DNA of 64,000 nt from Terriglobia bacterium (GTDB lineage: Bacteria > Acidobacteriota > Vicinamibacteria > Vicinamibacterales > CAVVIG01), in the NCBI GenBank assembly GCA_020073005.1, contig JAIQFX010000012.1, positions 36,476 to 100,475 of the forward strand, given 5' to 3'. Under the pieces are notes generated by a model that searched no databases, was not told where the DNA came from, and was given only the letters and a program-made list of their open reading frames with translations. Positions 1 through 64,000 of this stretch are shown in pieces. The position numbers and the translations under genes are program-made. Position 1 is the stretch's first letter; each line of letters opens with the position of its first letter.

Positions 1-1
1 C

Positions 2-607
2 GAGTTGCTGGAGTTCGGCAGGGATTTCGACGAAGCGCGCGAGCGGGTGGAGCAGCTGCAGCACGAACGCGGTCTGCGCTACGTGCATTCGGCGAACGAG
101 CCGCTGCTGCTGGCCGGCGTCGGGACCTACGCGCTCGAGATCTTCGAAGAACAGCCGGACGCGGACGTGATCCTCGTGCCGATCGGCGGCGGCAGCGGCG
201 CGTGCGGCTGCGCCATCGTGCGGACCGGCGTCGGCAGCCGCGCCAAGGTGATCGGCGTGCAGGCCGAGCGCGCCGACGCGTTCACGCGATCGTGGCGGAC
301 CGGCACGCGCATCGTCGGGGACAAAGTGGATACGTTTGCCGAGGGTGTGGCGACGCGCGTGACGTTCGATCTCCCATTCGGCATCCTGCAGCGCGAGCTC
401 GACGACATCATCACGCTGACCGAAGACGAGCTGGCGGAAGGCGTGCGGCTCGCGCTTCGCACGACGCACAACGTCGCCGAAGGCGCCGGTGTCGCGCCGC
501 TGATGGCCGCGCTGAAGGCGCGCGATCGGTTCGACGGGCAAAAAATCGTCTGCGTGATGAGTGGCGGCAACATCGACCGCGCCACGCTCGCGCGCATCCT
601 CGCGTGA
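2..607 (+). CDS. Threonine/serine dehydratase, C-terminal part (cut by window edge)
   Basis: This is the last ~200 residues of a fold-type II PLP enzyme of the threonine ammonia-lyase family, which deaminates threonine (or serine) to an oxoacid and ammonia in the cytoplasm. The glycine-rich phosphate-binding loop (VPIGGGSGACG) is at about residues 58-68, followed by the GDKVDTFAEGVA segment and the C-terminal VMSGGNID motif near the PLP ring nitrogen. The PLP lysine lies upstream of the window. The reading frame is open from base 2, and the TTG at 5 is not a credible start. There is no C-terminal ACT domain, so it resembles the short catabolic type rather than full-length biosynthetic IlvA. 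Threonine versus serine preference cannot be told from this fragment. Confidence 0.88.
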   Translation, partial: ELLEFGRDFDEARERVEQLQHERGLRYVHSANEPLLLAGVGTYALEIFEEQPDADVILVPIGGGSGACGCAIVRTGVGSRAKVIGVQAERADAFTRSWRTGTRIVGDKVDTFAEGVATRVTFDLPFGILQRELDDIITLTEDELAEGVRLALRTTHNVAEGAGVAPLMAALKARDRFDGQKIVCVMSGGNIDRATLARILA

Positions 608-684
608 TCGACCGCCAAAAAGTGCGAAGGAGGAGGCAATAAGTTCACAAGGAAGTGATGAGCGTCAGATAGGATCTGCGTACC

Positions 685-3600
685 ATGCGCAGACTGCTGA
701 CGCTTCTTGTCACTCCCCGACGATTCACTCCCGTAGCGGCAGTTCTGCTGCTCGCTCTTTGTGGCTACGTGGCATTTGCTGCCATCTCGCTCTCGACTGT
801 CACCAGCTCCTCGCAGAACTTCGACGGGATGGGCATTCCGGCGACGACGTCGACGGCGTCGACGTTGCCCGCAGACTTCCGCGCGGACAATCCCGCGACG
901 GTTCGCACGGTGGGCACATTCGCAGGCGCCGGCACGACGACCGCGCGCGCGGGAGGCGCCAGCCTGTCGACGTCGGCGGGGAATGGCATCTACAACTTCG
1001 GCGCCGGCACGGCGACGTTGGGCAGCTCCGATAGAGCCGTCGGGTTTCTCTCCTCCGGCACCGCGACTGCCAGCGGCAACCTCTACGCACAATTCGCGAA
1101 TAACACCGGCAGCGCCTTGAACGGACTGCAGATCTCGTACAACGTCGAGAAGTATCGCAAGGGCATCAATGCCGCCGGCTTCCGAATCCAGTTGTTCTAT
1201 TCCATGGACGGGAGCGCCTGGACGAGCGCGGGAAACGACTTCCTGACGGCCTTCGCGGCAGATCCGGGCACGACCAGCAGCGACAATACCGGCTACGCGA
1301 CGGCGCCGGGTGTGACGGTCGCGGTCACGAACAAGACGCTGAACGTCGCGATTCCGAACGGCAGCAACTTCTATCTCGCGTGGAACTACTCGGTTACGTC
1401 CGGGTCGGCAACCACCAACGGACAGGCGCTCGCGATCGACGACATTTCCATCCTCGGCATTGGCAGCGGACCGACCAATCCGACCGGCGCCGGAAACGCG
1501 GCGCCGGCCACTATCCAGGCGGGCAACTCGACGCTGCTCACGGTCGCCGTGACGCCGGGCGCCAATCCCGCGAGCACGGGCCTCGCGGTCACGACAGACC
1601 TGAGCGCCATCGGAGGATCCGCATCGCAGCAGTTCTTCGACGATGGCACGAACGGTGACCTGACGGCAGGCGACAACATCTTTTCCTTCACGGCAGTGGT
1701 GCCCGTCGCCACCAGCGCCGGAGGCAAGTCGCTTCCGGCTGCGATCAGTGACGCGCAGGGACGCAGCGGGAACGCGTCGATCGCGCTGACCGTGACGCCG
1801 GCGACGACGTCGCCGACGGGAATCGGGTCCGCCGATCCCGCCAGTCTGCAGGCGGAGCACGATACGCTGCTCACGGTGGCAATTACGCTGGGCACGAATC
1901 CCGTCAGCACTGGTGTGACCGTGACGGGCGACCTGACGGCGATCGGAGGCGGCGCGTCGCAACAGTTCTACGACGACGGCACGCACGGCGACGTCGTCGC
2001 CGGCAACAACGTCTTCTCGTTCAAGGCGACCGTGGCCAGCGGCACCACCGCAGGCGCGAAGACGTCGCCGGTGACGATTGCCGACGCGCAGACGCGCAGC
2101 AGCACGGCGTCCCTCGGACTGACCGTGCTGCCGCCTCCGCCGCCGACGACCGTGAAAATCAGTCAGGTGTACGGCGGCGGCGGGAACTCGGGCTCGACGT
2201 ACCTGAACGATTTCATCGAGCTCTTCAATCAAGGCTCCACGCCGGTCTCGCTGGACGGCTGGACGGTGCAGGCCACATCCGCGGCCGGCACGTCGTGGAC
2301 GGCGAACGGCGTGCCGACGCCGTTGTCGGGAACGATTCAGCCCGGCCACTACTATCTGATTCAGGAATCCGCGAACGGCGGTGGAACGACGCCGCTGCCG
2401 ACCCCCGACGCGATCGGCGTGCTGGCCTTGAGCGCCTCGAACGCGAAAATCGCGCTCGTCGCGAGCCCGGCGACGCTGAGCGGGTCGTGTCCGCTTGGTG
2501 GCCTGGTCGTGGACTTCGTGGGATACGGGACGGCGAACTGCTCGGAAGGCGGCGCCGCGGCGCCGACACTCTCGAACACCACGTCGGCCGTGCGACGCGG
2601 CAACGGCTGCGTGGACACCGACAACAACGCCAGCGACTTCGCCGAAGTCGGTCCGATCCCGCGCGACAGCGCGGCGCCCGTGCACTCGTGCGGGGGCGAT
2701 CCGGCCGAGCCGTCCGGCGTGGGCATCGCGTCGCCGTCGGCCCTGGATCCCGCAACGAACACGCTGCTGACGGTGCGCGTCACGCCGGCGAGTGTCCCGG
2801 CGAGCGGCGGCGTCTCGGTCATCGCGGATCTGACGAGCGTCGGCGGCGCGGCCGCGCAAACCTTCTATGACGACGGCACGCACGGCGATCTGCTCGCCGG
2901 CGACAACGTGTTCTCGTTCCTTGCGACCGTCGGCGTGGACATCACGACCGGCGCGAAGTACATGGTCCCGGTCATCCGGGATGCCGAGGGCCGGACGGCG
3001 ACCGCGCCCATCACGCTGACGGTGAGCAGTCCGACGTGCGGCGTCGAGCGGTGGACCGTCAAGGTGGGATCGGACATGGACGTGGATCTCGTGAATCTCG
3101 GCGCCCATGTGCCCACGACGATCGCCACGCTCGCGGCGCTGCCGGCGCCACTGTCGTCCGACATCGATCTCGGCGGGCCGTTCGCGAACAACCGCATCAC
3201 GCCGACCGAGACGACGGTGTTCGTCATCGACGCGACGATGACCTTCTATAAGAAGGAGACCGACGTCGACTACCACATCGTCCTCGACGATGGCGCCGGG
3301 CACACGCTCATCTCGGAGATCCCGAACCCGGCGTGCATCCTGGCGCCGAGTCCGCTCGGATCCGGCCGTGTGCTCGTGCCGAGCCCGCTGGGCGCGGGGA
3401 TCGCCGCGGCTCGCGAGAAATTCGACACGCGCCTCTCGGCGCAGACGTTCTTCCAGAACGCGGGCATCCCCGTGCGCATGACGGGCGTCGGCTTCTTCGA
3501 CTTCGAGCACGGCCAGACCGGCGTCGCGCCGAACGCGATCGAGCTCCATCCGGTGATCGACATCAGCTTCCGCGGCAACACGACGGCGACGCTGATGTCC

Positions 3601-4434
3601 AGCGCGAACCCGTCGGTGTACGGCCAGCCGGTGACGTTCACGGCGACGGTGACCAACCTCGGCAACGAGGGAGCGTTCACGCCGACCGGCGAAGTGACGT
3701 TCTTCGACGCCGGGAACTCGTTCGTCGTGGCGCTCGACGGGAACGGGCAGGCGGCGTTCACGACGAGCGCGCTGACCGCGGGACCGCACGCGCTGACCGT
3801 GTCCTACGTCGGCGACGCGACGTCGCTGCCGGGCGTCTCGGCGCCGCTTCCCATCACGATTGACCCGGCGCCGCTGACGGTGACCGCCGCGGACAAGACG
3901 CGCGAGTTCGGCGCGCCGGACCCGGTGTTCACGGGAACGCTCACGGGCGTCGTGCCTGGTGACGACATCACCGCGTCGTACGCCACGACGGCGGTGTCGA
4001 CGAGCCTGCCGGGCACGTACCCGATCGTCGCGACGCCGAACGATCCGCTGGGGCGGCTCGCGAACTACACCGTGACCGCGCACGACGGCGTCCTGACGAT
4101 CGTCGACACGACGCCGCCGGCGATCCTGTCCGTCACGCCGAGCGTCACGTCGATCTGGCCGCCGGACCACAAGATGGTGTCCGTGTCGATCGCGGTGAGC
4201 GCGAGCGACGCGGTCGATCCGTCGCCGGCGTGTCACGTGACCGGCGTCACCGGCAACGAAGGGTCGAGCGCGGATTGGCAGATCGCGGGACCGCTGACGG
4301 TGAACCTGCTCGCCGGCCGCGACGGCGGCGGCAGCGGCCGCATCTACACGATCGGCGTGCAGTGCGTCGACAGCTTCGGCAACGCCTCCTCATCGTCGAC
4401 CGCCGTCGTGGTGCCGCACGACCAGCGGAAGTAA
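685..4434 (+). CDS. Large secreted multi-domain protein (repeated choice-of-anchor/Ig-like modules, lamin-tail domain, MBG domain)
   Basis: A 1249-residue exported protein starting with a basic, hydrophobic signal sequence (about residues 1-33). Residues ~45-260 form a beta-rich domain of unknown family. A ~75-residue module ending in F-[FY]-DDG-T-x-GD-x-x-AG-[DN]-N occurs three times, at about 260-335, 377-450 and 677-750. A lamin-tail domain (KISQVYGGGGNSGS, LNDFIELFNQG) lies between copies two and three (about 487-640). The C-terminal third carries an Ig-like domain (TATLMSSANPSVYGQPVTF), an MBG-like domain (PLTVTAADKTREFGAPDPVF) and a final Ig-like domain. No sortase motif or membrane anchor is visible. 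The role is likely surface adhesion or matrix, by inference. The ATG at 685 is preceded by AGGAT. Long ORFs on the opposite strand here are GC-skew shadows. Confidence 0.85.
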   Translation: MRRLLTLLVTPRRFTPVAAVLLLALCGYVAFAAISLSTVTSSSQNFDGMGIPATTSTASTLPADFRADNPATVRTVGTFAGAGTTTARAGGASLSTSAGNGIYNFGAGTATLGSSDRAVGFLSSGTATASGNLYAQFANNTGSALNGLQISYNVEKYRKGINAAGFRIQLFYSMDGSAWTSAGNDFLTAFAADPGTTSSDNTGYATAPGVTVAVTNKTLNVAIPNGSNFYLAWNYSVTSGSATTNGQALAIDDISILGIGSGPTNPTGAGNAAPATIQAGNSTLLTVAVTPGANPASTGLAVTTDLSAIGGSASQQFFDDGTNGDLTAGDNIFSFTAVVPVATSAGGKSLPAAISDAQGRSGNASIALTVTPATTSPTGIGSADPASLQAEHDTLLTVAITLGTNPVSTGVTVTGDLTAIGGGASQQFYDDGTHGDVVAGNNVFSFKATVASGTTAGAKTSPVTIADAQTRSSTASLGLTVLPPPPPTTVKISQVYGGGGNSGSTYLNDFIELFNQGSTPVSLDGWTVQATSAAGTSWTANGVPTPLSGTIQPGHYYLIQESANGGGTTPLPTPDAIGVLALSASNAKIALVASPATLSGSCPLGGLVVDFVGYGTANCSEGGAAAPTLSNTTSAVRRGNGCVDTDNNASDFAEVGPIPRDSAAPVHSCGGDPAEPSGVGIASPSALDPATNTLLTVRVTPASVPASGGVSVIADLTSVGGAAAQTFYDDGTHGDLLAGDNVFSFLATVGVDITTGAKYMVPVIRDAEGRTATAPITLTVSSPTCGVERWTVKVGSDMDVDLVNLGAHVPTTIATLAALPAPLSSDIDLGGPFANNRITPTETTVFVIDATMTFYKKETDVDYHIVLDDGAGHTLISEIPNPACILAPSPLGSGRVLVPSPLGAGIAAAREKFDTRLSAQTFFQNAGIPVRMTGVGFFDFEHGQTGVAPNAIELHPVIDISFRGNTTATLMSSANPSVYGQPVTFTATVTNLGNEGAFTPTGEVTFFDAGNSFVVALDGNGQAAFTTSALTAGPHALTVSYVGDATSLPGVSAPLPITIDPAPLTVTAADKTREFGAPDPVFTGTLTGVVPGDDITASYATTAVSTSLPGTYPIVATPNDPLGRLANYTVTAHDGVLTIVDTTPPAILSVTPSVTSIWPPDHKMVSVSIAVSASDAVDPSPACHVTGVTGNEGSSADWQIAGPLTVNLLAGRDGGGSGRIYTIGVQCVDSFGNASSSSTAVVVPHDQRK

Positions 4435-4445
4435 GCCGGCGGTCG

Positions 4446-5171
4446 TCAGCGGCCCTGAAGCGTGAAGTTGATCGTCACGGTCATCACGAGAGGGACCGCC
4501 ACGCCGTTGAGCAGCGTCGGCGTGTACTTCCACTGGCGCACGGCGTCGACGGCGGCTTGATCGAGGAGCGGAATCGATCGCAGGACGCGCACGGATGCAA
4601 CGTCGCCGTGCGTGTCGATGATCGCCTCGAGGATGACGACGCCTTCCTTCCGCGCCGCCGACGCGATCGCCGGATAGACCGGCGCGACATCGACGAGCTT
4701 TCGCGGCATCTGCATTCCTGAGTGAAGCCTGATCGGATCCTGCGGCGGCGCCGGTGGAGGCGTTCGCTCGACGATCGCGGCGCGCGGCTCTCCCGATCCA
4801 GGCTCGTGATCGACGCCGTCGATCACGCCAACCTGTTGCGTCTTCACGTCTTCGAATCCGGTCTCGGGGATGATTCCCGCCGGCGGAACAATCGGCGCCG
4901 CGTTGATCGATGCCGCGTGTTCGAGCGGCTTCTCTGCGCGCGTGCGTTGCGGCGGCGGCAATGGGATGTCGAGCAGCTGGATGGCGCGGATGCTCTCGAA
5001 CGACAGCGGGCGTCTCGGCGTCGGCAGCGGGCCGACGGCCAGCAACTGCGCGACGAGCAGGCTGGAGATGACGACGGCGTGAAGGACGATCGAGCAGACG
5101 GTGAGCGCGCGTCGAAGCGCGGCGCGCGAGGCAGGGCGTACGACGGCATCGCCGAACAGATCGCGCGGCAT
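4446..5171 (-). CDS. TonB family protein (energy transducer-like)
   Basis: A 241-residue inner-membrane protein with one N-terminal transmembrane segment (about residues 24-46, LTVCSIVLHAVVISSLLVAQ), a proline-rich periplasmic spacer (PPPQRT, PPPAPPQDP) and a C-terminal TonB domain. That domain is recognised by YPAIASAARKEGVVILEAIID, GDVASVRVLRSIPLLDQAAV and VRQWKYTPTLLNG. It would transmit proton motive force to TonB-dependent receptors, two of which lie further along. The ATG at 5171 has GGAGGG five bases upstream, so the ORF extension to 5192 is rejected. It ends 11 bases from the stop of the convergent surface protein. No exbB or exbD is adjacent. It may instead be one of the orphan TonB-C proteins common in this phylum. 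Confidence 0.85.
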   Translation of the reverse strand: MPRDLFGDAVVRPASRAALRRALTVCSIVLHAVVISSLLVAQLLAVGPLPTPRRPLSFESIRAIQLLDIPLPPPQRTRAEKPLEHAASINAAPIVPPAGIIPETGFEDVKTQQVGVIDGVDHEPGSGEPRAAIVERTPPPAPPQDPIRLHSGMQMPRKLVDVAPVYPAIASAARKEGVVILEAIIDTHGDVASVRVLRSIPLLDQAAVDAVRQWKYTPTLLNGVAVPLVMTVTINFTLQGR

Positions 5172-5286
5172 GGACCCTCCAGTCGTGATCACGATCGGAG
5201 CGCGCCGCCCGGCCAGCTCGACGTCGCGCTTATCGCGGACTTGTCATCACGTCAGGTTGGACACCGATTGACGGTGGAGGTTCCCG

Positions 5287-5985
5287 CTATCGCTTCAGAG
5301 CGCGGTTCGCACGACGAAAGACCGCGTCCATCATCGGCGGCGTGAGCTTGCCGGTGTTCGTGTTCTGCCGGCTCGGGTGGTAGCAGCCGATCAGCGTCTG
5401 GCCGTTCGACAGACGATGCGCGAGCGCGTGGCCGAACGCCGGTCTGGGCCGCGCGTTCACGCCGCGCTCTTTCAGCAGCCGCAAGTACGCGTCGAACGCG
5501 ATCCGGCCGAGCGCGACGACGACGCGGATCCGCGGCAGCGCGGCGATCTCGGCGTCGAGATGCGGCAGGCACCGCGCGATCTCTTCAGGCGTCGGCTTGT
5601 TGTCGGGCGGCGCGCATCGCACCGCGGCCGCGATGAACGCGTCTTTCAGCTTCAAGCCATCATCACGACGCTGCGAGGTCGGGATGTTCGCGAAGCCGGC
5701 GCGGTGGAGCGCCGACATCAGGAAGTCGCCTGAGCCGCCCACGCCGTCGCCCGTGAAGACGCGGCCGGTGCGGTTGGCGCCGTGCGCGGCGGGCGCGAGG
5801 CCGATCAGCAGCAGCCGCGCCTTCGGATCGCCGAAGCCGGGGACCGGCTTGCCCCAGTAGATTTCGTCGCGAAACGCGCGCCGCTTCTCGCGCGCGACGC
5901 GCTCGCAGTACTTCCGGAGACGCGGACAACGCTCGCACGAGATGATCTGCTCGCGAACGGAGGCGAGCGCGATGAATGTGGTCAT
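5287..5985 (-). CDS. Uracil-DNA glycosylase, family 5 (UDGb-like, Fe-S)
   Basis: A 232-residue base-excision-repair enzyme that removes uracil and related deaminated bases from DNA. The N-terminal CERCPRL (Cys17, Cys20) and the later Cys124 and Cys139 match the four cysteines of the [4Fe-4S] cluster in family 4/5 glycosylases. Motif 1 reads GLAPAAHGANRTGR and motif 2 reads HPSRQNTNTG. The A-P-A-A-H-G-A-N form is typical of family 5 (UDGb) rather than family 4, which has an acidic catalytic residue there. The start codon (ATG ACC ACA TTC) lies inside the left end of an inverted-repeat element (5973-6075), so the first residues MTTF are repeat-encoded. No clear Shine-Dalgarno is present. Confidence 0.92.
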   Translation of the reverse strand: MTTFIALASVREQIISCERCPRLRKYCERVAREKRRAFRDEIYWGKPVPGFGDPKARLLLIGLAPAAHGANRTGRVFTGDGVGGSGDFLMSALHRAGFANIPTSQRRDDGLKLKDAFIAAAVRCAPPDNKPTPEEIARCLPHLDAEIAALPRIRVVVALGRIAFDAYLRLLKERGVNARPRPAFGHALAHRLSNGQTLIGCYHPSRQNTNTGKLTPPMMDAVFRRANRALKR

Positions 5986-6075
5986 CGAGCCATCTGGTTA
6001 TCTGATCATCGATTGGTCGATTGGACTGTTCGTTCGAAATGACTCAATAACCAAATGACTCAATGACCACATTCA
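5973..6075. repeat. MITE-like inverted-repeat element, copy 1
   Basis: A 103-bp element with ~28-bp imperfect terminal inverted repeats beginning TGAATGTGGTCATCGAG and ending with the complement, ATGACTCAATGACCACATTCA-like. It fills the gap between two minus-strand genes. It contains the start codon of the uracil-DNA glycosylase and the TGA stop of the M13 peptidase. Related copies are at 8097-8193 and 30351-30439. The central loop differs between copies. Confidence 0.75.
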
Positions 6076-8109
6076 CCATACACGACAGGCGTTTGCGCGG
6101 ACCATGGGGGCATCCGGTTTACACGCAAACGCCTTCTGGAACTCCGGCATGTTCGAGATGACGCCGTTCACGCGGTAACGCGCCGGCGCGTGCGGGTTGG
6201 TCTGCGCGAGCATCCGCTCGCGCTCGGGCCGCGAGTTCTCGCACCAGCTCTGGCCGTAGCCGACGAAGAAGCGCTGTTCCGGCGTGTAGCCGTCGAGCGT
6301 CGACGTCGTCGCCAGGGTCGCCGGCGTCAGCGTCGCGAGGTACGCCATCAGCGCGATGCGCGTGCCGCCGTTGTCCGCGGCGTTCTCGCCGAGCGTGAGC
6401 TTGCCGTTGACCTTCACTTCGTCGACGGCCGTGAAGCCCGAGTACTCGTCGACGACGCATGCCGCGCGCTCGTCGAACGCCTTCGAGTCCTCCGGCGTCC
6501 ACCAGTCCTTGAGGTTGCCCTGCGCGTCGAACTGCCGGCCCTCGTCGTCGAAGCCGTGCGTGAGCTCGTGGCCGATGATCGCGCCGGCGCCGCCGTAGTT
6601 GACGGCCGGATCCGCGCCGGTCGTGAAGAACGGCGGCTGCAGGATGCCGGCGGGGAAGTTGATGTTGTTCTGCAGCGGGTGGTAGTACGCGTTCACCGTC
6701 GGCGGCGTCATCTCCCACTCGCCCTTGTCGAGCGGCTTGCCGATCCGGTTCATCTGGCGATGGAACTCGAAGATGTTGGCGCGCTGCGAATTGCCGAGCG
6801 CGTCGCCGCGGACGATCTTCAGCGCGCTGTAGTCGCGCCACTTGTCCGGGTAGCCGATCTTGTTCGCGATCGCGTGCAGCTTCACGATCGCGGCCTGCTT
6901 CGTCGTGTCGCTCATCCAGCTGAGGCCCTGGATGTCCTGCTCGAGGGAGGTCTCGAGCTCGCGGACCATCTTCAGCGTGTCTTCCTTGGCGCGCGGCGGG
7001 AACGTCTCGCGCACGAACGCCTGGCCGAGGGCTTCGCCAAGATCGCTGTCGGTGTACTGCACGCAGCGCTTCCAGCGCGGGCGCAGCTCCTGCACGCCCA
7101 TCAGCGTCGTGCTGTAGAAATGAAAGTTCTCGTTGACGAACGGCGCGGACAGCACGGCCGCCGACGCGTGGACGAGCTGCCAGCGCAGGTACGTTCGGAC
7201 GTCGGCGATCGGCGTGGACTTCGCCAGCGCGTCGAACGCCTTGAAGAATTCCGGCTCGGTCACGTTCACGGCGTCGATCGACGCCGCGCCGACGCCCTTG
7301 AAGTACTGGCTCCAATCGAACGACGGCGTCAGCGCCTGCACCTCCGCGCGCGACAGCTTGTGATACACGGCCGACGGGTCGCGCCGCTTGACCGCGTCGA
7401 ACGCGTCCTTGGCGAGGGCCGTCTCGATGCGCATCACGGTTGCCGCGGCCGCGGCGCTGTCGCCCAACCCCGGCCCGAGCAATCCGTACATCTTGCCGAC
7501 GTGCTCCACGTACTGCGTCCGCAGCTCGACCGACTTCGCATCGTCGCGGAAGTAGTAATCGCGGTCCGGCAGGCCGAGGCCGCCCTGATCCGCGATCGCC
7601 ATGATCATGCTGGCGTTCTTGAAGTCCGACTCCGCGCCGAAGCTGAAGAACGCGCCGACGCCCATCGTGTGCAGCTCCGCGAGGAGCGACGGCAGCTCGC
7701 GGACGCTGGAGAAGGCGGCGATCTTCTTCAGCGCGGCATCGAGCGGACGCGCGCCCCTGGCGTCAATCGCCGATTCGTCCATGCAGCTCGCGTAGTAATC
7801 GCCGATCTGTTGCGTCAGCGGATCGCGCGCGGCCGCGGCCGTTTCCAGAATCTTGCGGAGCAGCGCGTTGTTCCGCTCCTGCAGTTCCTCGCCGCGGCCC
7901 CACGCCGATCGATCGGCCGGAATCGGATGATTCGCGGTCCAGCCGCCGCAGGCGTACTTGTAGAAGTCCACGCAGGGATCAGCGCCGCGATCGATGAGCG
8001 AGAGGTCGAGGCCGGAGGCCGATGACGCTTGGCCGTGTGCGACTCCGGTCGACAGTGGAAAGACGATGCACGTGAAGGCGAGGAGGAGGCGGCGCGTGAA
8101 TGTGGTCAT
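6073..8109 (-). CDS. M13 family metallopeptidase (neprilysin-like), copy A
   Basis: A 678-residue secreted zinc endopeptidase of the M13 (neprilysin/PepO) family, which cleaves short peptides outside the cytoplasm. The N-terminus is a signal sequence (RRLLLAFTCIVFPLSTGVAHGQA). The zinc site is HELTH (His514, Glu515, His518) with the third ligand in GENAAD (Glu575), and NAYYHPLQNNINFPAG is the conserved substrate-binding strand. It ends in C-R-V-W, the usual M13 terminus. It is followed downstream by the uracil-DNA glycosylase and is paralogous to the gene immediately upstream on the same strand (8191-10218). The start ATG lies inside inverted-repeat copy 2, and no good ribosome-binding site is seen. 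Confidence 0.95.
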   Translation of the reverse strand: MTTFTRRLLLAFTCIVFPLSTGVAHGQASSASGLDLSLIDRGADPCVDFYKYACGGWTANHPIPADRSAWGRGEELQERNNALLRKILETAAAARDPLTQQIGDYYASCMDESAIDARGARPLDAALKKIAAFSSVRELPSLLAELHTMGVGAFFSFGAESDFKNASMIMAIADQGGLGLPDRDYYFRDDAKSVELRTQYVEHVGKMYGLLGPGLGDSAAAAATVMRIETALAKDAFDAVKRRDPSAVYHKLSRAEVQALTPSFDWSQYFKGVGAASIDAVNVTEPEFFKAFDALAKSTPIADVRTYLRWQLVHASAAVLSAPFVNENFHFYSTTLMGVQELRPRWKRCVQYTDSDLGEALGQAFVRETFPPRAKEDTLKMVRELETSLEQDIQGLSWMSDTTKQAAIVKLHAIANKIGYPDKWRDYSALKIVRGDALGNSQRANIFEFHRQMNRIGKPLDKGEWEMTPPTVNAYYHPLQNNINFPAGILQPPFFTTGADPAVNYGGAGAIIGHELTHGFDDEGRQFDAQGNLKDWWTPEDSKAFDERAACVVDEYSGFTAVDEVKVNGKLTLGENAADNGGTRIALMAYLATLTPATLATTSTLDGYTPEQRFFVGYGQSWCENSRPERERMLAQTNPHAPARYRVNGVISNMPEFQKAFACKPDAPMVRANACRVW

Positions 8110-8193
8110 CGAGTCATCTCGTTATCTGGTCAGTGATTGGTCAATTGAGCATCGCAATGACTAGATAACCATATGACTCAATGCCCAAATTCA
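8097..8193. repeat. MITE-like inverted-repeat element, copy 2
   Basis: A 97-bp element of the same family as 5973-6075. The left end is TGAATGTGGTCATCGAGTCA and the right end is its imperfect complement finishing in AAATTCA. The left end encodes the first residues (MTTF) of M13 copy A. The right end holds the TGA stop of M13 copy B at 8191-8193. Confidence 0.75.
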
Positions 8194-10218
8194 CCATACG
8201 CGACAGGCGTTTTGACGCACCATCGGCGCGTTTTGTTTACAGGAGAACGCTTTTCTGAATTCCGGCATGTTCGATAACGGACCGTTGACGCGGTACTTGT
8301 TCGAGGAATGCGGATTCGTGGCCGCCTTCAGCCGCTCGGCCTCGGGCCGCGCGTTCTCGCACCACACCTGCGCCCACCCGATGAAGACGCGCTGCTCGCC
8401 GGTGAAGCCGTCGACCTTCGGCGCCTTGGCGCCAGGCCCGGCCAGATACGCCATCAGCGCGAGCCGCAGACCGCCGTTGTCCGCCGTGTTCTCGCCGAGC
8501 GTGAGCCGGCCGTTGATGTGCGTGTCGCCGGCGACGGTGTAGCTCGAGTACTGATCGGCGACGCAGTTCGCGCGCTCTTCGAAGGCCTTGCCGTCGGCGG
8601 CCGTCCACCAGTCGCGCAGGTTGCCCTGGCCGTCGAAGCGACGGCCCTGATCGTCGAAGCCGTGCGTCAATTCGTGGCCGATGACGGCGCCGGCGCCGCC
8701 GTAGTTGACGGCCGCGTCGCGGCCCGCGCGATAGAACGGCGGCTGCAGGATGCCGGCGGGGAAGTTGATGTTGTTGCGGTCGGGACTGTAGTACGCGTTC
8801 ACGGTCGGCGGCGTCATGCCCCATTCGCTGCGGTCGACCGGCTGGCCGATCTTCTTCAGATTGCGCTCCCGGCTCCACGCCAGCGCGCGCTGCTCGTTCC
8901 CGAGCGCATCGTCGCGCGTCACGCGCAGCGCGGAGTAGTCGCGCCACGTGTCGGGGTAGCCGATGCGATCGACGACGGCGTCGAGCTTCACCATGGCGGC
9001 CTTCTTGGTCTCGCCGCTCATCCACGGCGCCGCGTCGATGTCCTGGCGCATCGCGTCCTTGATGCCCTGGACCATCTTCAGCATGTCGGCCTTGGCCTGT
9101 GGGCCGAACGCCTCTTCGACGAAAGCCTTACCCAGTGCCTCGCCCAGGAAATCGTCGGTCCACCCGACGCATCGGCGCCAGCGCGGCAGCTCGGCCTGCT
9201 GTCCGTTGAGCGTGCGGCTGAAGAAATCGAAATTCGCGTCGGCGAATCGCTTCGGCAGCAGATCGGCCGACGCGTGCAGCAGGTGCCAGCGCAGGTACGC
9301 CTTGAGATCGGTGACCGGCGTGGACGCGATCAACGCGTCGAGCGCTTTCATGTAGTCCGGCACCGACACGTTGATCGAATGGAACTCCGGCGCCTGCGAC
9401 GCGGCGACGTACTTCTTCCAGTCGAAACTCGGCGTGAGCGCCTGGAGATCGACCGGCGTCATGGGATGCTGCGTCGCCGACGGATTGCGCCGCTCGACCC
9501 GCCCCAGCATCGCCTTCGCCATCGCGGTTTCGAGCGCAAGCACGGCCTTCGCCTCGGCGGCCGCGCGGTCCGCCTCGATGCCGGCCAGCGTGAACATCTT
9601 CTCGACGTGCGCGACGTATTGCCCGCGCTGCTCGGCCGAGCGCGTGTCGGTCTTCAAGTACGTCTCGCGATCCGGCAGGCCGAGACCGCTCTGATCGACG
9701 TCCGCGATCTGCTGTGTCGCGTCGCGCAGGTCGGTCTGCGATCCAAAGCGGAAGAGCGTCTGCACGCCGATGCCGTGGAGATGCGCGACGAGGACGGGAA
9801 GATCGTCGGGGTTGCTGAGCGCGTTGATCGTCGCCAGCTCGGGCCCGAGCGGCGCGAGGCCGTTGGCTTCGATGCCGGGCTCGTCCATGCACGCGGCGTA
9901 GAAGTCGGAGGCCTTCTTGCGATCGCCCTCGGGGCGTTCATTACCGGGCGCCTCCAGGATGCGTCGCAAGATCGTGAAGTTCCGATCCTGGACTTCCTGG
10001 AACCGGCCCCACGAGCGGCGGTCGGCGGGCAAGGGGTTCTTCGCGACCCAGCCGCCGCACGCGAACTGATAGAAGTCGGTGCACGGATCGGCGGCGCGAT
10101 CGAGCGCGTCGAGCTCGACGCCGGCCGGCGCGGCCGCGGGTCTCGCGCTCTGGGCGGCGCCGAGCGTCGCCGCGACGGGCAGCGCAACGAATGTGAAGGC
10201 GACGATCAAGCGGCGCAT
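8191..10218 (-). CDS. M13 family metallopeptidase (neprilysin-like), copy B
   Basis: A 675-residue paralogue of the preceding peptidase, again with a signal sequence (MRRLIVAFTFVALPVAATLGAAQS). The HELTH zinc motif starts at about residue 515, followed by GENTAD, the NAYYSPDRNNINFPAG strand and the CRVW terminus. The ATG at 10218 has GGGGAAGGGG just upstream and is preferred over the TTG extension at 10236. The two genes share domain order throughout and probably arose by tandem duplication. They are separated only by the inverted-repeat element at 8097-8193. The substrate is unknown, and a role in peptide scavenging is inferred. Confidence 0.95.
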   Translation of the reverse strand: MRRLIVAFTFVALPVAATLGAAQSARPAAAPAGVELDALDRAADPCTDFYQFACGGWVAKNPLPADRRSWGRFQEVQDRNFTILRRILEAPGNERPEGDRKKASDFYAACMDEPGIEANGLAPLGPELATINALSNPDDLPVLVAHLHGIGVQTLFRFGSQTDLRDATQQIADVDQSGLGLPDRETYLKTDTRSAEQRGQYVAHVEKMFTLAGIEADRAAAEAKAVLALETAMAKAMLGRVERRNPSATQHPMTPVDLQALTPSFDWKKYVAASQAPEFHSINVSVPDYMKALDALIASTPVTDLKAYLRWHLLHASADLLPKRFADANFDFFSRTLNGQQAELPRWRRCVGWTDDFLGEALGKAFVEEAFGPQAKADMLKMVQGIKDAMRQDIDAAPWMSGETKKAAMVKLDAVVDRIGYPDTWRDYSALRVTRDDALGNEQRALAWSRERNLKKIGQPVDRSEWGMTPPTVNAYYSPDRNNINFPAGILQPPFYRAGRDAAVNYGGAGAVIGHELTHGFDDQGRRFDGQGNLRDWWTAADGKAFEERANCVADQYSSYTVAGDTHINGRLTLGENTADNGGLRLALMAYLAGPGAKAPKVDGFTGEQRVFIGWAQVWCENARPEAERLKAATNPHSSNKYRVNGPLSNMPEFRKAFSCKQNAPMVRQNACRVW

Positions 10219-10243
10219 GGTTCCCCTTCCCCGCAAGTCACGT

Positions 10244-10249
10244 TACAAT
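10244..10249 (+). promoter_or_regulatory. Possible -10 element for the pyruvate dehydrogenase operon
   Basis: TACAAT lies 84-89 bases upstream of the TTG start proposed for aceE. No convincing -35 box precedes it, so it is a weak prediction. If used, transcription would begin near 10256, downstream of the GTG at 10252, which favours the later start codon. Confidence 0.3.
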
Positions 10250-10332
10250 AAGTGTTTGGGACCTACAGCCGCGGCGTCACAGAGCCGACATATCCCGATA
10301 GCAGCGACGCTCAGCGAAAGGATTTCGCGCCC

Positions 10333-13011
10333 TTGAGATACATCGCCCCGAAAGACGCCGCCGACCTCGACGCCACCGAAACGCGCGAGTGGCTGGATTC
10401 GCTCGATTATGTCCTGCAAAGCGGCGGGCCGGCAAAGGTCGCGCGCCTGTTGCGTGAACTGACCGTCCACGCGCGGCAGAACGGCGTCAAGATGCCGTTC
10501 ACGGCGAACACGCCCTACATCAACACGATCGCCGCCGACGAGCAGGCGCTGATGCCCGGCAGCCCGGATCTGGAGCGCCGCATCAAGAGCCTGGTGCGCT
10601 GGAACGCCGCGGCGATGGTCGTCCGCGCGAACAAGGCCGAGGAAGGCATCGGCGGGCACATCTCGACCTACGCGTCGGCCGCGACGCTCTACGAAGTCGG
10701 CTTCAACCATTTCTTCCGCGGCCACGGCGAGGGCAGCGACGGCGACGTGATTTTCTTCCAAGGCCACGCCGCGCCCGGCATCTACGCGCGCGCGTACCTC
10801 GAGGGCCGCATCGACGAATCGCACCTCGAGAACTTCCGCCGCGAGACCAAACCCGGCGGCGGCCTGTCGTCGTACCCGCATCCGTGGCTGATGCCGGATT
10901 TCTGGGAGTACCCGACGGTGTCGATGGGCCTCGGGCCCCTGATGGCGATCTACCAGGCGCGCTTCATACGCTACCTCGAGGATCGCGGGCTCAAGCCGCA
11001 CTCGGACGCGAAAGTCTGGGCGTTCCTCGGCGACGGCGAGACCGACGAGCCCGAAGCGCTCGGCGCGATCACGCTGCCGTCGCGCGAGAAGCTGGACAAC
11101 CTGATCTTCGTCATCAACTGCAACCTGCAGCGCCTCGACGGCCCGGTCCGCGGCAACGGCCAGATCATTCAGGAGCTCGAGGCCGCGTTCCGCGGCGCGG
11201 GCTGGAACGTGATCAAGGTGCTGTGGGGCCGCGACTGGGATCCGCTGCTCGCCAAGGATCGCGACGGCCTGCTGGTCAAGCGGATGGGCGAGATCGTCGA
11301 CGGCCAGTATCAGAAGTACGCGGTCGAGTCGGGCGCCTACATCCGCGAGCACTTCTGGGGCGCCGATCCGCGGCTGCTGGAGATGGTCAAGCACCTCTCC
11401 GACGATCAGCTCCGGAAGCTGACGCTCGGCGGCCACGATCCGATCAAGGTGTTCAACGCCTACAAGGCGGCGGCCGAGCACAAGGGCGAGCCGACGGTCA
11501 TCCTGGCGCGTACTATTAAAGGGTACGGCCTCGGCGAGGCGGGTGAAGGCAAGAACATCACCCACCAGCAGAAGAAGATGAACGAAGACGAGCTGCGGGC
11601 GTTCCGCACCCGCTTCGGCATCCCGATTTCAGACGCGGAAGTCGGCCACACGCCGTTCTACCGGCCCGCCGAGGACAGCATCGAGATCAAGTACATGCGC
11701 GAGCGTCGTCAGGCGCTCGGCGGCTACGTTCCCAGCCGCAAGAACCGGAGCACGCCGCTGGCGCCGGTGGCGGCCGAGGTGTTCGAAGAATTCCACAAGG
11801 GCACCGACGGCCGCAAGGCGTCCACGACGATGGTCTTCGTGCGGCTGCTGTCGAAGCTGCTGCGCGACAAGGACATCGGCAAGCTGGTCGTGCCGATCGT
11901 CCCCGACGAAGCGCGGACGTTCGGCATGGAGGCGCTCTTCCGGCAGGTCGGCATCTACTCGCACGCCGGCCAGGTGTACGAGCCGGTCGACATGGACACG
12001 CTCCTGTACTACAAGGAAGCGTCCGACGGCCAGATTCTCGAGGAAGGGATCAACGAAGCCGGATCGCTGTCGTCGTTCATCGCGGCCGGCACGGCGTACG
12101 CGACGCACGGCGTCAACACGATCCCGTTCTTCATCTTCTACTCGATGTTCGGCTTCCAGCGGATCGGCGATCTGATCTGGGCCGCGGCCGATTCGCGGAC
12201 GCGCGGCTTCGTGCTCGGCGGCACGGCGGGCCGGACGACGCTCGCCGGCGAAGGGCTGCAGCATCAGGACGGCAACAGCCATCTGCTCGCGTATCCGGTG
12301 CCGAACCTCGTCGCCTACGATCCCGCCTTCGCGTACGAGCTCGCGGTCATCATCGAGGACGGCATCCGCCGGATGTACATCGATCAGGAGAGCATCTTCT
12401 ATTACCTGACGGTGATGAACGAGCAGTACGCGATGCCGGAGATGCCGGCCGGCGCGCGCGAAGGAATTCTCAAGGGCCTCTATCGCTTCCGCGCTTCGTC
12501 TACGCCAACGGCGAAACTGCGCGCGCAGCTCTTCGGCAGCGGCGCGATCCTGCCGGAAGTGATCAAGGCGCAGGAAATTCTCGAGTCGAAGTACGACGTC
12601 GGCGCGGACGTCTGGAGCGTGACGAGCTACGGCGAGCTCTACCGCGACGGCCACGCGTGCGAGCGCTGGAACATGCTGCACCCCGGCGGGACGCCGCGCG
12701 TGCCGTACGTGACGCAGCAGCTCGGCAACGCGCAGGGCGTGCTGATTGCCGCGTCCGACTACGTGAAGGCGCTGCCCGATTCGATCGACCGCTGGCTGCC
12801 GCGCCCGCTGACGGCGCTCGGCACCGACGGCTTCGGCCGCAGCGAGAACCGCGCGGGCCTGCGCGAGTTCTTCGAAGTCGATTACCGCTACGTCATCGTC
12901 GCGACGCTCGCGGCGCTGGCGCGCGACGGCAAGGTGAAGGCGTCGGTGGTCGAGCAGGCCATCGCGGCGCACAACATCAATCCCGAGAAGGCGAACCCGG
13001 CGATCTCTTGA
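10333..13011 (+). CDS. aceE: Pyruvate dehydrogenase E1 component, homodimeric type
   Basis: A thiamine-diphosphate enzyme that decarboxylates pyruvate and reductively acetylates the E2 lipoyl domain. It is the single-chain (alpha2) AceE type. The TPP motif runs from GDGETDEPEALGAI (about residue 232) to NCNLQRLDGPVRGNG. From the TTG at 10333 the protein is 892 residues, close to the ~887 of enterobacterial AceE. AAAGGA lies ten bases upstream and the homology-bearing sequence starts right there. A GTG at 10252 would add 27 residues of no recognisable homology. Its stop overlaps the aceF start (TGATG), indicating translational coupling. No PdhR-like regulator is adjacent, but a sigma-54 activator lies 3.3 kb downstream. 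Confidence 0.96.
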   Translation: MRYIAPKDAADLDATETREWLDSLDYVLQSGGPAKVARLLRELTVHARQNGVKMPFTANTPYINTIAADEQALMPGSPDLERRIKSLVRWNAAAMVVRANKAEEGIGGHISTYASAATLYEVGFNHFFRGHGEGSDGDVIFFQGHAAPGIYARAYLEGRIDESHLENFRRETKPGGGLSSYPHPWLMPDFWEYPTVSMGLGPLMAIYQARFIRYLEDRGLKPHSDAKVWAFLGDGETDEPEALGAITLPSREKLDNLIFVINCNLQRLDGPVRGNGQIIQELEAAFRGAGWNVIKVLWGRDWDPLLAKDRDGLLVKRMGEIVDGQYQKYAVESGAYIREHFWGADPRLLEMVKHLSDDQLRKLTLGGHDPIKVFNAYKAAAEHKGEPTVILARTIKGYGLGEAGEGKNITHQQKKMNEDELRAFRTRFGIPISDAEVGHTPFYRPAEDSIEIKYMRERRQALGGYVPSRKNRSTPLAPVAAEVFEEFHKGTDGRKASTTMVFVRLLSKLLRDKDIGKLVVPIVPDEARTFGMEALFRQVGIYSHAGQVYEPVDMDTLLYYKEASDGQILEEGINEAGSLSSFIAAGTAYATHGVNTIPFFIFYSMFGFQRIGDLIWAAADSRTRGFVLGGTAGRTTLAGEGLQHQDGNSHLLAYPVPNLVAYDPAFAYELAVIIEDGIRRMYIDQESIFYYLTVMNEQYAMPEMPAGAREGILKGLYRFRASSTPTAKLRAQLFGSGAILPEVIKAQEILESKYDVGADVWSVTSYGELYRDGHACERWNMLHPGGTPRVPYVTQQLGNAQGVLIAASDYVKALPDSIDRWLPRPLTALGTDGFGRSENRAGLREFFEVDYRYVIVATLAALARDGKVKASVVEQAIAAHNINPEKANPAIS

Positions 13012-14321
13012 TGGCGACTGATTTCACTCTTCCAGAACTGGGCGAGAATATCGCCGCGGGCGATGTTCTCCGCATCCTCGTCAAACCCGGCGACATGCTC
13101 GCGAAAGATCAGCCGGTGCTCGAGCTCGAGACCGACAAGGCGACGATCGAGGTGCCCTCGTCCGTCGCCGGCCAGGTGAAAGAGATCAAGGTCAAGGCCG
13201 GCGACAAGGTGAAGGTCGGCCAGGCCATCCTTTCGCTCGAGGATGGCGGCCTTGTCCCGCCGCCGCCCGCAGCCGCGAAGGTCCAGCGGGCGGAGCCACC
13301 GAAGGCCGCCGCGCCGCCTCCCGCGCCGGAACCTGTCGCGCGGCAGGACAAAGTCGTCGACATCAGCCGCGGCGCGCGCGCGGCGGCCGAGCCCGCGGTC
13401 AGTTCAGAGTTTCCACCCGCGCCGGCGGCGCCGTCGGTCCGCCGCATGGCGCGCGAGCTGGGCGTCGACATCAATCAAGTGCCCGGCACCGAGGCCGGCG
13501 GCCGCATTTCGGTCGAGGACGTGAAGGCCCACGCGAAGCGGCTGCTCGCGGGCGTGAGCCGCGGCGTCGGCGGAGCGGCGCCCGTCAGCGCCGTCGCGCT
13601 GCCGGATTTCTCACGCTGGGGCGATATCGAGCGCCAGCCGATGCGCGCGGTCCGCCGCAAGACCGCCGAGCATTTGAGCGCGGCGTGGGCGGCGATCCCG
13701 CACGTCACGCAGGGCGATCTCGCCGACATCACGGCGCTCGACGAGTTGCGCAGGAAGTACACGAAGCAGGTCGAGGCGGCGGGCGGCAATCTCACGGTGA
13801 CGGCCATCGCCACGAAGGTCGTTGCGGCGGCGCTGCGCGTCTTCCCGCAGTTCAACGCCTCGATCGATTTCGGCGCCGACGAGATCATCCTCAAGAAGTA
13901 CGTGAACATCGGCATCGCCGTCGACACGGATCGCGGGCTGCTGGTGCCGGTCATCCGCGACGCCGATCGCAAGAACATCGTCCAGCTCTCGGTCGAGCTG
14001 AGCCAGCTCTCCGAGAAGGCGCGCACGCGCAAGATCTCGCTCGAGGAGATGCAGGGCGGCTGCTTCAGCATCTCCAACCTCGGCGGCATCGGCGGCACCT
14101 ACTTCACGCCGATCGTGAACGCGCCGGAAGTGGCGATCCTCGGCATCTCGCGCGCGCGCATGGAGCCGGTGTTCAGGGACGGCGCGTTCGTGCCTCGCTT
14201 GATGCTGCCGCTCGCGCTGTCGTACGACCACCGCGTCATCGACGGCGCCGACGGGATCCGGTTCCTCCGTTGGGTGGTCCAAGCCCTCGAGGAGCCGTTC
14301 GTGCTGGCGCTTCAAGGATGA
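13011..14321 (+). CDS. aceF: Pyruvate dehydrogenase E2, dihydrolipoyl acetyltransferase
   Basis: A 436-residue core protein of the pyruvate dehydrogenase complex that transfers acetyl from lipoamide to CoA. It has one N-terminal lipoyl domain with the lipoylated lysine in ETDKA (Lys43), then a Pro/Ala-rich linker (about 85-125). A peripheral subunit-binding domain follows (VRRMARELGVDINQVPGTEAGGRI), then the catalytic acetyltransferase domain with the active-site histidine and aspartate in YDHRVIDGAD. A single lipoyl domain makes it shorter than the three-lipoyl enterobacterial form. Its ATG overlaps the aceE stop by one base and its stop overlaps the lpdA ATG by four bases. The lipoyl synthase needed to modify Lys43 is encoded at 22897-23868. 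Confidence 0.96.
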   Translation: MATDFTLPELGENIAAGDVLRILVKPGDMLAKDQPVLELETDKATIEVPSSVAGQVKEIKVKAGDKVKVGQAILSLEDGGLVPPPPAAAKVQRAEPPKAAAPPPAPEPVARQDKVVDISRGARAAAEPAVSSEFPPAPAAPSVRRMARELGVDINQVPGTEAGGRISVEDVKAHAKRLLAGVSRGVGGAAPVSAVALPDFSRWGDIERQPMRAVRRKTAEHLSAAWAAIPHVTQGDLADITALDELRRKYTKQVEAAGGNLTVTAIATKVVAAALRVFPQFNASIDFGADEIILKKYVNIGIAVDTDRGLLVPVIRDADRKNIVQLSVELSQLSEKARTRKISLEEMQGGCFSISNLGGIGGTYFTPIVNAPEVAILGISRARMEPVFRDGAFVPRLMLPLALSYDHRVIDGADGIRFLRWVVQALEEPFVLALQG

Positions 14322-15757
14322 TCTCCACGCAGCTTGTCGTCGTCGGCGGCGGGCCGGGAGGCTACGCCGCCGCGTTTCTCGCCGCGGATCTCGGTCTCCC
14401 GGTCGCGCTCGTCGATCCCGAAGTGAATCCGGGCGGCGTGTGTGTCTATCGCGGCTGCATTCCGTCGAAGGCGCTGCTGCACGTCGCCAAGCTCGTCGAC
14501 GAATCGCGTCACGCGAAAGCATGGGGCGTCGAGTTCGGCGAGCCGAAGATCGATCTCGCCAAGCTGCGCGAGTTCAAGAACGCCGTCGTCGGCCGCCTGA
14601 CGAGCGGCACCGGTCAGCTCGTCAGGCACCGCAAGGTCCAGTACCTGCAGGGCTACGCCGAGATCGTCGACGCGCACAGCCTGAAGGTGTCGTTGACCAG
14701 CGGCGCCGTCGAATCCGTCCAGTTCGAGCACGCGATTCTCGCGACTGGCTCAGTGCCGGCGATGCCGCCGATGCTGAAGGTTGACGATCCGCGCGTGATG
14801 GATTCGACGGGCGCGCTCGAGCTGCCCGACATTCCCAAGTCGCTGCTCGTCGTCGGCGGCGGCTACATCGGTCTCGAGCTCGGCAGCGTCTACGCCGCGC
14901 TCGGGAGCGCCGTGACCGTCGTCGAGATGACGCCGGGCCTCCTGCCGGGCGCCGATCGCGATCTGGTCGACGTGCTCGCGCGCCGCATCACGCAGACGAT
15001 GAAGAGCGTGCTGCTCGAGACGAGCGTGGTGAAGATGAAGGCGGAGGCCAAGGGCATCCGGGTCGCGTTCGAGAGCATGCGCGGCGCCGCTCAAGGCGAC
15101 GCAGGCAATGTCCCGAAGGAGCAGCTCTTCGATCGCGTGCTGGTGTCGGTCGGGCGACGGCCGAACTCGAAGATCCCGGGACTCGAGCGCACGCAGGTCC
15201 AGATCGATCAGCGCGGCTTCATCATGGTCGACGAGCAGCGGCGCACGCACGAGCCGTCCATCTTCGCCATCGGCGACGTCGTCGGCGAGCCGATGCTCGC
15301 GCACAAGGCGTCGCACGAAGGGCGCGTGGCCGTCGAGGTCATCGCGGGCGAGAACGTGGCCTTTGCCCCGCGCGCGATTCCAGCGGTCGTCTTCACCGAT
15401 CCCGAGCTCGCATGGTGCGGCCTGACCGAGGCGCAGGCGGCGAAAGAGAATCGCGCGGTGACGATCGCGAAGTTCCCGTGGGCGGCGTCAGGCCGCGCGA
15501 TCACGCTCGATCGGACGGACGGTCTCACCAAGCTCGTGATCGATCCCGAGAGCGAACGGCTGCTCGGCGTCGGCCTCGTCGGTCCGGGCGCGGGCGAGCT
15601 GATCGCGGAAGGCGTGCTCGCGATCGAGATGGGCGCGAACGCGACGGACCTGAAGCTGTCGATCCATCCGCATCCGACGCTGACCGAAACGATGATGGAG
15701 TCGGCCGAAGTGTTCTTCGGTCAGGCGACGCATGTCTACCGGCCGAAAAGAAAGTGA
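14318..15757 (+). CDS. lpdA: Dihydrolipoyl dehydrogenase (E3)
   Basis: A 479-residue FAD-dependent pyridine nucleotide-disulfide oxidoreductase that reoxidises dihydrolipoamide with NAD+. The FAD motif GGGPGG is at residues 10-15. The redox disulfide is Cys42-x4-Cys47 in VCVYRGCIPSK; V-Y-R replaces the usual L-N-V between the cysteines, but spacing is kept. An NAD-binding GGGYIGLELG follows, then the second FAD motif AIGDVVGEPMLAH. The C-terminal HPHPTLTE provides the catalytic His-Glu pair. The ATG overlaps the aceF stop by four bases (ATGA), so it is the third gene of the pdh operon. Confidence 0.96.
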   Translation: MISTQLVVVGGGPGGYAAAFLAADLGLPVALVDPEVNPGGVCVYRGCIPSKALLHVAKLVDESRHAKAWGVEFGEPKIDLAKLREFKNAVVGRLTSGTGQLVRHRKVQYLQGYAEIVDAHSLKVSLTSGAVESVQFEHAILATGSVPAMPPMLKVDDPRVMDSTGALELPDIPKSLLVVGGGYIGLELGSVYAALGSAVTVVEMTPGLLPGADRDLVDVLARRITQTMKSVLLETSVVKMKAEAKGIRVAFESMRGAAQGDAGNVPKEQLFDRVLVSVGRRPNSKIPGLERTQVQIDQRGFIMVDEQRRTHEPSIFAIGDVVGEPMLAHKASHEGRVAVEVIAGENVAFAPRAIPAVVFTDPELAWCGLTEAQAAKENRAVTIAKFPWAASGRAITLDRTDGLTKLVIDPESERLLGVGLVGPGAGELIAEGVLAIEMGANATDLKLSIHPHPTLTETMMESAEVFFGQATHVYRPKRK

Positions 15758-15830
15758 AAACCTAGAACTGAAAACTGAAAACTGAAGAGAAGATCCTCAG
15801 TTTTCTCTTTTCAGTTTTCACTTTTAGCTT
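15751..15830. repeat. CTGAAAAC-type inverted repeat between convergent genes
   Basis: Tandem CTGAAAACTGAAAAC on the left faces its near-complement on the right; AGTGAAAAC (15753-15761) pairs with GTTTTCACT (15814-15822). It contains the stop of lpdA and, at the other end, the TAA of the small gene at 15824. It may act as a bidirectional terminator. Related runs occur at 20815-20838 and 37085-37130. Confidence 0.5.
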
Positions 15831-16093
15831 TCCGTCCTGGTCACCAGCCCCGTAGCCGTCCAGCGCAGGAAATCCGACGCGACCAGCTGTTCGATGACGA
15901 CGCGGCACGTTTCGTCCTCCAGTCCCCACAATCTGGTCGCCTGAGCCGGCGTCAGCCGCAGGCCGGGCATCTCCAGAAACTCCTCGCGCACGCGCCAGAC
16001 GACTCGTTCAAGTTCCATGGCGATCTTGGCGAGCAAAATGCAGTCCACGCGCTGGAACGCCGGCAGTCGGCGGGCGACTCGCGGATTTCCCAA
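15824..16093 (-). CDS. Small winged-helix-like protein of unknown function
   Basis: An 89-residue ORF (64 residues from the ATG at 16018). The core ELERVVWRVREEFLEMPG, then LTPAQATRLWGL and VVIEQLVASDFLRWT, reads as three helices followed by a strand. That is the size and pattern of a winged-helix DNA-binding domain, but no family is assigned. It is divergent from the sigma-54 activator, so a regulatory role is possible but is only inference. Neither start has a strong ribosome-binding site: TTG at 16093 gives an Arg-rich extension, and ATG at 16018 gives the conserved-looking core. Confidence 0.55.
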   Translation of the reverse strand: MGNPRVARRLPAFQRVDCILLAKIAMELERVVWRVREEFLEMPGLRLTPAQATRLWGLEDETCRVVIEQLVASDFLRWTATGLVTRTES

Positions 16094-16140
16094 GGAATTC
16101 TAATGATCCGGACGCGGCCCGCCGGTGCGTCCTCAAGTGA

Positions 16141-16177
16141 GTCAGACATTTATGTTTGGAAACTAATGACGTCTGAC
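16141..16177. promoter_or_regulatory. Inverted repeat in the divergent intergenic region
   Basis: GTCAGAC (16141-16147) and GTCTGAC (16171-16177) form a perfect 7-bp inverted repeat with a 23-base spacer. It lies in the 180-bp gap between the small winged-helix-like gene and the sigma-54 activator. Further right, TTTGACATC is followed by the palindrome CTACGTAG. Operator function is only a possibility. Confidence 0.3.
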
Positions 16178-16273
16178 ACAAACGTCCCGCGGACGCCAAA
16201 GGCTCCAGCAAGCGCGGCGTCCAGGTTACGACAATAATGTTTGACATCTACTACGTAGAGACGGGAATGTAGG

Positions 16274-17874
<1,601 letters not shown>

Positions 17875-17875
<1 letters not shown>

Positions 17876-17903
17876 GGCAGGTCGGGCGGGTAGGGCGGGT
17901 GGG
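17875..17903 (+). other. G-quadruplex-type G-run cluster
   Basis: Six GGG runs occur within 29 bases (875-877, 884-886, 888-890, 893-895, 897-899, 901-903), most separated by one or two bases. The cluster starts inside the stop codon of the sigma-54 activator gene and lies about 75 bases upstream of coxS. Confidence 0.55.
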
Positions 17904-17976
17904 TCAGTAAGTTAGGTGGAGTACGCGGCTTCGGTTGAAGTAGCATGAGCGCCCCACGTTCTTCCCGGAGGCGCTC

Positions 17977-18492
17977 GTGCCGATGCCTGTCCACGTTCAC
18001 GTCAACGTCAACCAGTCCGACCAGCATCACGACGTCGAGCCGCGGCTGCTCCTCGTCCACTACCTGCGCGACGTCTGCGGCCTGACGGGCACGCACGTCG
18101 GCTGCGAAACCAGCCTGTGCGGCTCGTGCACCGTGCTCGTCGACGGCAAGGCCGTCAAGTCCTGCACGATGTTCGCCGTGCAGGCGGACGGCTCCGCGGT
18201 CACGACGGTCGAAGGCCTCGCGAAGGACGGCCAGCTGCACCCCGTCCAGCAGGGCTTCTGGGAATGCCACGGCCTGCAGTGCGGCTTCTGCACGCCGGGC
18301 ATGATGATGGCGTCGGTCGCGCTGCTCGCGCAGACCGCGAAGCCCAGCCGCGAACAGATCACCGAAGGCCTGCGCGGCAACCTCTGCCGCTGCACCGGCT
18401 ACTCCCACATCATTGACGCCGTGAATCACGCCGCCGCGCACGGTGGCGTCCGGCTTCAGCCGGACTCAGCGCAGGGGGTGGCCCGTGGCTGA
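17977..18492 (+). CDS. Molybdenum hydroxylase small subunit, [2Fe-2S] (CoxS-like)
   Basis: A 171-residue iron-sulfur subunit of the xanthine oxidase / CO dehydrogenase family that passes electrons from the molybdenum site to FAD. The plant-type [2Fe-2S] cluster is bound by CETSLCGSC plus a later Cys (KSC), and the second cluster by CGFCTPGM and CRCTGY. GTG at 17977 has GGAG six bases upstream. The last 16 residues (from GGVRLQPD) are encoded by a palindromic repeat (18448-18465) and are not expected in the family, so the repeat has probably extended the C-terminus. Its stop overlaps the coxL start by eight bases. Confidence 0.93.
   Translation: MPMPVHVHVNVNQSDQHHDVEPRLLLVHYLRDVCGLTGTHVGCETSLCGSCTVLVDGKAVKSCTMFAVQADGSAVTTVEGLAKDGQLHPVQQGFWECHGLQCGFCTPGMMMASVALLAQTAKPSREQITEGLRGNLCRCTGYSHIIDAVNHAAAHGGVRLQPDSAQGVARG
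18448..18465. repeat. Short palindromic repeat (TTCA-loop family)
   Basis: GTCCGGCTTCAGCCGGAC forms an 8-bp stem with a two-base loop. It is in frame at the 3' end of coxS, encoding VRLQPD. Relatives are at 34089-34106, 34561-34578 and 51077-51094, and weaker forms at 21682-21701 and 43251-43270. Confidence 0.7.
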
Positions 18493-20821
18493 CGCCAACA
18501 CGACGCCCTACGTCGGCCGCGCGATGAAGCGGATCGAAGATCCGCGTCTCATCACGGGCGCCGGCACCTACACCGACGATCTCCGGCTCTCCGGCATGGT
18601 GCACGCCGCGATTCTGCGCAGCCCGCACGCGCACGCGCGCATCAAGAAGATAGACACGGCCGCCGCCAGGGCGATTCCCGGCGTGGTGGCCGTCCTGACC
18701 GGCGCCGACGTCAACGCGTCGTGCGGCTTCGTCCCGTGCGCCGCGTCGATGCCCGATCTCAAAGCGCCGAAGCACACGGTGCTCGCCGGCGATCGCGTGT
18801 ACTTCGTCGGGCACGCCGTGGCGGTCGCCATCGCGTCCGATCCGTACGTCGCGCGCGACGCGATCGACGCGATCGACGTCGACTACGACCCGCTCCCCGT
18901 CGTCGCGAACGCGGAAGACGCCGTCAAGAGCGGATCGCCGCTGACGCATCCCGACCTCGGCACGAACGTCGCCTACACGCACAACGTCTCGGGCGGCGGC
19001 AACATCGACGAGGCGTTCCGGAAGGCCGATCGCATCGTCAAGCATCGTCTGTATCACCAGCGGCTGACGCCGATGCCGATCGAGCCGCGCGGCGTCGTCG
19101 CCTCGTATCACGCGGGCGAGGGCGCGCTGACGTTGTGGACCTCGACGCAGATCCCGCATCTCATCCGCACGCTCCTGCCGGGAATGATCGGCGTCCCGGA
19201 AAACAAGATGCGGATCGTCGCGCCGGAAGTCGGCGGCGGCTTCGGCGCCAAGCTGAACGTCTACGCCGAAGAGGCGCTCATCTCGCACCTCGCGATGCGT
19301 CTCCACACGCCGGTGAAGTGGATCGAGTCGCGGCGCGATAACGCCTCGGCGACGATTCACGGCCGCGATCAGATTGGCGAGTACGAGGTCGCCGTCAAGA
19401 ACGACGGCACGATTCTCGGTCTCAAGTCGAAGACGATTGCGGATCTCGGGTCATACTTGCAGCTGCTGACGCCGGCGGTGCCGACGCTGACCGGCCTCGT
19501 GCTGACCGGCTGCTACAAGATTCCGGCGGTCAAGATGGAAATCGTCGGCGTCTACACGCACAAGATGGCGACCGACGCGTACCGCGGCGCCGGCCGGCCG
19601 GAAGCGACGTATTTGATCGAGCGGCTGATGGACGTCATCGCGCAGGAGCTGAAGATCGATCGCCTCGAGCTCCGGCTGAAACACTTCCCGGCGCCTGGCG
19701 ATTTTCCGTTCCCGACCTCGTGCGGCCTTGTCTACGACAGCGGCAACTACGCCGCGGCGCTGACCAAAGCGAAACAGCTCGCGAACTGGGATCAGCTGCT
19801 CAAGGACCGCGCCGCCGCGCGCGCGGCGGGGAAGCTGTCCGGCATCGGCGTCTCGACCTACGTCGAGATCTGCGCGATGGGGCCGTCGAAGGCGATGCCG
19901 GCCGGCGGCTGGGAGTGGGGCTGCGTCCGCATGGAGATTTCGGCGAAGGTCACCGTGATCACCGGCGTGTCGCCGCACGGCCAGGGCCAGGAGACGACGT
20001 TCGCGCAGATCGTCGCCGATCGCATCGGCGTGCCGATTGAAGATGTCGTCGTGATGCACGGCGACACCGCCGTCGCGCACTACGGCCGCGACACGTACGG
20101 CAGCCGCGGCACGGCGGTCGGCGGCACGGCCATCGTGATGTGCATCGACAAGATCCTCACGAAGGCGAAAATCCTCGCCGCGCACCTCTTCGAGACGACC
20201 GTGGATCACGTCGTCTTCGAGAAGGGGACGTTCACGTCGCCCGGCGTCACGAACCGCGTGATCACGTGGCCCGAGCTGGCCGGCGAGTTCTACGTCGCGA
20301 AGAATCTGCCGGCGGATCTCGAGCCCGGTCTCGAAGCGTCGAGCTTCTTCGAGCCGCAGAACTTCACGTTCCCCTTCGGCACGCACATCGCCGTCGTCGA
20401 CGTCGATCGCGACACGGGGCAGGTGACGATCACCAAGTACGTCGCCGTCGACGACTGCGGACCGCAGATCAATCCGTTGATCGTCGAGGGGCAGGTGCAG
20501 GGCGGCATCGCGCACTCGATCGGCCAGGTCCTCTTCGAGCAGACGATCTACGACGAGGACGGCCAGCTGGTCACGGGCGAGTTCATGGACTACGCGATCC
20601 CGCGCGCGCACGACATTCCGGACTACATCCTCGGCAGCACCGTGACGCCCTCGCCGGTCAATCCGCTCGGCGTGAAGGGCGTCGGCGAGGCCGGCACGAT
20701 CGGCGCGACGCCGGCGATCGCCAACGCGGTGATGGACGCGCTCGAACCGCTCGGCATCACGCACATGAATCTGCCGCTGACGCCGGAGAAGGTGTGGCAG
20801 GCAATCAAAAGTAAGAACTGA
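18485..20821 (+). CDS. Molybdenum hydroxylase large subunit (CoxL-like, form II)
   Basis: A 778-residue molybdopterin cytosine dinucleotide-binding catalytic subunit. The active-site loop reads AYRGAGR, the signature of form II large subunits, not AYXCSFR of true CO dehydrogenase (form I). The substrate may therefore be another small molecule, such as an aldehyde, N-heterocycle or aromatic. Other cofactor motifs are GGGFGAK, GQGQETTFAQI and the catalytic glutamate in GVKGVGEAGTIGA near the C-terminus. GTG at 18485 is preceded by AGGGGG and overlaps coxS. The ORF extension to 18443 is rejected because it translates the palindromic repeat. It is part of a coxS-coxL-coxM operon. Confidence 0.93.
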   Translation: MADANTTPYVGRAMKRIEDPRLITGAGTYTDDLRLSGMVHAAILRSPHAHARIKKIDTAAARAIPGVVAVLTGADVNASCGFVPCAASMPDLKAPKHTVLAGDRVYFVGHAVAVAIASDPYVARDAIDAIDVDYDPLPVVANAEDAVKSGSPLTHPDLGTNVAYTHNVSGGGNIDEAFRKADRIVKHRLYHQRLTPMPIEPRGVVASYHAGEGALTLWTSTQIPHLIRTLLPGMIGVPENKMRIVAPEVGGGFGAKLNVYAEEALISHLAMRLHTPVKWIESRRDNASATIHGRDQIGEYEVAVKNDGTILGLKSKTIADLGSYLQLLTPAVPTLTGLVLTGCYKIPAVKMEIVGVYTHKMATDAYRGAGRPEATYLIERLMDVIAQELKIDRLELRLKHFPAPGDFPFPTSCGLVYDSGNYAAALTKAKQLANWDQLLKDRAAARAAGKLSGIGVSTYVEICAMGPSKAMPAGGWEWGCVRMEISAKVTVITGVSPHGQGQETTFAQIVADRIGVPIEDVVVMHGDTAVAHYGRDTYGSRGTAVGGTAIVMCIDKILTKAKILAAHLFETTVDHVVFEKGTFTSPGVTNRVITWPELAGEFYVAKNLPADLEPGLEASSFFEPQNFTFPFGTHIAVVDVDRDTGQVTITKYVAVDDCGPQINPLIVEGQVQGGIAHSIGQVLFEQTIYDEDGQLVTGEFMDYAIPRAHDIPDYILGSTVTPSPVNPLGVKGVGEAGTIGATPAIANAVMDALEPLGITHMNLPLTPEKVWQAIKSKN

Positions 20822-20840
20822 AAAGTGAAAAGAGAAAAGT

Positions 20841-21680
20841 ATGTATCCCGCGAATTTCGACTACGTCCGGCCCTCGACCGTTGAGGAAGCCGTCAGACTG
20901 CTCGCGAAGCACGGCGACGATGCGAAGCTCCTGGCGGGCGGGCACAGTCTGATTCCCGCGATGAAGCTGCGCCTCGCGCGCCCGAAGGTCGTCGTCGACA
21001 TCGGCCGCATCGCGCACCTGAGCTACATCCGCGAGGCCGGCGGCGCGATCGCGATCGGCGCGATGACGACGCACGCGGATGTCCAGGCGTCGAAGACGCT
21101 GCGCGACAAGAGTCCGCTCCTCGCGGAGACGGCGTCGCACATCGGCGACGTCCAGGTGCGCAACAAGGGCACGATCGGCGGGAGCCTCGTGCACGCCGAT
21201 CCCGCCGCGGACTATCCCGCGTCGATCCTCGCGCTCGACGCCGAGATCGACGTCGTCGGCCCGCGCGGCACACGGACGATCAAGGCCGTGGATTTCTTCG
21301 TCGACCTTCTGCAGACGGCCGTCGCCGCCGACGAGATCGTCACGGAGATTCGCGTGCCCGCGACGGCGAAGACCGTGGCGTACGTGAAGACGGAGCAGAA
21401 GGCGAGCGGCTTCGCGCTGGCGGGCGCGGCCGTCGTCATCGGGCCGAACGGAGTCCGCGTCGGCATTACCGGCGTGGCGGCGAAGGCGTACCGCGCGGCC
21501 GGCGTCGAGAAGGCGCTGGCGGGCCAGAAGCTCACGCCCGATCTGATCGCGCGCGCATCGGCGCAGGCGTCGGCCGGCGTCGATCCGCTCGGCGACATTC
21601 ACGCGTCGCCGTCGTTCCGCGCGCACCTCGCGCAGGTGAACACGCGGCGCGCGCTGGAACAGGCCGTTAGGCGATCGTAG
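20841..21680 (+). CDS. Molybdenum hydroxylase medium subunit, FAD-binding (CoxM-like)
   Basis: A 279-residue FAD subunit of the xanthine dehydrogenase family that accepts electrons from the CoxS clusters. FAD-binding motifs are AGGHSLIPAMKLRLA (about residues 32-46) and TIGGSLVHADPAAD (about 111-124). It follows coxL by 19 bases, a gap occupied by an AAAAGTGAAAAGAGAAAAG run that also supplies a purine-rich ribosome-binding region before the ATG at 20841. The order S-L-M differs from the M-S-L order of the classic carboxydotroph operon. Together with the two preceding genes it makes a complete three-subunit enzyme. Confidence 0.93.
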   Translation: MYPANFDYVRPSTVEEAVRLLAKHGDDAKLLAGGHSLIPAMKLRLARPKVVVDIGRIAHLSYIREAGGAIAIGAMTTHADVQASKTLRDKSPLLAETASHIGDVQVRNKGTIGGSLVHADPAADYPASILALDAEIDVVGPRGTRTIKAVDFFVDLLQTAVAADEIVTEIRVPATAKTVAYVKTEQKASGFALAGAAVVIGPNGVRVGITGVAAKAYRAAGVEKALAGQKLTPDLIARASAQASAGVDPLGDIHASPSFRAHLAQVNTRRALEQAVRRS

Positions 21681-21681
21681 C

Positions 21682-21701
21682 GCGAGCCTTTCAGGCGAGC
21701 G
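21682..21701. repeat. Short repeat GCGAGCCTTTCAGGCGAGCG, copy 1
   Basis: This 20-base sequence is identical to 43251-43270. In both places it lies just upstream of a start codon (ATG at 21705 here), where its AGGCGAG could serve as the ribosome-binding site. GCCT/AGGC forms a small stem with a TTC loop. Confidence 0.7.
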
Positions 21702-21704
21702 TCG

Positions 21705-22139
21705 ATGAAACTCAGCATGTCCAGCAGCGTCGCGGCCGATCGCGCGCGTGTGTTCGCGGCGCTGATCGATCCCGAGGTCCTGCGCCGCACGATTCCCGGC
21801 TGCGAAACGCTGGCGGCGACCGGGCCCGACGCGTACGAAGCCACGCTGAAGATCGGCGTGGCCGGCCTCAAGGGCACCTACACGGGGAAGGCCGCGATCG
21901 CGGATCAGCAGCCGCCCGAGCGGCTGACGCTCAGCTTCGAAGGCAAGGGCGGTCCGGGTTTCGTCCGTGGATCCGCGGCGATCGCGCTGACCGCCGACGG
22001 CGACGCCACGCGCGTCGACTGCGAGGCCGACGTCCACGTCGGCGGACTCATCGCCGCGATCGGATCACGACTCGTCGAAGCCGCGGCGCGCAAACTCGCC
22101 GATGACTTCTTCCGTCAGCTCGCCGGCACGCTAACGTAG
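21705..22139 (+). CDS. CoxG-like SRPBCC family protein
   Basis: A 144-residue START/SRPBCC-fold protein of the carbon monoxide dehydrogenase subunit G type. CoxG proteins accompany form I and form II hydroxylase operons and are linked to membrane recruitment or maturation of the enzyme. Typical segments are VFAALIDPEVLRRTIPGCETL, LKIGVAGLKGTYTGKAAI and a C-terminal amphipathic helix (AAARKLADDFFRQLAGTL). It is the fourth gene of the cox operon, 24 bases after coxM. The usual membrane-anchoring C-terminal tail is absent. Its last nine bases overlap the end of the convergent gene. Confidence 0.85.
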   Translation: MKLSMSSSVAADRARVFAALIDPEVLRRTIPGCETLAATGPDAYEATLKIGVAGLKGTYTGKAAIADQQPPERLTLSFEGKGGPGFVRGSAAIALTADGDATRVDCEADVHVGGLIAAIGSRLVEAAARKLADDFFRQLAGTLT

Positions 22140-22712
22140 CGCGGCGCCCTCGGCCGCGCCGCGCGCCCCAGCGTGGTGTTTGTCCGCGTCCAGCAGTTCC
22201 AGGTGCACGCGACGCGCCTGCTCCACGGCCGCCGGCGTTTCGTACGCCCTCGCCAGCCCATCGCGGCGCACGAGCTCGCCCGTGTCCGCGTAGAAACGCT
22301 CGAACGTCGCCGCGTCGACGACCCATGGCGCCGATGCGATCTCGACGGCGTGCTGCAGCTCGTGCGCCAGAATCGCGAGCTGCGCGGCACGCGGCTGATA
22401 GCACGCGATCTCGATCGCGGCGAAGCGGATGGCGCCGGTCGCCGACACCAATCCCAGCCGGCCTCGCAGTTCCAGCTCCGGAAATAATCGGCATCGTACG
22501 TAGACGACCAGATTCGACTGGTCAATCGCGCCGACGAGCGCTCGGAACGCCGCGGATCCCGCGGCGCCCTCGGCGATCAACTCCTTCAGTCCGGCGTCGT
22601 CCGCGCGAACGCTGGTGGAACGCGCGGCGGAAGGCTCGCTGGCGGCCGCCGGCGAGACGAGGATCAGAAGCGTCAGCGCGGCTGCCGCGCGCGTGAATGT
22701 GTCGATGCGCAT
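22131..22712 (-). CDS. Secreted putative zincin (HELQH motif), unknown function
   Basis: A 193-residue protein with an N-terminal signal sequence (TRAAAALTLLILVSPAAASE). It contains an H-E-x-x-H motif, LAHELQHAVEIA (about residues 116-127), compatible with a small zinc metallopeptidase, followed by a helical segment. No third zinc ligand can be assigned with confidence and no family is recognised. A second conserved-looking block is VVYVRCRLFPELELRGRLGLV. It is convergent with the coxG-like gene, with the two ends overlapping by nine bases, so it is probably transcribed alone. Being periplasmic and separately transcribed, it is unlikely to belong to the cox operon. Confidence 0.7.
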   Translation of the reverse strand: MRIDTFTRAAAALTLLILVSPAAASEPSAARSTSVRADDAGLKELIAEGAAGSAAFRALVGAIDQSNLVVYVRCRLFPELELRGRLGLVSATGAIRFAAIEIACYQPRAAQLAILAHELQHAVEIASAPWVVDAATFERFYADTGELVRRDGLARAYETPAAVEQARRVHLELLDADKHHAGARGAAEGAALR

Positions 22713-22896
22713 ACCGCGGTCTCAGCAAAAGCCGGACCACGCCGCGCGTCACGCGCGTCGATGCGCGCGTGCCAGAATTGCCCGGAATTATCGCCGTTGT
22801 TCACGCGGCAGTGATGTCGCTGACGGCTTTCCGTCAGACGGCGTTGTCGGAAGCTTCGAAGAGTCCGACATTCCTGACGGACACGTTCGTCGGATG
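22713..22896. other. Intergenic region with a 7-bp hairpin
   Basis: A 184-bp non-coding gap. The only clear structure is CTGACGG-CTTT-CCGTCAG near 22821-22838. No T-run follows on either strand, so it is not a standard intrinsic terminator, but it may end lipA transcription coming from the right. Confidence 0.4.
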
Positions 22897-23868
22897 TTAC
22901 GCGTTCGCGGATGCCCTGGAGGCCCTGGAGACGTTGTCGTACGCGTCGGCGGTTTCGTGCGCGTGATACGAGCTGCGGACGAGCGGGCCGGACTCGACGT
23001 GGACGAATCCCATCTCGAGCGCCGCCTGCTTCAGCGCGTGGAACTCGTCGGGGTGGTAGTAGCGGACCATCGGCGCGTGCTCGGCTGACGGACGCAGGTA
23101 CTGGCCGATCGTCAGAATCCCGCAGCCGACGCGGCGCAGATCCTGAAGCGTCGTGATGATCTCTTCGTATTCCTCGCCGAGGCCGACCATCAGTCCGGTC
23201 TTCGTCGGGATGTCCGGCGCGTACCGGCGCGAGCGTTCGAGCAGCTCGAGCGTGCGGACGTAGCGTCCGCCCGACCGTGCCATCCGGTACAGGCGCGGAA
23301 CCGTCTCCGTGTTGTGATTGAGGATGTCGGGCCGCGCGTCGAGGACGGCGTGCAGCGCGGCCTCGCTTCCCTGAAAGTCGGGAATCAGCACTTCGATGCG
23401 GCACTCCGGCCGTCGCGCGCGCGTCTCGCGGATCGTCGCCGCGAAGATCGAGGCGCCGCCGTCGGGCAGATCGTCGCGGTCCACCGACGTGACGACGACG
23501 TAGTTCAGATCGAGCGCGCGGATGGCGTCGGCGACGCGCACCGGCTCGGCTTCGTCGACCGCGGCGGGCCGCCCGTGCGACACCGCGCAGTACGAGCACG
23601 CGCGCGTGCAGATGTCGCCGAGGATCATGAACGTCGCCGTGCCGTGATTCCAGCACTCGCCGATGTTCGGGCACTGCGCCTCTTCGCACACGGTGTTCAG
23701 GCGCAGATCCTTCATCAGCGATTTCAAGCGCAGGTAGCTGGGCGAGCCCGGCGCGCGCACCCGCAGCCAGTCCGGCTTGGGCTGGCGCGGCTGCCCTTGT
23801 GAAATCGTCGTGAGCGGGATGACCCTGGCCACTTCCTTTATTATATCGACCGCTCCACCTGGCGCCAT
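22897..23868 (-). CDS. lipA: Lipoyl synthase
   Basis: A 323-residue radical SAM enzyme that inserts two sulfur atoms into octanoyl groups on lipoyl domains, and so needed for the E2 encoded at 13011. The auxiliary [4Fe-4S] cluster is bound by CEEAQCPNIGEC and the radical SAM cluster by CTRACSYC. The C-terminal RSSYHA carries the serine ligand. Homology begins only at about QPKPDWLRV. Two starts are possible: ATG at 23868, which shares the CATG with the divergent ligase gene, or GTG at 23832, which would be leaderless from the -10 box at 23840-23845. No lipB is adjacent. Confidence 0.95.
   Translation of the reverse strand: MAPGGAVDIIKEVARVIPLTTISQGQPRQPKPDWLRVRAPGSPSYLRLKSLMKDLRLNTVCEEAQCPNIGECWNHGTATFMILGDICTRACSYCAVSHGRPAAVDEAEPVRVADAIRALDLNYVVVTSVDRDDLPDGGASIFAATIRETRARRPECRIEVLIPDFQGSEAALHAVLDARPDILNHNTETVPRLYRMARSGGRYVRTLELLERSRRYAPDIPTKTGLMVGLGEEYEEIITTLQDLRRVGCGILTIGQYLRPSAEHAPMVRYYHPDEFHALKQAALEMGFVHVESGPLVRSSYHAHETADAYDNVSRASRASANA
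23840..23845 (-). promoter_or_regulatory. -10 element (TATAAT) for lipA
   Basis: A perfect TATAAT on the minus strand. It is seven bases upstream of position 23833, which directly precedes the in-frame GTG at 23832. That suggests a leaderless lipA transcript, although no clear -35 box is visible. If the upstream ATG is the true start, this element would lie within the gene. Confidence 0.4.
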
Positions 23869-25495
23869 GACTGCCCCCGCCCTCACCGCCGCGTCCCTCG
23901 GGATCCCGGAGCGATTCAACGCCGCCGTGCATTTCGTCGACCGCAACGTCGCCGAGGGCCGTGGCGATCGCGTCGCAATCGAATGCGGCGACGCGCGCGT
24001 CACGTACGCCGAGGTGCTGCGCGACGTCAACCGTACCGGCAACGCGCTGCGGCGGCAGCTCGACGTCAGACCCGAGGAGCGCGTCCTCCTGCTCCTGCAC
24101 GACGGTCCGGCATTCGCGTCCTGTTTCTTCGGCGCAATCAAGATCGGCGCCGTGCCCGTGCCGCTCAACACGCTGTGGAAGCCGGCTGACTACCGGCACG
24201 TCATTCAGGATTCGCGCGCGGCCGTGCTGATCGTGAGCGCCGAGTTGTTGGCGCAGATCGAGAGCATTCCGCCGGACGACCGTCGGTCGCTGCGCCGCGT
24301 CATCGTCGCCGGTCCGGCGGCGTCCGCGACGTCGCACGTTCCTTTCGACGCGTTCATCGCGGACGAATCGGCGCAGCTGGATGCGGAGCCCACGGGCCGC
24401 GACGCGCCCGCGTTCTGGCTCTACTCGTCGGGCAGCACCGGAGCGCCGAAGGGTTGCGTGCATCTGCAACACGACATGGTGATGTGCGCCGAGCTCTTCG
24501 GGAAAGGCATCCTCGGCATCGAATCGAACGATCGCTGCTTCAGCGTGGCGAAGCTGTTCTTCGCGTACGGGCTCGGCAACGCGCTGTACTTCCCGTTCTC
24601 GGTCGGGGCGACGGCGATCCTCTGGCCTGGCGCGCCGACGCCGCAGAACGTGTACGCGGTGATCGAGCGTCATCGGCCGACGCTGTTCTCGTCGGTGCCG
24701 ACCGGCTACGGGATGATGCTCGCGCACGCGAAGGGGACAGGAGTCCCATCCCTGCGTCCGGGGACTCCCGTCCTCGACTTCGACTTGTCGAGCGTGCGAC
24801 TGTGCGTCTCCGCCGGAGAGGCCCTGCCTCCCGCGCTCTACGAGCGCTTCAAGCAGCGCTTCGGCGTCGACATCATCGACGGCATCGGATCGACCGAGGC
24901 GCTGCACATGTTCATCTCCAATCGACCTGGCGCGATCCGGCCGGGCTCGAGCGGGCAGATCGTGGGCGGGTACGAAGCGCGGCTGCTCGACGATGCCGGA
25001 CAGCCCGTGCCGCCGGCCGAGATCGGCAATCTGTGGATCAAGGGCGATTCCGTGTGCGCTTCGTACTGGAATCAGCACGAGAAGACGAAGGACACGATCC
25101 AGGGTCATTGGATTCGCACCGGCGACAAGTACACGCAGGACGAGGACGGCTACTTCTGGTACGCGGGCCGATCGGACGACATGCTCAAGGTCGGTGGATT
25201 GTGGGTCAGTCCGGTCGAGGTCGAGAACGCGCTCGCTGCGCACGCCGCCGTTCTCGAAAGCGGTGTCGTCGGTCATGAAGATCATGACGGTCTGGTGAAG
25301 CCGATGGCGTTCGTCGTCGTGCGGCCAGGAGTCACCGCTACGCCCGAGCTGGCGCGTGAGCTCCAGCAGTTCGTGCGTGAGCGGATGGCGGAGTACAAAC
25401 GGCCGCGCTGGGTCGAGTTCCTGCCGGAGCTGCCGAAGACCGCGACGGGAAAGATCCAGCGATTCCGCCTGCGCGCGCTGGCGGATCGATCCTAG
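23867..25495 (+). CDS. Benzoate-CoA ligase family protein
   Basis: A 542-residue AMP-forming acyl-CoA synthetase that activates benzoate (or a close aromatic acid) to its CoA thioester with ATP. The ATP-binding loop is YSSGSTGAPKG, followed by the ligase-family stretch HDMVMCAELFGKGILGI and CFSVAKLFFAYGLGNALYFP, which is typical of benzoate-CoA ligases. GIGSTEALHMF and RTGDKY are A5/A7-type motifs, and the catalytic lysine is in PKTATGKIQRF near the C-terminus. It fits the boxC-boxB genes 3-8 kb downstream as the first pathway step. It begins at the ATG that overlaps the lipA start. Substrate range (benzoate or substituted) is uncertain. Confidence 0.9.
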   Translation: MTAPALTAASLGIPERFNAAVHFVDRNVAEGRGDRVAIECGDARVTYAEVLRDVNRTGNALRRQLDVRPEERVLLLLHDGPAFASCFFGAIKIGAVPVPLNTLWKPADYRHVIQDSRAAVLIVSAELLAQIESIPPDDRRSLRRVIVAGPAASATSHVPFDAFIADESAQLDAEPTGRDAPAFWLYSSGSTGAPKGCVHLQHDMVMCAELFGKGILGIESNDRCFSVAKLFFAYGLGNALYFPFSVGATAILWPGAPTPQNVYAVIERHRPTLFSSVPTGYGMMLAHAKGTGVPSLRPGTPVLDFDLSSVRLCVSAGEALPPALYERFKQRFGVDIIDGIGSTEALHMFISNRPGAIRPGSSGQIVGGYEARLLDDAGQPVPPAEIGNLWIKGDSVCASYWNQHEKTKDTIQGHWIRTGDKYTQDEDGYFWYAGRSDDMLKVGGLWVSPVEVENALAAHAAVLESGVVGHEDHDGLVKPMAFVVVRPGVTATPELARELQQFVRERMAEYKRPRWVEFLPELPKTATGKIQRFRLRALADRS

Positions 25496-25569
25496 GGGTC
25501 CGACGGGGGTCAGATCGGGGTCGGACCGGGGTCGGACCGGGGTCGGACCCTGTTGCCAACACTGCAATG
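25495..25569 (-). repeat. GGGTCCGACCCC repeat array, locus A
   Basis: Read on the minus strand it runs CATTGCAGTGTTGGCAACA, then GGGTCCGACCCC and three further GGTC-[CT]GACCCC units. It starts at the stop codon of the ligase gene and ends 25 bases before the permease start. Loci B (37415-37482) and C (38712-38780) carry the same motif order. Confidence 0.7.
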
Positions 25570-25593
25570 GTGGCGACCGTCTAAGGTGGCAAT

Positions 25594-28005
25594 ATGCGCG
25601 ATCTTCGGTACGCCGTTCGCGTCCTTCTCAAGAGCCGGGTCTTCACGGCGACCGCGGTCCTGACGCTGGCGCTGTGCATCGGCGCCAACACCGCGATCTA
25701 CTCCGTCGTCGACCGCGTGCTGCTGCGCGCGCTGCCGTACCCGCACCCGGAGCGCCTCGCGCAGGTGATGACGCATTTCAGCCGCGGCGGCAACGACGAG
25801 GACGGGCAGACGGGCGGGACGTGGGAGGCGCTGCGCGACGGCCTGACGTCGGCCGACCTCGCGTCGTTCAGCGGACTCGGGATGGGCGTCAATCTCGTCG
25901 CCGGCGATCAGCCGCAGTACGTGAAGCAGCAGCGCGTGTCCGCCGGATTCTTCGGCGTGCTTGGCGTCGCGCCGATGATGGGCCGCGAGTTCACGCCGGC
26001 CGAGGATCGTCCCGAGGGTCCGGCGCTCGCGGTGTTGAGCCACGGCCTGTGGACTCGTCTCGGCGCCGACCCCTCGATCGTCGGCCGCGCGATCACGCTG
26101 CGCGGCGAATCGCACATCGTCGTCGGCGTCATGCCCGCGGGATTCACGAGCGGATCGCCGGTCGACGTGTGGACGCCGCTGCGTCCCTGGAAGGGCGGCG
26201 AGGGCGGCGGCCAGAACTACTCGATCATCGCGCGCCTCCGGCCCGGCGTGACGTGGGCGGAAGCCGACGCGCAGGTCGGGGCGATCGGAAATCCCGCGAT
26301 GCGCGATCTGTACCGCAATCCGGAGAACGCGGCGCGCCTGCAGCTGATCCCGTTGCAGCGCGGCGAGACGCGGGACGTCCGCGAGCCGATTCTCGTCCTG
26401 TGGGGCGCGGTCGCCGCAGTGCTGCTCATCGGCTGCGTGAACATCGCGGGCCTGCTGATGGCGCGAGGCGTCACCCGCGCGCCGGAGATCGCGATGCGAA
26501 TGGCGCTCGGCGGCTCACGCGCGGAGATCGTCCGGCAACTGCTGACGGAGAGCCTCGTGCTGGCGGCCGCGGGCGGCGTGCTCGGTCTGGCGCTCGGCTA
26601 TGCCGGTTCAAGGGCGTTCGCGGCGCTCCTCGAGGATGCATTCGGCCTGACCGGCGATACCGGTCTCGACGCGCGCGTCCTGGCGATCACCACCGCGATC
26701 GCGCTGGGCACGAGCGTCGTGTTCGGACTGCTGCCCGCGCTCCAGGCGAGCCGCGTCAACCTGCGCGAGACGCTGGTCGAATCCGGTAGTCCGTCGATCG
26801 CCGGCGCCGCGCGCAACTGGCCGCGCCGCCTGATGGTGGTCGCCGAGGTCGCGCTCGGCGTCGTGCTGCTGGTCGGCGCGGGTCTCCTGATTCGCACGTT
26901 CGATCATCTGATGCGGCTGCGATCAGGCTTTGACGGCACGCACGTGATGACGGCGACGCTGTCGCTGCAGGACGCGCGGTATCAGAGCGCGGACCGCGTG
27001 AACCAGCTCTTCGATCAGTCGCTCGCGCGGATGCGCGCGGTGCTTGGCGTCGAGCACGCGGCGATCGCGCTCACGCTGCCTTACGAGCGCGCGCTCAACA
27101 CAGGATTCCGCCTGGCCACGGGCGATCCGGAGTACCACACGATCAACATGACGTACGTCACGCCGGAGTACTTTGCGGCGCTTCGCGTGCCGGTCATGGC
27201 GGGCCGCGTGTTCACCGACGCCGACACCGCGACGGCCGCGCCCGTGGTGATCGTGAACGAAGCGCTCGTGCGCCGTTTCTCGCCCGATCAGAGTCCGATC
27301 GGCCGCCAGTTCGCCGGCACTGGCGGCCGGACCATCGTCGGCGTGGTCGGCGACATCCAGACGAAGAGCGGCTTCGGGAACTTCGGCCCGATCGGCGCCG
27401 CGCCGGCCGCCTACGTGCCGGCGGCGCAGGTCAACGCCGCGTTCATGAAGATGGTGCACACGTGGTTTTCACCGAGCTGGTTCGTGCGCACCGCCGGTCC
27501 GCAGCAGGGCATCGTCTCGGTCATGCAGGGCGCCGTGCAGTCAGTCGATCCGTTGCTGCCGTTCGCGAAGTTCCGCACGCTCGACGACGTGCGCGGCGAA
27601 GCCGTGGCGACGCCGCGCGCGCAGGCGCTGCTGCTCGGCACGCTGGCGGGACTCGCGCTGCTGCTCGCCGCGGTCGGACTCTACGGGCTCGTCGCGACCT
27701 CGGTCGCGGTACGGACGCGCGAGCTGGGCATCCGCCTCGCGCTCGGCGCGTCGTCGCGACAGGCGGTCGCGGCTGCGGCGGCGCCTGGCATCGCGCTCGC
27801 GGCGGCTGGTGTGGCGATCGGTCTCGTCGCCGCGCGGCTCGGCGCGACGACGCTGCAGCATCTGGTCTGGGGTGTGTCGGTCACGGATCCGGTGACGTTC
27901 GGCGCAGCCGCGTTGTCCGTGCTGCTCGTCGCCGTCGTCGCCGCGTTCGTGCCCGCGCTTCGGATCGCGCGGCTGAATCCCATCCGCGCGTTGAGGGAGA
28001 TGTAG
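25594..28005 (+). CDS. Orphan ABC-type permease of the acidobacterial duplicated (ADOP/MacB-FtsX) family
   Basis: An 803-residue inner-membrane protein with the duplicated MacB_PCD-FtsX layout. The N-terminal signature [17 protein letters not shown] and [20 protein letters not shown] leads into a periplasmic domain (about 50-270), three transmembrane segments, a second periplasmic domain (about 440-680) and three final segments ending in [17 protein letters not shown]. These permeases are numerous in Acidobacteriota and usually lack a linked ATPase, as here. Their substrates are unknown. The gene lies between the benzoate-CoA ligase and the box genes and is preceded by a repeat array, so it looks like an insertion into a catabolic cluster. 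Confidence 0.93.
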
Positions 28006-28007
28006 GG

Positions 28008-28664
28008 CTAGGAGCGCCGCAGGCCGCCGATCAGATAATCCGCGAAGCGATCCGCGATCTCCTGCGATGTCGCCGCGCCGCGCGGGTTGAACCAGCGCGG
28101 AATCCAGTTCACCGCGCCGAACACCGCGAACGCCAGCAGCTTCGGATCGCCGGGTCCGAACGCCCCGGCGGACATCCCTTCGCTCAGCACCATGCGGACG
28201 CCGTGCTCGAACCGGTCGCGCCGCGCGATCACCGCGCGCAGATGGGCGGGCGAGAGCGCCTCCAGATCCAGGAACAGCGCCGTCCCGTGCAGCTCGTCGA
28301 GAATCGTGTGGACGAAGGCGACGATCAGCCGCCGCAGCTTCTCATCCGCCGGCAGGCCGCTGCGCTCCACTTGATCGAGGATCGCGACGAGTTGATCGAG
28401 CGAGTACTGGTGGCACGCGAAGAGAATCTCCTCTTTGTTCTTGAAGTAGTAATAGAGGTTGCCCTTCTTCATGTGCAGCGCCGCCGCGATCTGCTCGACG
28501 GTGGCGCCGTGATACCCGAGGCGCCGGAACGCCCTGGCCGCGCTTTTCAGGATGTCGACGCGGGTTGACGCCGTCGGATCGGCGTTGTGCGGCCGCCTCG
28601 AGCGCCGTCGCGGGCGCTTCGCGGCCGCGGGCCGCGTGGTTGTCGTTGACTCGCTGGTTGTCAC
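28008..28664 (-). CDS. TetR/AcrR family transcriptional regulator
   Basis: A 218-residue repressor-type regulator. The N-terminal helix-turn-helix is AARAFRRLGYHGATVEQIAA then LHMKKGNLYYYFKNKEEIL (about residues 40-80). The C-terminal ligand-binding domain ends near GAVNWIPRWFNP, as in fatty-acid/aromatic-CoA type TetR proteins. It diverges from boxC with only 36 bases between start codons, so it probably controls the box operon, perhaps with an aromatic-CoA ligand (inference). The first 27 residues are basic and low complexity (RPRRRSRRPH). Confidence 0.92.
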   Translation of the reverse strand: MTTSESTTTTRPAAAKRPRRRSRRPHNADPTASTRVDILKSAARAFRRLGYHGATVEQIAAALHMKKGNLYYYFKNKEEILFACHQYSLDQLVAILDQVERSGLPADEKLRRLIVAFVHTILDELHGTALFLDLEALSPAHLRAVIARRDRFEHGVRMVLSEGMSAGAFGPGDPKLLAFAVFGAVNWIPRWFNPRGAATSQEIADRFADYLIGGLRRS

Positions 28665-28675
28665 GGCTCTAAAGT
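28646..28675 (+). promoter_or_regulatory. Possible promoter for boxC
   Basis: TTGACT (28646-28651) and TAAAGT (28670-28675) are separated by 18 bases, giving a start near 28682, about 20 bases before the boxC ATG. The -35 box lies inside the 5' end of the divergent tetR gene, which would allow repression by its product. Confidence 0.35.
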
Positions 28676-28700
28676 TAGTTTGACCCGCCGTTCAATTTCA

Positions 28701-30344
28701 ATGATCACTTTCGAGACGCGCCCCGACACCTATCACCACTGGAAACTGACGTTCGACGGTCCCGTGGCGACGCTTTCAATGGACGTCCGCGAGGACGCCG
28801 GGCTCTCGAGCGAGTACCGCCTCAAGCTGAACTCGTACGACCTCGCCGTCGACATCGAGCTGGCCGACGCGCTGCAGCGCCTCCGCTTCGAGCACCCCGA
28901 GGTCCACGCCGTCATCGTGACGTCGCTCAAAGAGCGGATCTTCTGCGCCGGCGCGAACATCATGATGCTGCGCGGCTCGTCGCACGGCGCGAAGGTGAAC
29001 TTCTGCAAGTTCACCAACGAGACGCGTCTCGCGATGGAGGACGCCAGCGCCCATTCCGGCCTCAAGTTCCTCGCGGCTCTCAACGGCATCTGCGCGGGCG
29101 GTGGCTACGAGCTGGCGCTCGCGTGCGACGAGATTCTGCTCGTCGACGACGGCAACTCGGCCGTCAGCCTGCCGGAAGCGCCGCTGCTCGGCGTCCTGCC
29201 CGGCACGGGCGGCCTGACGCGCCTCGTCGACAAGCGGCGCGTGCGCCGCGATCTCGCCGACTTCTTCAGCACGCTCGTGGAAGGCGTGAAAGGGAAGCGC
29301 GCGGTCGACTGGCGGCTCGTGGACGCGGTCGCGCCGACGAGCCGGTTCAAGGACGCCGTGCAATCGCGCGCGCGCGAACTTGCCGCGACATCGGATCGCC
29401 CGGCGAGCGGCCCCGGCATCGCCTTGAAGCCGCTCAACCCGACCGTGACCGACTCCGCCGTGACGTACTCGGCCGTCGCGCTCGCGCTGCATCGCGACAA
29501 GCGGACGGCTGAGCTCACCGTCCACGCGCCGAGCGGTCCGCAGCCGACGTCTTCGACAATGGGGCCGGCCGAGATTCTCGCGGCCGGCGATCAATTCTGG
29601 GCGCTGCGCGCGTTCCGCGAGCTCGACGATGCGCTGCTGCGGCTGCGCGTGAACGAACCCGAGATCGGCACGGTGGTGATTCGCGCGGACGGCGATCGCG
29701 ACGCCGTGCTGGCGATCGACCGCGCGCTCGTCGCGCACCAAACGCACTGGCTCGTGCGCGAGATCATCCATTTCATGAAGCGGACGCTGAAGCGCCTGGA
29801 CCTGACCGCGCGCAGCTTCTTCGCCTTCATCGAGCCGGGCTCGGCGTTCGCCGGATCGCTCTTCGAGCTGGCGCTGGCCGCCGACCGCTCGTACATGTTC
29901 CACGACGATCAGGAAGAGAACGTCGTCGCGCTCTCGCCGATGAACGCCGGTCCGCTGCCGATGAGCAATGGACTGACGCGGCTGCAGACGCGCTTTCTCG
30001 AACGCGCGGACACCATCGCCGGACTGCTGGCGCACGAGGGCCCGTTCAACGCCGGAGACGCGGAGAACGCGGGCCTCGTCACGTTCGCGCCGGACGAGAT
30101 CGACTGGGACGATGAAGTGCGGCTCGCCGTCGAGGCGCGCGCGACGTTCTCGCCGGACGCGATGACCGGGCTCGAGGCGAACCTGCGCTTCGCCGGGCCC
30201 GAGACGATGGAGACGAAGATCTTCGGACGGCTGACGGCGTGGCAGAACTGGATCTTCCAGCGCCCGAACGCCGTCGGCGCGAAGGGCGCGCTGCAGGCGT
30301 ACGGACAACAGGGAAGGCCGGAGTTCGACTGGAAGCGGACCTAA
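28701..30344 (+). CDS. boxC: 2,3-epoxybenzoyl-CoA dihydrolase (BoxC)
   Basis: A 547-residue crotonase-superfamily protein of the aerobic benzoyl-CoA pathway. It hydrolytically opens the epoxide of 2,3-epoxybenzoyl-CoA to 3,4-dehydroadipyl-CoA semialdehyde and formate. The length (~550, twice a normal crotonase), the N-terminal block ETRPDTYHHWKLTFDGPVAT, the oxyanion-hole region LKERIFCAGANIMML and NGICAGGGYELALACDEI, and adjacency to boxB all support this call. The ATG at 28701 is chosen; TTG at 28680 would add seven residues, and neither has a good ribosome-binding site. It is the first gene of a box operon divergent from tetR. Confidence 0.93.
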   Translation: MITFETRPDTYHHWKLTFDGPVATLSMDVREDAGLSSEYRLKLNSYDLAVDIELADALQRLRFEHPEVHAVIVTSLKERIFCAGANIMMLRGSSHGAKVNFCKFTNETRLAMEDASAHSGLKFLAALNGICAGGGYELALACDEILLVDDGNSAVSLPEAPLLGVLPGTGGLTRLVDKRRVRRDLADFFSTLVEGVKGKRAVDWRLVDAVAPTSRFKDAVQSRARELAATSDRPASGPGIALKPLNPTVTDSAVTYSAVALALHRDKRTAELTVHAPSGPQPTSSTMGPAEILAAGDQFWALRAFRELDDALLRLRVNEPEIGTVVIRADGDRDAVLAIDRALVAHQTHWLVREIIHFMKRTLKRLDLTARSFFAFIEPGSAFAGSLFELALAADRSYMFHDDQEENVVALSPMNAGPLPMSNGLTRLQTRFLERADTIAGLLAHEGPFNAGDAENAGLVTFAPDEIDWDDEVRLAVEARATFSPDAMTGLEANLRFAGPETMETKIFGRLTAWQNWIFQRPNAVGAKGALQAYGQQGRPEFDWKRT

Positions 30345-30350
30345 TTGCGT

Positions 30351-30439
30351 CATGTGGTCATCTGGGTATCTCGTCAATGCCGGTGGCCCAATGCTCCAAT
30401 CAATGACGAGATAACCAGATGACTCGATGACCACATTCA
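30351..30439. repeat. MITE-like inverted-repeat element, copy 3
   Basis: It fills most of the 105-bp boxC-boxB gap. The right end ATGACTCGATGACCACATTCA matches the ends of copies at 5973-6075 and 8097-8193. The left end has a small internal deletion. The element ends ten bases before the boxB ATG. Confidence 0.7.
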
Positions 30440-30449
30440 ACGAGGCGAG

Positions 30450-31868
30450 ATGATCTCCGCCGAGAAGATCCCCAACAACGTCAACCTCTCGAGCAACAAG
30501 CGGCTGCAGCGCGCGCTCGAGCACTGGCAGCCGAAGTACATCCAGTGGTGGCGCGACATGGGGCCGCAGGGCTTCCAGGACCATCACCAGGTTTACGTCC
30601 GGACGGCGGTGAGCGTGGATCCCGAAGGCTGGGCACATTTCGAGTACGTGAAGCTGCCGGAGTACCGCTGGGGCATCTTCCTCGCCGATCCCGTTCACGA
30701 TCGCCGCATCGGCTTCGGCGATTTCTTCGGGCAGCCCGTCTGGCAGGAAGTGCCGGGCGAATTCCGCAACCAGCTCCGCCGCTTGATCGTGACGCAGGGC
30801 GACACCGAGCCGGCGAGCGTCGAGCAGCAGCGGCTGCTCGGCCAGCGGTGCCCGAGCCTCTACGATCTGCGCAATCTCTTTCAGGTGAACGTCGAGGAAG
30901 GCCGTCATCTCTGGGCGATGGTCTACCTGCTGCATTCGTACTTCGGCCGCGATGGACGAGACGAGGCGGAGGAGCTGCTCGAGCGGCAGAGCGGCAACCG
31001 CGACAAGCCGCGCATCCTGCAGGCGTTCAACGAACCGATCGACAACTGGCTCGACTTCTTCATGTTCACGATGTTCACCGATCGCGACGGCAAGTCGCAG
31101 CTGATGTCGCTGTCGGAGAGCTCGCTCGATCCGCTGGCGCGCACGACGCGCTTCATGCTGACCGAGGAAGCGCATCACATGTTCGTCGGCGAGACCGGGG
31201 TCGCGCGCATCCTCGAGCGCACGTGCCAGCTCATGAAGGAGGCGGGCTACTCCGGCGACGTGCGGAAGCTGGGCGGCATCGACCTGCCGATGATCCAGAA
31301 GCACCTGAATCAGTGGTTCAGCCTGAGCCTCGATCTGCACGGCAGCGAAGTGTCGAGCAACGCGGCGTCCTACTTCGCCAATGGTCTCAAAGGGCGCGCG
31401 AAGGAGGACACCTTCGGCGAGCACGTCGTGAAGGACGCAGTCTACAATATGGAGTTCTTCGAAGGCGGCAAGGCGGTCACGAAGGACATCCTGATGCGCA
31501 ACGCGATGAACGAAGTGCTGCGTGACTGGTACGTCGGTGACTGCGCCGCGGGCGTCGAGCGCTGGAACCGCATCCTCGAGAGCTACGGCTTCTCCGAGCG
31601 CCTGCGGCTGCCCGACCGCAAGTTCAACCGCGGCATCGGGATGTATGCGGGCTTCCACTTCGATCCGAACGGCGTGCCGCTGTCGGACGAGATGTGGGAG
31701 CGGCGCAAGTACGAGTGGCTGCCGTCGGCGGCCGACACGGAATACCTGCTGAGCATCATGGCGACGCCGGTGTTCGAGCCCGGCAAGTTCGCGAATTACA
31801 TCGCCCCTCCACGCCGCGGGATCAATCAACAACCGATCGACTTCGAGTACGTCCGGACCGAGCAGTGA
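30450..31868 (+). CDS. boxB: Benzoyl-CoA 2,3-epoxidase oxygenase subunit (BoxB)
   Basis: A 472-residue class I diiron monooxygenase that epoxidises benzoyl-CoA at the 2,3 position. Recognisable parts are the N-terminal KIPNNVNLSSNKRLQRALEH and WRDMGPQGF, the diiron helices NVEEGRHLWAMVYLLHSYF and LTEEAHHMFVGETG, and the C-terminal DRKFNRGIGMYAGFHFDPNG. BoxA, the FAD/ferredoxin reductase that feeds it electrons, is not encoded in this window. Start ATG 30450 has GAGGCGAG directly upstream. Its stop overlaps the next start by four bases (GTGA). Confidence 0.95.
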   Translation: MISAEKIPNNVNLSSNKRLQRALEHWQPKYIQWWRDMGPQGFQDHHQVYVRTAVSVDPEGWAHFEYVKLPEYRWGIFLADPVHDRRIGFGDFFGQPVWQEVPGEFRNQLRRLIVTQGDTEPASVEQQRLLGQRCPSLYDLRNLFQVNVEEGRHLWAMVYLLHSYFGRDGRDEAEELLERQSGNRDKPRILQAFNEPIDNWLDFFMFTMFTDRDGKSQLMSLSESSLDPLARTTRFMLTEEAHHMFVGETGVARILERTCQLMKEAGYSGDVRKLGGIDLPMIQKHLNQWFSLSLDLHGSEVSSNAASYFANGLKGRAKEDTFGEHVVKDAVYNMEFFEGGKAVTKDILMRNAMNEVLRDWYVGDCAAGVERWNRILESYGFSERLRLPDRKFNRGIGMYAGFHFDPNGVPLSDEMWERRKYEWLPSAADTEYLLSIMATPVFEPGKFANYIAPPRRGINQQPIDFEYVRTEQ

Positions 31869-32575
31869 AACCGCTGTCCATCACGTGGCTGGGTCACGCG
31901 ACGTTTGTGCTCCAGTCGCCTGGTGGCAGGCGCCTCATCTTCGATCCGTTCATCACCGGCAATCCGTCGGCGCCCGAGGACGCGAAGAGGACGATCGGCG
32001 CGCTCGATCTCGTGCTCGTGACGCACGGGCACAGCGACCACGTGGCCGACGCGGTGGCGCTCGGCCGATCGACCGGCGCGCACGTCGTCGCGCCGGACGA
32101 ATTGTCGGTGTGGCTCCAGAAGAAGGGCGTGAAGCACGTCACCGGCATGAATCTCGGCGGGACGCTGCGGATGCTGGGACTCGCGATCACGATGGTGCCC
32201 GCGTGCCACAGCAGCTCGATTGAAAACGTCGAGGACGGCCAGATCCTGTACATGGGCGCGCCGGCCGGCTACGTCGTCACGTTCGAGAACGGCCAGACGA
32301 TCTATTACGCGGGCGACACGTCGATCTTCGGCGACATGCGGCTCATCGGCGAGATGTACCACCCGCAGATCGCGTTCCTGCCGATCGGCGATCACTACAC
32401 GATGGGACCGGAGCAGGCGGCGAAGGCGTGCGAGCTGCTCGGTGTGACGCAGGTCGTGCCGATGCACTACGGGACGTTCCCCGGGCTGACCGGAACCCCT
32501 GCCCGGCTCCGGGAACTCGTGGAACCACGAGGCGTGCAGGTGCTCGAGCTCAAACCCGGTGAAACCGCAACCTGA
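31865..32575 (+). CDS. Metal-dependent hydrolase, beta-lactamase-like fold (UPF0173 type)
   Basis: A 236-residue cytoplasmic MBL-fold hydrolase. WLGHATFVLQSPGGRRLIFDPF at the N-terminus, THGHSDHVADA (the HxHxDH metal motif), YYAGDTSIFGDM and a C-terminal MHYGTF are typical of the UPF0173 / L-ascorbate-6-phosphate lactonase-like group. GTG at 31865 overlaps the boxB stop, so it is co-translated with the benzoyl-CoA pathway genes. A hydrolytic step on a box intermediate, such as a lactone or a misacylated CoA, is plausible but purely inferred from position. Confidence 0.85.
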   Translation: MKPLSITWLGHATFVLQSPGGRRLIFDPFITGNPSAPEDAKRTIGALDLVLVTHGHSDHVADAVALGRSTGAHVVAPDELSVWLQKKGVKHVTGMNLGGTLRMLGLAITMVPACHSSSIENVEDGQILYMGAPAGYVVTFENGQTIYYAGDTSIFGDMRLIGEMYHPQIAFLPIGDHYTMGPEQAAKACELLGVTQVVPMHYGTFPGLTGTPARLRELVEPRGVQVLELKPGETAT

Positions 32576-32593
32576 AGATGATTAACCACCTTT

Positions 32594-32611
32594 CCTCCGT
32601 GTCTTCCGTGG
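32594..32611 (-). repeat. CCACGGA(A/G)GACACGGAGG repeat, copy 1
   Basis: Minus-strand CCACGGAAGACACGGAGG lies in the 54-base gap before the aldehyde dehydrogenase. Further copies are at 46085-46111 and in the pair around 61577-61672. Confidence 0.6.
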
Positions 32612-32629
32612 TGGAGAATTCGTGACGAC

Positions 32630-34087
32630 ATGACGACGAGCGTAATGCGCAAGCAACTCTTCATCAACAACGACTGGCGTGACGCGGCGGGCGGGAAGGT
32701 GCTCGAGGTCGTGAATCCGGCGACCGAGGACGTCATTGCCGAGGTCGCATCCGCCGAGCAGAGCGACGTGGACGCTGCCGTTGCGGCGGCGCGCGCGGCG
32801 CTCGACGGCCCGTGGGGCAGGATGTCGGCGCGCGAGCGCGGCAAGCTCGTCTGGAAGATCGGCGAGACGCTGCTCGAGCGCGCGGATGAAATCGCGCGGC
32901 TCGAGACGCTCCATAACGGCAAGCCGATTTTCGAGTCGCGCCAGATCGAAGTCCCGGCATCCGCCGAGTGCTTCCAGTACTACGCGGGCTGGGCGGACAA
33001 GATTCACGGCGAGACCGTCCCGGTCAAGGGCAACTACCTGACCTACACGCTGCGCGAGCCGGTCGGCGTCATCGCGGCGATCGTGCCGTGGAATTTTCCG
33101 CTGCTGCTGACGTCGTGGAAAGTCGCGCCGGCGCTCGCGTGCGGCAACACGGTCATCATCAAGCCCGCGAGCCAGACGCCGCTGACGGCGATCGCGCTGG
33201 CGGAAGTCGCGAAGGACGTCGGCCTGCCGCCCGGCGTGCTCAACGTGATCACGGGGCCGGGATCGAAGGTCGGGCAGATGCTCGTCGATCATCCCGGCAT
33301 CGACAAGATCGCATTCACCGGCGACACGTCGACCGGCAAGCAGATCATGCGCGGCTCGTCGGAGTCGCTCAAGCGGATCACGCTCGAGCTCGGCGGCAAG
33401 TCACCCAATATCGTCTTTCCCGACGCCGACCTCGACGCCGCGATCCGCGGCGCGACGACCGGCATCTTCTACGGCAAGGGCGAAGTCTGCGCGGCCGGAT
33501 CGCGGCTGCTCGTGGACAAGTCGATCAAGAACGAGTTCATCGACAAGGTCGCCGCGCGCGCGAAGAAGATGGCGCCTGGCGACCCGATGGATCCGAAGAC
33601 GCGGCTCGGCGCGATCTCGTCGAAGAAGCAGCTCGAGACCGACCTGCGCTACATCGAGACCGCGAAGAAGGAAGGCGCGACGCTCGTCGCCGGCGGCGGC
33701 CGCGCCGATATCGGGACGGGGAAGGGCTACTTCCTGCAGCCGACGGTCTTCGATGGCGTCACGCCGTCGATGACGATCGCGCGCGAGGAGATCTTCGGGC
33801 CGGTGCTCGCCGCGATCGAGTTCGCGGACGTCGACGAAGCGATCGCGCGCGCCAACGATTCCACCTACGGCCTCGCCGCCGCGGTCTGGACGAAGGACAT
33901 CAAGAAGGCGCATTATGTCGCGCGCAAACTCCAGGCGGGCACAGTCTGGATCAACACCTACAACATCTACGACACGGCGGCGCCGTTCGGCGGCTACAAG
34001 CAAAGCGGCTTCGGCCGCGAGATGAGCGTCCACGCGCTCGAGCATTACACCCAGGTGAAAAGCGTATGGGTGGATCTGAATCAGTAG
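32630..34087 (+). CDS. Aldehyde dehydrogenase (NAD(P)+)
   Basis: A 485-residue enzyme of the classic aldehyde dehydrogenase superfamily that oxidises an aldehyde to the acid. The cofactor/active-site blocks are VPWNFPLLLTSWKVAPALACGNT, FTGDTSTGK, the catalytic glutamate in LELGGKSPN, the nucleophilic cysteine in GEVCAAGSR, and the C-terminal FGGYKQSGFGREMS. In its operon position it could oxidise the 3,4-dehydroadipyl-CoA semialdehyde made by BoxC, but it looks like a general betaine/aldehyde-type enzyme rather than a dedicated BoxD. ATG 32630 and ATG 32645 are both usable starts. Confidence 0.92.
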   Translation: MTTSVMRKQLFINNDWRDAAGGKVLEVVNPATEDVIAEVASAEQSDVDAAVAAARAALDGPWGRMSARERGKLVWKIGETLLERADEIARLETLHNGKPIFESRQIEVPASAECFQYYAGWADKIHGETVPVKGNYLTYTLREPVGVIAAIVPWNFPLLLTSWKVAPALACGNTVIIKPASQTPLTAIALAEVAKDVGLPPGVLNVITGPGSKVGQMLVDHPGIDKIAFTGDTSTGKQIMRGSSESLKRITLELGGKSPNIVFPDADLDAAIRGATTGIFYGKGEVCAAGSRLLVDKSIKNEFIDKVAARAKKMAPGDPMDPKTRLGAISSKKQLETDLRYIETAKKEGATLVAGGGRADIGTGKGYFLQPTVFDGVTPSMTIAREEIFGPVLAAIEFADVDEAIARANDSTYGLAAAVWTKDIKKAHYVARKLQAGTVWINTYNIYDTAAPFGGYKQSGFGREMSVHALEHYTQVKSVWVDLNQ

Positions 34088-34088
34088 C

Positions 34089-34106
34089 GCAGGCCTTCAG
34101 GCCTGC
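34089..34106. repeat. Short palindromic repeat (TTCA-loop family)
   Basis: GCAGGCCTTCAGGCCTGC forms an 8-bp stem. It begins two bases after the aldehyde dehydrogenase stop and precedes the next GTG start by four bases. Confidence 0.7.
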
Positions 34107-34110
34107 TCGG

Positions 34111-34560
34111 GTGGCTGGTGGCTGGCGGCTGGCGGTCGTGACGATTCTCACGCTCGCAGTGCCGGCGCTCGCGCAGACGGCGATGAGCAAAGCCGAGCAG
34201 GAAATTCGTGCCGCCGAGCACTTGTGGAACGAGGCGCGCGTGAAGGCGGACGTGGCCGCGCTCGATCGCCTGCTCGCCGACGGCTGGACCGTCACGCACG
34301 GCGGCGGCACGATGGACACGAAGGCGCAGTACCTCGCCGATCTGAAATCCGGCGACCGCAAGTTCAGCGCCGACGTCAACGAAGACCAGGTGACGATTCG
34401 GTTCTACGGCGACACGGCCGTCGTGGCCGGGCTGAGCGATTCGAAAGTCACCTTCAAGGGACAGGTGCAGGGCGGTCCGCTGCGCTTCACGCGCGTGTAC
34501 GTCAAGCGCGACGGCCGCTGGCAGATGGTCGTCTCGCACGCGACGAGTCGAAAGCCCTGA
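34111..34560 (+). CDS. Secreted NTF2/SnoaL-like protein (DUF4440 type)
   Basis: A 149-residue protein with a signal-like N-terminus (VVTILTLAVPALAQ) followed by an NTF2-like alpha+beta barrel: EIRAAEHLWNEARVKADVAALDRLLADGW, then YFAD-like YLADLKSG, and a closing FTRVYVKRDGRWQMVVSHAT. This small fold is used by many binding proteins and enzymes, and no catalytic residues can be assigned. GTG 34111 or GTG 34138 gives the secreted form; ATG 34183 would give a cytoplasmic form. It is the last gene of the box operon, directly followed by a palindromic repeat (34561-34578). Confidence 0.75.
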   Translation: MAGGWRLAVVTILTLAVPALAQTAMSKAEQEIRAAEHLWNEARVKADVAALDRLLADGWTVTHGGGTMDTKAQYLADLKSGDRKFSADVNEDQVTIRFYGDTAVVAGLSDSKVTFKGQVQGGPLRFTRVYVKRDGRWQMVVSHATSRKP

Positions 34561-34578
34561 GTCCGGCTGAAGCCGGGC
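34561..34578. repeat. Short palindromic repeat (TTCA-loop family, reverse orientation)
   Basis: GTCCGGCTGAAGCCGGGC starts at the first base after the stop codon of the NTF2-like gene and ends 12 bases before the end of the convergent transporter gene. Confidence 0.65.
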
Positions 34579-34590
34579 GCCACGGGCCGG

Positions 34591-35835
34591 CTAGCGCTGC
34601 GTCAGCACCATCGCGATCGTCAGGACGATCATGACGACGACCGTCACCCACGCGATGACGTTGAACGTGCGCGTGTTGACCTGATCGCCCATCAGCTCCT
34701 TGTCGTTGGTCAGCAGCAGCATGAAGATCAGCACGAACGGCAGGACGGCGCCGTTGACGACCTGCGACAGCACGATGACGTGCACTTGCGGAAAGCGGGG
34801 GATCAGCAACACTCCGGCGCCCGCGACGATCAGCACGGTATAGAGCCAGTAGAACACCGGCGCTTCGTGGAACTGCTTGTCCAACCCTGATTCGAATCCC
34901 AGGCCTTCGCAGACGGCGTAGGACGTCGAGATCGGCAGAATCGACGCGGCGAAAAGCGACGCGTTGAACAGGCCGGCCGCGAACAGCAGGTACGCGTACT
35001 CGCCTGCGAGCGGCCGCAGCGCCTGCGCCGCGTCGGCGGCGTCCTTGATTTCAGTACGGCCCGTCACGAAGAGCGTGGCCGCGCACGCGACGATGATGAA
35101 CCACGCGACGACGTCCGTGAACAGACAGCCGAGGATGACGTCCCACCGCGACATCCGGTACTGCTTCGGCGTGATGCCTTTTTCAACAATGGACGCCTGC
35201 AGATAGAACTGCATCCACGGCGCGATCGTCGTGCCGACCAGGCCGATCACCATGAACAAGTAGCCGTAATTGCGAATGCCGATCGTCGACGGCCGGCTGA
35301 CCGTGGCGATGGCGGCCGCCTTCCAGTCGGGATGCGCCAGCAGGCCCGCGATGATGTAGCAGACGTAGAAGCCCGATGCGAGCAGGAAGAGTTTTTCGAC
35401 GCTGTTGTAGGTGCCGCGAACGACCATCAGCCAGACGACGCCCGCGGCGAGCGGGACCACGATGTACTTCGACAGGCCGAACAGCTCCATGCTGCTCGCG
35501 ACGCCGGCGAACTCGGCGACGACGTTGCCGAAATTGGTGACGACGAGCGCGAGCATCAGCCAGAACGTGACGCGAAACCCGAACTCCTCGCGGATGAGAT
35601 CGCTCAGGCCCTTGCCGGTCGCCGCGCCCATGCGCGCGGCCATCTCCTGCACGACCACGAGCGCGATCGTGATCGGGATCATCGTCCAGAGCAGCGAGTA
35701 GCCGAACTGCGCGCCGGCCAATGAGTACGTGAAGATGCCGCCCGCGTCGTTGTCCACGTTCGCGGTGATGAAGCCCGGTCCGACGATCGCCAGGAAGAAC
35801 ACAATCCGGCCGCGCCATGTCTTGAAGAAGGTCAT
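34591..35835 (-). CDS. Nramp-family divalent metal transporter (probable Mg2+/Mn2+ type)
   Basis: A 414-residue inner-membrane transporter with about 11 transmembrane helices and the LeuT-like Nramp layout. The TM1 unwound region reads GPGFITANVDNDAGG (Asp28, Asn29, Asp30) in place of the classic DPGN. The TM6 site reads T-T-I-A205-P-W where transition-metal Nramps have a methionine followed by Pro-His. Loss of that methionine is expected to weaken Fe/Mn selectivity over Mg. It follows the PRC/MgtE-N/CBS gene by eight bases on the same strand, under an M-box riboswitch, which supports magnesium transport. Direction of transport is assumed inward. Confidence 0.88.
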   Translation of the reverse strand: MTFFKTWRGRIVFFLAIVGPGFITANVDNDAGGIFTYSLAGAQFGYSLLWTMIPITIALVVVQEMAARMGAATGKGLSDLIREEFGFRVTFWLMLALVVTNFGNVVAEFAGVASSMELFGLSKYIVVPLAAGVVWLMVVRGTYNSVEKLFLLASGFYVCYIIAGLLAHPDWKAAAIATVSRPSTIGIRNYGYLFMVIGLVGTTIAPWMQFYLQASIVEKGITPKQYRMSRWDVILGCLFTDVVAWFIIVACAATLFVTGRTEIKDAADAAQALRPLAGEYAYLLFAAGLFNASLFAASILPISTSYAVCEGLGFESGLDKQFHEAPVFYWLYTVLIVAGAGVLLIPRFPQVHVIVLSQVVNGAVLPFVLIFMLLLTNDKELMGDQVNTRTFNVIAWVTVVVMIVLTIAMVLTQR

Positions 35836-35843
35836 GGCCGGCC

Positions 35844-37082
35844 TCAGTCGTCGTGTCGCAGCATCGTAATCACATCGTCTGCCGTGATGATGCCGGCGAC
35901 ACGGCTATGCTCATCGACGACGGCGAGCGTGATCAGGTTGTACTTGTCAAACAGCGCGGCGACTTCCGTCTCCGGCGTGTCGGCGGGGCAGGAGACGGCC
36001 TCGTCGCTCAGGTTGACGAGCGGCGCCGCCGGCGAGCTCGTTGCGATCTTCAGCAGCGGGACGGCGCCCACGAGCTTGTGGCCTTCGCCCGTCAGATAAA
36101 TTGTCGCGGCCGCTTCGTAGCCGCCTTCAAACCGTTTCAGCGCCTCGATCGCATCGTCGACGACGGCCTCGGCTCGGACGGAGATGAACTGCGTCGTCAT
36201 GTGGCCCGCGGCCGTGTGCTCGCCGAATTCGAGGAGCTGCGTGACCTCGCGGCGCTCGTCGGGCTGCATCTCCTTCAGAATCTGGCCCGACTGGTCCTCC
36301 GGCAGATCGCCGAGCAGGTCGGCCGCGGCGTCGGGGTCCATCTCCTCGACGATGTCGGCGGCGCGGTCCTTGTCCAGCGATTCGACGATCGCCTTCTTGA
36401 CGTCCGGATCGAGCTCTTCGAGCGTCTCGGCGGCGACCTCTTCGTCGATCGTTTCGAAGACGGCCTCGCGTTCGGCGGGCGGAAGGTCCTCGACGATGTT
36501 GGCGATGTCCGCGGGGTGGAGCTTCTCGAGTCCCTCGTACGCGATGTTCAGCTTGACGCGGCGCGCCGGGTCGGTCTCGAGGAGGTCGACGTACTGCCAC
36601 GGGATCACGCGCGGCGGAATCCGCTCGAGCAGTGCGCGCAGCGTGAACGACGGGACGACGCCCTTTGAGAGACGGCGAATGGCGCCGCGGGCGCCGACGT
36701 CGACCGAGACGACGTTGAGCAGCAGGTGGCTGTTGACCGGCGTCGATTCCATTTCGACGTCGTTGACGCGGACGACTTTGCGGCCGTGCACGTCGATGAT
36801 CTGCTGGTCGAGCAGATCGCGCTTGAGGAGCAGCACGCCGTCGGAAACGGAGTAGGGCTCCCACGACGACGATTCGGTCGCCGCGCGGACCGTCGCGCCG
36901 GCCGACGTCAGGATATCCGGACGGAGAATCCGCTCGCCGTCATTCGTCCTGACGACGAGAAACGCGACACGGGTCGGATGGTCCTGCGGTGCGATCGCGA
37001 GCTCGCGCACGCGTCCCCGCACGGTGCCGGTGGCATCGCGAACGGTCGCGCCGAGGAGTTCGGACAGAGCGACGAGGGACAT
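35844..37082 (-). CDS. PRC-barrel / MgtE N-terminal / CBS domain protein (soluble Mg-sensor-like)
   Basis: A 412-residue cytoplasmic protein. PRC-barrel-like segments occupy about residues 1-160 (LSELLGATVRDATGTVRGRV, DVHGRKVVRVNDV). A MgtE-N superhelix follows at about 180-290 (LHPADIANIVEDLPPAEREAVF, DPDAAADLLGDLPEDQSGQIL, LEFGEHTAAGHMTTQFISV). A CBS pair fills about 290-412 (LITLAVVDEHSRVAGIITADDVI). This is the Mg2+-sensing cytosolic half of an MgtE channel without its membrane domain. The adjacent Nramp-like permease probably serves as the membrane partner. The leader holds the M-box. No ribosome-binding site precedes the ATG, because a TTTTCAGTTTTCGG-type repeat fills the last ~45 bases. 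Confidence 0.9.
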   Translation of the reverse strand: MSLVALSELLGATVRDATGTVRGRVRELAIAPQDHPTRVAFLVVRTNDGERILRPDILTSAGATVRAATESSSWEPYSVSDGVLLLKRDLLDQQIIDVHGRKVVRVNDVEMESTPVNSHLLLNVVSVDVGARGAIRRLSKGVVPSFTLRALLERIPPRVIPWQYVDLLETDPARRVKLNIAYEGLEKLHPADIANIVEDLPPAEREAVFETIDEEVAAETLEELDPDVKKAIVESLDKDRAADIVEEMDPDAAADLLGDLPEDQSGQILKEMQPDERREVTQLLEFGEHTAAGHMTTQFISVRAEAVVDDAIEALKRFEGGYEAAATIYLTGEGHKLVGAVPLLKIATSSPAAPLVNLSDEAVSCPADTPETEVAALFDKYNLITLAVVDEHSRVAGIITADDVITMLRHDD

Positions 37083-37479
37083 GAAACTGAAAACCTAAAA
37101 CCGAAAACTGAAAACGGAACAGGAAAACCTGGAATCCGGGCAGGCGGAGCGATGGAAGGAGTATCCCCTCTCGTCCAAGCTTCAGCACCGCGCTCCGTGA
37201 AGGCCTCGACGATCGTTGGCCTAGCCACGTTAGGAAAACCCTTGAGCCGGGAGTTCCTGTTCTACCCCGCGCGGTCTCTCTCGAAACCGGCGGGACAGTG
37301 GCTTGTGTGTTGCGCGGGAGCCTCGCCTACCGAGGACCCTGCGATCGCACGCGCACGCGCGCGATCCGATCGCGTTTCACTCAGTGTCACGCGCTCGCGC
37401 GTGGACTGTCAAGACAACATTGCAGAAATTTCAACAGGGTCCGACCCCGGTCCGACCCCGGTCCGACCCTGGTCGGACC
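37083..37479. other. 397-bp non-coding leader region
   Basis: From left to right it holds a CTGAAAAC/CCTAAAACC repeat run (37085-37130), the M-box expression platform and aptamer (37145-37335), an alternating CGCGCACGCGCGCGATCC-type tract (about 37340-37375), and the left part of repeat locus B (37415 onward). No protein-coding gene is supported. Confidence 0.7.
37167..37335 (-). promoter_or_regulatory. M-box (ykoK-type) Mg2+ riboswitch
   Basis: Read 5' to 3' on the minus strand, five blocks match the M-box consensus in order. They are GGTAGGCGAGGCTCC (37331-37317; consensus GUUAGGUGAGGCUCC), AGCCACTGTCCC (37303-37292), TTTCGAGAGAGACC, GGGGTAGAACAGGAACTCC (37268-37250), and GGTGCTGAAGCTTGGACGA (37189-37171; consensus AGUGCUAAAGCUCUACGA). 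AGCCAC (37303-37298) pairs with GTGGCT (37228-37223), and the outer P1 is CCTCG with CGAGAGG. A possible switch exists: CGGAGCG inside the aptamer (37197-37191) is complementary to CGCTCCG just downstream (37151-37145). No T-run follows, so control may be translational or Rho-dependent. Confidence 0.8.
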
Positions 37480-37482
37480 TCA
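37415..37482 (+). repeat. GGGTCCGACCCC repeat array, locus B
   Basis: CAACATTGCA, a short spacer, then TTTCAACAGGGTCCGACCCC and further GGTCCGACC units, running up to the stop codon (37480-37482) of the barrel gene. It has the same orientation as locus C, so the two copies flank that gene as direct repeats ~1.3 kb apart. Confidence 0.7.
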
Positions 37483-38718
37483 GTGCGCGTGCACGTGCGC
37501 CGTCGATCGAATCGGACGCCACCGGAGAAACACGTGGAAGGAGCGCGAGCCGTCGTAGAACTGCAGGAGGTCTGGCGACGGGTGATACGCGGTGATGTCG
37601 GCGCCGACGCCGAGCCGGCCGCGCACGACGCTCGCGACGTTCGGCAGATCCCAGACGGCGCCCGTCGTCAGCGCGTCGACGTGCGAGTAATAGTGCGGAT
37701 GCGTGAAGCCGGCCGGATGCAGACCCAGACCGAAGAGCTCCTTTTCGGTGACCTCCGCGCGTCCGTAGATCGTCGTGCTCGGCGTCGCGCGGCAGTCCCA
37801 CTCGAGGAGGAAGGCGTCCGAGACGCCGTTGGCGACGATCGCCTGGCGATTCTCACCCCACGCGAACGTCGCCGACAGCGGCCGCGACACGACGTTGCCG
37901 CTGAATCCGATCGACGCCGTCAGCCGCGTGACGTCGTACGGCTCGTACCACTCCGGCTTGTCCAGGTGACCGGCGGAGAACTGCGCCTGCCATGCCCCGC
38001 GATGCCAGCTGATGCGGCCGGAGTATGAATCCAGCCGCGGCGTGTCGATGTTCGTCCGGTTCTCGTCCGGTTCCTCACCGCGAAAGGCGGACGCCTCGAA
38101 CGTCAGCGATCCAGTTTCCACGCCGGCGGTCAGCACGCCGGTCGTGATGTGCGTGGAATCGAGATAGTGATGCGTGAGCGGCACCTGCGGGTTGTCGCGC
38201 GCGGATTCACGATGCATGAACGCGGTCGGGCCAAGCGCGGGCGAGCCCACCAGGTCCGCGGTGAATGCGAGCGTGACGGGCGCGACGTCGATCTTGTACG
38301 TGGCGCCGAGACCCATGAACAAATCATGCGGATGCTGGTAGTTGACGAGCGGCACGTTCTGATAGCTCTCGCCGGTCTGGTAGATCTGTGGTGAGCCGAT
38401 GCCCTCGAGCGTGAACGGCTCGAGCGACAGCATGCCGTCGAGCGTCAGCCGTCCCTTGCCGACCTCTCGCGTGCCGTCGAGCATGAACCAGTTCTGCGAC
38501 TCCCAGGCCCAGAAGTCCGCGAACTTGCGCTGCTGGTAGTTGTAGCCGTAGAAAACGTTGGCGTCGGTCGCCCACGTCCACGCGGCACTCGGCGACGGCT
38601 CGGCCATGTGAATATGCTCCGGCGGGTGCTGTTCCGGATCCTGCGCGCGCGCGCTCGTGGTCATCGTCATCAGCATGCCAATCGCGAGCAGGACGGAGAA
38701 TTGGATCGTTCGCAACAT
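37480..38718 (-). CDS. Putative outer-membrane beta-barrel protein, copper-locus associated
   Basis: A 412-residue exported protein (signal MLRTIQFSVLLAIGMLMTMTTSARAQ) followed by a His-rich segment (EQHPPEHIHMAEP), many alternating aromatic strands (FYGYNYQQRKF, WFMLDGTREVGKGRLTLDGMLSLEPF), and a His-rich C-terminus (HVHAH). The strand pattern suggests a 14-18-stranded outer-membrane barrel. No family is recognised. The end histidines and proximity to copC suggest a metal-related role (inference). The ATG at 38718 lies inside the CAACATTGCA part of repeat locus C. The longer ORF to 38820 only translates the repeat and is rejected. Confidence 0.75.
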   Translation of the reverse strand: MLRTIQFSVLLAIGMLMTMTTSARAQDPEQHPPEHIHMAEPSPSAAWTWATDANVFYGYNYQQRKFADFWAWESQNWFMLDGTREVGKGRLTLDGMLSLEPFTLEGIGSPQIYQTGESYQNVPLVNYQHPHDLFMGLGATYKIDVAPVTLAFTADLVGSPALGPTAFMHRESARDNPQVPLTHHYLDSTHITTGVLTAGVETGSLTFEASAFRGEEPDENRTNIDTPRLDSYSGRISWHRGAWQAQFSAGHLDKPEWYEPYDVTRLTASIGFSGNVVSRPLSATFAWGENRQAIVANGVSDAFLLEWDCRATPSTTIYGRAEVTEKELFGLGLHPAGFTHPHYYSHVDALTTGAVWDLPNVASVVRGRLGVGADITAYHPSPDLLQFYDGSRSFHVFLRWRPIRSTAHVHAH

Positions 38719-38780
38719 TGCAAAAACTGCAACAGGGTCCGACCCCGGTCTGACCCCGGTCCGACCCGTGTCGGACCCTT
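38712..38780 (+). repeat. GGGTCCGACCCC repeat array, locus C
   Basis: GCAACATTGCAAAAACTGCA, ACAGGGTCCGACCCC, GGTCTGACCCC, GGTCCGACCC and TCGGACCC in sequence. It carries the start codon of the barrel gene on the complementary strand (38716-38718) and lies directly before the palindromic operator candidate. Confidence 0.75.
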
Positions 38781-38790
38781 GTGTTAACCT

Positions 38791-38814
38791 GATCGTGTTC
38801 ATGTGAACACGATC
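38791..38814. promoter_or_regulatory. Perfect 11-2-11 palindrome, candidate operator
   Basis: GATCGTGTTCA-TG-TGAACACGATC is a perfect inverted repeat located between the divergent barrel gene and copC, 16 bases before the copC ATG. The symmetry and length fit a dimeric repressor site (TetR/MarR-type). No regulator gene is adjacent. Confidence 0.55.
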
Positions 38815-38829
38815 GTACACGGAGGAGCG

Positions 38830-39228
38830 ATGAACCGGACGAAGACTTCATTCGTGACGCTGGTGGGCGCGATGTTGACAGCCATGACGCTCGCCGTTGC
38901 GGTGCAGGCTCACGCCAAACTCTTGAAGACGTCGCCGGCGGACAAGGCGACGGTCACCAAAGCTCCGACGAGCGTTCAGTTGTGGTTCAACGAAGCCATT
39001 GACGTGAAACTGAGCAAGATTGAAGTCAGCGGGCCGGACGGAAAAACCGCGCTCGGCACCGTGCACGCGATGGAGCCGAAGCAGCTCATGGGTCCGATCA
39101 CCGGCAAGATGGCCGACGGCGTCTACACCGTCAACTGGCAGACGGCGGGCGACGACGGCCACGTCCAGAAGGGCTCGTTCACGTTCACGCTGAAGCAGGC
39201 CGCCAGTTCGACGAAGCCGAAAGACTGA
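38830..39228 (+). CDS. copC: CopC domain periplasmic copper-binding protein
   Basis: A 132-residue copper-resistance protein with a signal peptide cleaved before His28 (VAVQA-HAKLLKTSPAD). The mature N-terminal histidine is a Cu(II) ligand in CopC proteins. Other family features are APTSVQLWFNEAID and the C-terminal VNWQTAGDDGHVQKGSFTF with the second Asp/His ligand pair. It binds periplasmic copper and usually works with CopD, here encoded at 44185. The ATG at 38830 has GGAGGAG upstream; the GTG at 38803 lies in the operator palindrome and is rejected. Confidence 0.93.
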   Translation: MNRTKTSFVTLVGAMLTAMTLAVAVQAHAKLLKTSPADKATVTKAPTSVQLWFNEAIDVKLSKIEVSGPDGKTALGTVHAMEPKQLMGPITGKMADGVYTVNWQTAGDDGHVQKGSFTFTLKQAASSTKPKD

Positions 39229-39241
39229 CGATCATCCATTG

Positions 39242-39676
39242 ATGCGCATCCTCCGATCCCGGCTCGTCGTGTTCGCGCTCGGGGTCGTGGTGTGCCAGAG
39301 CGCGGCCCTGCTCGCTGCGCCGCTCGCCATTTGCTGCGCAGCGCGGACGAACGCCGCGACCGCGGACGCCGGCGCCGATTGCCAGTGCGACGGAGCCGGT
39401 GGCCTGTGCCCGATGCATCACAAGACCGCCGCACCCGTAGCGCGGTCCCTTCAGGGCCGCGACGACTCACCGAAGCCGGCGCACGGCGCGCGTTCGTGCT
39501 CCGGATGCGCCGACTCGTCCGAGATGGTGTTTCTGACGATGACGGGACCGTCGGCGCCCATCGTCGCGCCGTTCAGACTCTTCACGCTCCAGCCGGAGAC
39601 GGCAGCCGCGGTTGTCGTCCCGTCGTCGCTCGCCGCGTTCGATCGTCCTCCCTGCGCTCCGCCTCCCAAAGCCTGA
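39242..39676 (+). CDS. Small secreted Cys/His-rich protein
   Basis: A 144-residue protein with a signal/lipoprotein-like N-terminus (RSRLVVFALGVVVCQSAALLA) and a Cys-rich mature region (ICCAARTNA, DCQCDGAGGLCPMHHK, CSGC). The CPMHH cluster and its position 13 bases after copC suggest metal binding, perhaps copper. No defined family is recognised. The C-terminal third is hydrophobic/proline-rich and may be unstructured. The ATG at 39242 is preceded by an in-frame TTG. Confidence 0.7.
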   Translation: MRILRSRLVVFALGVVVCQSAALLAAPLAICCAARTNAATADAGADCQCDGAGGLCPMHHKTAAPVARSLQGRDDSPKPAHGARSCSGCADSSEMVFLTMTGPSAPIVAPFRLFTLQPETAAAVVVPSSLAAFDRPPCAPPPKA

Positions 39677-39773
39677 CGTTTCTCCGATCTGACCCGCTTG
39701 CGGGAGGAGTGTCGGCGCGTGAGGCGCCGCACCCGCGAGCACGGATCCATCGGCGCTGCAGGTAGGAGGGCGT
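39677..39773 (+). other. 97-bp spacer with two hairpins
   Basis: CCCGCTTGCGGG and GGCGC-GTGAG-GCGCC form short stems. AGGAGGG lies five bases before the GTG start of the following receptor gene. No riboswitch consensus was recognised. Confidence 0.4.
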
Positions 39774-42540
39774 GTGAAACGGGTGTTCATCGCGACGGCC
39801 GCGATTCTCAGCGTGTGCACGGTTTTGTCCGCGCACGGCGCAGCTTCCGGGCGCGCAGGTGACCGCGCGTCAGACGGAGACGAACGTCGTGGCCGAAGCC
39901 ACGACCGATCAGGACGGGCGGTTCCGGTTTCCGTACTTGAAAGTCGGTCCGTACGAAATCACCGTGCGGCTCGAGGGATTCGCGGACGCGACGCGCCGCG
40001 TGACGGCCGCCGTCGGCGGCGCGTACGACCTGCCGGTGACGCTCAACGTGGCCGGTCTCGACACGAGCGTCACCGTCAGCGGCCAGGCCGAGATCCTCGA
40101 GACCGCGCGCAGTCAGATCGCCGGCACGGTGTCGCAGACCGAAATGCGCAGCCTGCCGATGAACGGGCGCAACTTCCTCGACCTCGCGCTGCTGGTGCCT
40201 GGCGTGTCGCCGACCAACGTCGCGAGCACGCAGCTCTTCGCGGAAACGTCCGCCGTGCCTGGCGGCGGACTCTCCGTCGGCAGCCAGCGCAACTTCTCCA
40301 ACAACTTCATCGTCGATGGCCTGTCTGCGAACGACGATGCGGCGGGATTGAGCGGCATTCCATACGGCGTGGATGCCGTCGATCAGTTTCAGGTGGTGAC
40401 ATCGGGCGGACAGGCGGAGCTGGGACGCGCGCTGGGCGGGTACGTCAACATTGTCACGAAGAGCGGCACCAACGCCGCGCACGGCGACGTGTACGACTAC
40501 GTGCGTGACGATCGCCTGAACGCGGCCAACGCGCTCACCGGCACGACGCTGCCGATGAGCCAGAAACAGTACGGCGCGAGCTTCGGCGGACCGATCACGC
40601 GCGATCGGACGTTCGTCTTCGCCAACGTCGAACAACGCCGCCTCGATCAGACCGGCCTCGTGACGATCGCGCCTGGCAACGCCAGCGCGATCAACGCGAG
40701 GCTGGCGGCCGTGGACTACCGTGGATCGCCGGTCGCGACCGGGGTTTATCCCAATCCGGTCGACAGCACCAACGTCCTCGCGAAGATCGACCACCAGGTG
40801 AGCGGCAGCGATCAGTTCAGCCTGCGCTACGGCCAGTACAACGTGACCGCCGACAATTCGCGCGGCGCCGGCGCGCTGAGCGCGCCCAGCGCCTCGGCCG
40901 CGCTGGACAACGTCGATCGGACGCTGGCGTTCAGCAACACGATGAGCCTCTCCGCGCGGACCGTCAACGAAACGCGCGCGCAGATCGCGTACAGCGATCT
41001 GAAGGCGCCGGCCGCAGATGCGATCGGTCCGGCCGTCACGATCTCCGGCGTCGCCACGTTCGGTACGGCCTCGGGGAGCCCGACCGGGCGGCTGAACAGG
41101 TTGTACGAGTTCGTCGACAACCTCTCGCATCAGGCGGGCGCGCACGCGCTGCGCGCCGGCGTCGACGTGCTCTACAACGACGACACGATCACGTATCCGC
41201 GATCGATCCGCGGCGCGTACACGTTCTCATCGCTCGCGAATTTTCTCTCCGGCGTGTACACCAACGCCGGCTTCACGCAGACGTTCGGCGCGAGCGTCGT
41301 GTCGCAGACGAATCCCAACGTCGGCGTCTACGTGCAGGACGAGTGGAAGGCCCTCACCGGGCTGACGCTGAACTACGGCGCGCGCTACGACCTGCAGTTC
41401 CTGCAGACGATCGCGACGGACGCGAACAACATTTCGCCGCGCGTGGGATTCGCGTGGGCGCCGTCCGAGTCCAGTCACACGGTCGTGCGCGGGAGCGCGG
41501 GTTTGTACTACGACAGGGTCCCGCTGCGTGCGCTCGCGAACGCGCTCCTGTCGGCGGGAAACACGACCGATCTCAACAACCTGAAACAGATCGGCGTCAG
41601 TCTTTCGCCCGGGCAGGCGAGCGCGCCCGTGTTTCCCAACATCCTGGGCGCGCCGGTGCCGCTCGTGACGCTCGTGAACTTCACGACGATGGATCGGAGT
41701 CTGCAGAACGCGTACTCGCGGCAGGCGGGCGTGGAGATCGAGCGGGAGCTCGAATTCGGCGCGAGGGTCAGCGCGGGCTACCAGTACACGCGCGGCCTGA
41801 ACCTGCTCATGTCCGTGAACCAGAACGTGCCGGCGTGCGTGGCCGTCGGCGCCAACAACGGCTGCCGTCCGAACGCGACGTACGCGAACAACAGCCAGTA
41901 CTCATCGGTCGCCGACTCGACGTATCACGGCCTGCACGTCTCGTTCGTGCAGCGGCCGACGCGGTGGGGTTCGTATCGGGTGTCGTACACGTGGTCGAAG
42001 GCGATGGACAACGTGGGCGAATTCTTCTTCAGCTCGCCAATCGATCCCACCGATCTCTCGAAGGACTGGGGCCGGTCCGACGACGACCAGCCGCATCGCT
42101 TCGTCTTCAACGGCGCGGTCAACTCGTCTATGGAGCCGGCGCGGACGGTATGGGAACGGCTGACGCACGGCTTTCAGCTCAGCGGCGTGCTGCAGGCGTA
42201 CTCGGCGCTGCCGCTCAACATCACGTCCGGCGTGACGACCGTCCAGGGCACGGCCGGCCGGCCCATCGTCGGCGGCGCGTTCATCGACCGGAATGCCGGC
42301 GAGGGTCCGGATTTCCTCAGCCTCAACGTGCGCGTCAGCCGCACGTTCAGGTTCGGCGATCGCGTGCGGCTGGAAGGGCTCGCGGAGGCCTTCAACGTCA
42401 CGAATCGTCAGAACAACGTCACCGTGAACGGGAACTTCGGCGCCGGCGCGTATCCGGCGAATCCCTCGCCGGCCTTCGGCCAGATCACGGCCGTCGGCGA
42501 CCCAAGGTCCGTGCAACTGGGGCTGCGGTTCAGATTCTGA
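39774..42540 (+). CDS. TonB-dependent receptor with carboxypeptidase-regulatory plug domain, frameshifted near its N-terminus
   Basis: An outer-membrane receptor of the oligopeptide/carboxypeptidase-regulatory type common in Acidobacteriota. A GTG at 39774, with AGGAGGG upstream, opens a signal peptide (MKRVFIATAAILSVCTVLSAHGA). The rest of the protein is in the next frame, open from before QLPGAQVTARQTET (about 39841) to 42540. It includes LPMNGRNFLDLALLVPGV (plug) and a ~700-residue barrel ending in VQLGLRFRF. The usual first strand of the regulatory domain (SGTVTDxxG) is missing, so a short deletion plus frameshift near 39835-39845 is likely. It is either a sequencing error or a recent pseudogene. 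The barrel is otherwise intact. Confidence 0.75.
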
Positions 42541-42568
42541 ACCGTCGAACCGTCCAGCCCAGTCGAAG

Positions 42569-42600
42569 TAGAATCGGCCTTCACACAACCGAAGGCAGGG
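42569..42600 (+). promoter_or_regulatory. Possible -10 box and hairpin before the peroxiredoxin gene
   Basis: TAGAAT (42569-42574) is followed by GCCTTC (42577-42582) pairing with GAAGGC (42591-42596). The AGGGAGGG run then gives the ribosome-binding site of the gene at 42611. No -35 box is clear. Confidence 0.3.
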
Positions 42601-42610
42601 AGGGCAGGTC

Positions 42611-43243
42611 ATGGCGATTCGACTGGGCGACGAGGTGCCGAATTTCACGGCAGACACGACCGAGGGCAAGATCAACTTCCACGAGTGGAAAGCGGGGAAG
42701 TGGGCCGTGCTCTTTTCACATCCGCGCGACTTCACGCCGGTCTGCACTACCGAGCTCGGCGCGGTCGCGAAGCTGAAGCCGGAGTTCGAGAAGCGCAACT
42801 GCAAGGTGATCGGGCTGAGCGTCGATCCGCTCGACTCGCACGCCAGGTGGGCGCAGGACATCAAGGACGTCACCGGCGCGACGCTGAACTTCCCGCTCAT
42901 CGGCGATCCCGACAAGAGCATCGCGAACGCGTACGACATGATTCATCCGAACGCGAGCGACACGGCGACCGTGCGGTCGGTGTTCATCATCAGCCCGGAC
43001 AACAAGCTCAAGCTGACGCTCACGTATCCCGCGAGCACGGGCCGCAACTTCTTCGAAATCATGCGCGTCATCGACTCGCTGCAGCTGACGGCGAAGCATC
43101 AGGTCGCGACGCCGGCCGACTGGAAGGCGGGCGAGGACGTCATCATCGTGCCGGCCGTGTCGGACGACGACGCGAAGAAGCGCTTCCCGGGGTTCGTGAC
43201 GAAGAAGCCGTACCTGCGCGTGACGAAGCAGCCGCAGGGCTGA
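42611..43243 (+). CDS. 1-Cys peroxiredoxin (Prx6 type)
   Basis: A 210-residue thiol peroxidase that reduces H2O2 and organic peroxides. The peroxidatic Cys45 lies in HPRDFTPVCTTELG. The Prx6 features are LSVDPLDSHARWAQDI, SVFIISPDNKLKLTLTYPASTGRNFFE and a long C-terminal domain. The other visible cysteine (KRNCKVIG) is not at a typical resolving position, so it is the 1-Cys kind. It follows the TonB receptor by 70 bases with its own possible promoter. Its placement within the copper group suggests protection from metal-driven oxidative stress (inference). Confidence 0.93.
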   Translation: MAIRLGDEVPNFTADTTEGKINFHEWKAGKWAVLFSHPRDFTPVCTTELGAVAKLKPEFEKRNCKVIGLSVDPLDSHARWAQDIKDVTGATLNFPLIGDPDKSIANAYDMIHPNASDTATVRSVFIISPDNKLKLTLTYPASTGRNFFEIMRVIDSLQLTAKHQVATPADWKAGEDVIIVPAVSDDDAKKRFPGFVTKKPYLRVTKQPQG

Positions 43244-43250
43244 CTGTCGC

Positions 43251-43270
43251 GCGAGCCTTTCAGGCGAGCG
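43251..43270. repeat. Short repeat GCGAGCCTTTCAGGCGAGCG, copy 2
   Basis: Identical to 21682-21701. It lies 11 bases before the ATG at 43282, and the adjoining GGAGGAG supplies the ribosome-binding site. Confidence 0.7.
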
Positions 43271-43281
43271 GAGGAGTCTTC

Positions 43282-44178
43282 ATGAAGACGCTGATGAATC
43301 GGCGGGCGGGCGTCGCGACGGCGGCGCTGCTGTGCGCGCTCGCGGGGACCGCGTTCGCGCAGGGCAACATCGACTTCACCAAGGTCGAGATCAAGACGGC
43401 GAAGATCGCGAACAACTTCTACGCGCTCGAGGGCGCGGGCGGCGCGATCGGCGTCCTGACCGGTCCCGACGGCGTCTTCATGGTGGACTCGCAGTACGCG
43501 CCGCTGACGGACAAGATCGTCGCGGCGATCAAGCAGATTTCGGACGGCCGCATCCGGTTCATGGTCAACACGCACGTGCACCCCGATCACACCGGCGGCA
43601 ACGAGAATCTCGGCAAGCTGGGCGTGACGATCCTCTCGCGCGATCAGCTGCGCATGCGGCTGGCCGGCGGTCAGCGCCCCGCGCCGCCGATCGCGCTGCC
43701 GACGATCACGTACAACGAGACGACGACCGTCCACATGAACGGCGAAGATATCCGGTTGATTCCGATGTTCAACGCGCACACCGACGGCGACACGCTCGTG
43801 TACTTCCCGAACGCGAACGTCCTGATGACCGGCGACTTCTACCGGTCCGTCGGCTATCCGTTCCCCGACCGCAACAACGGCGGCTCGGTGAAGGGGCTGA
43901 TCGACGCGCTCCAGGCCGTCGTCGATCTGGCGAAGCCGGACACGAAGATCATCCCGGGACACGGCGAGATCGTGGACAAGACGGCCGTCGCCGCGCATCG
44001 GGCGATGGCGATCGTCATTCGCGATCGAGTCGCGGCGATGGTCAAGGCGGGGAAGACGGCCGACGAGGTCGTCGCCGCCAAACCGACAGCCGATTACGAC
44101 GCGAAGGTGCCGCAGGGCGCGACGACGTCCGAGCGGTTCCTCCGGGCGATTCACGCCGAACTGAGCGCCGCCAAGTAA
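43282..44178 (+). CDS. Secreted MBL-fold metallo-hydrolase
   Basis: A 298-residue exported hydrolase (signal RAGVATAALLCALAGTAFAQ). The zinc motif is THVHPDHTGG, with later ligands in MFNAHTDGDTLV, LMTGDFY and IIPGHGEI. This pattern belongs to periplasmic MBL proteins related to the quinoprotein relay/SoxH-like and subclass B-type beta-lactamase-like enzymes. The physiological substrate is unknown, and it should not be called a resistance enzyme from sequence alone. The ATG at 43282 has GGAGG; longer in-frame ORF sequence upstream is the shadow of the peroxiredoxin gene. Confidence 0.88.
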   Translation: MKTLMNRRAGVATAALLCALAGTAFAQGNIDFTKVEIKTAKIANNFYALEGAGGAIGVLTGPDGVFMVDSQYAPLTDKIVAAIKQISDGRIRFMVNTHVHPDHTGGNENLGKLGVTILSRDQLRMRLAGGQRPAPPIALPTITYNETTTVHMNGEDIRLIPMFNAHTDGDTLVYFPNANVLMTGDFYRSVGYPFPDRNNGGSVKGLIDALQAVVDLAKPDTKIIPGHGEIVDKTAVAAHRAMAIVIRDRVAAMVKAGKTADEVVAAKPTADYDAKVPQGATTSERFLRAIHAELSAAK

Positions 44179-44184
44179 TCAGCC

Positions 44185-45048
44185 GTGGCGCCAGAGGCCG
44201 CCACCAAGGCGATCCTGTATGCCGCGCTGCTCCCGACCGTGGGAGCCGGCGCGGCGTTTTTGCTTCTGGTGCCGCGCGCGGCCATGGAGACTGGCGCCGC
44301 GCAGAGCGCAACGCCGAAATCTCTGGCTCTCGTGGAACAACGGCTTCGCCGCGTCGGCGCGATCGCGGCGCTGTGCGTCGTCGTCGCGCTCGCGCTGCGC
44401 GCCTGGGCGCAGACGGACGCGGCGTTCGGACTCGCGAGTTCGTTCTCGCCGGATTCTCTTCAGACGATCCTGACCAGCCGCTGGGGACTGCGCTGGCACT
44501 GGCAGCTGCTGGCGGCGGTCGCGTGCACGATCGCGTACGCGTGCGCGGGCGGCGGACGGCGTTGGGCCTGGGCCGCCGCCGCGACGACGAGCGTCGCGCT
44601 GTGCGTGTCGCTGACGCTGACCGGTCACGCCTCCGGCGATCCGGCGCGCATGGCCGTCCATGCGGCGCACCTCGTCGGCGGGGGACTCTGGATCGGCGCG
44701 CTCACGTCGCTCGTCCTGGTGTCGCCATCGATCGACGCGAGGACGCGCGTCGCGCTGTTCCACGCGTTCTCGCCGTTCGCGCTCGCCGGCGCGTGCATCG
44801 CCGCCGGGGCAGGCGCCGCGGCCGCGCTCTTCTACGTCGGCGCGGTCGAGAATCTGTGGCTGACGGCGTACGGCCGCGCGCTGGCCGTGAAGGTCGCGTT
44901 CGTCGCCGGCGTCGCGGTCTGCGGGTACCTCAACTGGCGCCGCGCGCGGGAAGGCGCAGCGCCGGGCCGTCCCGTCGCCGTCGAACTGACGCTCGCCGCC
45001 GCGGTCGTCATCGTGACGGGAATTCTGACCGAGCTCGCGCATCCGTAG
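44185..45048 (+). CDS. copD: CopD family copper resistance membrane protein
   Basis: A 287-residue polytopic inner-membrane protein with about seven to eight transmembrane segments. CopD marks are the histidine-bearing helices LTGHASGDPARMAVHAAHLVGGGLWIGAL, the YGRALAVKVAFVAGVAVCGYLNWRR helix and the C-terminal ELAHP. CopD imports or relays copper delivered by periplasmic CopC (38830-39228). Here copC and copD are separated by four genes instead of being adjacent. The GTG at 44185 lies six bases after the MBL gene stop, so the two are co-transcribed. Confidence 0.9.
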   Translation: MAPEAATKAILYAALLPTVGAGAAFLLLVPRAAMETGAAQSATPKSLALVEQRLRRVGAIAALCVVVALALRAWAQTDAAFGLASSFSPDSLQTILTSRWGLRWHWQLLAAVACTIAYACAGGGRRWAWAAAATTSVALCVSLTLTGHASGDPARMAVHAAHLVGGGLWIGALTSLVLVSPSIDARTRVALFHAFSPFALAGACIAAGAGAAAALFYVGAVENLWLTAYGRALAVKVAFVAGVAVCGYLNWRRAREGAAPGRPVAVELTLAAAVVIVTGILTELAHP

Positions 45049-45077
45049 CCACGCCCTTCCTGCCCTTCCAGCGTCTC

Positions 45078-45107
45078 TTGACTTGTAACAAACATTACAT
45101 GTATACG
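45078..45107 (+). promoter_or_regulatory. chrB promoter with inverted repeat in the spacer; probable leaderless start
   Basis: TTGACT (45078-45083) is followed after 17-18 bases by GTATAC/TATACG (45101-45107). The spacer contains TGTAA-N6-TTACA (45084-45099), a perfect dyad as expected for a MerR-like or repressor site. The predicted transcription start (about 45113-45116) coincides with the chrB ATG at 45116, and no ribosome-binding site exists, so the mRNA is probably leaderless. Confidence 0.5.
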
Positions 45108-45115
45108 TAACATCC

Positions 45116-46138
45116 ATGTCATCACAAGGAGCGTCCCCGCGCTGGCTCCTGTTCGCGTTCCAGCTGCCGACGCATCCGTCGAACGCGCGCGTGAAGACCT
45201 GGAGGCGCCTGCAGCAGATCGGCGCCGTGCCGACGCGGAACGCCGTCTACGTCCTGCCGAACACGGATCAGTGCCGCGAGGACTTCGCATGGCTGCGGGC
45301 CGAGATCGGCACGATGGGCGGCGCGGCCACGGTGTTCGCCGCGGACGCGCTGGACCGGGAGGGAGAGGAGGACATCGTGACCACGTTCCAGCAGGCGCGC
45401 GACGCCGACTATCGCGCGCTCACGCGCGACGCCGATCGGCTTCTCGCGTCCGCGAAGGGGAAGGCGGGCCGCGCGGCGCGGACCACGCTGCCGCGCAGCA
45501 TTCGCGCGCTGCGCGAGCGGTTCGCTCAGATCGAGCGCATCGACTTTCATCAGGCCGGCACGCGCCAGCACGCGGCCGAGTCTCTGGCCGCGCTCGAACA
45601 TCTCGCCGCGCGCGCGAGGCCGCGGCCGCCATCAGGCGACGCGCCAGTCCGCGCCATCAAGAGCGTTCGCGGCCGCCGCTGGGCGACACGGCCCAGGCCC
45701 GGCATCGATCGCATGGCGTCGGCGTGGCTCATCCGCCGCTTCATCGATCCCCGGGCGAAGTTCGCGTTCGTCGACCGTCCGTCGAAGGCGGACGTGCCGT
45801 TCGACATGTACAGCGGCGAGTTCAGCCATCACGGCGGCCTCTGCACGTTCGAAGTCCTCTGCGAGCGGTTCGGGATCGCGGATCCCGCCGTCACGCGCAT
45901 CGCGCACATCGTCCACGATCTGGATTTGAAGGAGATGAAGTACGCGTCACCGGACGCGCCGGCCGTCGGGCGCATGGTCGAGGGACTGCGGGCCGTGCAC
46001 GCGGACGATCACGCGTTGCTCGAACAGGGGATCGGGATGTTCGAGGCGCTCGCGAGGTCATTCGAGGGAATTGACGAAAAGGAACCACGGAGGACACGGA
46101 GGACACGGAGGAAGAATCCTGGAAGGAACGGATCATGA
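45116..46138 (+). CDS. chrB: Chromate resistance protein ChrB domain protein
   Basis: A 340-residue protein with the N-terminal ChrB domain (WLLFAFQLPTHPSNARVKTW, IGAVPTRNAVYVLPN) and the C-terminal ChrB_C domain (RRWATRPRPGIDRMASAWLIRRFID, FDMYSGEFSHHGGLCTFEVL, HIVHDLDLKE). ChrB is reported as a chromate-sensing regulator or accessory of the ChrA efflux pump; no chrA is in this window. The final ~20 residues (EPRRTRRTRRKNPG) are encoded by the CACGGAGGACACGGAGG repeat at 46085-46111 and look like an acquired tail. The stop overlaps the next start (ATGA). Confidence 0.9.
   Translation: MSSQGASPRWLLFAFQLPTHPSNARVKTWRRLQQIGAVPTRNAVYVLPNTDQCREDFAWLRAEIGTMGGAATVFAADALDREGEEDIVTTFQQARDADYRALTRDADRLLASAKGKAGRAARTTLPRSIRALRERFAQIERIDFHQAGTRQHAAESLAALEHLAARARPRPPSGDAPVRAIKSVRGRRWATRPRPGIDRMASAWLIRRFIDPRAKFAFVDRPSKADVPFDMYSGEFSHHGGLCTFEVLCERFGIADPAVTRIAHIVHDLDLKEMKYASPDAPAVGRMVEGLRAVHADDHALLEQGIGMFEALARSFEGIDEKEPRRTRRTRRKNPGRNGS
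46085..46111 (+). repeat. CCACGGAGGACACGGAGG tandem repeat, copy 2
   Basis: Three GGA-CAC-GGA units lie in frame within the 3' end of chrB, encoding P-R-R-T-R-R-T-R-R. Relatives are at 32594-32611 and around 61577-61672. Confidence 0.7.
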
Positions 46139-47280
46139 TTGCCGCCGCGTTCGCGTTGCTCGCAGCGTTGTTCGGCGCGCAGCCGGCGCAGTCGCCGCCG
46201 TCGGCGTACGTTGGATCAGCCGCGTGCGCGCGGTGTCACTCGCCGATCTACGAACGCTGGAAGGTCACGCGCATGGCCAACGTCGTGCGGGATCCGAAGG
46301 CGCATCCCGACGCGTTCATCCCGGATTTCTCGAAGCCGGATCCACTGCTGACCTTCACGAAGGATCAGGTCGCGTTCGTGTACGGCAGCAAATGGAAGCA
46401 GCGGTATTTCGCGAAGAACGGCGATGACTACGTGCCGCTGCCGGCGACGTGGGACATCACCGCGCGGGTCTGGCGCCCGTACGCCGCGCACGGGCCGACG
46501 AGCCAGGCGTGCGACGGCTGTCATTCGGTGAACTACGACGTCGAGACGAAGACGGTTACCGAATGGAACGTCGGTTGCGAGCGCTGTCACGGCCCCGGCC
46601 GCGCTCACGTCGCCGCGCCGTCGCGCGCGAACATCGTCAATCCCGCGCGTCTCGATCCCGTGCGCGCCAACGACGCGTGCATTCAGTGCCACTCGGAAGG
46701 GCAGCCGCTGGCGGCGCCGGACGGCCGGACATTCGACTGGCCGGTCGGATTCCGGATGGGCCTCAACCTGCCCGATTTCTGGCGGCTCGAGACGAACACG
46801 CTCGGCGCGCAAGACGTGTTGCATTTTCCCGAGGGCACCGGGCGCGAGAACCGGATGCAGGGGAACGACTTCGTGCAGAGCGTGATGTACACGCGCGGTG
46901 TGACGTGCTTCAGCTGTCACGATCCGCACGGATCGGGCAATCAGTCCGAGCTGGTGAAGTCGACACGGCTCGTCTGCCTGACGTGTCACGGACCGAAGTC
47001 GTCGAACGGCCCGCACACGCCGACGATCGAAGCGCATACACATCATGCGGCCGGATCGCCGGGCAGCGAGTGCATCAACTGCCACATGCCGGCGATTCAA
47101 ACGGTCATCGCCGACGCGAAGGTCCGCAGCCACACGTTCAAGTTCATCCCGCCGTCGGACACCGACGCGCTGAAGGTGCCGAATCCCTGCACGACCTGTC
47201 ACACCGACAAGTCGACCGCGTGGGCGACGGCCGCGCTGCGCACCTGGCCCGAGTTCTCGCCGTGGAGAGTGGCCCGGTAG
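46135..47280 (+). CDS. Octaheme c-type cytochrome (multiheme, cytochrome c554/NapC-like type)
   Basis: A 381-residue periplasmic protein with a short signal (MIAAAFALLAALFGAQPAQS) and eight CxxCH heme sites: Cys31 (CARCH), 126 (CDGCH), 148 (CERCH), 182 (CIQCH), 258 (CFSCH), 281 (CLTCH), 313 (CINCH) and 352 (CTTCH). HDPHG and HHAAGSPGSECINCHMP are typical of the cytochrome c554 / doubled-CXXCH groups. It is an electron-transfer or reductase protein with unknown partner. The ATG overlaps the chrB stop by four bases, so the two are co-translated. A role in metal or oxyanion reduction is an inference from context only. Confidence 0.9.
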   Translation: MIAAAFALLAALFGAQPAQSPPSAYVGSAACARCHSPIYERWKVTRMANVVRDPKAHPDAFIPDFSKPDPLLTFTKDQVAFVYGSKWKQRYFAKNGDDYVPLPATWDITARVWRPYAAHGPTSQACDGCHSVNYDVETKTVTEWNVGCERCHGPGRAHVAAPSRANIVNPARLDPVRANDACIQCHSEGQPLAAPDGRTFDWPVGFRMGLNLPDFWRLETNTLGAQDVLHFPEGTGRENRMQGNDFVQSVMYTRGVTCFSCHDPHGSGNQSELVKSTRLVCLTCHGPKSSNGPHTPTIEAHTHHAAGSPGSECINCHMPAIQTVIADAKVRSHTFKFIPPSDTDALKVPNPCTTCHTDKSTAWATAALRTWPEFSPWRVAR

Positions 47281-47293
47281 TACACTGCGCGCC

Positions 47294-48385
47294 ATGCGCA
47301 TCACATCATCCGGACGCTTCGGTCTTGCCCTTCTCTTACCGATTGCCTTGACCGCCGCGTTCGCCTGCTCGAATCCGCCGCCGGCCGAGAAGCCCGCGGC
47401 CGCGCCAGCGCCGCCTCCGCCACCGGCGATGCCGGCCGTCGGCATATACGTCACGAACGAATCGTCCGGCGATTTGTCGGTCATCGACGCGGCGACTCTG
47501 ACACCGGTGACAACCATCAAGCTCGGCAAGCGTCCGCGCGGAATCGCGGCGAGCCCGGACGGCACGCGGCTCTACGTCGCGCTCAGCGGATCGCCGAACG
47601 CCGGCCCCGGCGTCGACGAGAAGACGCTGCCGCCGCCCGACCGCACGGCCGACGGCATCGGCGTCGTTGACCTCAAGGAAGGGAAGCTGCTCAAGGTGAT
47701 GACGAGCGGTCCGGATCCCGAGCAGGTCGCGGTCAGCAAGGACGGGACCAAGGTGTTCGTCGCGAACGAAGACGCGGGGAAGCTGAGCGTCGTGGACGTC
47801 GCGACCGGACAGATTGTCGAGAGCTTCAAGATCGGCGACGAACCGGAAGGCGTGACGGTCGAGCCGTCGGGCACTCGCGTGTGGGTCACGTCGGAAGAAG
47901 ACGGCGCCGTCTACGTGATCGATCTCGACGCGCACAAGGTCGTGAAATCCGTGAAGACCGGGCCGCGGCCCCGCTCGATCGCGTTCACGCCCGACGGCGC
48001 GCATGCCTATGTGCCCGCCGAGAACGGCGCGTCGCTGACGCTGATCGACGTCAAGAAGCTGAGCGTGCTGAAGACGATCAACCTCGGCGAGGGCATGCGG
48101 CCGATGGGCACGGTCATGGCCCCGGATGGCGGACGCCTGTATGTGTCGACGGGCCGGAGCAAGATGGTGCTGGCCCTCGACACGAAGACGAACAAGGTCG
48201 TCGCCTCGAAGGAAGCGGGGCCGCGGCCGTGGGGGATTGCGCTCTCGGCCGATGCCAAAACGATCTACACGGCGAATGGTCCGTCCAATGACGTTTCGGT
48301 CCTCGACATCGTCACCGGCGATCTGACGAAGAAGATCCCCGTCGGCCGCGGGCCCTGGGGGGTTGCGGTCGTCAGGAGTCGGTAG
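47294..48385 (+). CDS. YVTN-type beta-propeller lipoprotein
   Basis: A 363-residue exported protein. The N-terminal signal ends at FAC (about Cys25) followed by a proline-rich tether (PPPAEKPAAAPAPPPPP), so lipid anchoring is likely although the lipobox is imperfect. Seven or so YVTN blades follow (IYVTNESSGDLSVIDAATL, PRGIAASPDGTRLYVAL, VFVANEDAGKLSVVDVATG, IYTANGPSNDVSVLDIVTG). Such propellers often accompany cytochromes and bind partners in the periplasm. It lies 13 bases after the octaheme cytochrome gene and is probably in the same operon. Confidence 0.92.
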   Translation: MRITSSGRFGLALLLPIALTAAFACSNPPPAEKPAAAPAPPPPPAMPAVGIYVTNESSGDLSVIDAATLTPVTTIKLGKRPRGIAASPDGTRLYVALSGSPNAGPGVDEKTLPPPDRTADGIGVVDLKEGKLLKVMTSGPDPEQVAVSKDGTKVFVANEDAGKLSVVDVATGQIVESFKIGDEPEGVTVEPSGTRVWVTSEEDGAVYVIDLDAHKVVKSVKTGPRPRSIAFTPDGAHAYVPAENGASLTLIDVKKLSVLKTINLGEGMRPMGTVMAPDGGRLYVSTGRSKMVLALDTKTNKVVASKEAGPRPWGIALSADAKTIYTANGPSNDVSVLDIVTGDLTKKIPVGRGPWGVAVVRSR

Positions 48386-48480
48386 TCCGGGAGTCAGTAG
48401 TCGGGAGTCAGTAGTCGTTAGTCGTTGGTCGTTAGTCGTTGGTCGTTAGTCGTTGGTCGTTAGTCGTTGGTCGTTGGTCG
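48386..48480. repeat. GTCGTTAGTCGTTG tandem repeat
   Basis: GGGAGTCAGTAGTC twice, then about five GTCGTTAGTCGTTG-type 14-bp units. It starts right after the propeller stop and contains the TAA stop (48460-48462) and last six or so codons of the convergent permease. There are no spacers, so it is not a CRISPR array. Confidence 0.75.
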
Positions 48481-49500
48481 CTGTGAAGATGTCGGCCAGC
48501 CGAACTTGAAGAAGTACGCGCCGGCGGCGACGAGCAGCGCGCCGATCCACATGCGACTCGCGAGCAGGACCGCGCCGACGAGCACGACGGCGACGCCTGC
48601 GGCGTGACGCCCGCGCATCAGGCGCGCGAGCGAGCCGCGTCCGAGCGCGCTGGCGATCAACGTCACGAAAAACGCCAGGCTCGCGCCGAGGACGACGGCC
48701 GCGCCGGTCGGCACGAGAAACCGGTTCGACACGATCAGTCCGCCCGCGCCGGCGACGAACGCCACCGCCACGCTCCAGACGAGATACCCGCGCGCGCTGC
48801 GCGCGACATTGCGCGACGCCGCGGCCGGCACGACGACGAGCGCCTCGACGAGGAGCGCGCCGATGATCTTCAGGCTGACGACAATCGACAGCGCGAGCAG
48901 GAACGCGAAGAAGTAGTCGAGGAACCGCGAGTCCGATCCCTCGACGCCCGCGAGCGGCGGGCTCAGGCTGTCGAGCAGCAGATGGTTGTACTCGCGCGCG
49001 AGCAGCGCCATCACGACGACGCCGACCGCGAGCAGCAGCAATAGATCGCTGTCGGTCACGGTCAGCAGGCTGCCGAAGAGGATCGCTTCGACCTGATGCA
49101 CGTTGAACTGCCGCGTGACGGCGACGAGCAGCACGAGTCCGAGGCCGAGCGACAGCGCGAGAAAGACACCGATGAGTGTGTCGGGCGGCAGCGACGACCG
49201 CCGTTTGACGTACACCATGCCGAGCGTCGCGAGCAGGCAGAAGCCGAACATGCCGGCGTACGGCGAGTTCAGCGGCTCGCCGATCAAGAGTCCGAGCGAC
49301 ACGCCGGTCAGGGCGGCTTGTCCGAGCGCCGCGCTGAAGAACGCCATGCGTCGCGCGACCACGAGGTGGCTCAGGCCGCCGAGCATCGGCGTCAGCAGCA
49401 GGACGCACAGGAAGCCGCGGACGAGAAACGGATACTGGAAGTCGGCGGGCAGAACGCCGCTGTGCGCCAGACTGGTTACCCACGCGTAGAACGGCGTCAT
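48460..49500 (-). CDS. Metal ABC transporter permease (Zn/Mn ZnuB type), system A
   Basis: A 346-residue inner-membrane permease of the ABC-3 family with eight to nine transmembrane helices (GLSHLVVARRMAFFSAALGQAALTGVSLG, FNVHQVEAILFGSLL, LKIIGALLVEALVVVPAAASRNVARS). It carries zinc or manganese across the membrane with the ATPase encoded just upstream. Its ATG overlaps that gene's stop by four bases. The C-terminal SSQRPTTND is encoded by the tandem repeat at 48463-48480 and is unlikely to be ancestral. It is longer than the system B permease (256 residues). Confidence 0.92.
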   Translation of the reverse strand: MTPFYAWVTSLAHSGVLPADFQYPFLVRGFLCVLLLTPMLGGLSHLVVARRMAFFSAALGQAALTGVSLGLLIGEPLNSPYAGMFGFCLLATLGMVYVKRRSSLPPDTLIGVFLALSLGLGLVLLVAVTRQFNVHQVEAILFGSLLTVTDSDLLLLLAVGVVVMALLAREYNHLLLDSLSPPLAGVEGSDSRFLDYFFAFLLALSIVVSLKIIGALLVEALVVVPAAASRNVARSARGYLVWSVAVAFVAGAGGLIVSNRFLVPTGAAVVLGASLAFFVTLIASALGRGSLARLMRGRHAAGVAVVLVGAVLLASRMWIGALLVAAGAYFFKFGWPTSSQRPTTND

Positions 49501-50204
49501 GCGAGCGCGTCCGCCGGTGCGCCGTCGGCCACGACGCGCGTATCCAGGACCGTCACACGATCGCCGTGGCGTTTCACGCGCTCGTGATCGTGCGACACCA
49601 TGAGCACGGTGACATCGTCTCGATCGCGTGCCGCCAGCAGGACGTCTTCGAGCCATTGGCTCGCGGTCTGATCGAGTCCGGTTGCCGGCTCGTCGAGGAT
49701 CAGCAGCTCTGGCAGCGGATCGAGCGCGTGCGCGAGCAGCACGCGTCGCAGCTCGCCGCCCGAGAGCACGGACAGTTGACGCTGTTCGAATCCCGCGAGG
49801 CCGACGCCAACGAGCATCGCGCCGATGCGCCGCCTGGCGTCGTGGCCGACGCCGAAGCAGACGGGACGGCGCTGGCGCGTGAGCGCGAGGAAATCGGCGA
49901 CCGTGACCGGCAGCGTGCGGTCGACCGCGAAGCTTTGCGGCACGTAGCCGATGCGGCCGTTGCGCCGCCAGTGCGCGAGGATGCGGCCTTCGAATCGGAT
50001 CTGCCCGAGGATCGCGTTGACGAGCGTGCTCTTGCCGGCGCCGTTCGGTCCGACGATCGCGTGCAGCGTCCCGCGCGCGATCGAAAGCGAGACGTCGGAG
50101 AGCAGCGTCTGGCCGTCGATCCGGACCGTGAGGTTCGAGACGTCGAGAATTGATGACGACGTCGACGGCGTCGGCGTCGTGGAAAAAGTCGCGACGGCGC
50201 TCAT
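49497..50204 (-). CDS. Metal ABC transporter ATP-binding protein, system A
   Basis: A 235-residue ABC ATPase. Walker A is GPNGAGKST, the signature is LSGGELRRVLLAHAL, Walker B is LLILDEP, and the H-loop is MVSHDHER. The Q-loop region (IGYVPQSFAVDRTLPVTVADF) is characteristic of the zinc/manganese uptake group. It overlaps both neighbours by four bases, so permease A, this ATPase and the binding protein are tightly coupled. The N-terminus has a Ser/Thr-rich extension (VATFSTTPTPSTSSS). Confidence 0.93.
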   Translation of the reverse strand: MSAVATFSTTPTPSTSSSILDVSNLTVRIDGQTLLSDVSLSIARGTLHAIVGPNGAGKSTLVNAILGQIRFEGRILAHWRRNGRIGYVPQSFAVDRTLPVTVADFLALTRQRRPVCFGVGHDARRRIGAMLVGVGLAGFEQRQLSVLSGGELRRVLLAHALDPLPELLILDEPATGLDQTASQWLEDVLLAARDRDDVTVLMVSHDHERVKRHGDRVTVLDTRVVADGAPADALA

Positions 50205-51112
50205 CCCTCGTTGACCAGCGCCCGGATCATCGTGTCCACGTTCCGCTGCATCTCTTTCTCGAACTTGTCCGGCGTGTACGCGCCCGACGCGATGTGCGTG
50301 ATCGTGTAGACCTTCACGCCGGCTTCGTCCCGCAGCACCTTGAGCAGCGCGGGCGGAAACGTGTCCTCGCTGAAGACGACGCGAATCTTCTCGCGCTTGA
50401 GGAGCGCGACCATGTCCTTCAGCTCGCCGGCCGACGGCGTCAGGCCGTGCTGCGGCTGGACGACGCCGGCGATTTCGAGGCCGAATTCCTGCAGCAGATA
50501 ACCGTAACCGTCATGCACCGTGACGACGCGGTTGATCTTCGCGTCGGCGAGCGCCGTGGCGGCGCGCGCCTTGATCTGCCGCAGCCGTCGCGCGTAGTCG
50601 GCGGCGTTGGCCTGCAGCGCGGACGCGTCCGACGGCCGGAGCGCCGCGATCGCCTTCTGAATCGCGTAAGTCTGCTGAATCGCGTTCGTGAACGAGATGA
50701 ACGTGTGCGAGTTCACGCCGGATCCGTGAGCCGCGTGAATCTGAGGCGTCGACTCGTTGACGCGGATGATGACCAGCTTCTTGTTGCCGGACGCCTTGAT
50801 CATCGGGTTGATGAAGTCGTCGTGGCCGATGCCGTTGATGACGATCGCGTCGAGGTCCATCAGTTTCTTGATGTCCTCGGGCCGCGGCTGATAGTCGCCC
50901 GCGTCGATCTCGCCGGGCAGGATCGATCGCACTTCGTATCCGGGCAGCGTCCCGACGACGTTCGCCGTCCAGGAGTAATACGGATGCAGCGTGACGCCGA
51001 TCTTCAGCGTCGGCCGCGGCTGCGCCGACGCGGTCGCCGCGAAAAGCAGCGCCGCGACGATGAGCAGTCCGGTGGCGTCCGCCTTCAGGCGGACCAGCAG
51101 TCTGTGAATCAT
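50201..51112 (-). CDS. Metal ABC transporter substrate-binding protein (ZnuA type)
   Basis: A 303-residue periplasmic cluster A-I binding protein for zinc or manganese. Metal-ligand candidates are the histidine in TLHPYYSWTANVVG, GIGHDDFI, AAHGSGVNSHTFISF and the acidic SEDTFPPALL. The His-rich charged loop of many ZnuA proteins is absent. The first ~17 residues (MIHRLLVRLKADATG) are encoded across a palindromic repeat (51077-51094), ahead of the hydrophobic signal core LLIVAALLFAATASAQ. It is the only binding protein for two permease-ATPase pairs in this operon. Confidence 0.92.
   Translation of the reverse strand: MIHRLLVRLKADATGLLIVAALLFAATASAQPRPTLKIGVTLHPYYSWTANVVGTLPGYEVRSILPGEIDAGDYQPRPEDIKKLMDLDAIVINGIGHDDFINPMIKASGNKKLVIIRVNESTPQIHAAHGSGVNSHTFISFTNAIQQTYAIQKAIAALRPSDASALQANAADYARRLRQIKARAATALADAKINRVVTVHDGYGYLLQEFGLEIAGVVQPQHGLTPSAGELKDMVALLKREKIRVVFSEDTFPPALLKVLRDEAGVKVYTITHIASGAYTPDKFEKEMQRNVDTMIRALVNEG
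51077..51094. repeat. Short palindromic repeat (TTCA-loop family)
   Basis: GTCCGCCTTCAGGCGGAC forms an 8-bp stem. It lies inside the signal-peptide coding region of the metal-binding protein and encodes VRLKAD on the minus strand. Confidence 0.7.
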
Positions 51113-51789
51113 GGGGTTTTCACCGTGGGTGGCGGAACGTAGCCGATCGCGGGCGGATTCACGCGCAGCTGAATCCAGCCTTCAGCCTGCGGGACCTGGA
51201 CGAGCGCGGGCGACAGCTCGGCGCCGTCGGTGTGCGTCCACACCGAAACGTGCAGCATCATGCCGTGCGGCAGGCGGTGGTGCTCTTCGTCCTCGGGCGA
51301 CGGATCGGGCAGCGAGTCGGGCAGCGGCTCCTGGACGAGCAGCAACCACGCGGGGGCGCCCGTCACGCCCGGAATGCCGCGATAGTTGATGAACGCGCCG
51401 CGATGCGTGACGATCCAGCGGTACGCGGGGCCCTTCGCCGTCGGATCCTTCGCAAACGGCGGAATGCCCTGCTCGGCGAGCGCATCGGGCGACGGCCATC
51501 CGCCGGTGTCGCTGCGCACGCGCTCCGCTTCGAGCAGTCCTTCCTGCAGCTCACGAAACATCAGCTGCGCCGGCGACGCGGCGTCGCTGACGAGCGTCTG
51601 GTAGGGCAGCAGGCCGTTGGCGCGCGCGGGCTTGCCGTCCACGCTCCACGCGGTGTTGGCGAGATAGAAGCCGACGATCGCGACGATGACCACGGCCAGG
51701 CGCACGACGATTGTCGTTTCCTCGCGCAGCGACGGCGGGCGGATCTCGACGGTGCGGATTCCCGCGCCCTGTCCCGAGTCAACGGCCAT
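51109..51789 (-). CDS. Membrane-anchored protein of a zinc-uptake locus (DUF6162-like)
   Basis: A 226-residue protein with one N-terminal transmembrane segment (VVRLAVVIVAIVGFYLANTAWS) and a periplasmic domain (LMFRELQEGLLEAERVRSDTG, YRWIVTHRGAFINYRGIPG, LPHGMMLHVSVWTHTDG). It is reminiscent of uncharacterised proteins found in zinc ABC operons, but the family assignment is tentative. Its stop overlaps the binding protein's start by four bases. ATG 51789 has GGAG eleven bases upstream; GTG 51822 would add eleven residues with no ribosome-binding site. Perhaps it assists metal loading (inference). Confidence 0.65.
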   Translation of the reverse strand: MAVDSGQGAGIRTVEIRPPSLREETTIVVRLAVVIVAIVGFYLANTAWSVDGKPARANGLLPYQTLVSDAASPAQLMFRELQEGLLEAERVRSDTGGWPSPDALAEQGIPPFAKDPTAKGPAYRWIVTHRGAFINYRGIPGVTGAPAWLLLVQEPLPDSLPDPSPEDEEHHRLPHGMMLHVSVWTHTDGAELSPALVQVPQAEGWIQLRVNPPAIGYVPPPTVKTP

Positions 51790-51852
51790 CTGACGGGATT
51801 CTCCGTCACCGGGTTGTCGCACATCAAGTGGGGACGAAGAAGTCGTTTCGCG

Positions 51853-52623
51853 TCACGGCGCCCTGCGCTCCTTGCGGAACAGCCCGAGAAAGAACAGCGT
51901 TGCGGCGAGGATCACAATCAGCGGACCGCTCGGCTTGTTCAGCCACGACGCGAGCCCGGTACCGGCCAGCGTCACGGCGACGGCGAGGAGGGTCGCAATC
52001 ATCAGCATCTCGTTCAGGTTGCGCGACAGGCGTTTCGCCGTGGCGGCGGGGATGATGATCAACGAGCCCATGAGCAGCACGCCCAGGTAGCGCAGGCCGA
52101 GCGCCACGGTCAGCGCGAACATCTCCATGTACAGCAGCTCGAGCCGCCGGATGTCGATGCCCATCGTGCTCGCGATGTCGCGCGAGACGAGCGCGACGAC
52201 GAGCGCGTGCCGGCGGCGCAGGACGAACACGACGACGATGGTCGCCGTCAGCAGACCGAACCCGATCTCCGTCAGCGACGGCGTTCCCGACGCGCCGCCC
52301 AGGAGCGCCTCAATCAGCTCGTCGCCCCCGGTCAGCATGCTGCCGACAGCGAGCGCCGCGGAAAAGATGACGCCGATGATGGTCTCCGTGGCGAGGCGTG
52401 AGCGATCCTCGAGCGACCAGACGATGAGGCCGCCGAACAGCAGCATCGCGGTCGCGCCAAACACCGGATGCACGTGCAGCGCCAGCGCGACGCCGATGCC
52501 CGGCAGCGCCACATGCGAGAGCGCGTCCGCGGCGAGCGCCATGCGGCGCATGACCGCGAAGCACCCGACCAGGCCGGCGGCGATCGCCATGGCGACCGGC
52601 AGCACGAGGGCTTCAATGGTCAT
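51853..52623 (-). CDS. Metal ABC transporter permease, system B
   Basis: A 256-residue ABC-3 family permease with about eight transmembrane helices. Typical motifs are VGCFAVMRRMALAADALSHVALPGIGVAL near the N-terminus and LGLRYLGVLLMGSLIIIPAATAKRLSRNLNEML. It pairs with the ATPase whose gene overlaps its start by 11 bases. No second substrate-binding protein is encoded, so it must share the ZnuA-like protein at 50201 or receive metal from another source. It is in the same six-gene minus-strand run as system A. Confidence 0.92.
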   Translation of the reverse strand: MTIEALVLPVAMAIAAGLVGCFAVMRRMALAADALSHVALPGIGVALALHVHPVFGATAMLLFGGLIVWSLEDRSRLATETIIGVIFSAALAVGSMLTGGDELIEALLGGASGTPSLTEIGFGLLTATIVVVFVLRRRHALVVALVSRDIASTMGIDIRRLELLYMEMFALTVALGLRYLGVLLMGSLIIIPAATAKRLSRNLNEMLMIATLLAVAVTLAGTGLASWLNKPSGPLIVILAATLFFLGLFRKERRAP

Positions 52624-53344
52624 GGACGTGAAACGCCACGGGCGCCCCGTAGATTTCGGTCAGCACATCGGACGTCAGCACGGCGCGCGGGGGACCGAAG
52701 TATGCCCGCCGCCGGTTCAGGCACAACACGTCGGTCGAGTAGCGGTGCACGACCGACAGGTCGTGCGAGATGATCAGCAGCGTCAACCCCCGGCTCTTCT
52801 GCAGGCCGTGCACGAGCTCGTTGAGCTGCACCTGACCGATCTCGTCGATCCCCGCCGTCAGCTCGTCGAGCAGCAGCACGTCCGGGTTGCCCAGAAGGGC
52901 GAAGGCCACGAGCAGCCGCTGGAACTGGCCGCCGGAGAGCGACCCGATCGAATCGGCCGCGGCGCGCGGCGAGAGGCCGACGTCGTCGAGCACCTCGGCC
53001 ATCGCCGCATCGCTCAACCGGTGGGCGACCGCCTGGGCATGGAGGAAATCGAATCCCGTGATGGGCACGTCCCGGGCGATGTCCAGCTTTTGCGGAACGT
53101 AGCCGAGACGAATCCCGGGGGCCCACCGGATGGTGCCTTCGACCGGAATGGCCCCGATGAGCGCCCGGAACAGCACGGTCTTGCCAGCGCCATTCGGTCC
53201 GACGACGGCGACGGACGCGCCTCGGGTCACCTGGAAACTGAGATCCTCGAAGATCTGCGTGTTTCCAAACCGCAGCGACACGTGCTGGACGTCGAGAACA
53301 GGTTGTGGGGTCACGGGTGCCGGGAACGGCGGACGAGTGGTCAT
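52613..53344 (-). CDS. Metal ABC transporter ATP-binding protein, system B
   Basis: A 243-residue ABC ATPase and probable first gene of the metal-uptake operon. Walker A is GPNGAGKTV (Thr then Val rather than Ser-Thr), the signature is LSGGQFQRLLVAFAL, Walker B is VLLLDEL (Leu instead of Pro after Asp-Glu), and the H-loop is IISHDLSV. The ATG at 53344 is preferred; the ORF continues upstream to 53419 through the divergent gene's leader. The C-terminus (VAFHVHDH) is His-rich and might sense metal. Confidence 0.92.
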   Translation of the reverse strand: MTTRPPFPAPVTPQPVLDVQHVSLRFGNTQIFEDLSFQVTRGASVAVVGPNGAGKTVLFRALIGAIPVEGTIRWAPGIRLGYVPQKLDIARDVPITGFDFLHAQAVAHRLSDAAMAEVLDDVGLSPRAAADSIGSLSGGQFQRLLVAFALLGNPDVLLLDELTAGIDEIGQVQLNELVHGLQKSRGLTLLIISHDLSVVHRYSTDVLCLNRRRAYFGPPRAVLTSDVLTEIYGAPVAFHVHDH

Positions 53345-53399
53345 CTTACCCCACCGATTCGAGGCGGGCGAACACGTATGATGTCCGCCGAGGAGGCAC

Positions 53400-55019
53400 A
53401 TGCGGCCCTGGATTCTCATCGTCGTGCAGGCGATCGCCGCCGTCCAGACGGCGCGCGTCCCCCCGGTGGCGCCGGCGCGCGCGGATATTCTGCGCGGGGA
53501 GTACGGGCGCTACCGCAGCAACAACGATCTGCTCTTCTACCATCTCGACGTGCGCGTCGATCCGGACAAGAAGATCATCAGCGGGAAGAACACCATCCGC
53601 TTCAAGATGCTAGCCGACGACAGGCGAATCCAACTCGACCTCTACGCCAATCTGAACATCGAGAAGATCGTCCTCGGCGCGACGCCGCTCAAGTACGAGC
53701 GCGAGCTCAACGCCGTGTTCGTGGATTTTCCTGAGACGCTGAAGCGCGGACGCGAGTACGCGATCGACTTCTACTATTCCGGCACGCCGACACAGACCGG
53801 CCGCTTCGGCGGCTTCACGTTCGGCACAGACCCGGCGGGCCGCCCGTGGATCTTCACGGCGTGTGAGGGCGAAGGCGCGAGCATCTGGTGGCCGAACAAG
53901 GATCAGTGGCGCGATGAAGTGGAACGGATGGAGCTCAGCGTCGCGATTCCCAACGGCCTGGTCGACGTCTCGAACGGCAAGTTCGCCGGCAAGACCGATC
54001 TCGGCGACGGTTTCACGCGCTGGGACTGGAACATTCAGTACCCGATCAACGCCTACGACGTCTCGCTCAACATCGGCACGTACGTGCACTTCGACGATCG
54101 TCTCGGCGACGTGCCGATGGACTTCTATGCGCTGCCTGAAGATCTGGACAAGGCGAAGCGGCAGTTCGCGCAGGCGAAGGGGATGCTCGAGGCGTATCAG
54201 CACTACTTCGGCGAGTACCCGTTCAAGAACGACGGCTACAAGCTGATCGAAGCGCCGTACTCAGGCATGGAGCACCAGACCGCCGTCACCTACGGCAATC
54301 ATTTCGCGAACGGCTACCTCGAACGCGACTGGACCGGCGTCGGCGTCAGCCCGAAATTCGACTTCATCATCGTCCACGAGAGCGCGCACGAATGGTTCGG
54401 CAACGCGATCACCGCGGCCGACGTCTCCGACATGTGGATTCACGAGGGATGGGCGACGTACCTCGAGAACCTCTACGTCGAGTACACGTTCGGGTACGAC
54501 GCCGCGCTCAAGTACGTGAACGGCTACAAGCCGAAGATCCAGAACAAGGCGCCGATCATCACGCCGCACGGCATTCACCGGAGCCCCGGGCAGGATCAGT
54601 ATTTCAAAGGCGCGCTCCTCCTCAACACGCTGCGAAACGTCGTCAACGACGACGCGCGGTGGTGGGCGCTCATCCACGATTACTTCCAGCGCTTCAAGTA
54701 CCGGACGATCATGACGGAGGATCTCGTTGGCTTCTTCAACGAGCGTCTCGGTCAGAACCTCACGCCGATCTTCGATCAGTACCTCCGCCACGCCGCGCTG
54801 CCCGAACTCGAGCTGACGTTCGACGACGCGAAGGGCACGGTCGCGTACCGCTGGAGAGCGGACGAGCCGGGATTCGCGATGCCGGTCCGCGTCGGCACGA
54901 AAGATCGCTGGCAGATCATCCAGCCGACGACGGAATGGAAGACGATGCCGACATCGCTGAAGAAGAGCGAGTTCCAGGTCGCGACAGACCTGTACTACAT
55001 TGACGTCGTCAAGCAGTAG
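53400..55019 (+). CDS. M1 family metallopeptidase (secreted aminopeptidase)
   Basis: A 539-residue exported zinc aminopeptidase. The signal is short (MRPWILIVVQAIAAVQTA), followed by the M1 beta-sandwich domain (YHLDVRVDPDKKIISGKNTIRFKML). The substrate GAMEN-like motif reads YSGMEHQ, and the zinc site is HESAHEWFGNAITAADVSDMWIHEGWA, where H-E-x-x-H begins at about residue 326 and the third ligand is the glutamate of HEGWA. It lacks the large C-terminal helical domain of PepN. GAGGAGG precedes the ATG. The end overlaps the next gene by 20 bases. Confidence 0.94.
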   Translation: MRPWILIVVQAIAAVQTARVPPVAPARADILRGEYGRYRSNNDLLFYHLDVRVDPDKKIISGKNTIRFKMLADDRRIQLDLYANLNIEKIVLGATPLKYERELNAVFVDFPETLKRGREYAIDFYYSGTPTQTGRFGGFTFGTDPAGRPWIFTACEGEGASIWWPNKDQWRDEVERMELSVAIPNGLVDVSNGKFAGKTDLGDGFTRWDWNIQYPINAYDVSLNIGTYVHFDDRLGDVPMDFYALPEDLDKAKRQFAQAKGMLEAYQHYFGEYPFKNDGYKLIEAPYSGMEHQTAVTYGNHFANGYLERDWTGVGVSPKFDFIIVHESAHEWFGNAITAADVSDMWIHEGWATYLENLYVEYTFGYDAALKYVNGYKPKIQNKAPIITPHGIHRSPGQDQYFKGALLLNTLRNVVNDDARWWALIHDYFQRFKYRTIMTEDLVGFFNERLGQNLTPIFDQYLRHAALPELELTFDDAKGTVAYRWRADEPGFAMPVRVGTKDRWQIIQPTTEWKTMPTSLKKSEFQVATDLYYIDVVKQ

Positions 55020-57174
55020 GCGTCGGGTCGTCCGTCTCGCCGCGGTGTTCCTGCTGGCGCGCGCGCCCGGCGCGGCCGCACAAACCGCGACCCTGCAGAT
55101 CGACGTGCGTCACGACGGCGCTCCAGTCGCCGGAGCGGCGATCGTCGTTGGCAACCAGACCTCGACGACCGACGCGCGCGGCATCGCGTCAATCGGCGTT
55201 GTTCCAGGAACACTTCAGATCGTCGTCGTCAAGGAAGGCTTCGAGCCGCAGAGCCTCTCGGTCGAACTTCGCGCGGGCGAGACGCGCACGCTGACGATCG
55301 ATCTGGAATCGCAGACCGCGGTCGAAGAGCACGTCACGGTCGCCGCGACGCGCACCGACAGGCGGATCGAAGATCAGCCGATGCGCGTGGAGGTGCTCGA
55401 CCGCGACGAGATCGAAGAGAAAGTCATGATGACGCCCGGCGACATCGTGATGATGCTGAACGAAATGGGCGGGCTGCGCGTGCAGGCGACGTCGCCGTCG
55501 CTCGGCGCGGCGAGTGTGCGCATCCAGGGCATGAAGGGGCGCTACACGCGGTTTCTGTCGGATGGTCTTCCGCTGTTCGGCCAGCAGGTCGGATCGTTCG
55601 GGCTCCTGCAGATCCCGCCGACCGATCTCGCGCAGGTCGAAGTGATCAAGGGCGTCGCATCATCTTTGTATGGCGCGGGCGCGATGGGCGGCGTCGTCAA
55701 CCTCGTCTCGAAGCGACCGGGCTCCGGCAACAATGTCGCGGAGCGCGAGGCCGTCGTGAATCGATCGAGCCGCGGGGCGACCGACGGCGTGTTCTGGTAC
55801 GCGGCGCCGCTCGACGCAAACTGGGGGATGACGCTGCTCGCCAGCGGTCACGGTCAGGAGCACGCCGACGTCGACGGCGATGGATGGTCGGATCTCGCGA
55901 AGTACGCACGCGGTGTCGTCCGGCCGCGCGTGTTCTGGGACAACCACGCCGGCGGGACGTTCTTCGCGACGGCGGGCGCGACGATCGAGAACCGGAGCGG
56001 CGGCACGATGCCCGGCGCCGTCCTGCCGGCGACCGGCCAGCCGTATCTCGAGGAGCTGGACACGCACCGGTTCGACTTCGGCGCGGCGGGCCAGATGCTC
56101 GTCGACGAGCGGTACGTCGTGAGCGTGCGCGGATCGATCGCGAGTCAGTCGCAGGATCATCAGTTCGGCGACGTGCGCGAGCGCGACGGTCACGATACGG
56201 CGTTCGCCGAGGCGACGATTCGTCGCGCGATCGGCCGGCACACGATCGTCGGCGGCGCGGCGCTCGAACGCGACGCCTTCAATCCGCAGGATGTTCCGCG
56301 TTTCGCGTACACGTACACCGTGCCCGGCGTGTTCGCGCAGGACGATGTCGAGGTGGCGAAGTGGCTGTCGATCTCCGCGAGCGGGCGCGTCGACGTCCAC
56401 AGCGAGTTCGGCACGTTCGTCAGCCCGCGTGTGTCCGCGCTGATGCGCGCGGGCGAGTGGTCGAGCCGCGTGTCTGCGGGACGCGGATTCTTCGCGCCGA
56501 CGCCGCTGACCGAGGAGACGGAAGCCGCGGGCCTGACGCGCCTGGCGATTCCGAACGCGCTGCGCGCCGAGCGGAGCACGAGCGCATCGGTCGATCTGAC
56601 GCGAAGCGCGGGTCCGTTCTCGGCGACGGCCACGTTCTTCGCGTCGCGCATCTCGGATCCCGTCGAGGTGGATCGCGGAACGGCGTTCGCGCTCAGGAAT
56701 CTCGACTCACCATCGACCAACACCGGCGTCGAGTTGCTGAGCACGTGGCGGAAGGCGCCGTTCACGGCGACGGCGAGCTACACGTACGTCCACAGTGTCG
56801 AGCAGCTGGCGCCGGCGGCTTCGTCGGTCGACGTCCCGTTGACGCCACGCCACGGCGTGTCGCTCGTCGGCATGTGGGAGCGGGAGGAGAAGGGGCGCGT
56901 CGGCCTCGAGTGGTACTACACGGGCGTGCAGCGGCTCGAAGCGAATCCGTATCGTGACGAGAGCCGGCCGTACATCCTGTTCGGCGCGCTCGTCGAGCGC
57001 CGCGTCGGCCGTTGTCGATGGTTCGTCAACGCCGAGAATCTCTCGAACGTGAAGCAGACCGATTGGGATCCGCTGCCGCGATCGGCGCGCGGCGTCGACG
57101 GCCGCTGGACCGTCGACGCGTGGGCGCCGCTCGACGGGCGGAATGTGAATGGGGGAGTGCGGGTCAGCTTTTAG
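55000..57174 (+). CDS. TonB-dependent receptor
   Basis: A 724-residue outer-membrane receptor. A signal (VVRLAAVFLLARAPGAAAQ) leads to a carboxypeptidase-regulatory-like domain (about 30-105) and a plug domain (TPGDIVMMLNEMGGLRVQ, VRIQGMKGRYTRFLSDGLPLFG, VEVIKGVASSLYGAGAMGGVVNLVSK). A ~520-residue barrel follows, ending in NGGVRVSF. The plug resembles siderophore/vitamin/copper-type receptors more than SusC. The TTG at 55000 overlaps the M1 gene by 20 bases and has no strong ribosome-binding site, so re-initiation after the peptidase gene is likely. The substrate is unknown. Confidence 0.9.
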   Translation: MTSSSSRRRVVRLAAVFLLARAPGAAAQTATLQIDVRHDGAPVAGAAIVVGNQTSTTDARGIASIGVVPGTLQIVVVKEGFEPQSLSVELRAGETRTLTIDLESQTAVEEHVTVAATRTDRRIEDQPMRVEVLDRDEIEEKVMMTPGDIVMMLNEMGGLRVQATSPSLGAASVRIQGMKGRYTRFLSDGLPLFGQQVGSFGLLQIPPTDLAQVEVIKGVASSLYGAGAMGGVVNLVSKRPGSGNNVAEREAVVNRSSRGATDGVFWYAAPLDANWGMTLLASGHGQEHADVDGDGWSDLAKYARGVVRPRVFWDNHAGGTFFATAGATIENRSGGTMPGAVLPATGQPYLEELDTHRFDFGAAGQMLVDERYVVSVRGSIASQSQDHQFGDVRERDGHDTAFAEATIRRAIGRHTIVGGAALERDAFNPQDVPRFAYTYTVPGVFAQDDVEVAKWLSISASGRVDVHSEFGTFVSPRVSALMRAGEWSSRVSAGRGFFAPTPLTEETEAAGLTRLAIPNALRAERSTSASVDLTRSAGPFSATATFFASRISDPVEVDRGTAFALRNLDSPSTNTGVELLSTWRKAPFTATASYTYVHSVEQLAPAASSVDVPLTPRHGVSLVGMWEREEKGRVGLEWYYTGVQRLEANPYRDESRPYILFGALVERRVGRCRWFVNAENLSNVKQTDWDPLPRSARGVDGRWTVDAWAPLDGRNVNGGVRVSF

Positions 57175-57181
57175 ATCTCAG

Positions 57182-57249
57182 ATTGCAGGATGGCAGGACG
57201 GCAGAATCGCAGGATTGATGGAAGCATGTCCATCCTGCCATCCTGCAAT
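57182..57249. terminator. 17-bp perfect inverted repeat, candidate bidirectional terminator
   Basis: ATTGCAGGATGGCAGGA (57182-57198) pairs perfectly with TCCTGCCATCCTGCAAT (57233-57249) around a 34-base loop that repeats parts of the same motif (GCAGAATCGCAGGATTG). It sits between the convergent receptor and cupredoxin genes. It is a repeat element by composition and may end transcription from both sides. Confidence 0.5.
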
Positions 57250-57665
57250 TACTGGATCGTGATCTTTCCCTGCAGCGCCGTATTGGTGAAAAGCACGTGA
57301 TCGTGGTACCCGCAGACGCGGGCGATGACGAGGTTGCCCGTCTGGCGGCTCTGGCCGGGCTCGAGGTGGCCGACCTGATTGATCTCCGGGCAGTCGTTGT
57401 GATCGGGATGCGGGTCGGAGAACATGTCGTGGCCGATCTTGTCCTGGTTGACGAACGTCACCTGCGCGCCGCGCGCCACGGTGATGTTCGCCGGGCAGAC
57501 CGCGCCGGACGACGTGATCACGATCGTCGTCACGTTGGAGCCGGTCGTGCAGGTGCCGCTCGGCGCCGTCGGCGAGCTCGTGCTGTCGGAGCTGCCGCCG
57601 CACGCGAACATCAGTCCTCCGAGCGAGGCGGCGACGATCGCACGCCGCACCCTCGCACCCCGCAC
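57249..57665 (-). CDS. Cupredoxin-like lipoprotein
   Basis: A 138-residue protein with a lipoprotein signal (RRAIVAASLGGLMFACGG) and a Ser/Thr-rich tether. The small beta-sandwich ITVARGAQVTFVNQDKIGHDMFSDPHPDHNDCPE ... GYHDHVLFTNTALQGKITI follows. The histidines (GHDMF, HPDH, YHDH) and Cys in VCGYHDH could bind copper as in plastocyanin-like domains. Start choice is uncertain among GTG codons at 57692, 57665 and 57650. The 57665 start gives a normal signal length with a G-rich stretch upstream. It lies 39 bases after the NtrC-type regulator gene (12 bases with the 57692 start) and is likely co-transcribed. Confidence 0.8.
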   Translation of the reverse strand: MRGARVRRAIVAASLGGLMFACGGSSDSTSSPTAPSGTCTTGSNVTTIVITSSGAVCPANITVARGAQVTFVNQDKIGHDMFSDPHPDHNDCPEINQVGHLEPGQSRQTGNLVIARVCGYHDHVLFTNTALQGKITIQ

Positions 57666-57704
57666 GGCACCCCGACCTTCAGCACCACGCACTCAGCACC
57701 TCTT

Positions 57705-59128
<1,424 letters not shown>

Positions 59129-59132
<4 letters not shown>

Positions 59133-60943
59133 GAACGTGGCCTGGCCTGCGGCGGCTGAGCGGGAAGGTCGATGAGGAATTCGGTGCCGAGGCCCGGCGT
59201 GCTCGAGACGGCGATCGTGCCGCCCAGGCCCTCGACGATGTTCTTCGCGATCGGCAGACCGAGCCCGGTGCCGCCGCGCTTGGTGGTGAAGTACGGATCG
59301 AACACGTGCGCGAGATCGTCGGCGGCGATGCCGACGCCGCGATCGGCGACGACGATCCGGACACGCTCGCCGTCGACGCGCGTCGTCAGCGTGACCGGCG
59401 CGCCCGGGGTCACGGTGGTGCCGTTCACCGCGTGACGCGCGTTCACCAGCATGTTGACGAGCGCGATGCGCAGCCGCTCGGGATCCGTCGTCAGCGTGGA
59501 CAGCGCCGGATCGAGGTCGAGGCCGATCTCCGATCCCGGGCCCGACGCGACGGCCGCGGCCGCCGACTCGCGGCAGACCGCGTTGATCTCGACCGGCGCG
59601 AGCGTGAACGTGATCGGCCGCGCGAAATCCAGGACGTCGTTGACGATGCCGTTCAGCCGCGCGACTTCGCCGTCGATGTCCTCGGCGGCCTCGCGCAGCG
59701 CCTCGGCGCTGAGGCCGGGCTGCCGCAGCGTGTGCAGCGCCGCCTTGATGATCATCAGCGGGTTGCGCACCTCGTGCGCGATGATCGTCGAGAGCCGCCC
59801 GAGCGACGTGAGCCGCTCCTTCTGCGTCATCTCACGCTGGAACCGCGCGATCGAATCGGTCAGCGTGTTGAACGTCGACGCGAGCAGCCGCGCGTCCTCG
59901 TCGTCCCAGCGGTTGCGGTAGCGCAGCGCGATCTTGCGCGTCAGGTCGCCCGTGGCGGCGACTTCGCGCATGACGTCCGTGATCGCCGCCAGCGGTCGCG
60001 CGATCGTGCGGGCGACCGTGAAGCTGAGCGCCATCGCGAGCACCATCGCGAGGACGCCGGTGACGGCGAAGCCGGTGTGAATCGCGCGCAGCGATTCGAG
60101 CTGCGCCGTGCGCGACCGCAGGATCAGCGCGACGGGTCCGGGCGACGTGTCTTTCGCTGGGGGCGCGGCGGCGCCGTTCGCAGCGGGCGCGCCGGCGGCG
60201 CCCGCGTCGGACGACAGCGATCGCGAGAGCGTCGTGTACTCCTCGGCGTCGAGCTCTACGCGGGAGATTCCCTGCTGGCGCAAGTGCTCGGCGAGCGCGG
60301 GGTACCGCGCGCGCGGCAGCGTCGACGCCAGGATCTGGCCATCCATGCCGAACGCCAGATCGCTGCCCGTGATGCGCTTCAGCTCCGCGAGCAGCGCGTC
60401 GTCGAGCAGGAAGCCGACGCCGAGCGTCCCGAAAATCTGGTGATTCGGCCGGTCCACGGCGACGGGCACGGTGACGACCTGCAGGATGCCGTTCGGCTGC
60501 GGCAGCAGGCTGATGCTGTCGCGGCCCGCGAGGGCCTCGCGTACCGCCGGCTGATGCGCCGCGATCTCGGCCGCGCGCGGCGATCCGCCCGCCGTGAAGA
60601 GCAGGTCGCCGCGGCGGTTGGTCACCAGCACGAGATTGGCGTTGAGCTGCGACTGGTAGTCGACCGCGACGTCCTGCACGGTCGGCGGGTCGTTGGTTTC
60701 GACGGCGGCCTTCAGTTTCGGCAGGTCGGCGATGAGCCGCGCCATCAGCGTGAACGTCCGCGTGCGCTCGGCGCGCAACTGATCGATCTGCGCGCCGGTC
60801 GCGACGATCTCGCGCTCGAGCGTGCGCTCGGCTTCCTGCGTCACCGTCACGTTCACGAGGTAGATCGCGACGCCGATGCACAGCATCGCGAGGACCGCGC
60901 TCGCGAGGAAGATGCGGCTCCGCAGCGAGGCCAGGACGTTCAT
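59129..60943 (-). CDS. Sensor histidine kinase with periplasmic cache-like domain
   Basis: A 604-residue membrane kinase. The first transmembrane helix is at about 9-31 (IFLASAVLAMLCIGVAIYLVNV). A periplasmic sensor region follows to ~290 (VDYQSQLNANLVLVTNRRGDLLF, typical of dCACHE/sCACHE folds), then a second helix (FAVTGVLAMVLAMALSFTVA) and HAMP. HisKA has His390 in IIAHEVRNPL, and the HATPase has NMLVNARHAV, VADRGVGIAADDL and GGTGLGLPIAK. The signal it senses is unknown. The gene overlaps the cupredoxin-like gene upstream and the regulator gene downstream by four bases each, so the kinase is translated within a metal/redox operon. Confidence 0.94.
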
Positions 60944-61698
60944 CGAATCGTGAAGTCCATTTCCGCGACGCCGCCGTCGGGCACCGTGACCGGCACGGCG
61001 TCAGACGAGGTGCCTTCGTTCCACGCGACCACGCCGTAGGTGCCGGGCGGCACGTTGTCGATGTGGTAGCGGCCCTCGCCGTCGGTCATCGCGAAGAACG
61101 GATGGCCGAACACGAGGATGAACGCGTTCATGTGGGAGTGGATGTCGCAGAACACGCGCACGATGCCGGGGCGATCGAAGCGCACCTGCCGCGAGTTGCC
61201 GGCGGCGTAGCGGCCGAGATCGAACTGGCGCGTCTTCGAGAGCGAAAACACGTTGTGGTAGAACTTGTCGCTGTTGGGGAAGTCGACGGTCGTGCCGGTG
61301 GTGATCGCGAGCACGTGCGGGACGAACGTCTCGTTGCGCTGATCCATCACCGCGCGCCCGCCGTCGCTCGTTTCGAACGCGCCGCGCGGCGCCGATTCCA
61401 GGTACACGACCGATCGCAGGACGTCGGGGAGATCGCGGCCGATCGGCGTGCCCAGTTCCGTGACGCTCGGCCGCCGCTCGGGCGGCGTGACGACGTGGCG
61501 GAGTTCGACGCGGCCGCGAATGGTGCCGTTCCTGGCGGCCGATACCTTTGCACCGGCCGCTATGAGAGCACAGAGGAGGCAGAGGGCACAGAGCGGAATA
61601 AGCCACAGAGACACGGAGACACGGAGGGAAGGTTGTACATTTTCCTCTCGGTGTCTCTGTGTCTCCGTGGCTATTTCCTTTCTCTGTGTGCTCACCAC
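60940..61698 (-). CDS. Periplasmic cupredoxin-like protein (methylamine-utilisation/plastocyanin-like)
   Basis: A 252-residue exported protein. After RNGTIRGRVELRH (carboxypeptidase-regulatory-like strand) comes a cupredoxin-type region: HVLAITTGTTVDFPNSDKFYHNVFSLSK and IVRVFCDIHSHMNAFILVFGHPFFA. His in YHNVF plus Cys/His in FCDIHSHM resemble a type 1 copper site. A final strand GEGRYHIDNVPPGTYGVVAWN follows. The first ~50 residues are encoded by CACGGAGACACAGAG-type repeats; the hydrophobic LWLIPLCALCLLCALIAAGA they encode now serves as the apparent signal peptide. Start taken as GTG 61698. Confidence 0.82.
   Translation of the reverse strand: MVSTQRKEIATETQRHREENVQPSLRVSVSLWLIPLCALCLLCALIAAGAKVSAARNGTIRGRVELRHVVTPPERRPSVTELGTPIGRDLPDVLRSVVYLESAPRGAFETSDGGRAVMDQRNETFVPHVLAITTGTTVDFPNSDKFYHNVFSLSKTRQFDLGRYAAGNSRQVRFDRPGIVRVFCDIHSHMNAFILVFGHPFFAMTDGEGRYHIDNVPPGTYGVVAWNEGTSSDAVPVTVPDGGVAEMDFTIR
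61577..61672. repeat. CCACAGAGACACGGAG inverted repeat pair, copy 3
   Basis: Plus-strand AGCCACAGAGACACGGAGAC (left) faces GGTGTCTCTGTGTCTCCGTG (right), forming a long imperfect hairpin inside the 5' end of the cupredoxin-like gene. AGAGGAGGCAGAGGGCACAG adjoins on the left (about 61566). Confidence 0.7.
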
Positions 61699-61710
61699 TC
61701 TCCGTGTCCT

Positions 61711-62940
61711 CTAAAACCAGAACACGAGCTGCGCGGCCTTGAGGTGCGCGAGCTGTTCGAGGACGCCGCCGTCGCGGCGGTTGTATTGGTACGAAAACTT
61801 CAGCTGGAGGTTGCGCTGGATCGAATAGCCGCCGCCGACTTCCACGCGCGTGACCGGCGCATCCCACGGCTCGGTGACCGTGGTGCCTGCGATGTCGCTG
61901 AATCCCAGATGATCCACGCGCGCCGCGGCGAACAGCCCGGGCATGATCTTGTAGCGGCCCTCGACCGACGTGGACACGGCGCGCAGCGGCAGCTCGAGCG
62001 CCGGCGTCCGGACGATCGGCAGCTGCCAGTCGCTGACGATCGTCTCGAAGCGCAGCAGGTAGTAGCCGCGCGAGTACTCGACGTCGGCGCCCCACGCCGT
62101 CTGCGTGAAGTCGCCCGCGCGGCTGTCGTCGTTGAACGCCGCGCGCACGGCGGACGCCGAGACGAACGGCCCGCGCGCCGCGGAAGTCCCGACGATCAGA
62201 CCGCTGAGTCCCCCGACCGGACGCAGCTCCACGCGTCCCGCGACCTGGCGGCCGTTGTTGTCGTCGTTGAAGAGCGGATTCGAGAGCGTGCCCGCCGTCA
62301 CCGCCACCGACGCGTTCACGATGCCGGCCGTCCCGTGCACCTGCACGCCCGTGTCCCAGCGGAACGCGCTCACCAGCGCGACACCCTTGTCGGCGGCCGC
62401 GTCGCCGATCGTGTAGCGCGTGAACCAGCCGAGGCCGCGCCGGCGCAGCAGCTCGTCGGCGTTCGCCGGCAGCGAATCGGGGCGCAGCGACGTGAGGTAC
62501 TGATAGGCGAGCGGGTAGCCGATGAGCGGGTTGTCGCTCGCGTAGGTGCGCCGCGCGAACGCGCCGAAGGTCGGCGGGATGCGGCCGACCTCGATGTCGA
62601 TCGCGCGCGCCGTCCACGGCTTGATCCGCAGGTAGAGCGCGTACGGCTGCATGCTGTCGAAGTTCTCGGTCCGCAGCTCGCCGAGCAGCGTGAGGTGATC
62701 GCCGCCGTTGACGGCCGCCGACACGTCGACGCGCAGCAGGCGCAGCGCCGAGTGCTCGTAGTCGGTGTAGTCGAAGAAGCCGGGATCGCTCGACCCGACC
62801 GACGCGGACACGTCGCCGCCGATCGTGACGCGCCCGCCGCCGACCGAGATCGGCTCCGAGGGCAGCGTCTGCGCGCGCGCCGAGACGAGGCTCAGCGACG
62901 CGAGCCCGAGGGCTGTGCACCACGTCTTGATGACTGTCAT
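61711..62940 (-). CDS. Outer-membrane beta-barrel (porin-like) protein
   Basis: A 409-residue exported protein (signal MTVIKTWCTALGLASLSLVSARAQ). Mostly alternating amphipathic strands follow, ending in LKAAQLVFWF; a C-terminal aromatic residue is the usual outer-membrane assembly signal. The IEVGRIPPTFGAFARRTYAS segment resembles maltoporin/phosphate-porin-like alginate barrels, but no family is certain. It is the first gene of the minus-strand run porin, cupredoxin-like, kinase, regulator, cupredoxin lipoprotein. The gap to the next gene is only 12 bases. Confidence 0.8.
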   Translation of the reverse strand: MTVIKTWCTALGLASLSLVSARAQTLPSEPISVGGGRVTIGGDVSASVGSSDPGFFDYTDYEHSALRLLRVDVSAAVNGGDHLTLLGELRTENFDSMQPYALYLRIKPWTARAIDIEVGRIPPTFGAFARRTYASDNPLIGYPLAYQYLTSLRPDSLPANADELLRRRGLGWFTRYTIGDAAADKGVALVSAFRWDTGVQVHGTAGIVNASVAVTAGTLSNPLFNDDNNGRQVAGRVELRPVGGLSGLIVGTSAARGPFVSASAVRAAFNDDSRAGDFTQTAWGADVEYSRGYYLLRFETIVSDWQLPIVRTPALELPLRAVSTSVEGRYKIMPGLFAAARVDHLGFSDIAGTTVTEPWDAPVTRVEVGGGYSIQRNLQLKFSYQYNRRDGGVLEQLAHLKAAQLVFWF

Positions 62941-62974
62941 GCCGGTAAGCCCACAATTATAGCCCGCGCCTGCG

Positions 62975-62990
62975 GACGGCCCGGGCCGTC
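62975..62990. other. 16-bp perfect palindrome
   Basis: GACGGCCCGGGCCGTC lies between the divergent porin and ferredoxin genes. It may be an operator or a transcript hairpin. A possible -10 box for the ferredoxin gene, TAGAAT (63000-63005), follows. Confidence 0.35.
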
Positions 62991-63052
62991 GAGCGCGTAT
63001 AGAATGGAATCGATTCGCGGTGTGCGCTATTCGCGCTGAACCCTGAACCCGT

Positions 63053-63310
<258 letters not shown>

Positions 63311-63318
63311 GGAGACTC

Positions 63319-63864
63319 ATGGGCCTCATCGACCACACGTTCGAAGACAACTTCATTACGACGAGCATCGACCGGGTGCTGAACTGGGCGCGCGAGTCGT
63401 CCATCTGGCCGATGGGCTTCGGCCTGGCGTGCTGCGCGATCGAGATGATGGCGGCGTCGGCGTCGCGATTCGACATCGCGCGGTTCGGCGCCGAGGTGTT
63501 CCGCGCGTCGCCGCGCCAGTCGGACCTGATGATCGTCGCGGGCACGGTCACCAAGAAGATGGCGCCGGTCCTGCGGCGGCTGTACGACCAGATGCCCGAG
63601 CCCAAGTGGGTGATCTCGATGGGTAGCTGCTCGAACGCCGGCGGGCCGTTCCCGACCTACAGCGTTCTGCAGGGCGTGGACAAGGTGGTGCCGGTCGACG
63701 TCTACGTGTCGGGCTGCCCGCCGCGCCCGGAGGCGCTGCTGTACGGATTGATGCGGCTGCAGGACAAGATTCGCAAGGAAGGCACCGTGCTCCGCAAGGA
63801 GCGCACCATCATGTCGGGCGATTCCGAGCCGACGCTCAACAGCGACATCGCGGGGCGCGCCTGA
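63319..63864 (+). CDS. nuoB: NADH-quinone oxidoreductase subunit B
   Basis: A 181-residue complex I subunit carrying iron-sulfur cluster N2, the last electron carrier before quinone. The four cysteine ligands are visible: tandem Cys38-Cys39 in [10 protein letters not shown], Cys104 in [10 protein letters not shown] and Cys133 in [13 protein letters not shown] lies seven bases before the ATG. The gene is directly followed (TGATG overlap) by nuoI rather than nuoC, and nuoA is not upstream. The C-terminal tail (about 150-181) is longer than the core and Ser/Glu-rich. Confidence 0.95.
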
Positions 63865-64000
63865 TGCAGACCATCATCCGATTCTTCAAGACGATCTTCC
63901 TCATCGACCTGCTGAAGGGGCTGTGGGTCACGCTGAAGTACACGCCGCAGCCGGCGTTCACGTTCCAGTATCCGGCCGAGCGCCGGCCGACCGCGCCGCG
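63864..64000 (+). CDS. nuoI: NADH-quinone oxidoreductase subunit I, N-terminal part (cut by window edge)
   Basis: The first 45 residues (starting [20 protein letters not shown], then WVTLKYTPQPAFTFQYPAER) match the amphipathic membrane-facing N-terminus of NuoI, the two-[4Fe-4S] subunit of complex I. The cysteine motifs would lie beyond the window. The ATG shares its A with the nuoB stop (TGATG), so translation is coupled. Confidence 0.85.
   Translation, partial: MQTIIRFFKTIFLIDLLKGLWVTLKYTPQPAFTFQYPAERRPTAP

What the first reader, a model, noticed from the sequence alone, without database searches (positions are those of the whole stretch)
34591..37335. M-box Mg2+ riboswitch controlling a split MgtE-type sensor plus Nramp-like permease
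Seen: five M-box sequence blocks in order, with pairing AGCCAC/GTGGCT, on the minus strand upstream of a soluble PRC/MgtE-N/CBS protein. That gene is eight bases from an Nramp-like transporter with DNDAGG in TM1 and no TM6 metal-binding Met. Known: M-box RNAs sense Mg2+, MgtE-N/CBS domains gate MgtE by Mg2+, and Nramp-related Mg transporters exist in clostridia under M-box control. Inference: the sensor half of MgtE has been re-used as a detached regulator of an Nramp-type Mg2+ permease, giving double (RNA and protein) feedback.
Basis: partly seen in the sequence, partly recalled or inferred. Interest (0 to 1): 0.82.

Follow-up and report, generated by a model that had tools for sequence, protein, structure and literature searches.

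The report
Riboswitch-led magnesium sensor and transporter pair
An M-box RNA lies ahead of two neighbouring genes, one for a detached relative of the sensor half of the MgtE magnesium channel and one for an NRAMP-related permease, and together they likely let the cell shut off magnesium uptake both when making the proteins and when running them; this arrangement has been in print since 2014, but here the usual terminator does not follow the RNA.

Summary
An M-box aptamer (RF00380, 113.8 bits, cut-off 44) lies at 37159-37341 (-), 76 bases before a PRC/MgtE_N/CBS gene that ends 8 bases before an NRAMP-family gene. The permease is an NRMT: best solved relative EleNRMT (E=1.1e-107), with the published DxxG-TxxA ion site. 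Layout and feedback idea are not new: Shin et al. 2014 described M-box/MgtE-N-like/NrmT operons and speculated on cytoplasmic feedback. What I add: (1) the sensor gene lies just upstream in 25 of 25 testable NRMT orthologues of the order (26 in all), while the M-box was found in only 5 of 162 genomes, always on this operon; (2) after those five M-boxes no convincing intrinsic terminator was found, against 8 of 8 on relatives' operons; (3) a sister genome lacks the aptamer but keeps promoter-like elements and the leader's 3' end; (4) the sensor keeps acids that I recall as MgtE's N-domain/CBS Mg2+ ligands and lacks several that I recall elsewhere. Gating of the permease and its cargo (Mg2+ or Mn2+) remain untested here; in the one published co-expression test that I read of, the sensor gave no further rescue. 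New member of a known kind, with a variant RNA platform.

The parts
37383..37412 (-). promoter-like TTGACA-N18-GACACT
   Evidence: only match to this pattern in the window, 0.01 expected by chance; seen, with small changes, before the four M-box relatives and before M-box-less G020 and G022; the generic sigma-70 scan of the region lists none; not measured
37159..37341 (-). M-box (ykoK) Mg2+ riboswitch aptamer, RF00380
   Evidence: 113.8 bits, complete model; only one found in the genome
37083..37158 (-). 76-nt post-aptamer leader, pyrimidine-rich, no convincing intrinsic terminator; by eye no clear Shine-Dalgarno sequence
35844..37082 (-). PRC/MgtE_N/CBS protein, predicted detached Mg2+ sensor (412 aa)
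36219..36521 (-). MgtE_N domain (residues 188-288), with E219, D251 and D255 aligned to TtMgtE E59, D91 and D95
   Evidence: TtMgtE numbering and site roles recalled
35859..36218 (-). CBS pair (residues 289-408), with D403 aligned to TtMgtE D247; N382 stands where TtMgtE has D226
   Evidence: TtMgtE numbering and site roles recalled
35836..35843 (-). 8-base gap between the two genes
34591..35835 (-). NRMT-type NRAMP-related permease (414 aa)
35737..35751 (-). TM1 ion-site motif N29-D-A-G-G33 (DxxG)
   Evidence: motif from PMC8806188
35218..35232 (-). TM6 ion-site motif T202-T-I-A-P206 (TxxA)
   Evidence: motif from PMC8806188

Best explanation
An M-box aptamer precedes two genes 8 bases apart, one for a PRC/MgtE_N/CBS protein without a membrane domain and one for an NRMT-type permease, and the RNA likely turns both genes off at high Mg2+ while the MgtE-like protein would bind the permease's inner face and close it when Mg2+ fills its acid pockets. 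Shown by sequence: the aptamer, the domains, the DxxG-TxxA ion site, the tight gene pair and its conservation. Inferred: Mg2+ as cargo, from the ion site, the M-box and published relatives. Inferred: feedback by the protein; acids that I recall at MgtE's N-domain/CBS interface are kept, while the protein ends where MgtE's plug helix (recalled) would begin, so the output would have to be rewired, perhaps with the conserved second PRC-like stretch as the docking part. Inferred: control by the RNA without an intrinsic terminator, through Rho or through translation.
For: M-box at full length over the cut-off. Best solved relative is the Mg2+ transporter EleNRMT, 364 bits against 112.9 for the best MntH, with the DxxG-TxxA site. 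The MgtE-like gene is upstream on the same strand in 25 of 26 NRMT orthologues of the order (48% identity or more), with gaps of -1 to 36 bases in 23, 85 in G024 and 343 in G030; the 26th, G028, ends at a contig end. In 77 other loci it is adjacent (within 700 bases) in 43, farther off in 10, not found in 18, untestable in 6. The 13 M-box loci found (5 of the order, 8 elsewhere, one of these a partial aptamer at a contig edge) all sit on this gene pair and all have NDAGG/TTIAP; in L145 the gene order is swapped and the M-box still leads. In 48 MgtE-like proteins the positions of TtMgtE D91, D95, G136 and D247 keep the residue in 43, 48, 44 and 44. The C-terminal half of the predicted structure fits the Mg2+-bound MgtE cytosolic domain 2yvy, TM 0.81 by target length.
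Against: Published co-expression of an A. capsulatum pair gave no further Mg2+ rescue, and that permease is likely a Mn2+ transporter (PMC4072509). Ca_c0685 and Ca_c3329 complement without the MgtE-like protein. No MgtE-like gene was found in the fetched flanks of 18 of 71 testable related loci. TtMgtE D226 is Asn in 42 of 48; D214, E216 and D250 are acidic in 11, 19 and 5 of 48. No reliable natural fusion among the 120 proteins listed. My tethered fold cannot show an interface. In the window's family the M-box has no clear expression platform.
Confidence: 0.5

Rival explanations
1. The permease mainly carries Mn2+ and the MgtE-like protein senses or handles Mn2+; the M-box tunes it to Mg2+ status only as a side link.
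For: A related A. capsulatum pair behaved as a Mn2+ importer (PMC4072509); EleNRMT itself also carries Mn2+ into liposomes (passages of PMC8806188); permeases of named Acidobacteriaceae isolates (Terriglobus, Granulicella, Edaphobacter, KBS 89) are 62-66% identical to the window's.
Against: The A. capsulatum locus has no observable M-box; the window has one. The 13 M-box loci all carry TTIAP, while 6 of 7 listed loci labelled Terriglobus, Granulicella or Edaphobacter carry TTITP; the A. capsulatum site itself was not found. The window's genome has a separate canonical DPGN/AxxM Nramp.
Confidence: 0.2
2. The MgtE-like protein does not gate NRMT but pairs with another target, for example the genome's full-length MgtE, or acts as a metal chaperone.
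For: The genome has an MgtE with its membrane domain; G024 has an MgtE-like gene, an NRMT and a full-length MgtE in a row. Shin et al. name a chaperone role as the alternative.
Against: The gene pair is constant across the order's NRMT orthologues (25 of 25 testable) and mostly within 36 bases, which suggests joint synthesis with NRMT.
Confidence: 0.17
3. In this family the M-box is a decaying relic without switching power, and only the protein pair regulates.
For: No convincing terminator in 5 of 5 family M-boxes against 8 of 8 with one on relatives' operons; by eye no clear Shine-Dalgarno sequence in the window and G034, though GGAAG in G019 and GGTGGG in G035 could serve; the aptamer is missing in G020 and G022 while promoter-like elements stay.
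Against: The five aptamers score 113.8-119.8 bits and keep the core sequence across three genera, which a relic would not be expected to do.
Confidence: 0.12

Closest known systems
M-box / MgtE-like fragment / NrmT operons (Shin et al. 2014, PMC4072509; sections 11 and 12 read whole, passages of the rest)
   Same: Same three parts in the same order; the feedback idea was already voiced there.
   Different: Here an acidobacterial member that has an M-box (their tested acidobacterial example lacked one), without the intrinsic terminator that the paper describes for most M-boxes.
EleNRMT (PDB 7qia; Ramanadane et al. 2022, PMC8806188; section 5 read, passages of the rest)
   Same: Best solved relative, E=1.1e-107, and the same DxxG-TxxA site.
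   Different: A search of that text for CBS gave 0 occurrences and for MgtE 5, none about a partner protein.
MgtE Mg2+ channel cytosolic domain (2yvy, 2yvx, 8gpv)
   Same: MgtE_N and CBS domains, with recalled interface acids kept.
   Different: No membrane domain, and the protein ends where the plug helix (recalled) would begin; extra PRC region at the N-terminus.
Terminator-less M-box with a translational platform and Rho-dependent termination in mycobacteria (D'Halluin et al. 2026, PMC12810186; abstract, outline and first part of Results read)
   Same: M-box with no canonical intrinsic terminator after the aptamer.
   Different: By eye no uORF with its own Shine-Dalgarno sequence in the window's 76-nt leader; different downstream genes; Rho control untested here.

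Membership tests
M-box riboswitch (RF00380) | covariance-model match over the curated cut-off, full length | tested here: met
   113.8 bits against 44, positions 1-169
M-box riboswitch (RF00380) | upstream of a metal transport gene | tested here: met
   transport itself untested
M-box riboswitch (RF00380) | intrinsic terminator as platform (usual, not defining) | tested here: not met
   0 sites; best hairpin -8.6 kcal/mol, equalled or beaten by 6 of 60 shuffles
M-box riboswitch (RF00380) | Mg2+-dependent folding | not testable with these tools
   needs probing of the RNA
NRMT (NRAMP-related magnesium transporter) | DxxG-TxxA/T ion site in place of DxxN-A/CxxM | tested here: met
   motif from PMC8806188
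NRMT (NRAMP-related magnesium transporter) | closer to NRMTs than to canonical NRAMPs | tested here: met
   364 bits to EleNRMT against 112.9 to the best MntH; no tree with canonical members was built
NRMT (NRAMP-related magnesium transporter) | Mg2+ transport | not testable with these tools
   needs a transport assay
MgtE channel | MgtE_N and CBS domains | tested here: met
MgtE channel | MgtE transmembrane domain / NCBIfam mgtE equivalog cut-off | tested here: not met
   no PF01769 listed; 138.8 bits against 232.75
MgtE-like fragment of NrmT operons | soluble MgtE-N homologue beside an NrmT gene | tested here: met
   definition from PMC4072509
Rho-dependent M-box | rut-like C-rich, G-poor stretch after the aptamer | tested here: inconclusive
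   rut-like pattern in 3 of 5 family leaders (1 of 7 others), but in 59% of random 100-nt pieces of the window too; pyrimidine content reached by at most 0.7% of random window pieces in 4 of 5 leaders
Rho-dependent M-box | Rho-dependent termination at high Mg2+ | not testable with these tools
   two Rho RNA-binding-domain hits in the genome

The most novel reading that the evidence does not exclude
One Mg2+ sensor module, cut out of a channel and joined to a PRC docking part, has become a stand-alone brake on an unrelated carrier (LeuT-fold NRMT); in this acidobacterial family the same operon is also switched by an M-box that works without a terminator, by exposing a pyrimidine-rich leader to Rho or to the ribosome, giving RNA and protein feedback on one ion.
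Probability: 0.3. Interest if true: 0.65.

Novelty: new member of a known kind. Interest (0 to 1): 0.4.

Why it matters
The role of the MgtE-like protein beside NrmT was left open in 2014, and none of the papers listed by my searches (capped listings, titles and abstract starts) appeared to settle it. If it gates NRMT, a channel's sensor domain has been moved onto a carrier with a different fold and transport cycle, so Mg2+ sensing would be a portable module. The family also offers natural test material: M-boxes with and without terminators, a sister pair with and without the aptamer, and permeases with and without the sensor gene.

Tried and rejected
Natural fusion of sensor and permease: a joined query found only P0001 and P0002 with all three Pfam domains among the 120 proteins listed (of 1038 reported; 7997 candidates scored). 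Both are single-member entries, and by eye both have garbled stretches that look like frameshifts, so sequencing error is the simpler reading.

Tethered fold: reading through the stop between the in-frame genes of L073 gave pTM 0.70 for 830 residues against 0.44 for the window's sensor alone. One helix (401-433) runs unbroken across the artificial joint, so the tether sets the pose, and no inter-domain error was shown. Not used as evidence.

Rho site: the rut-like pattern is not above background (the background is the window for all five genomes). Anti-P1 helix between the aptamer's 3' end and the leader: in the five family cases 48-100% of shuffled leaders pair as well, and of the seven others only L141 stands out (3.7%). 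The terminator scan tested only even stem-loop lengths and missed L147 and L148; one search repeats it with all lengths.

Sensor adjacency against ion-site type: permeases with Ala at the TM6 site have it adjacent in 42 of 56, those with Thr in 1 of 15 (Fisher p=1.9e-6), but only 3-4 independent pairs exist on the tree and the sign test cannot reach significance, so no claim is made. A. capsulatum's own ion site: not found by name in the 120 hits listed of 7987. Papers with explicit MgtE site residues: no hit and none in the passages of PMC8104411, so site roles are recalled. Shine-Dalgarno and uORF statements rest on reading the leaders by eye.

Full report
Observation. The Rfam scan gives one hit in the window, the M-box RF00380 at 37159-37341 on the minus strand, complete and far above its cut-off. 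It is the only one found in the genome. Downstream come a 412-aa protein with MgtE_N and CBS domains and a weak PRC match, then after 8 bases a 414-aa Nramp-family protein.

What the permease is. Its best solved relative is 7qia (E=1.1e-107), then MntH chains at 1.9e-31 and weaker; PMC8806188 gives 7QIA as EleNRMT, an uncoupled Mg2+ transporter that also carries Mn2+ in liposomes (passages). TM1 reads NDAGG and TM6 GTTIAP, that is DxxG-TxxA, the NRMT signature of Ramanadane et al. 2022 (PMC8806188, section 5). A separate canonical Nramp with DPGN and GATVMP lies elsewhere in the genome, as do an MgtE with membrane domain and one CorA hit.

What the small protein is. Its C-terminal half aligns with the cytosolic domain of Thermus MgtE; the predicted structure (mean pLDDT 84.9, pTM 0.44) matches the Mg2+-bound form 2yvy at rmsd 2.5 over 232 columns. 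In 48 aligned proteins (window plus 47 named loci) the positions of TtMgtE D91, D95, G136 and D247 keep the residue in 43, 48, 44 and 44; E59 is acidic in 38. D226 is Asn in 42; D214, E216 and D250 are acidic in 11, 19 and 5. That the first group lines the N-domain/CBS interface and that several of the others lie towards the plug helix is recalled, not taken from a call. A second PRC-like stretch (residues 84-145, named by eye; Pfam matches 4-47 only) is about as conserved as MgtE_N (0.65 and 0.67) and more so than residues 1-80 (0.45).

Prior art. Shin et al. 2014 (PMC4072509; sections 11 and 12 read whole, passages elsewhere) found M-boxes before Nramp-related genes, mostly in Clostridia and Deltaproteobacteria, showed complementation of a Mg2+-import defect by two clostridial proteins, noted that most NrmT loci include a gene for an MgtE-N-like protein, and speculated on cytoplasmic feedback. 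They tested one acidobacterial pair, without an M-box: the permease rescued the Mn2+ defect fully and the Mg2+ defect only at low millimolar supply, and adding the MgtE-like protein did not help. The window is therefore a new member of that kind.

Conservation. In 162 genomes of the order, 26 carry a close NRMT orthologue (48% identity or more; a further NRMT fragment in G021 was not examined); the MgtE-like gene lies upstream on the same strand in all 25 where the contig allows a look, within 36 bases in 23, at 85 in G024 and at 343 in G030. M-boxes were found in 5 of 162, each on this operon, and in 2 of 396 genomes sampled across the phylum, both of this family; both searches used Infernal's stricter filters, so weak ones may be missed. 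Eight of the 77 have an M-box (one partial, at a contig edge), all with the pair adjacent, among them loci labelled Geobacteraceae or Geobacter (L140, L147, L148), Terriglobia (L132) and Acidobacteria gp13 (L137). All 13 M-box loci have NDAGG and TTIAP.

The RNA platform. All 8 M-boxes outside the family are followed by a hairpin and U-tract (-9.2 to -23.9 kcal/mol; for seven at most 1 of 60 shuffles does as well, for L148 5 of 60). In the five of the family the best is -1.2 to -8.6, and 6 to 37 of 60 shuffles do as well (the window itself -8.6 and 6 of 60). A pattern scan of the window's leader also finds none. The 70 bases after the aptamer are unusually rich in pyrimidine in four of five leaders (at most 0.7% of random pieces of the window are as rich); G035 is not exceptional at 7%. 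A terminator-less M-box has a published precedent, acting through translation and Rho in Mycobacterium (PMC12810186; abstract, outline and first part of Results read). Direct rut and anti-P1 evidence here is negative to inconclusive.

Loss of the aptamer. On the permease tree G019 (M-box) and G020 (none) are sisters (support 100/98) and G037 (M-box) is their next relative (98/91). G020 keeps the -35/-10-like elements and about 65 bases before the start codon, and lacks the aptamer between them. On 50 permeases the M-box label needs at least 6 changes. So the protein pair is the steadier part in this order and the RNA the optional one.

Mechanism. Likely order of events: at low Mg2+ both proteins are made and the sensor is open; as Mg2+ rises the N and CBS domains close on each other and the protein, docked on the permease's inner face, blocks the cycle; with lasting excess the M-box stops synthesis. 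Every step after 'both genes lie together' is inferred. The main doubts are the A. capsulatum result, the permeases without a sensor gene nearby, and the lack of any measured interaction.

Verdict.

Noticed in passing
L043 (G020) against L044 (G019), leader of the MgtE-like gene: Sister genomes: one has the M-box, the other lacks it while promoter-like elements and about 65 bases before the start codon are kept; G022 (L039) likewise has the promoter-like elements but no aptamer.
   Followed up: partly
L145, 4592-7568: Gene order swapped (permease then MgtE-like gene), yet the M-box still leads.
   Followed up: partly
L056 (G024), 871-5048: MgtE-like gene, NRMT (site TTITP) and a full-length MgtE lie in a row on one strand.
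   Followed up: partly
L058, L059, L060 (family f3): More distant NRMT-like permeases (37-38% identity) with a MgtE_N/CBS gene downstream instead of upstream; PRC confirmed in L058.
   Followed up: partly
named loci L076-L152: Permeases with Thr at the TM6 site or a non-Ala residue after the TM1 Asp have an adjacent sensor gene in 2 of 18 testable loci; strong raw association but too few independent events on the tree.
   Followed up: partly
L062-L066: Further Nramp-like paralogues in this order with DDDPSGI and GTTISPYL at the ion site (33-35% identity), no MgtE-like neighbour detected in the fetched stretches.
   Followed up: no
window 37480-38820 (-): 446-aa protein without a Pfam or NCBIfam match; homologous frames occur in the fetched loci of six relatives (L037, L038, L039, L045, L049, L057; in pieces in L037 and L038), so perhaps a conserved neighbour of unknown function.
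   Followed up: partly
window 28680-31868 (+): boxC and boxB (benzoyl-CoA epoxidation pathway, both over NCBIfam cut-offs), followed by an aldehyde dehydrogenase at 32630-34087.
   Followed up: partly
window 49497-51822 (-): ABC ATPase, ZnuA-like metal-binding protein and DUF6162 protein in a row, perhaps a zinc or manganese uptake set.
   Followed up: no
window 25519-25549 and about 37430-37480: GGTCGGACC repeats: three at 11-base spacing and one at 37471 on the + strand; by eye three more on the minus strand beside it, between the 37480-38820 gene and the promoter-like site.
   Followed up: no
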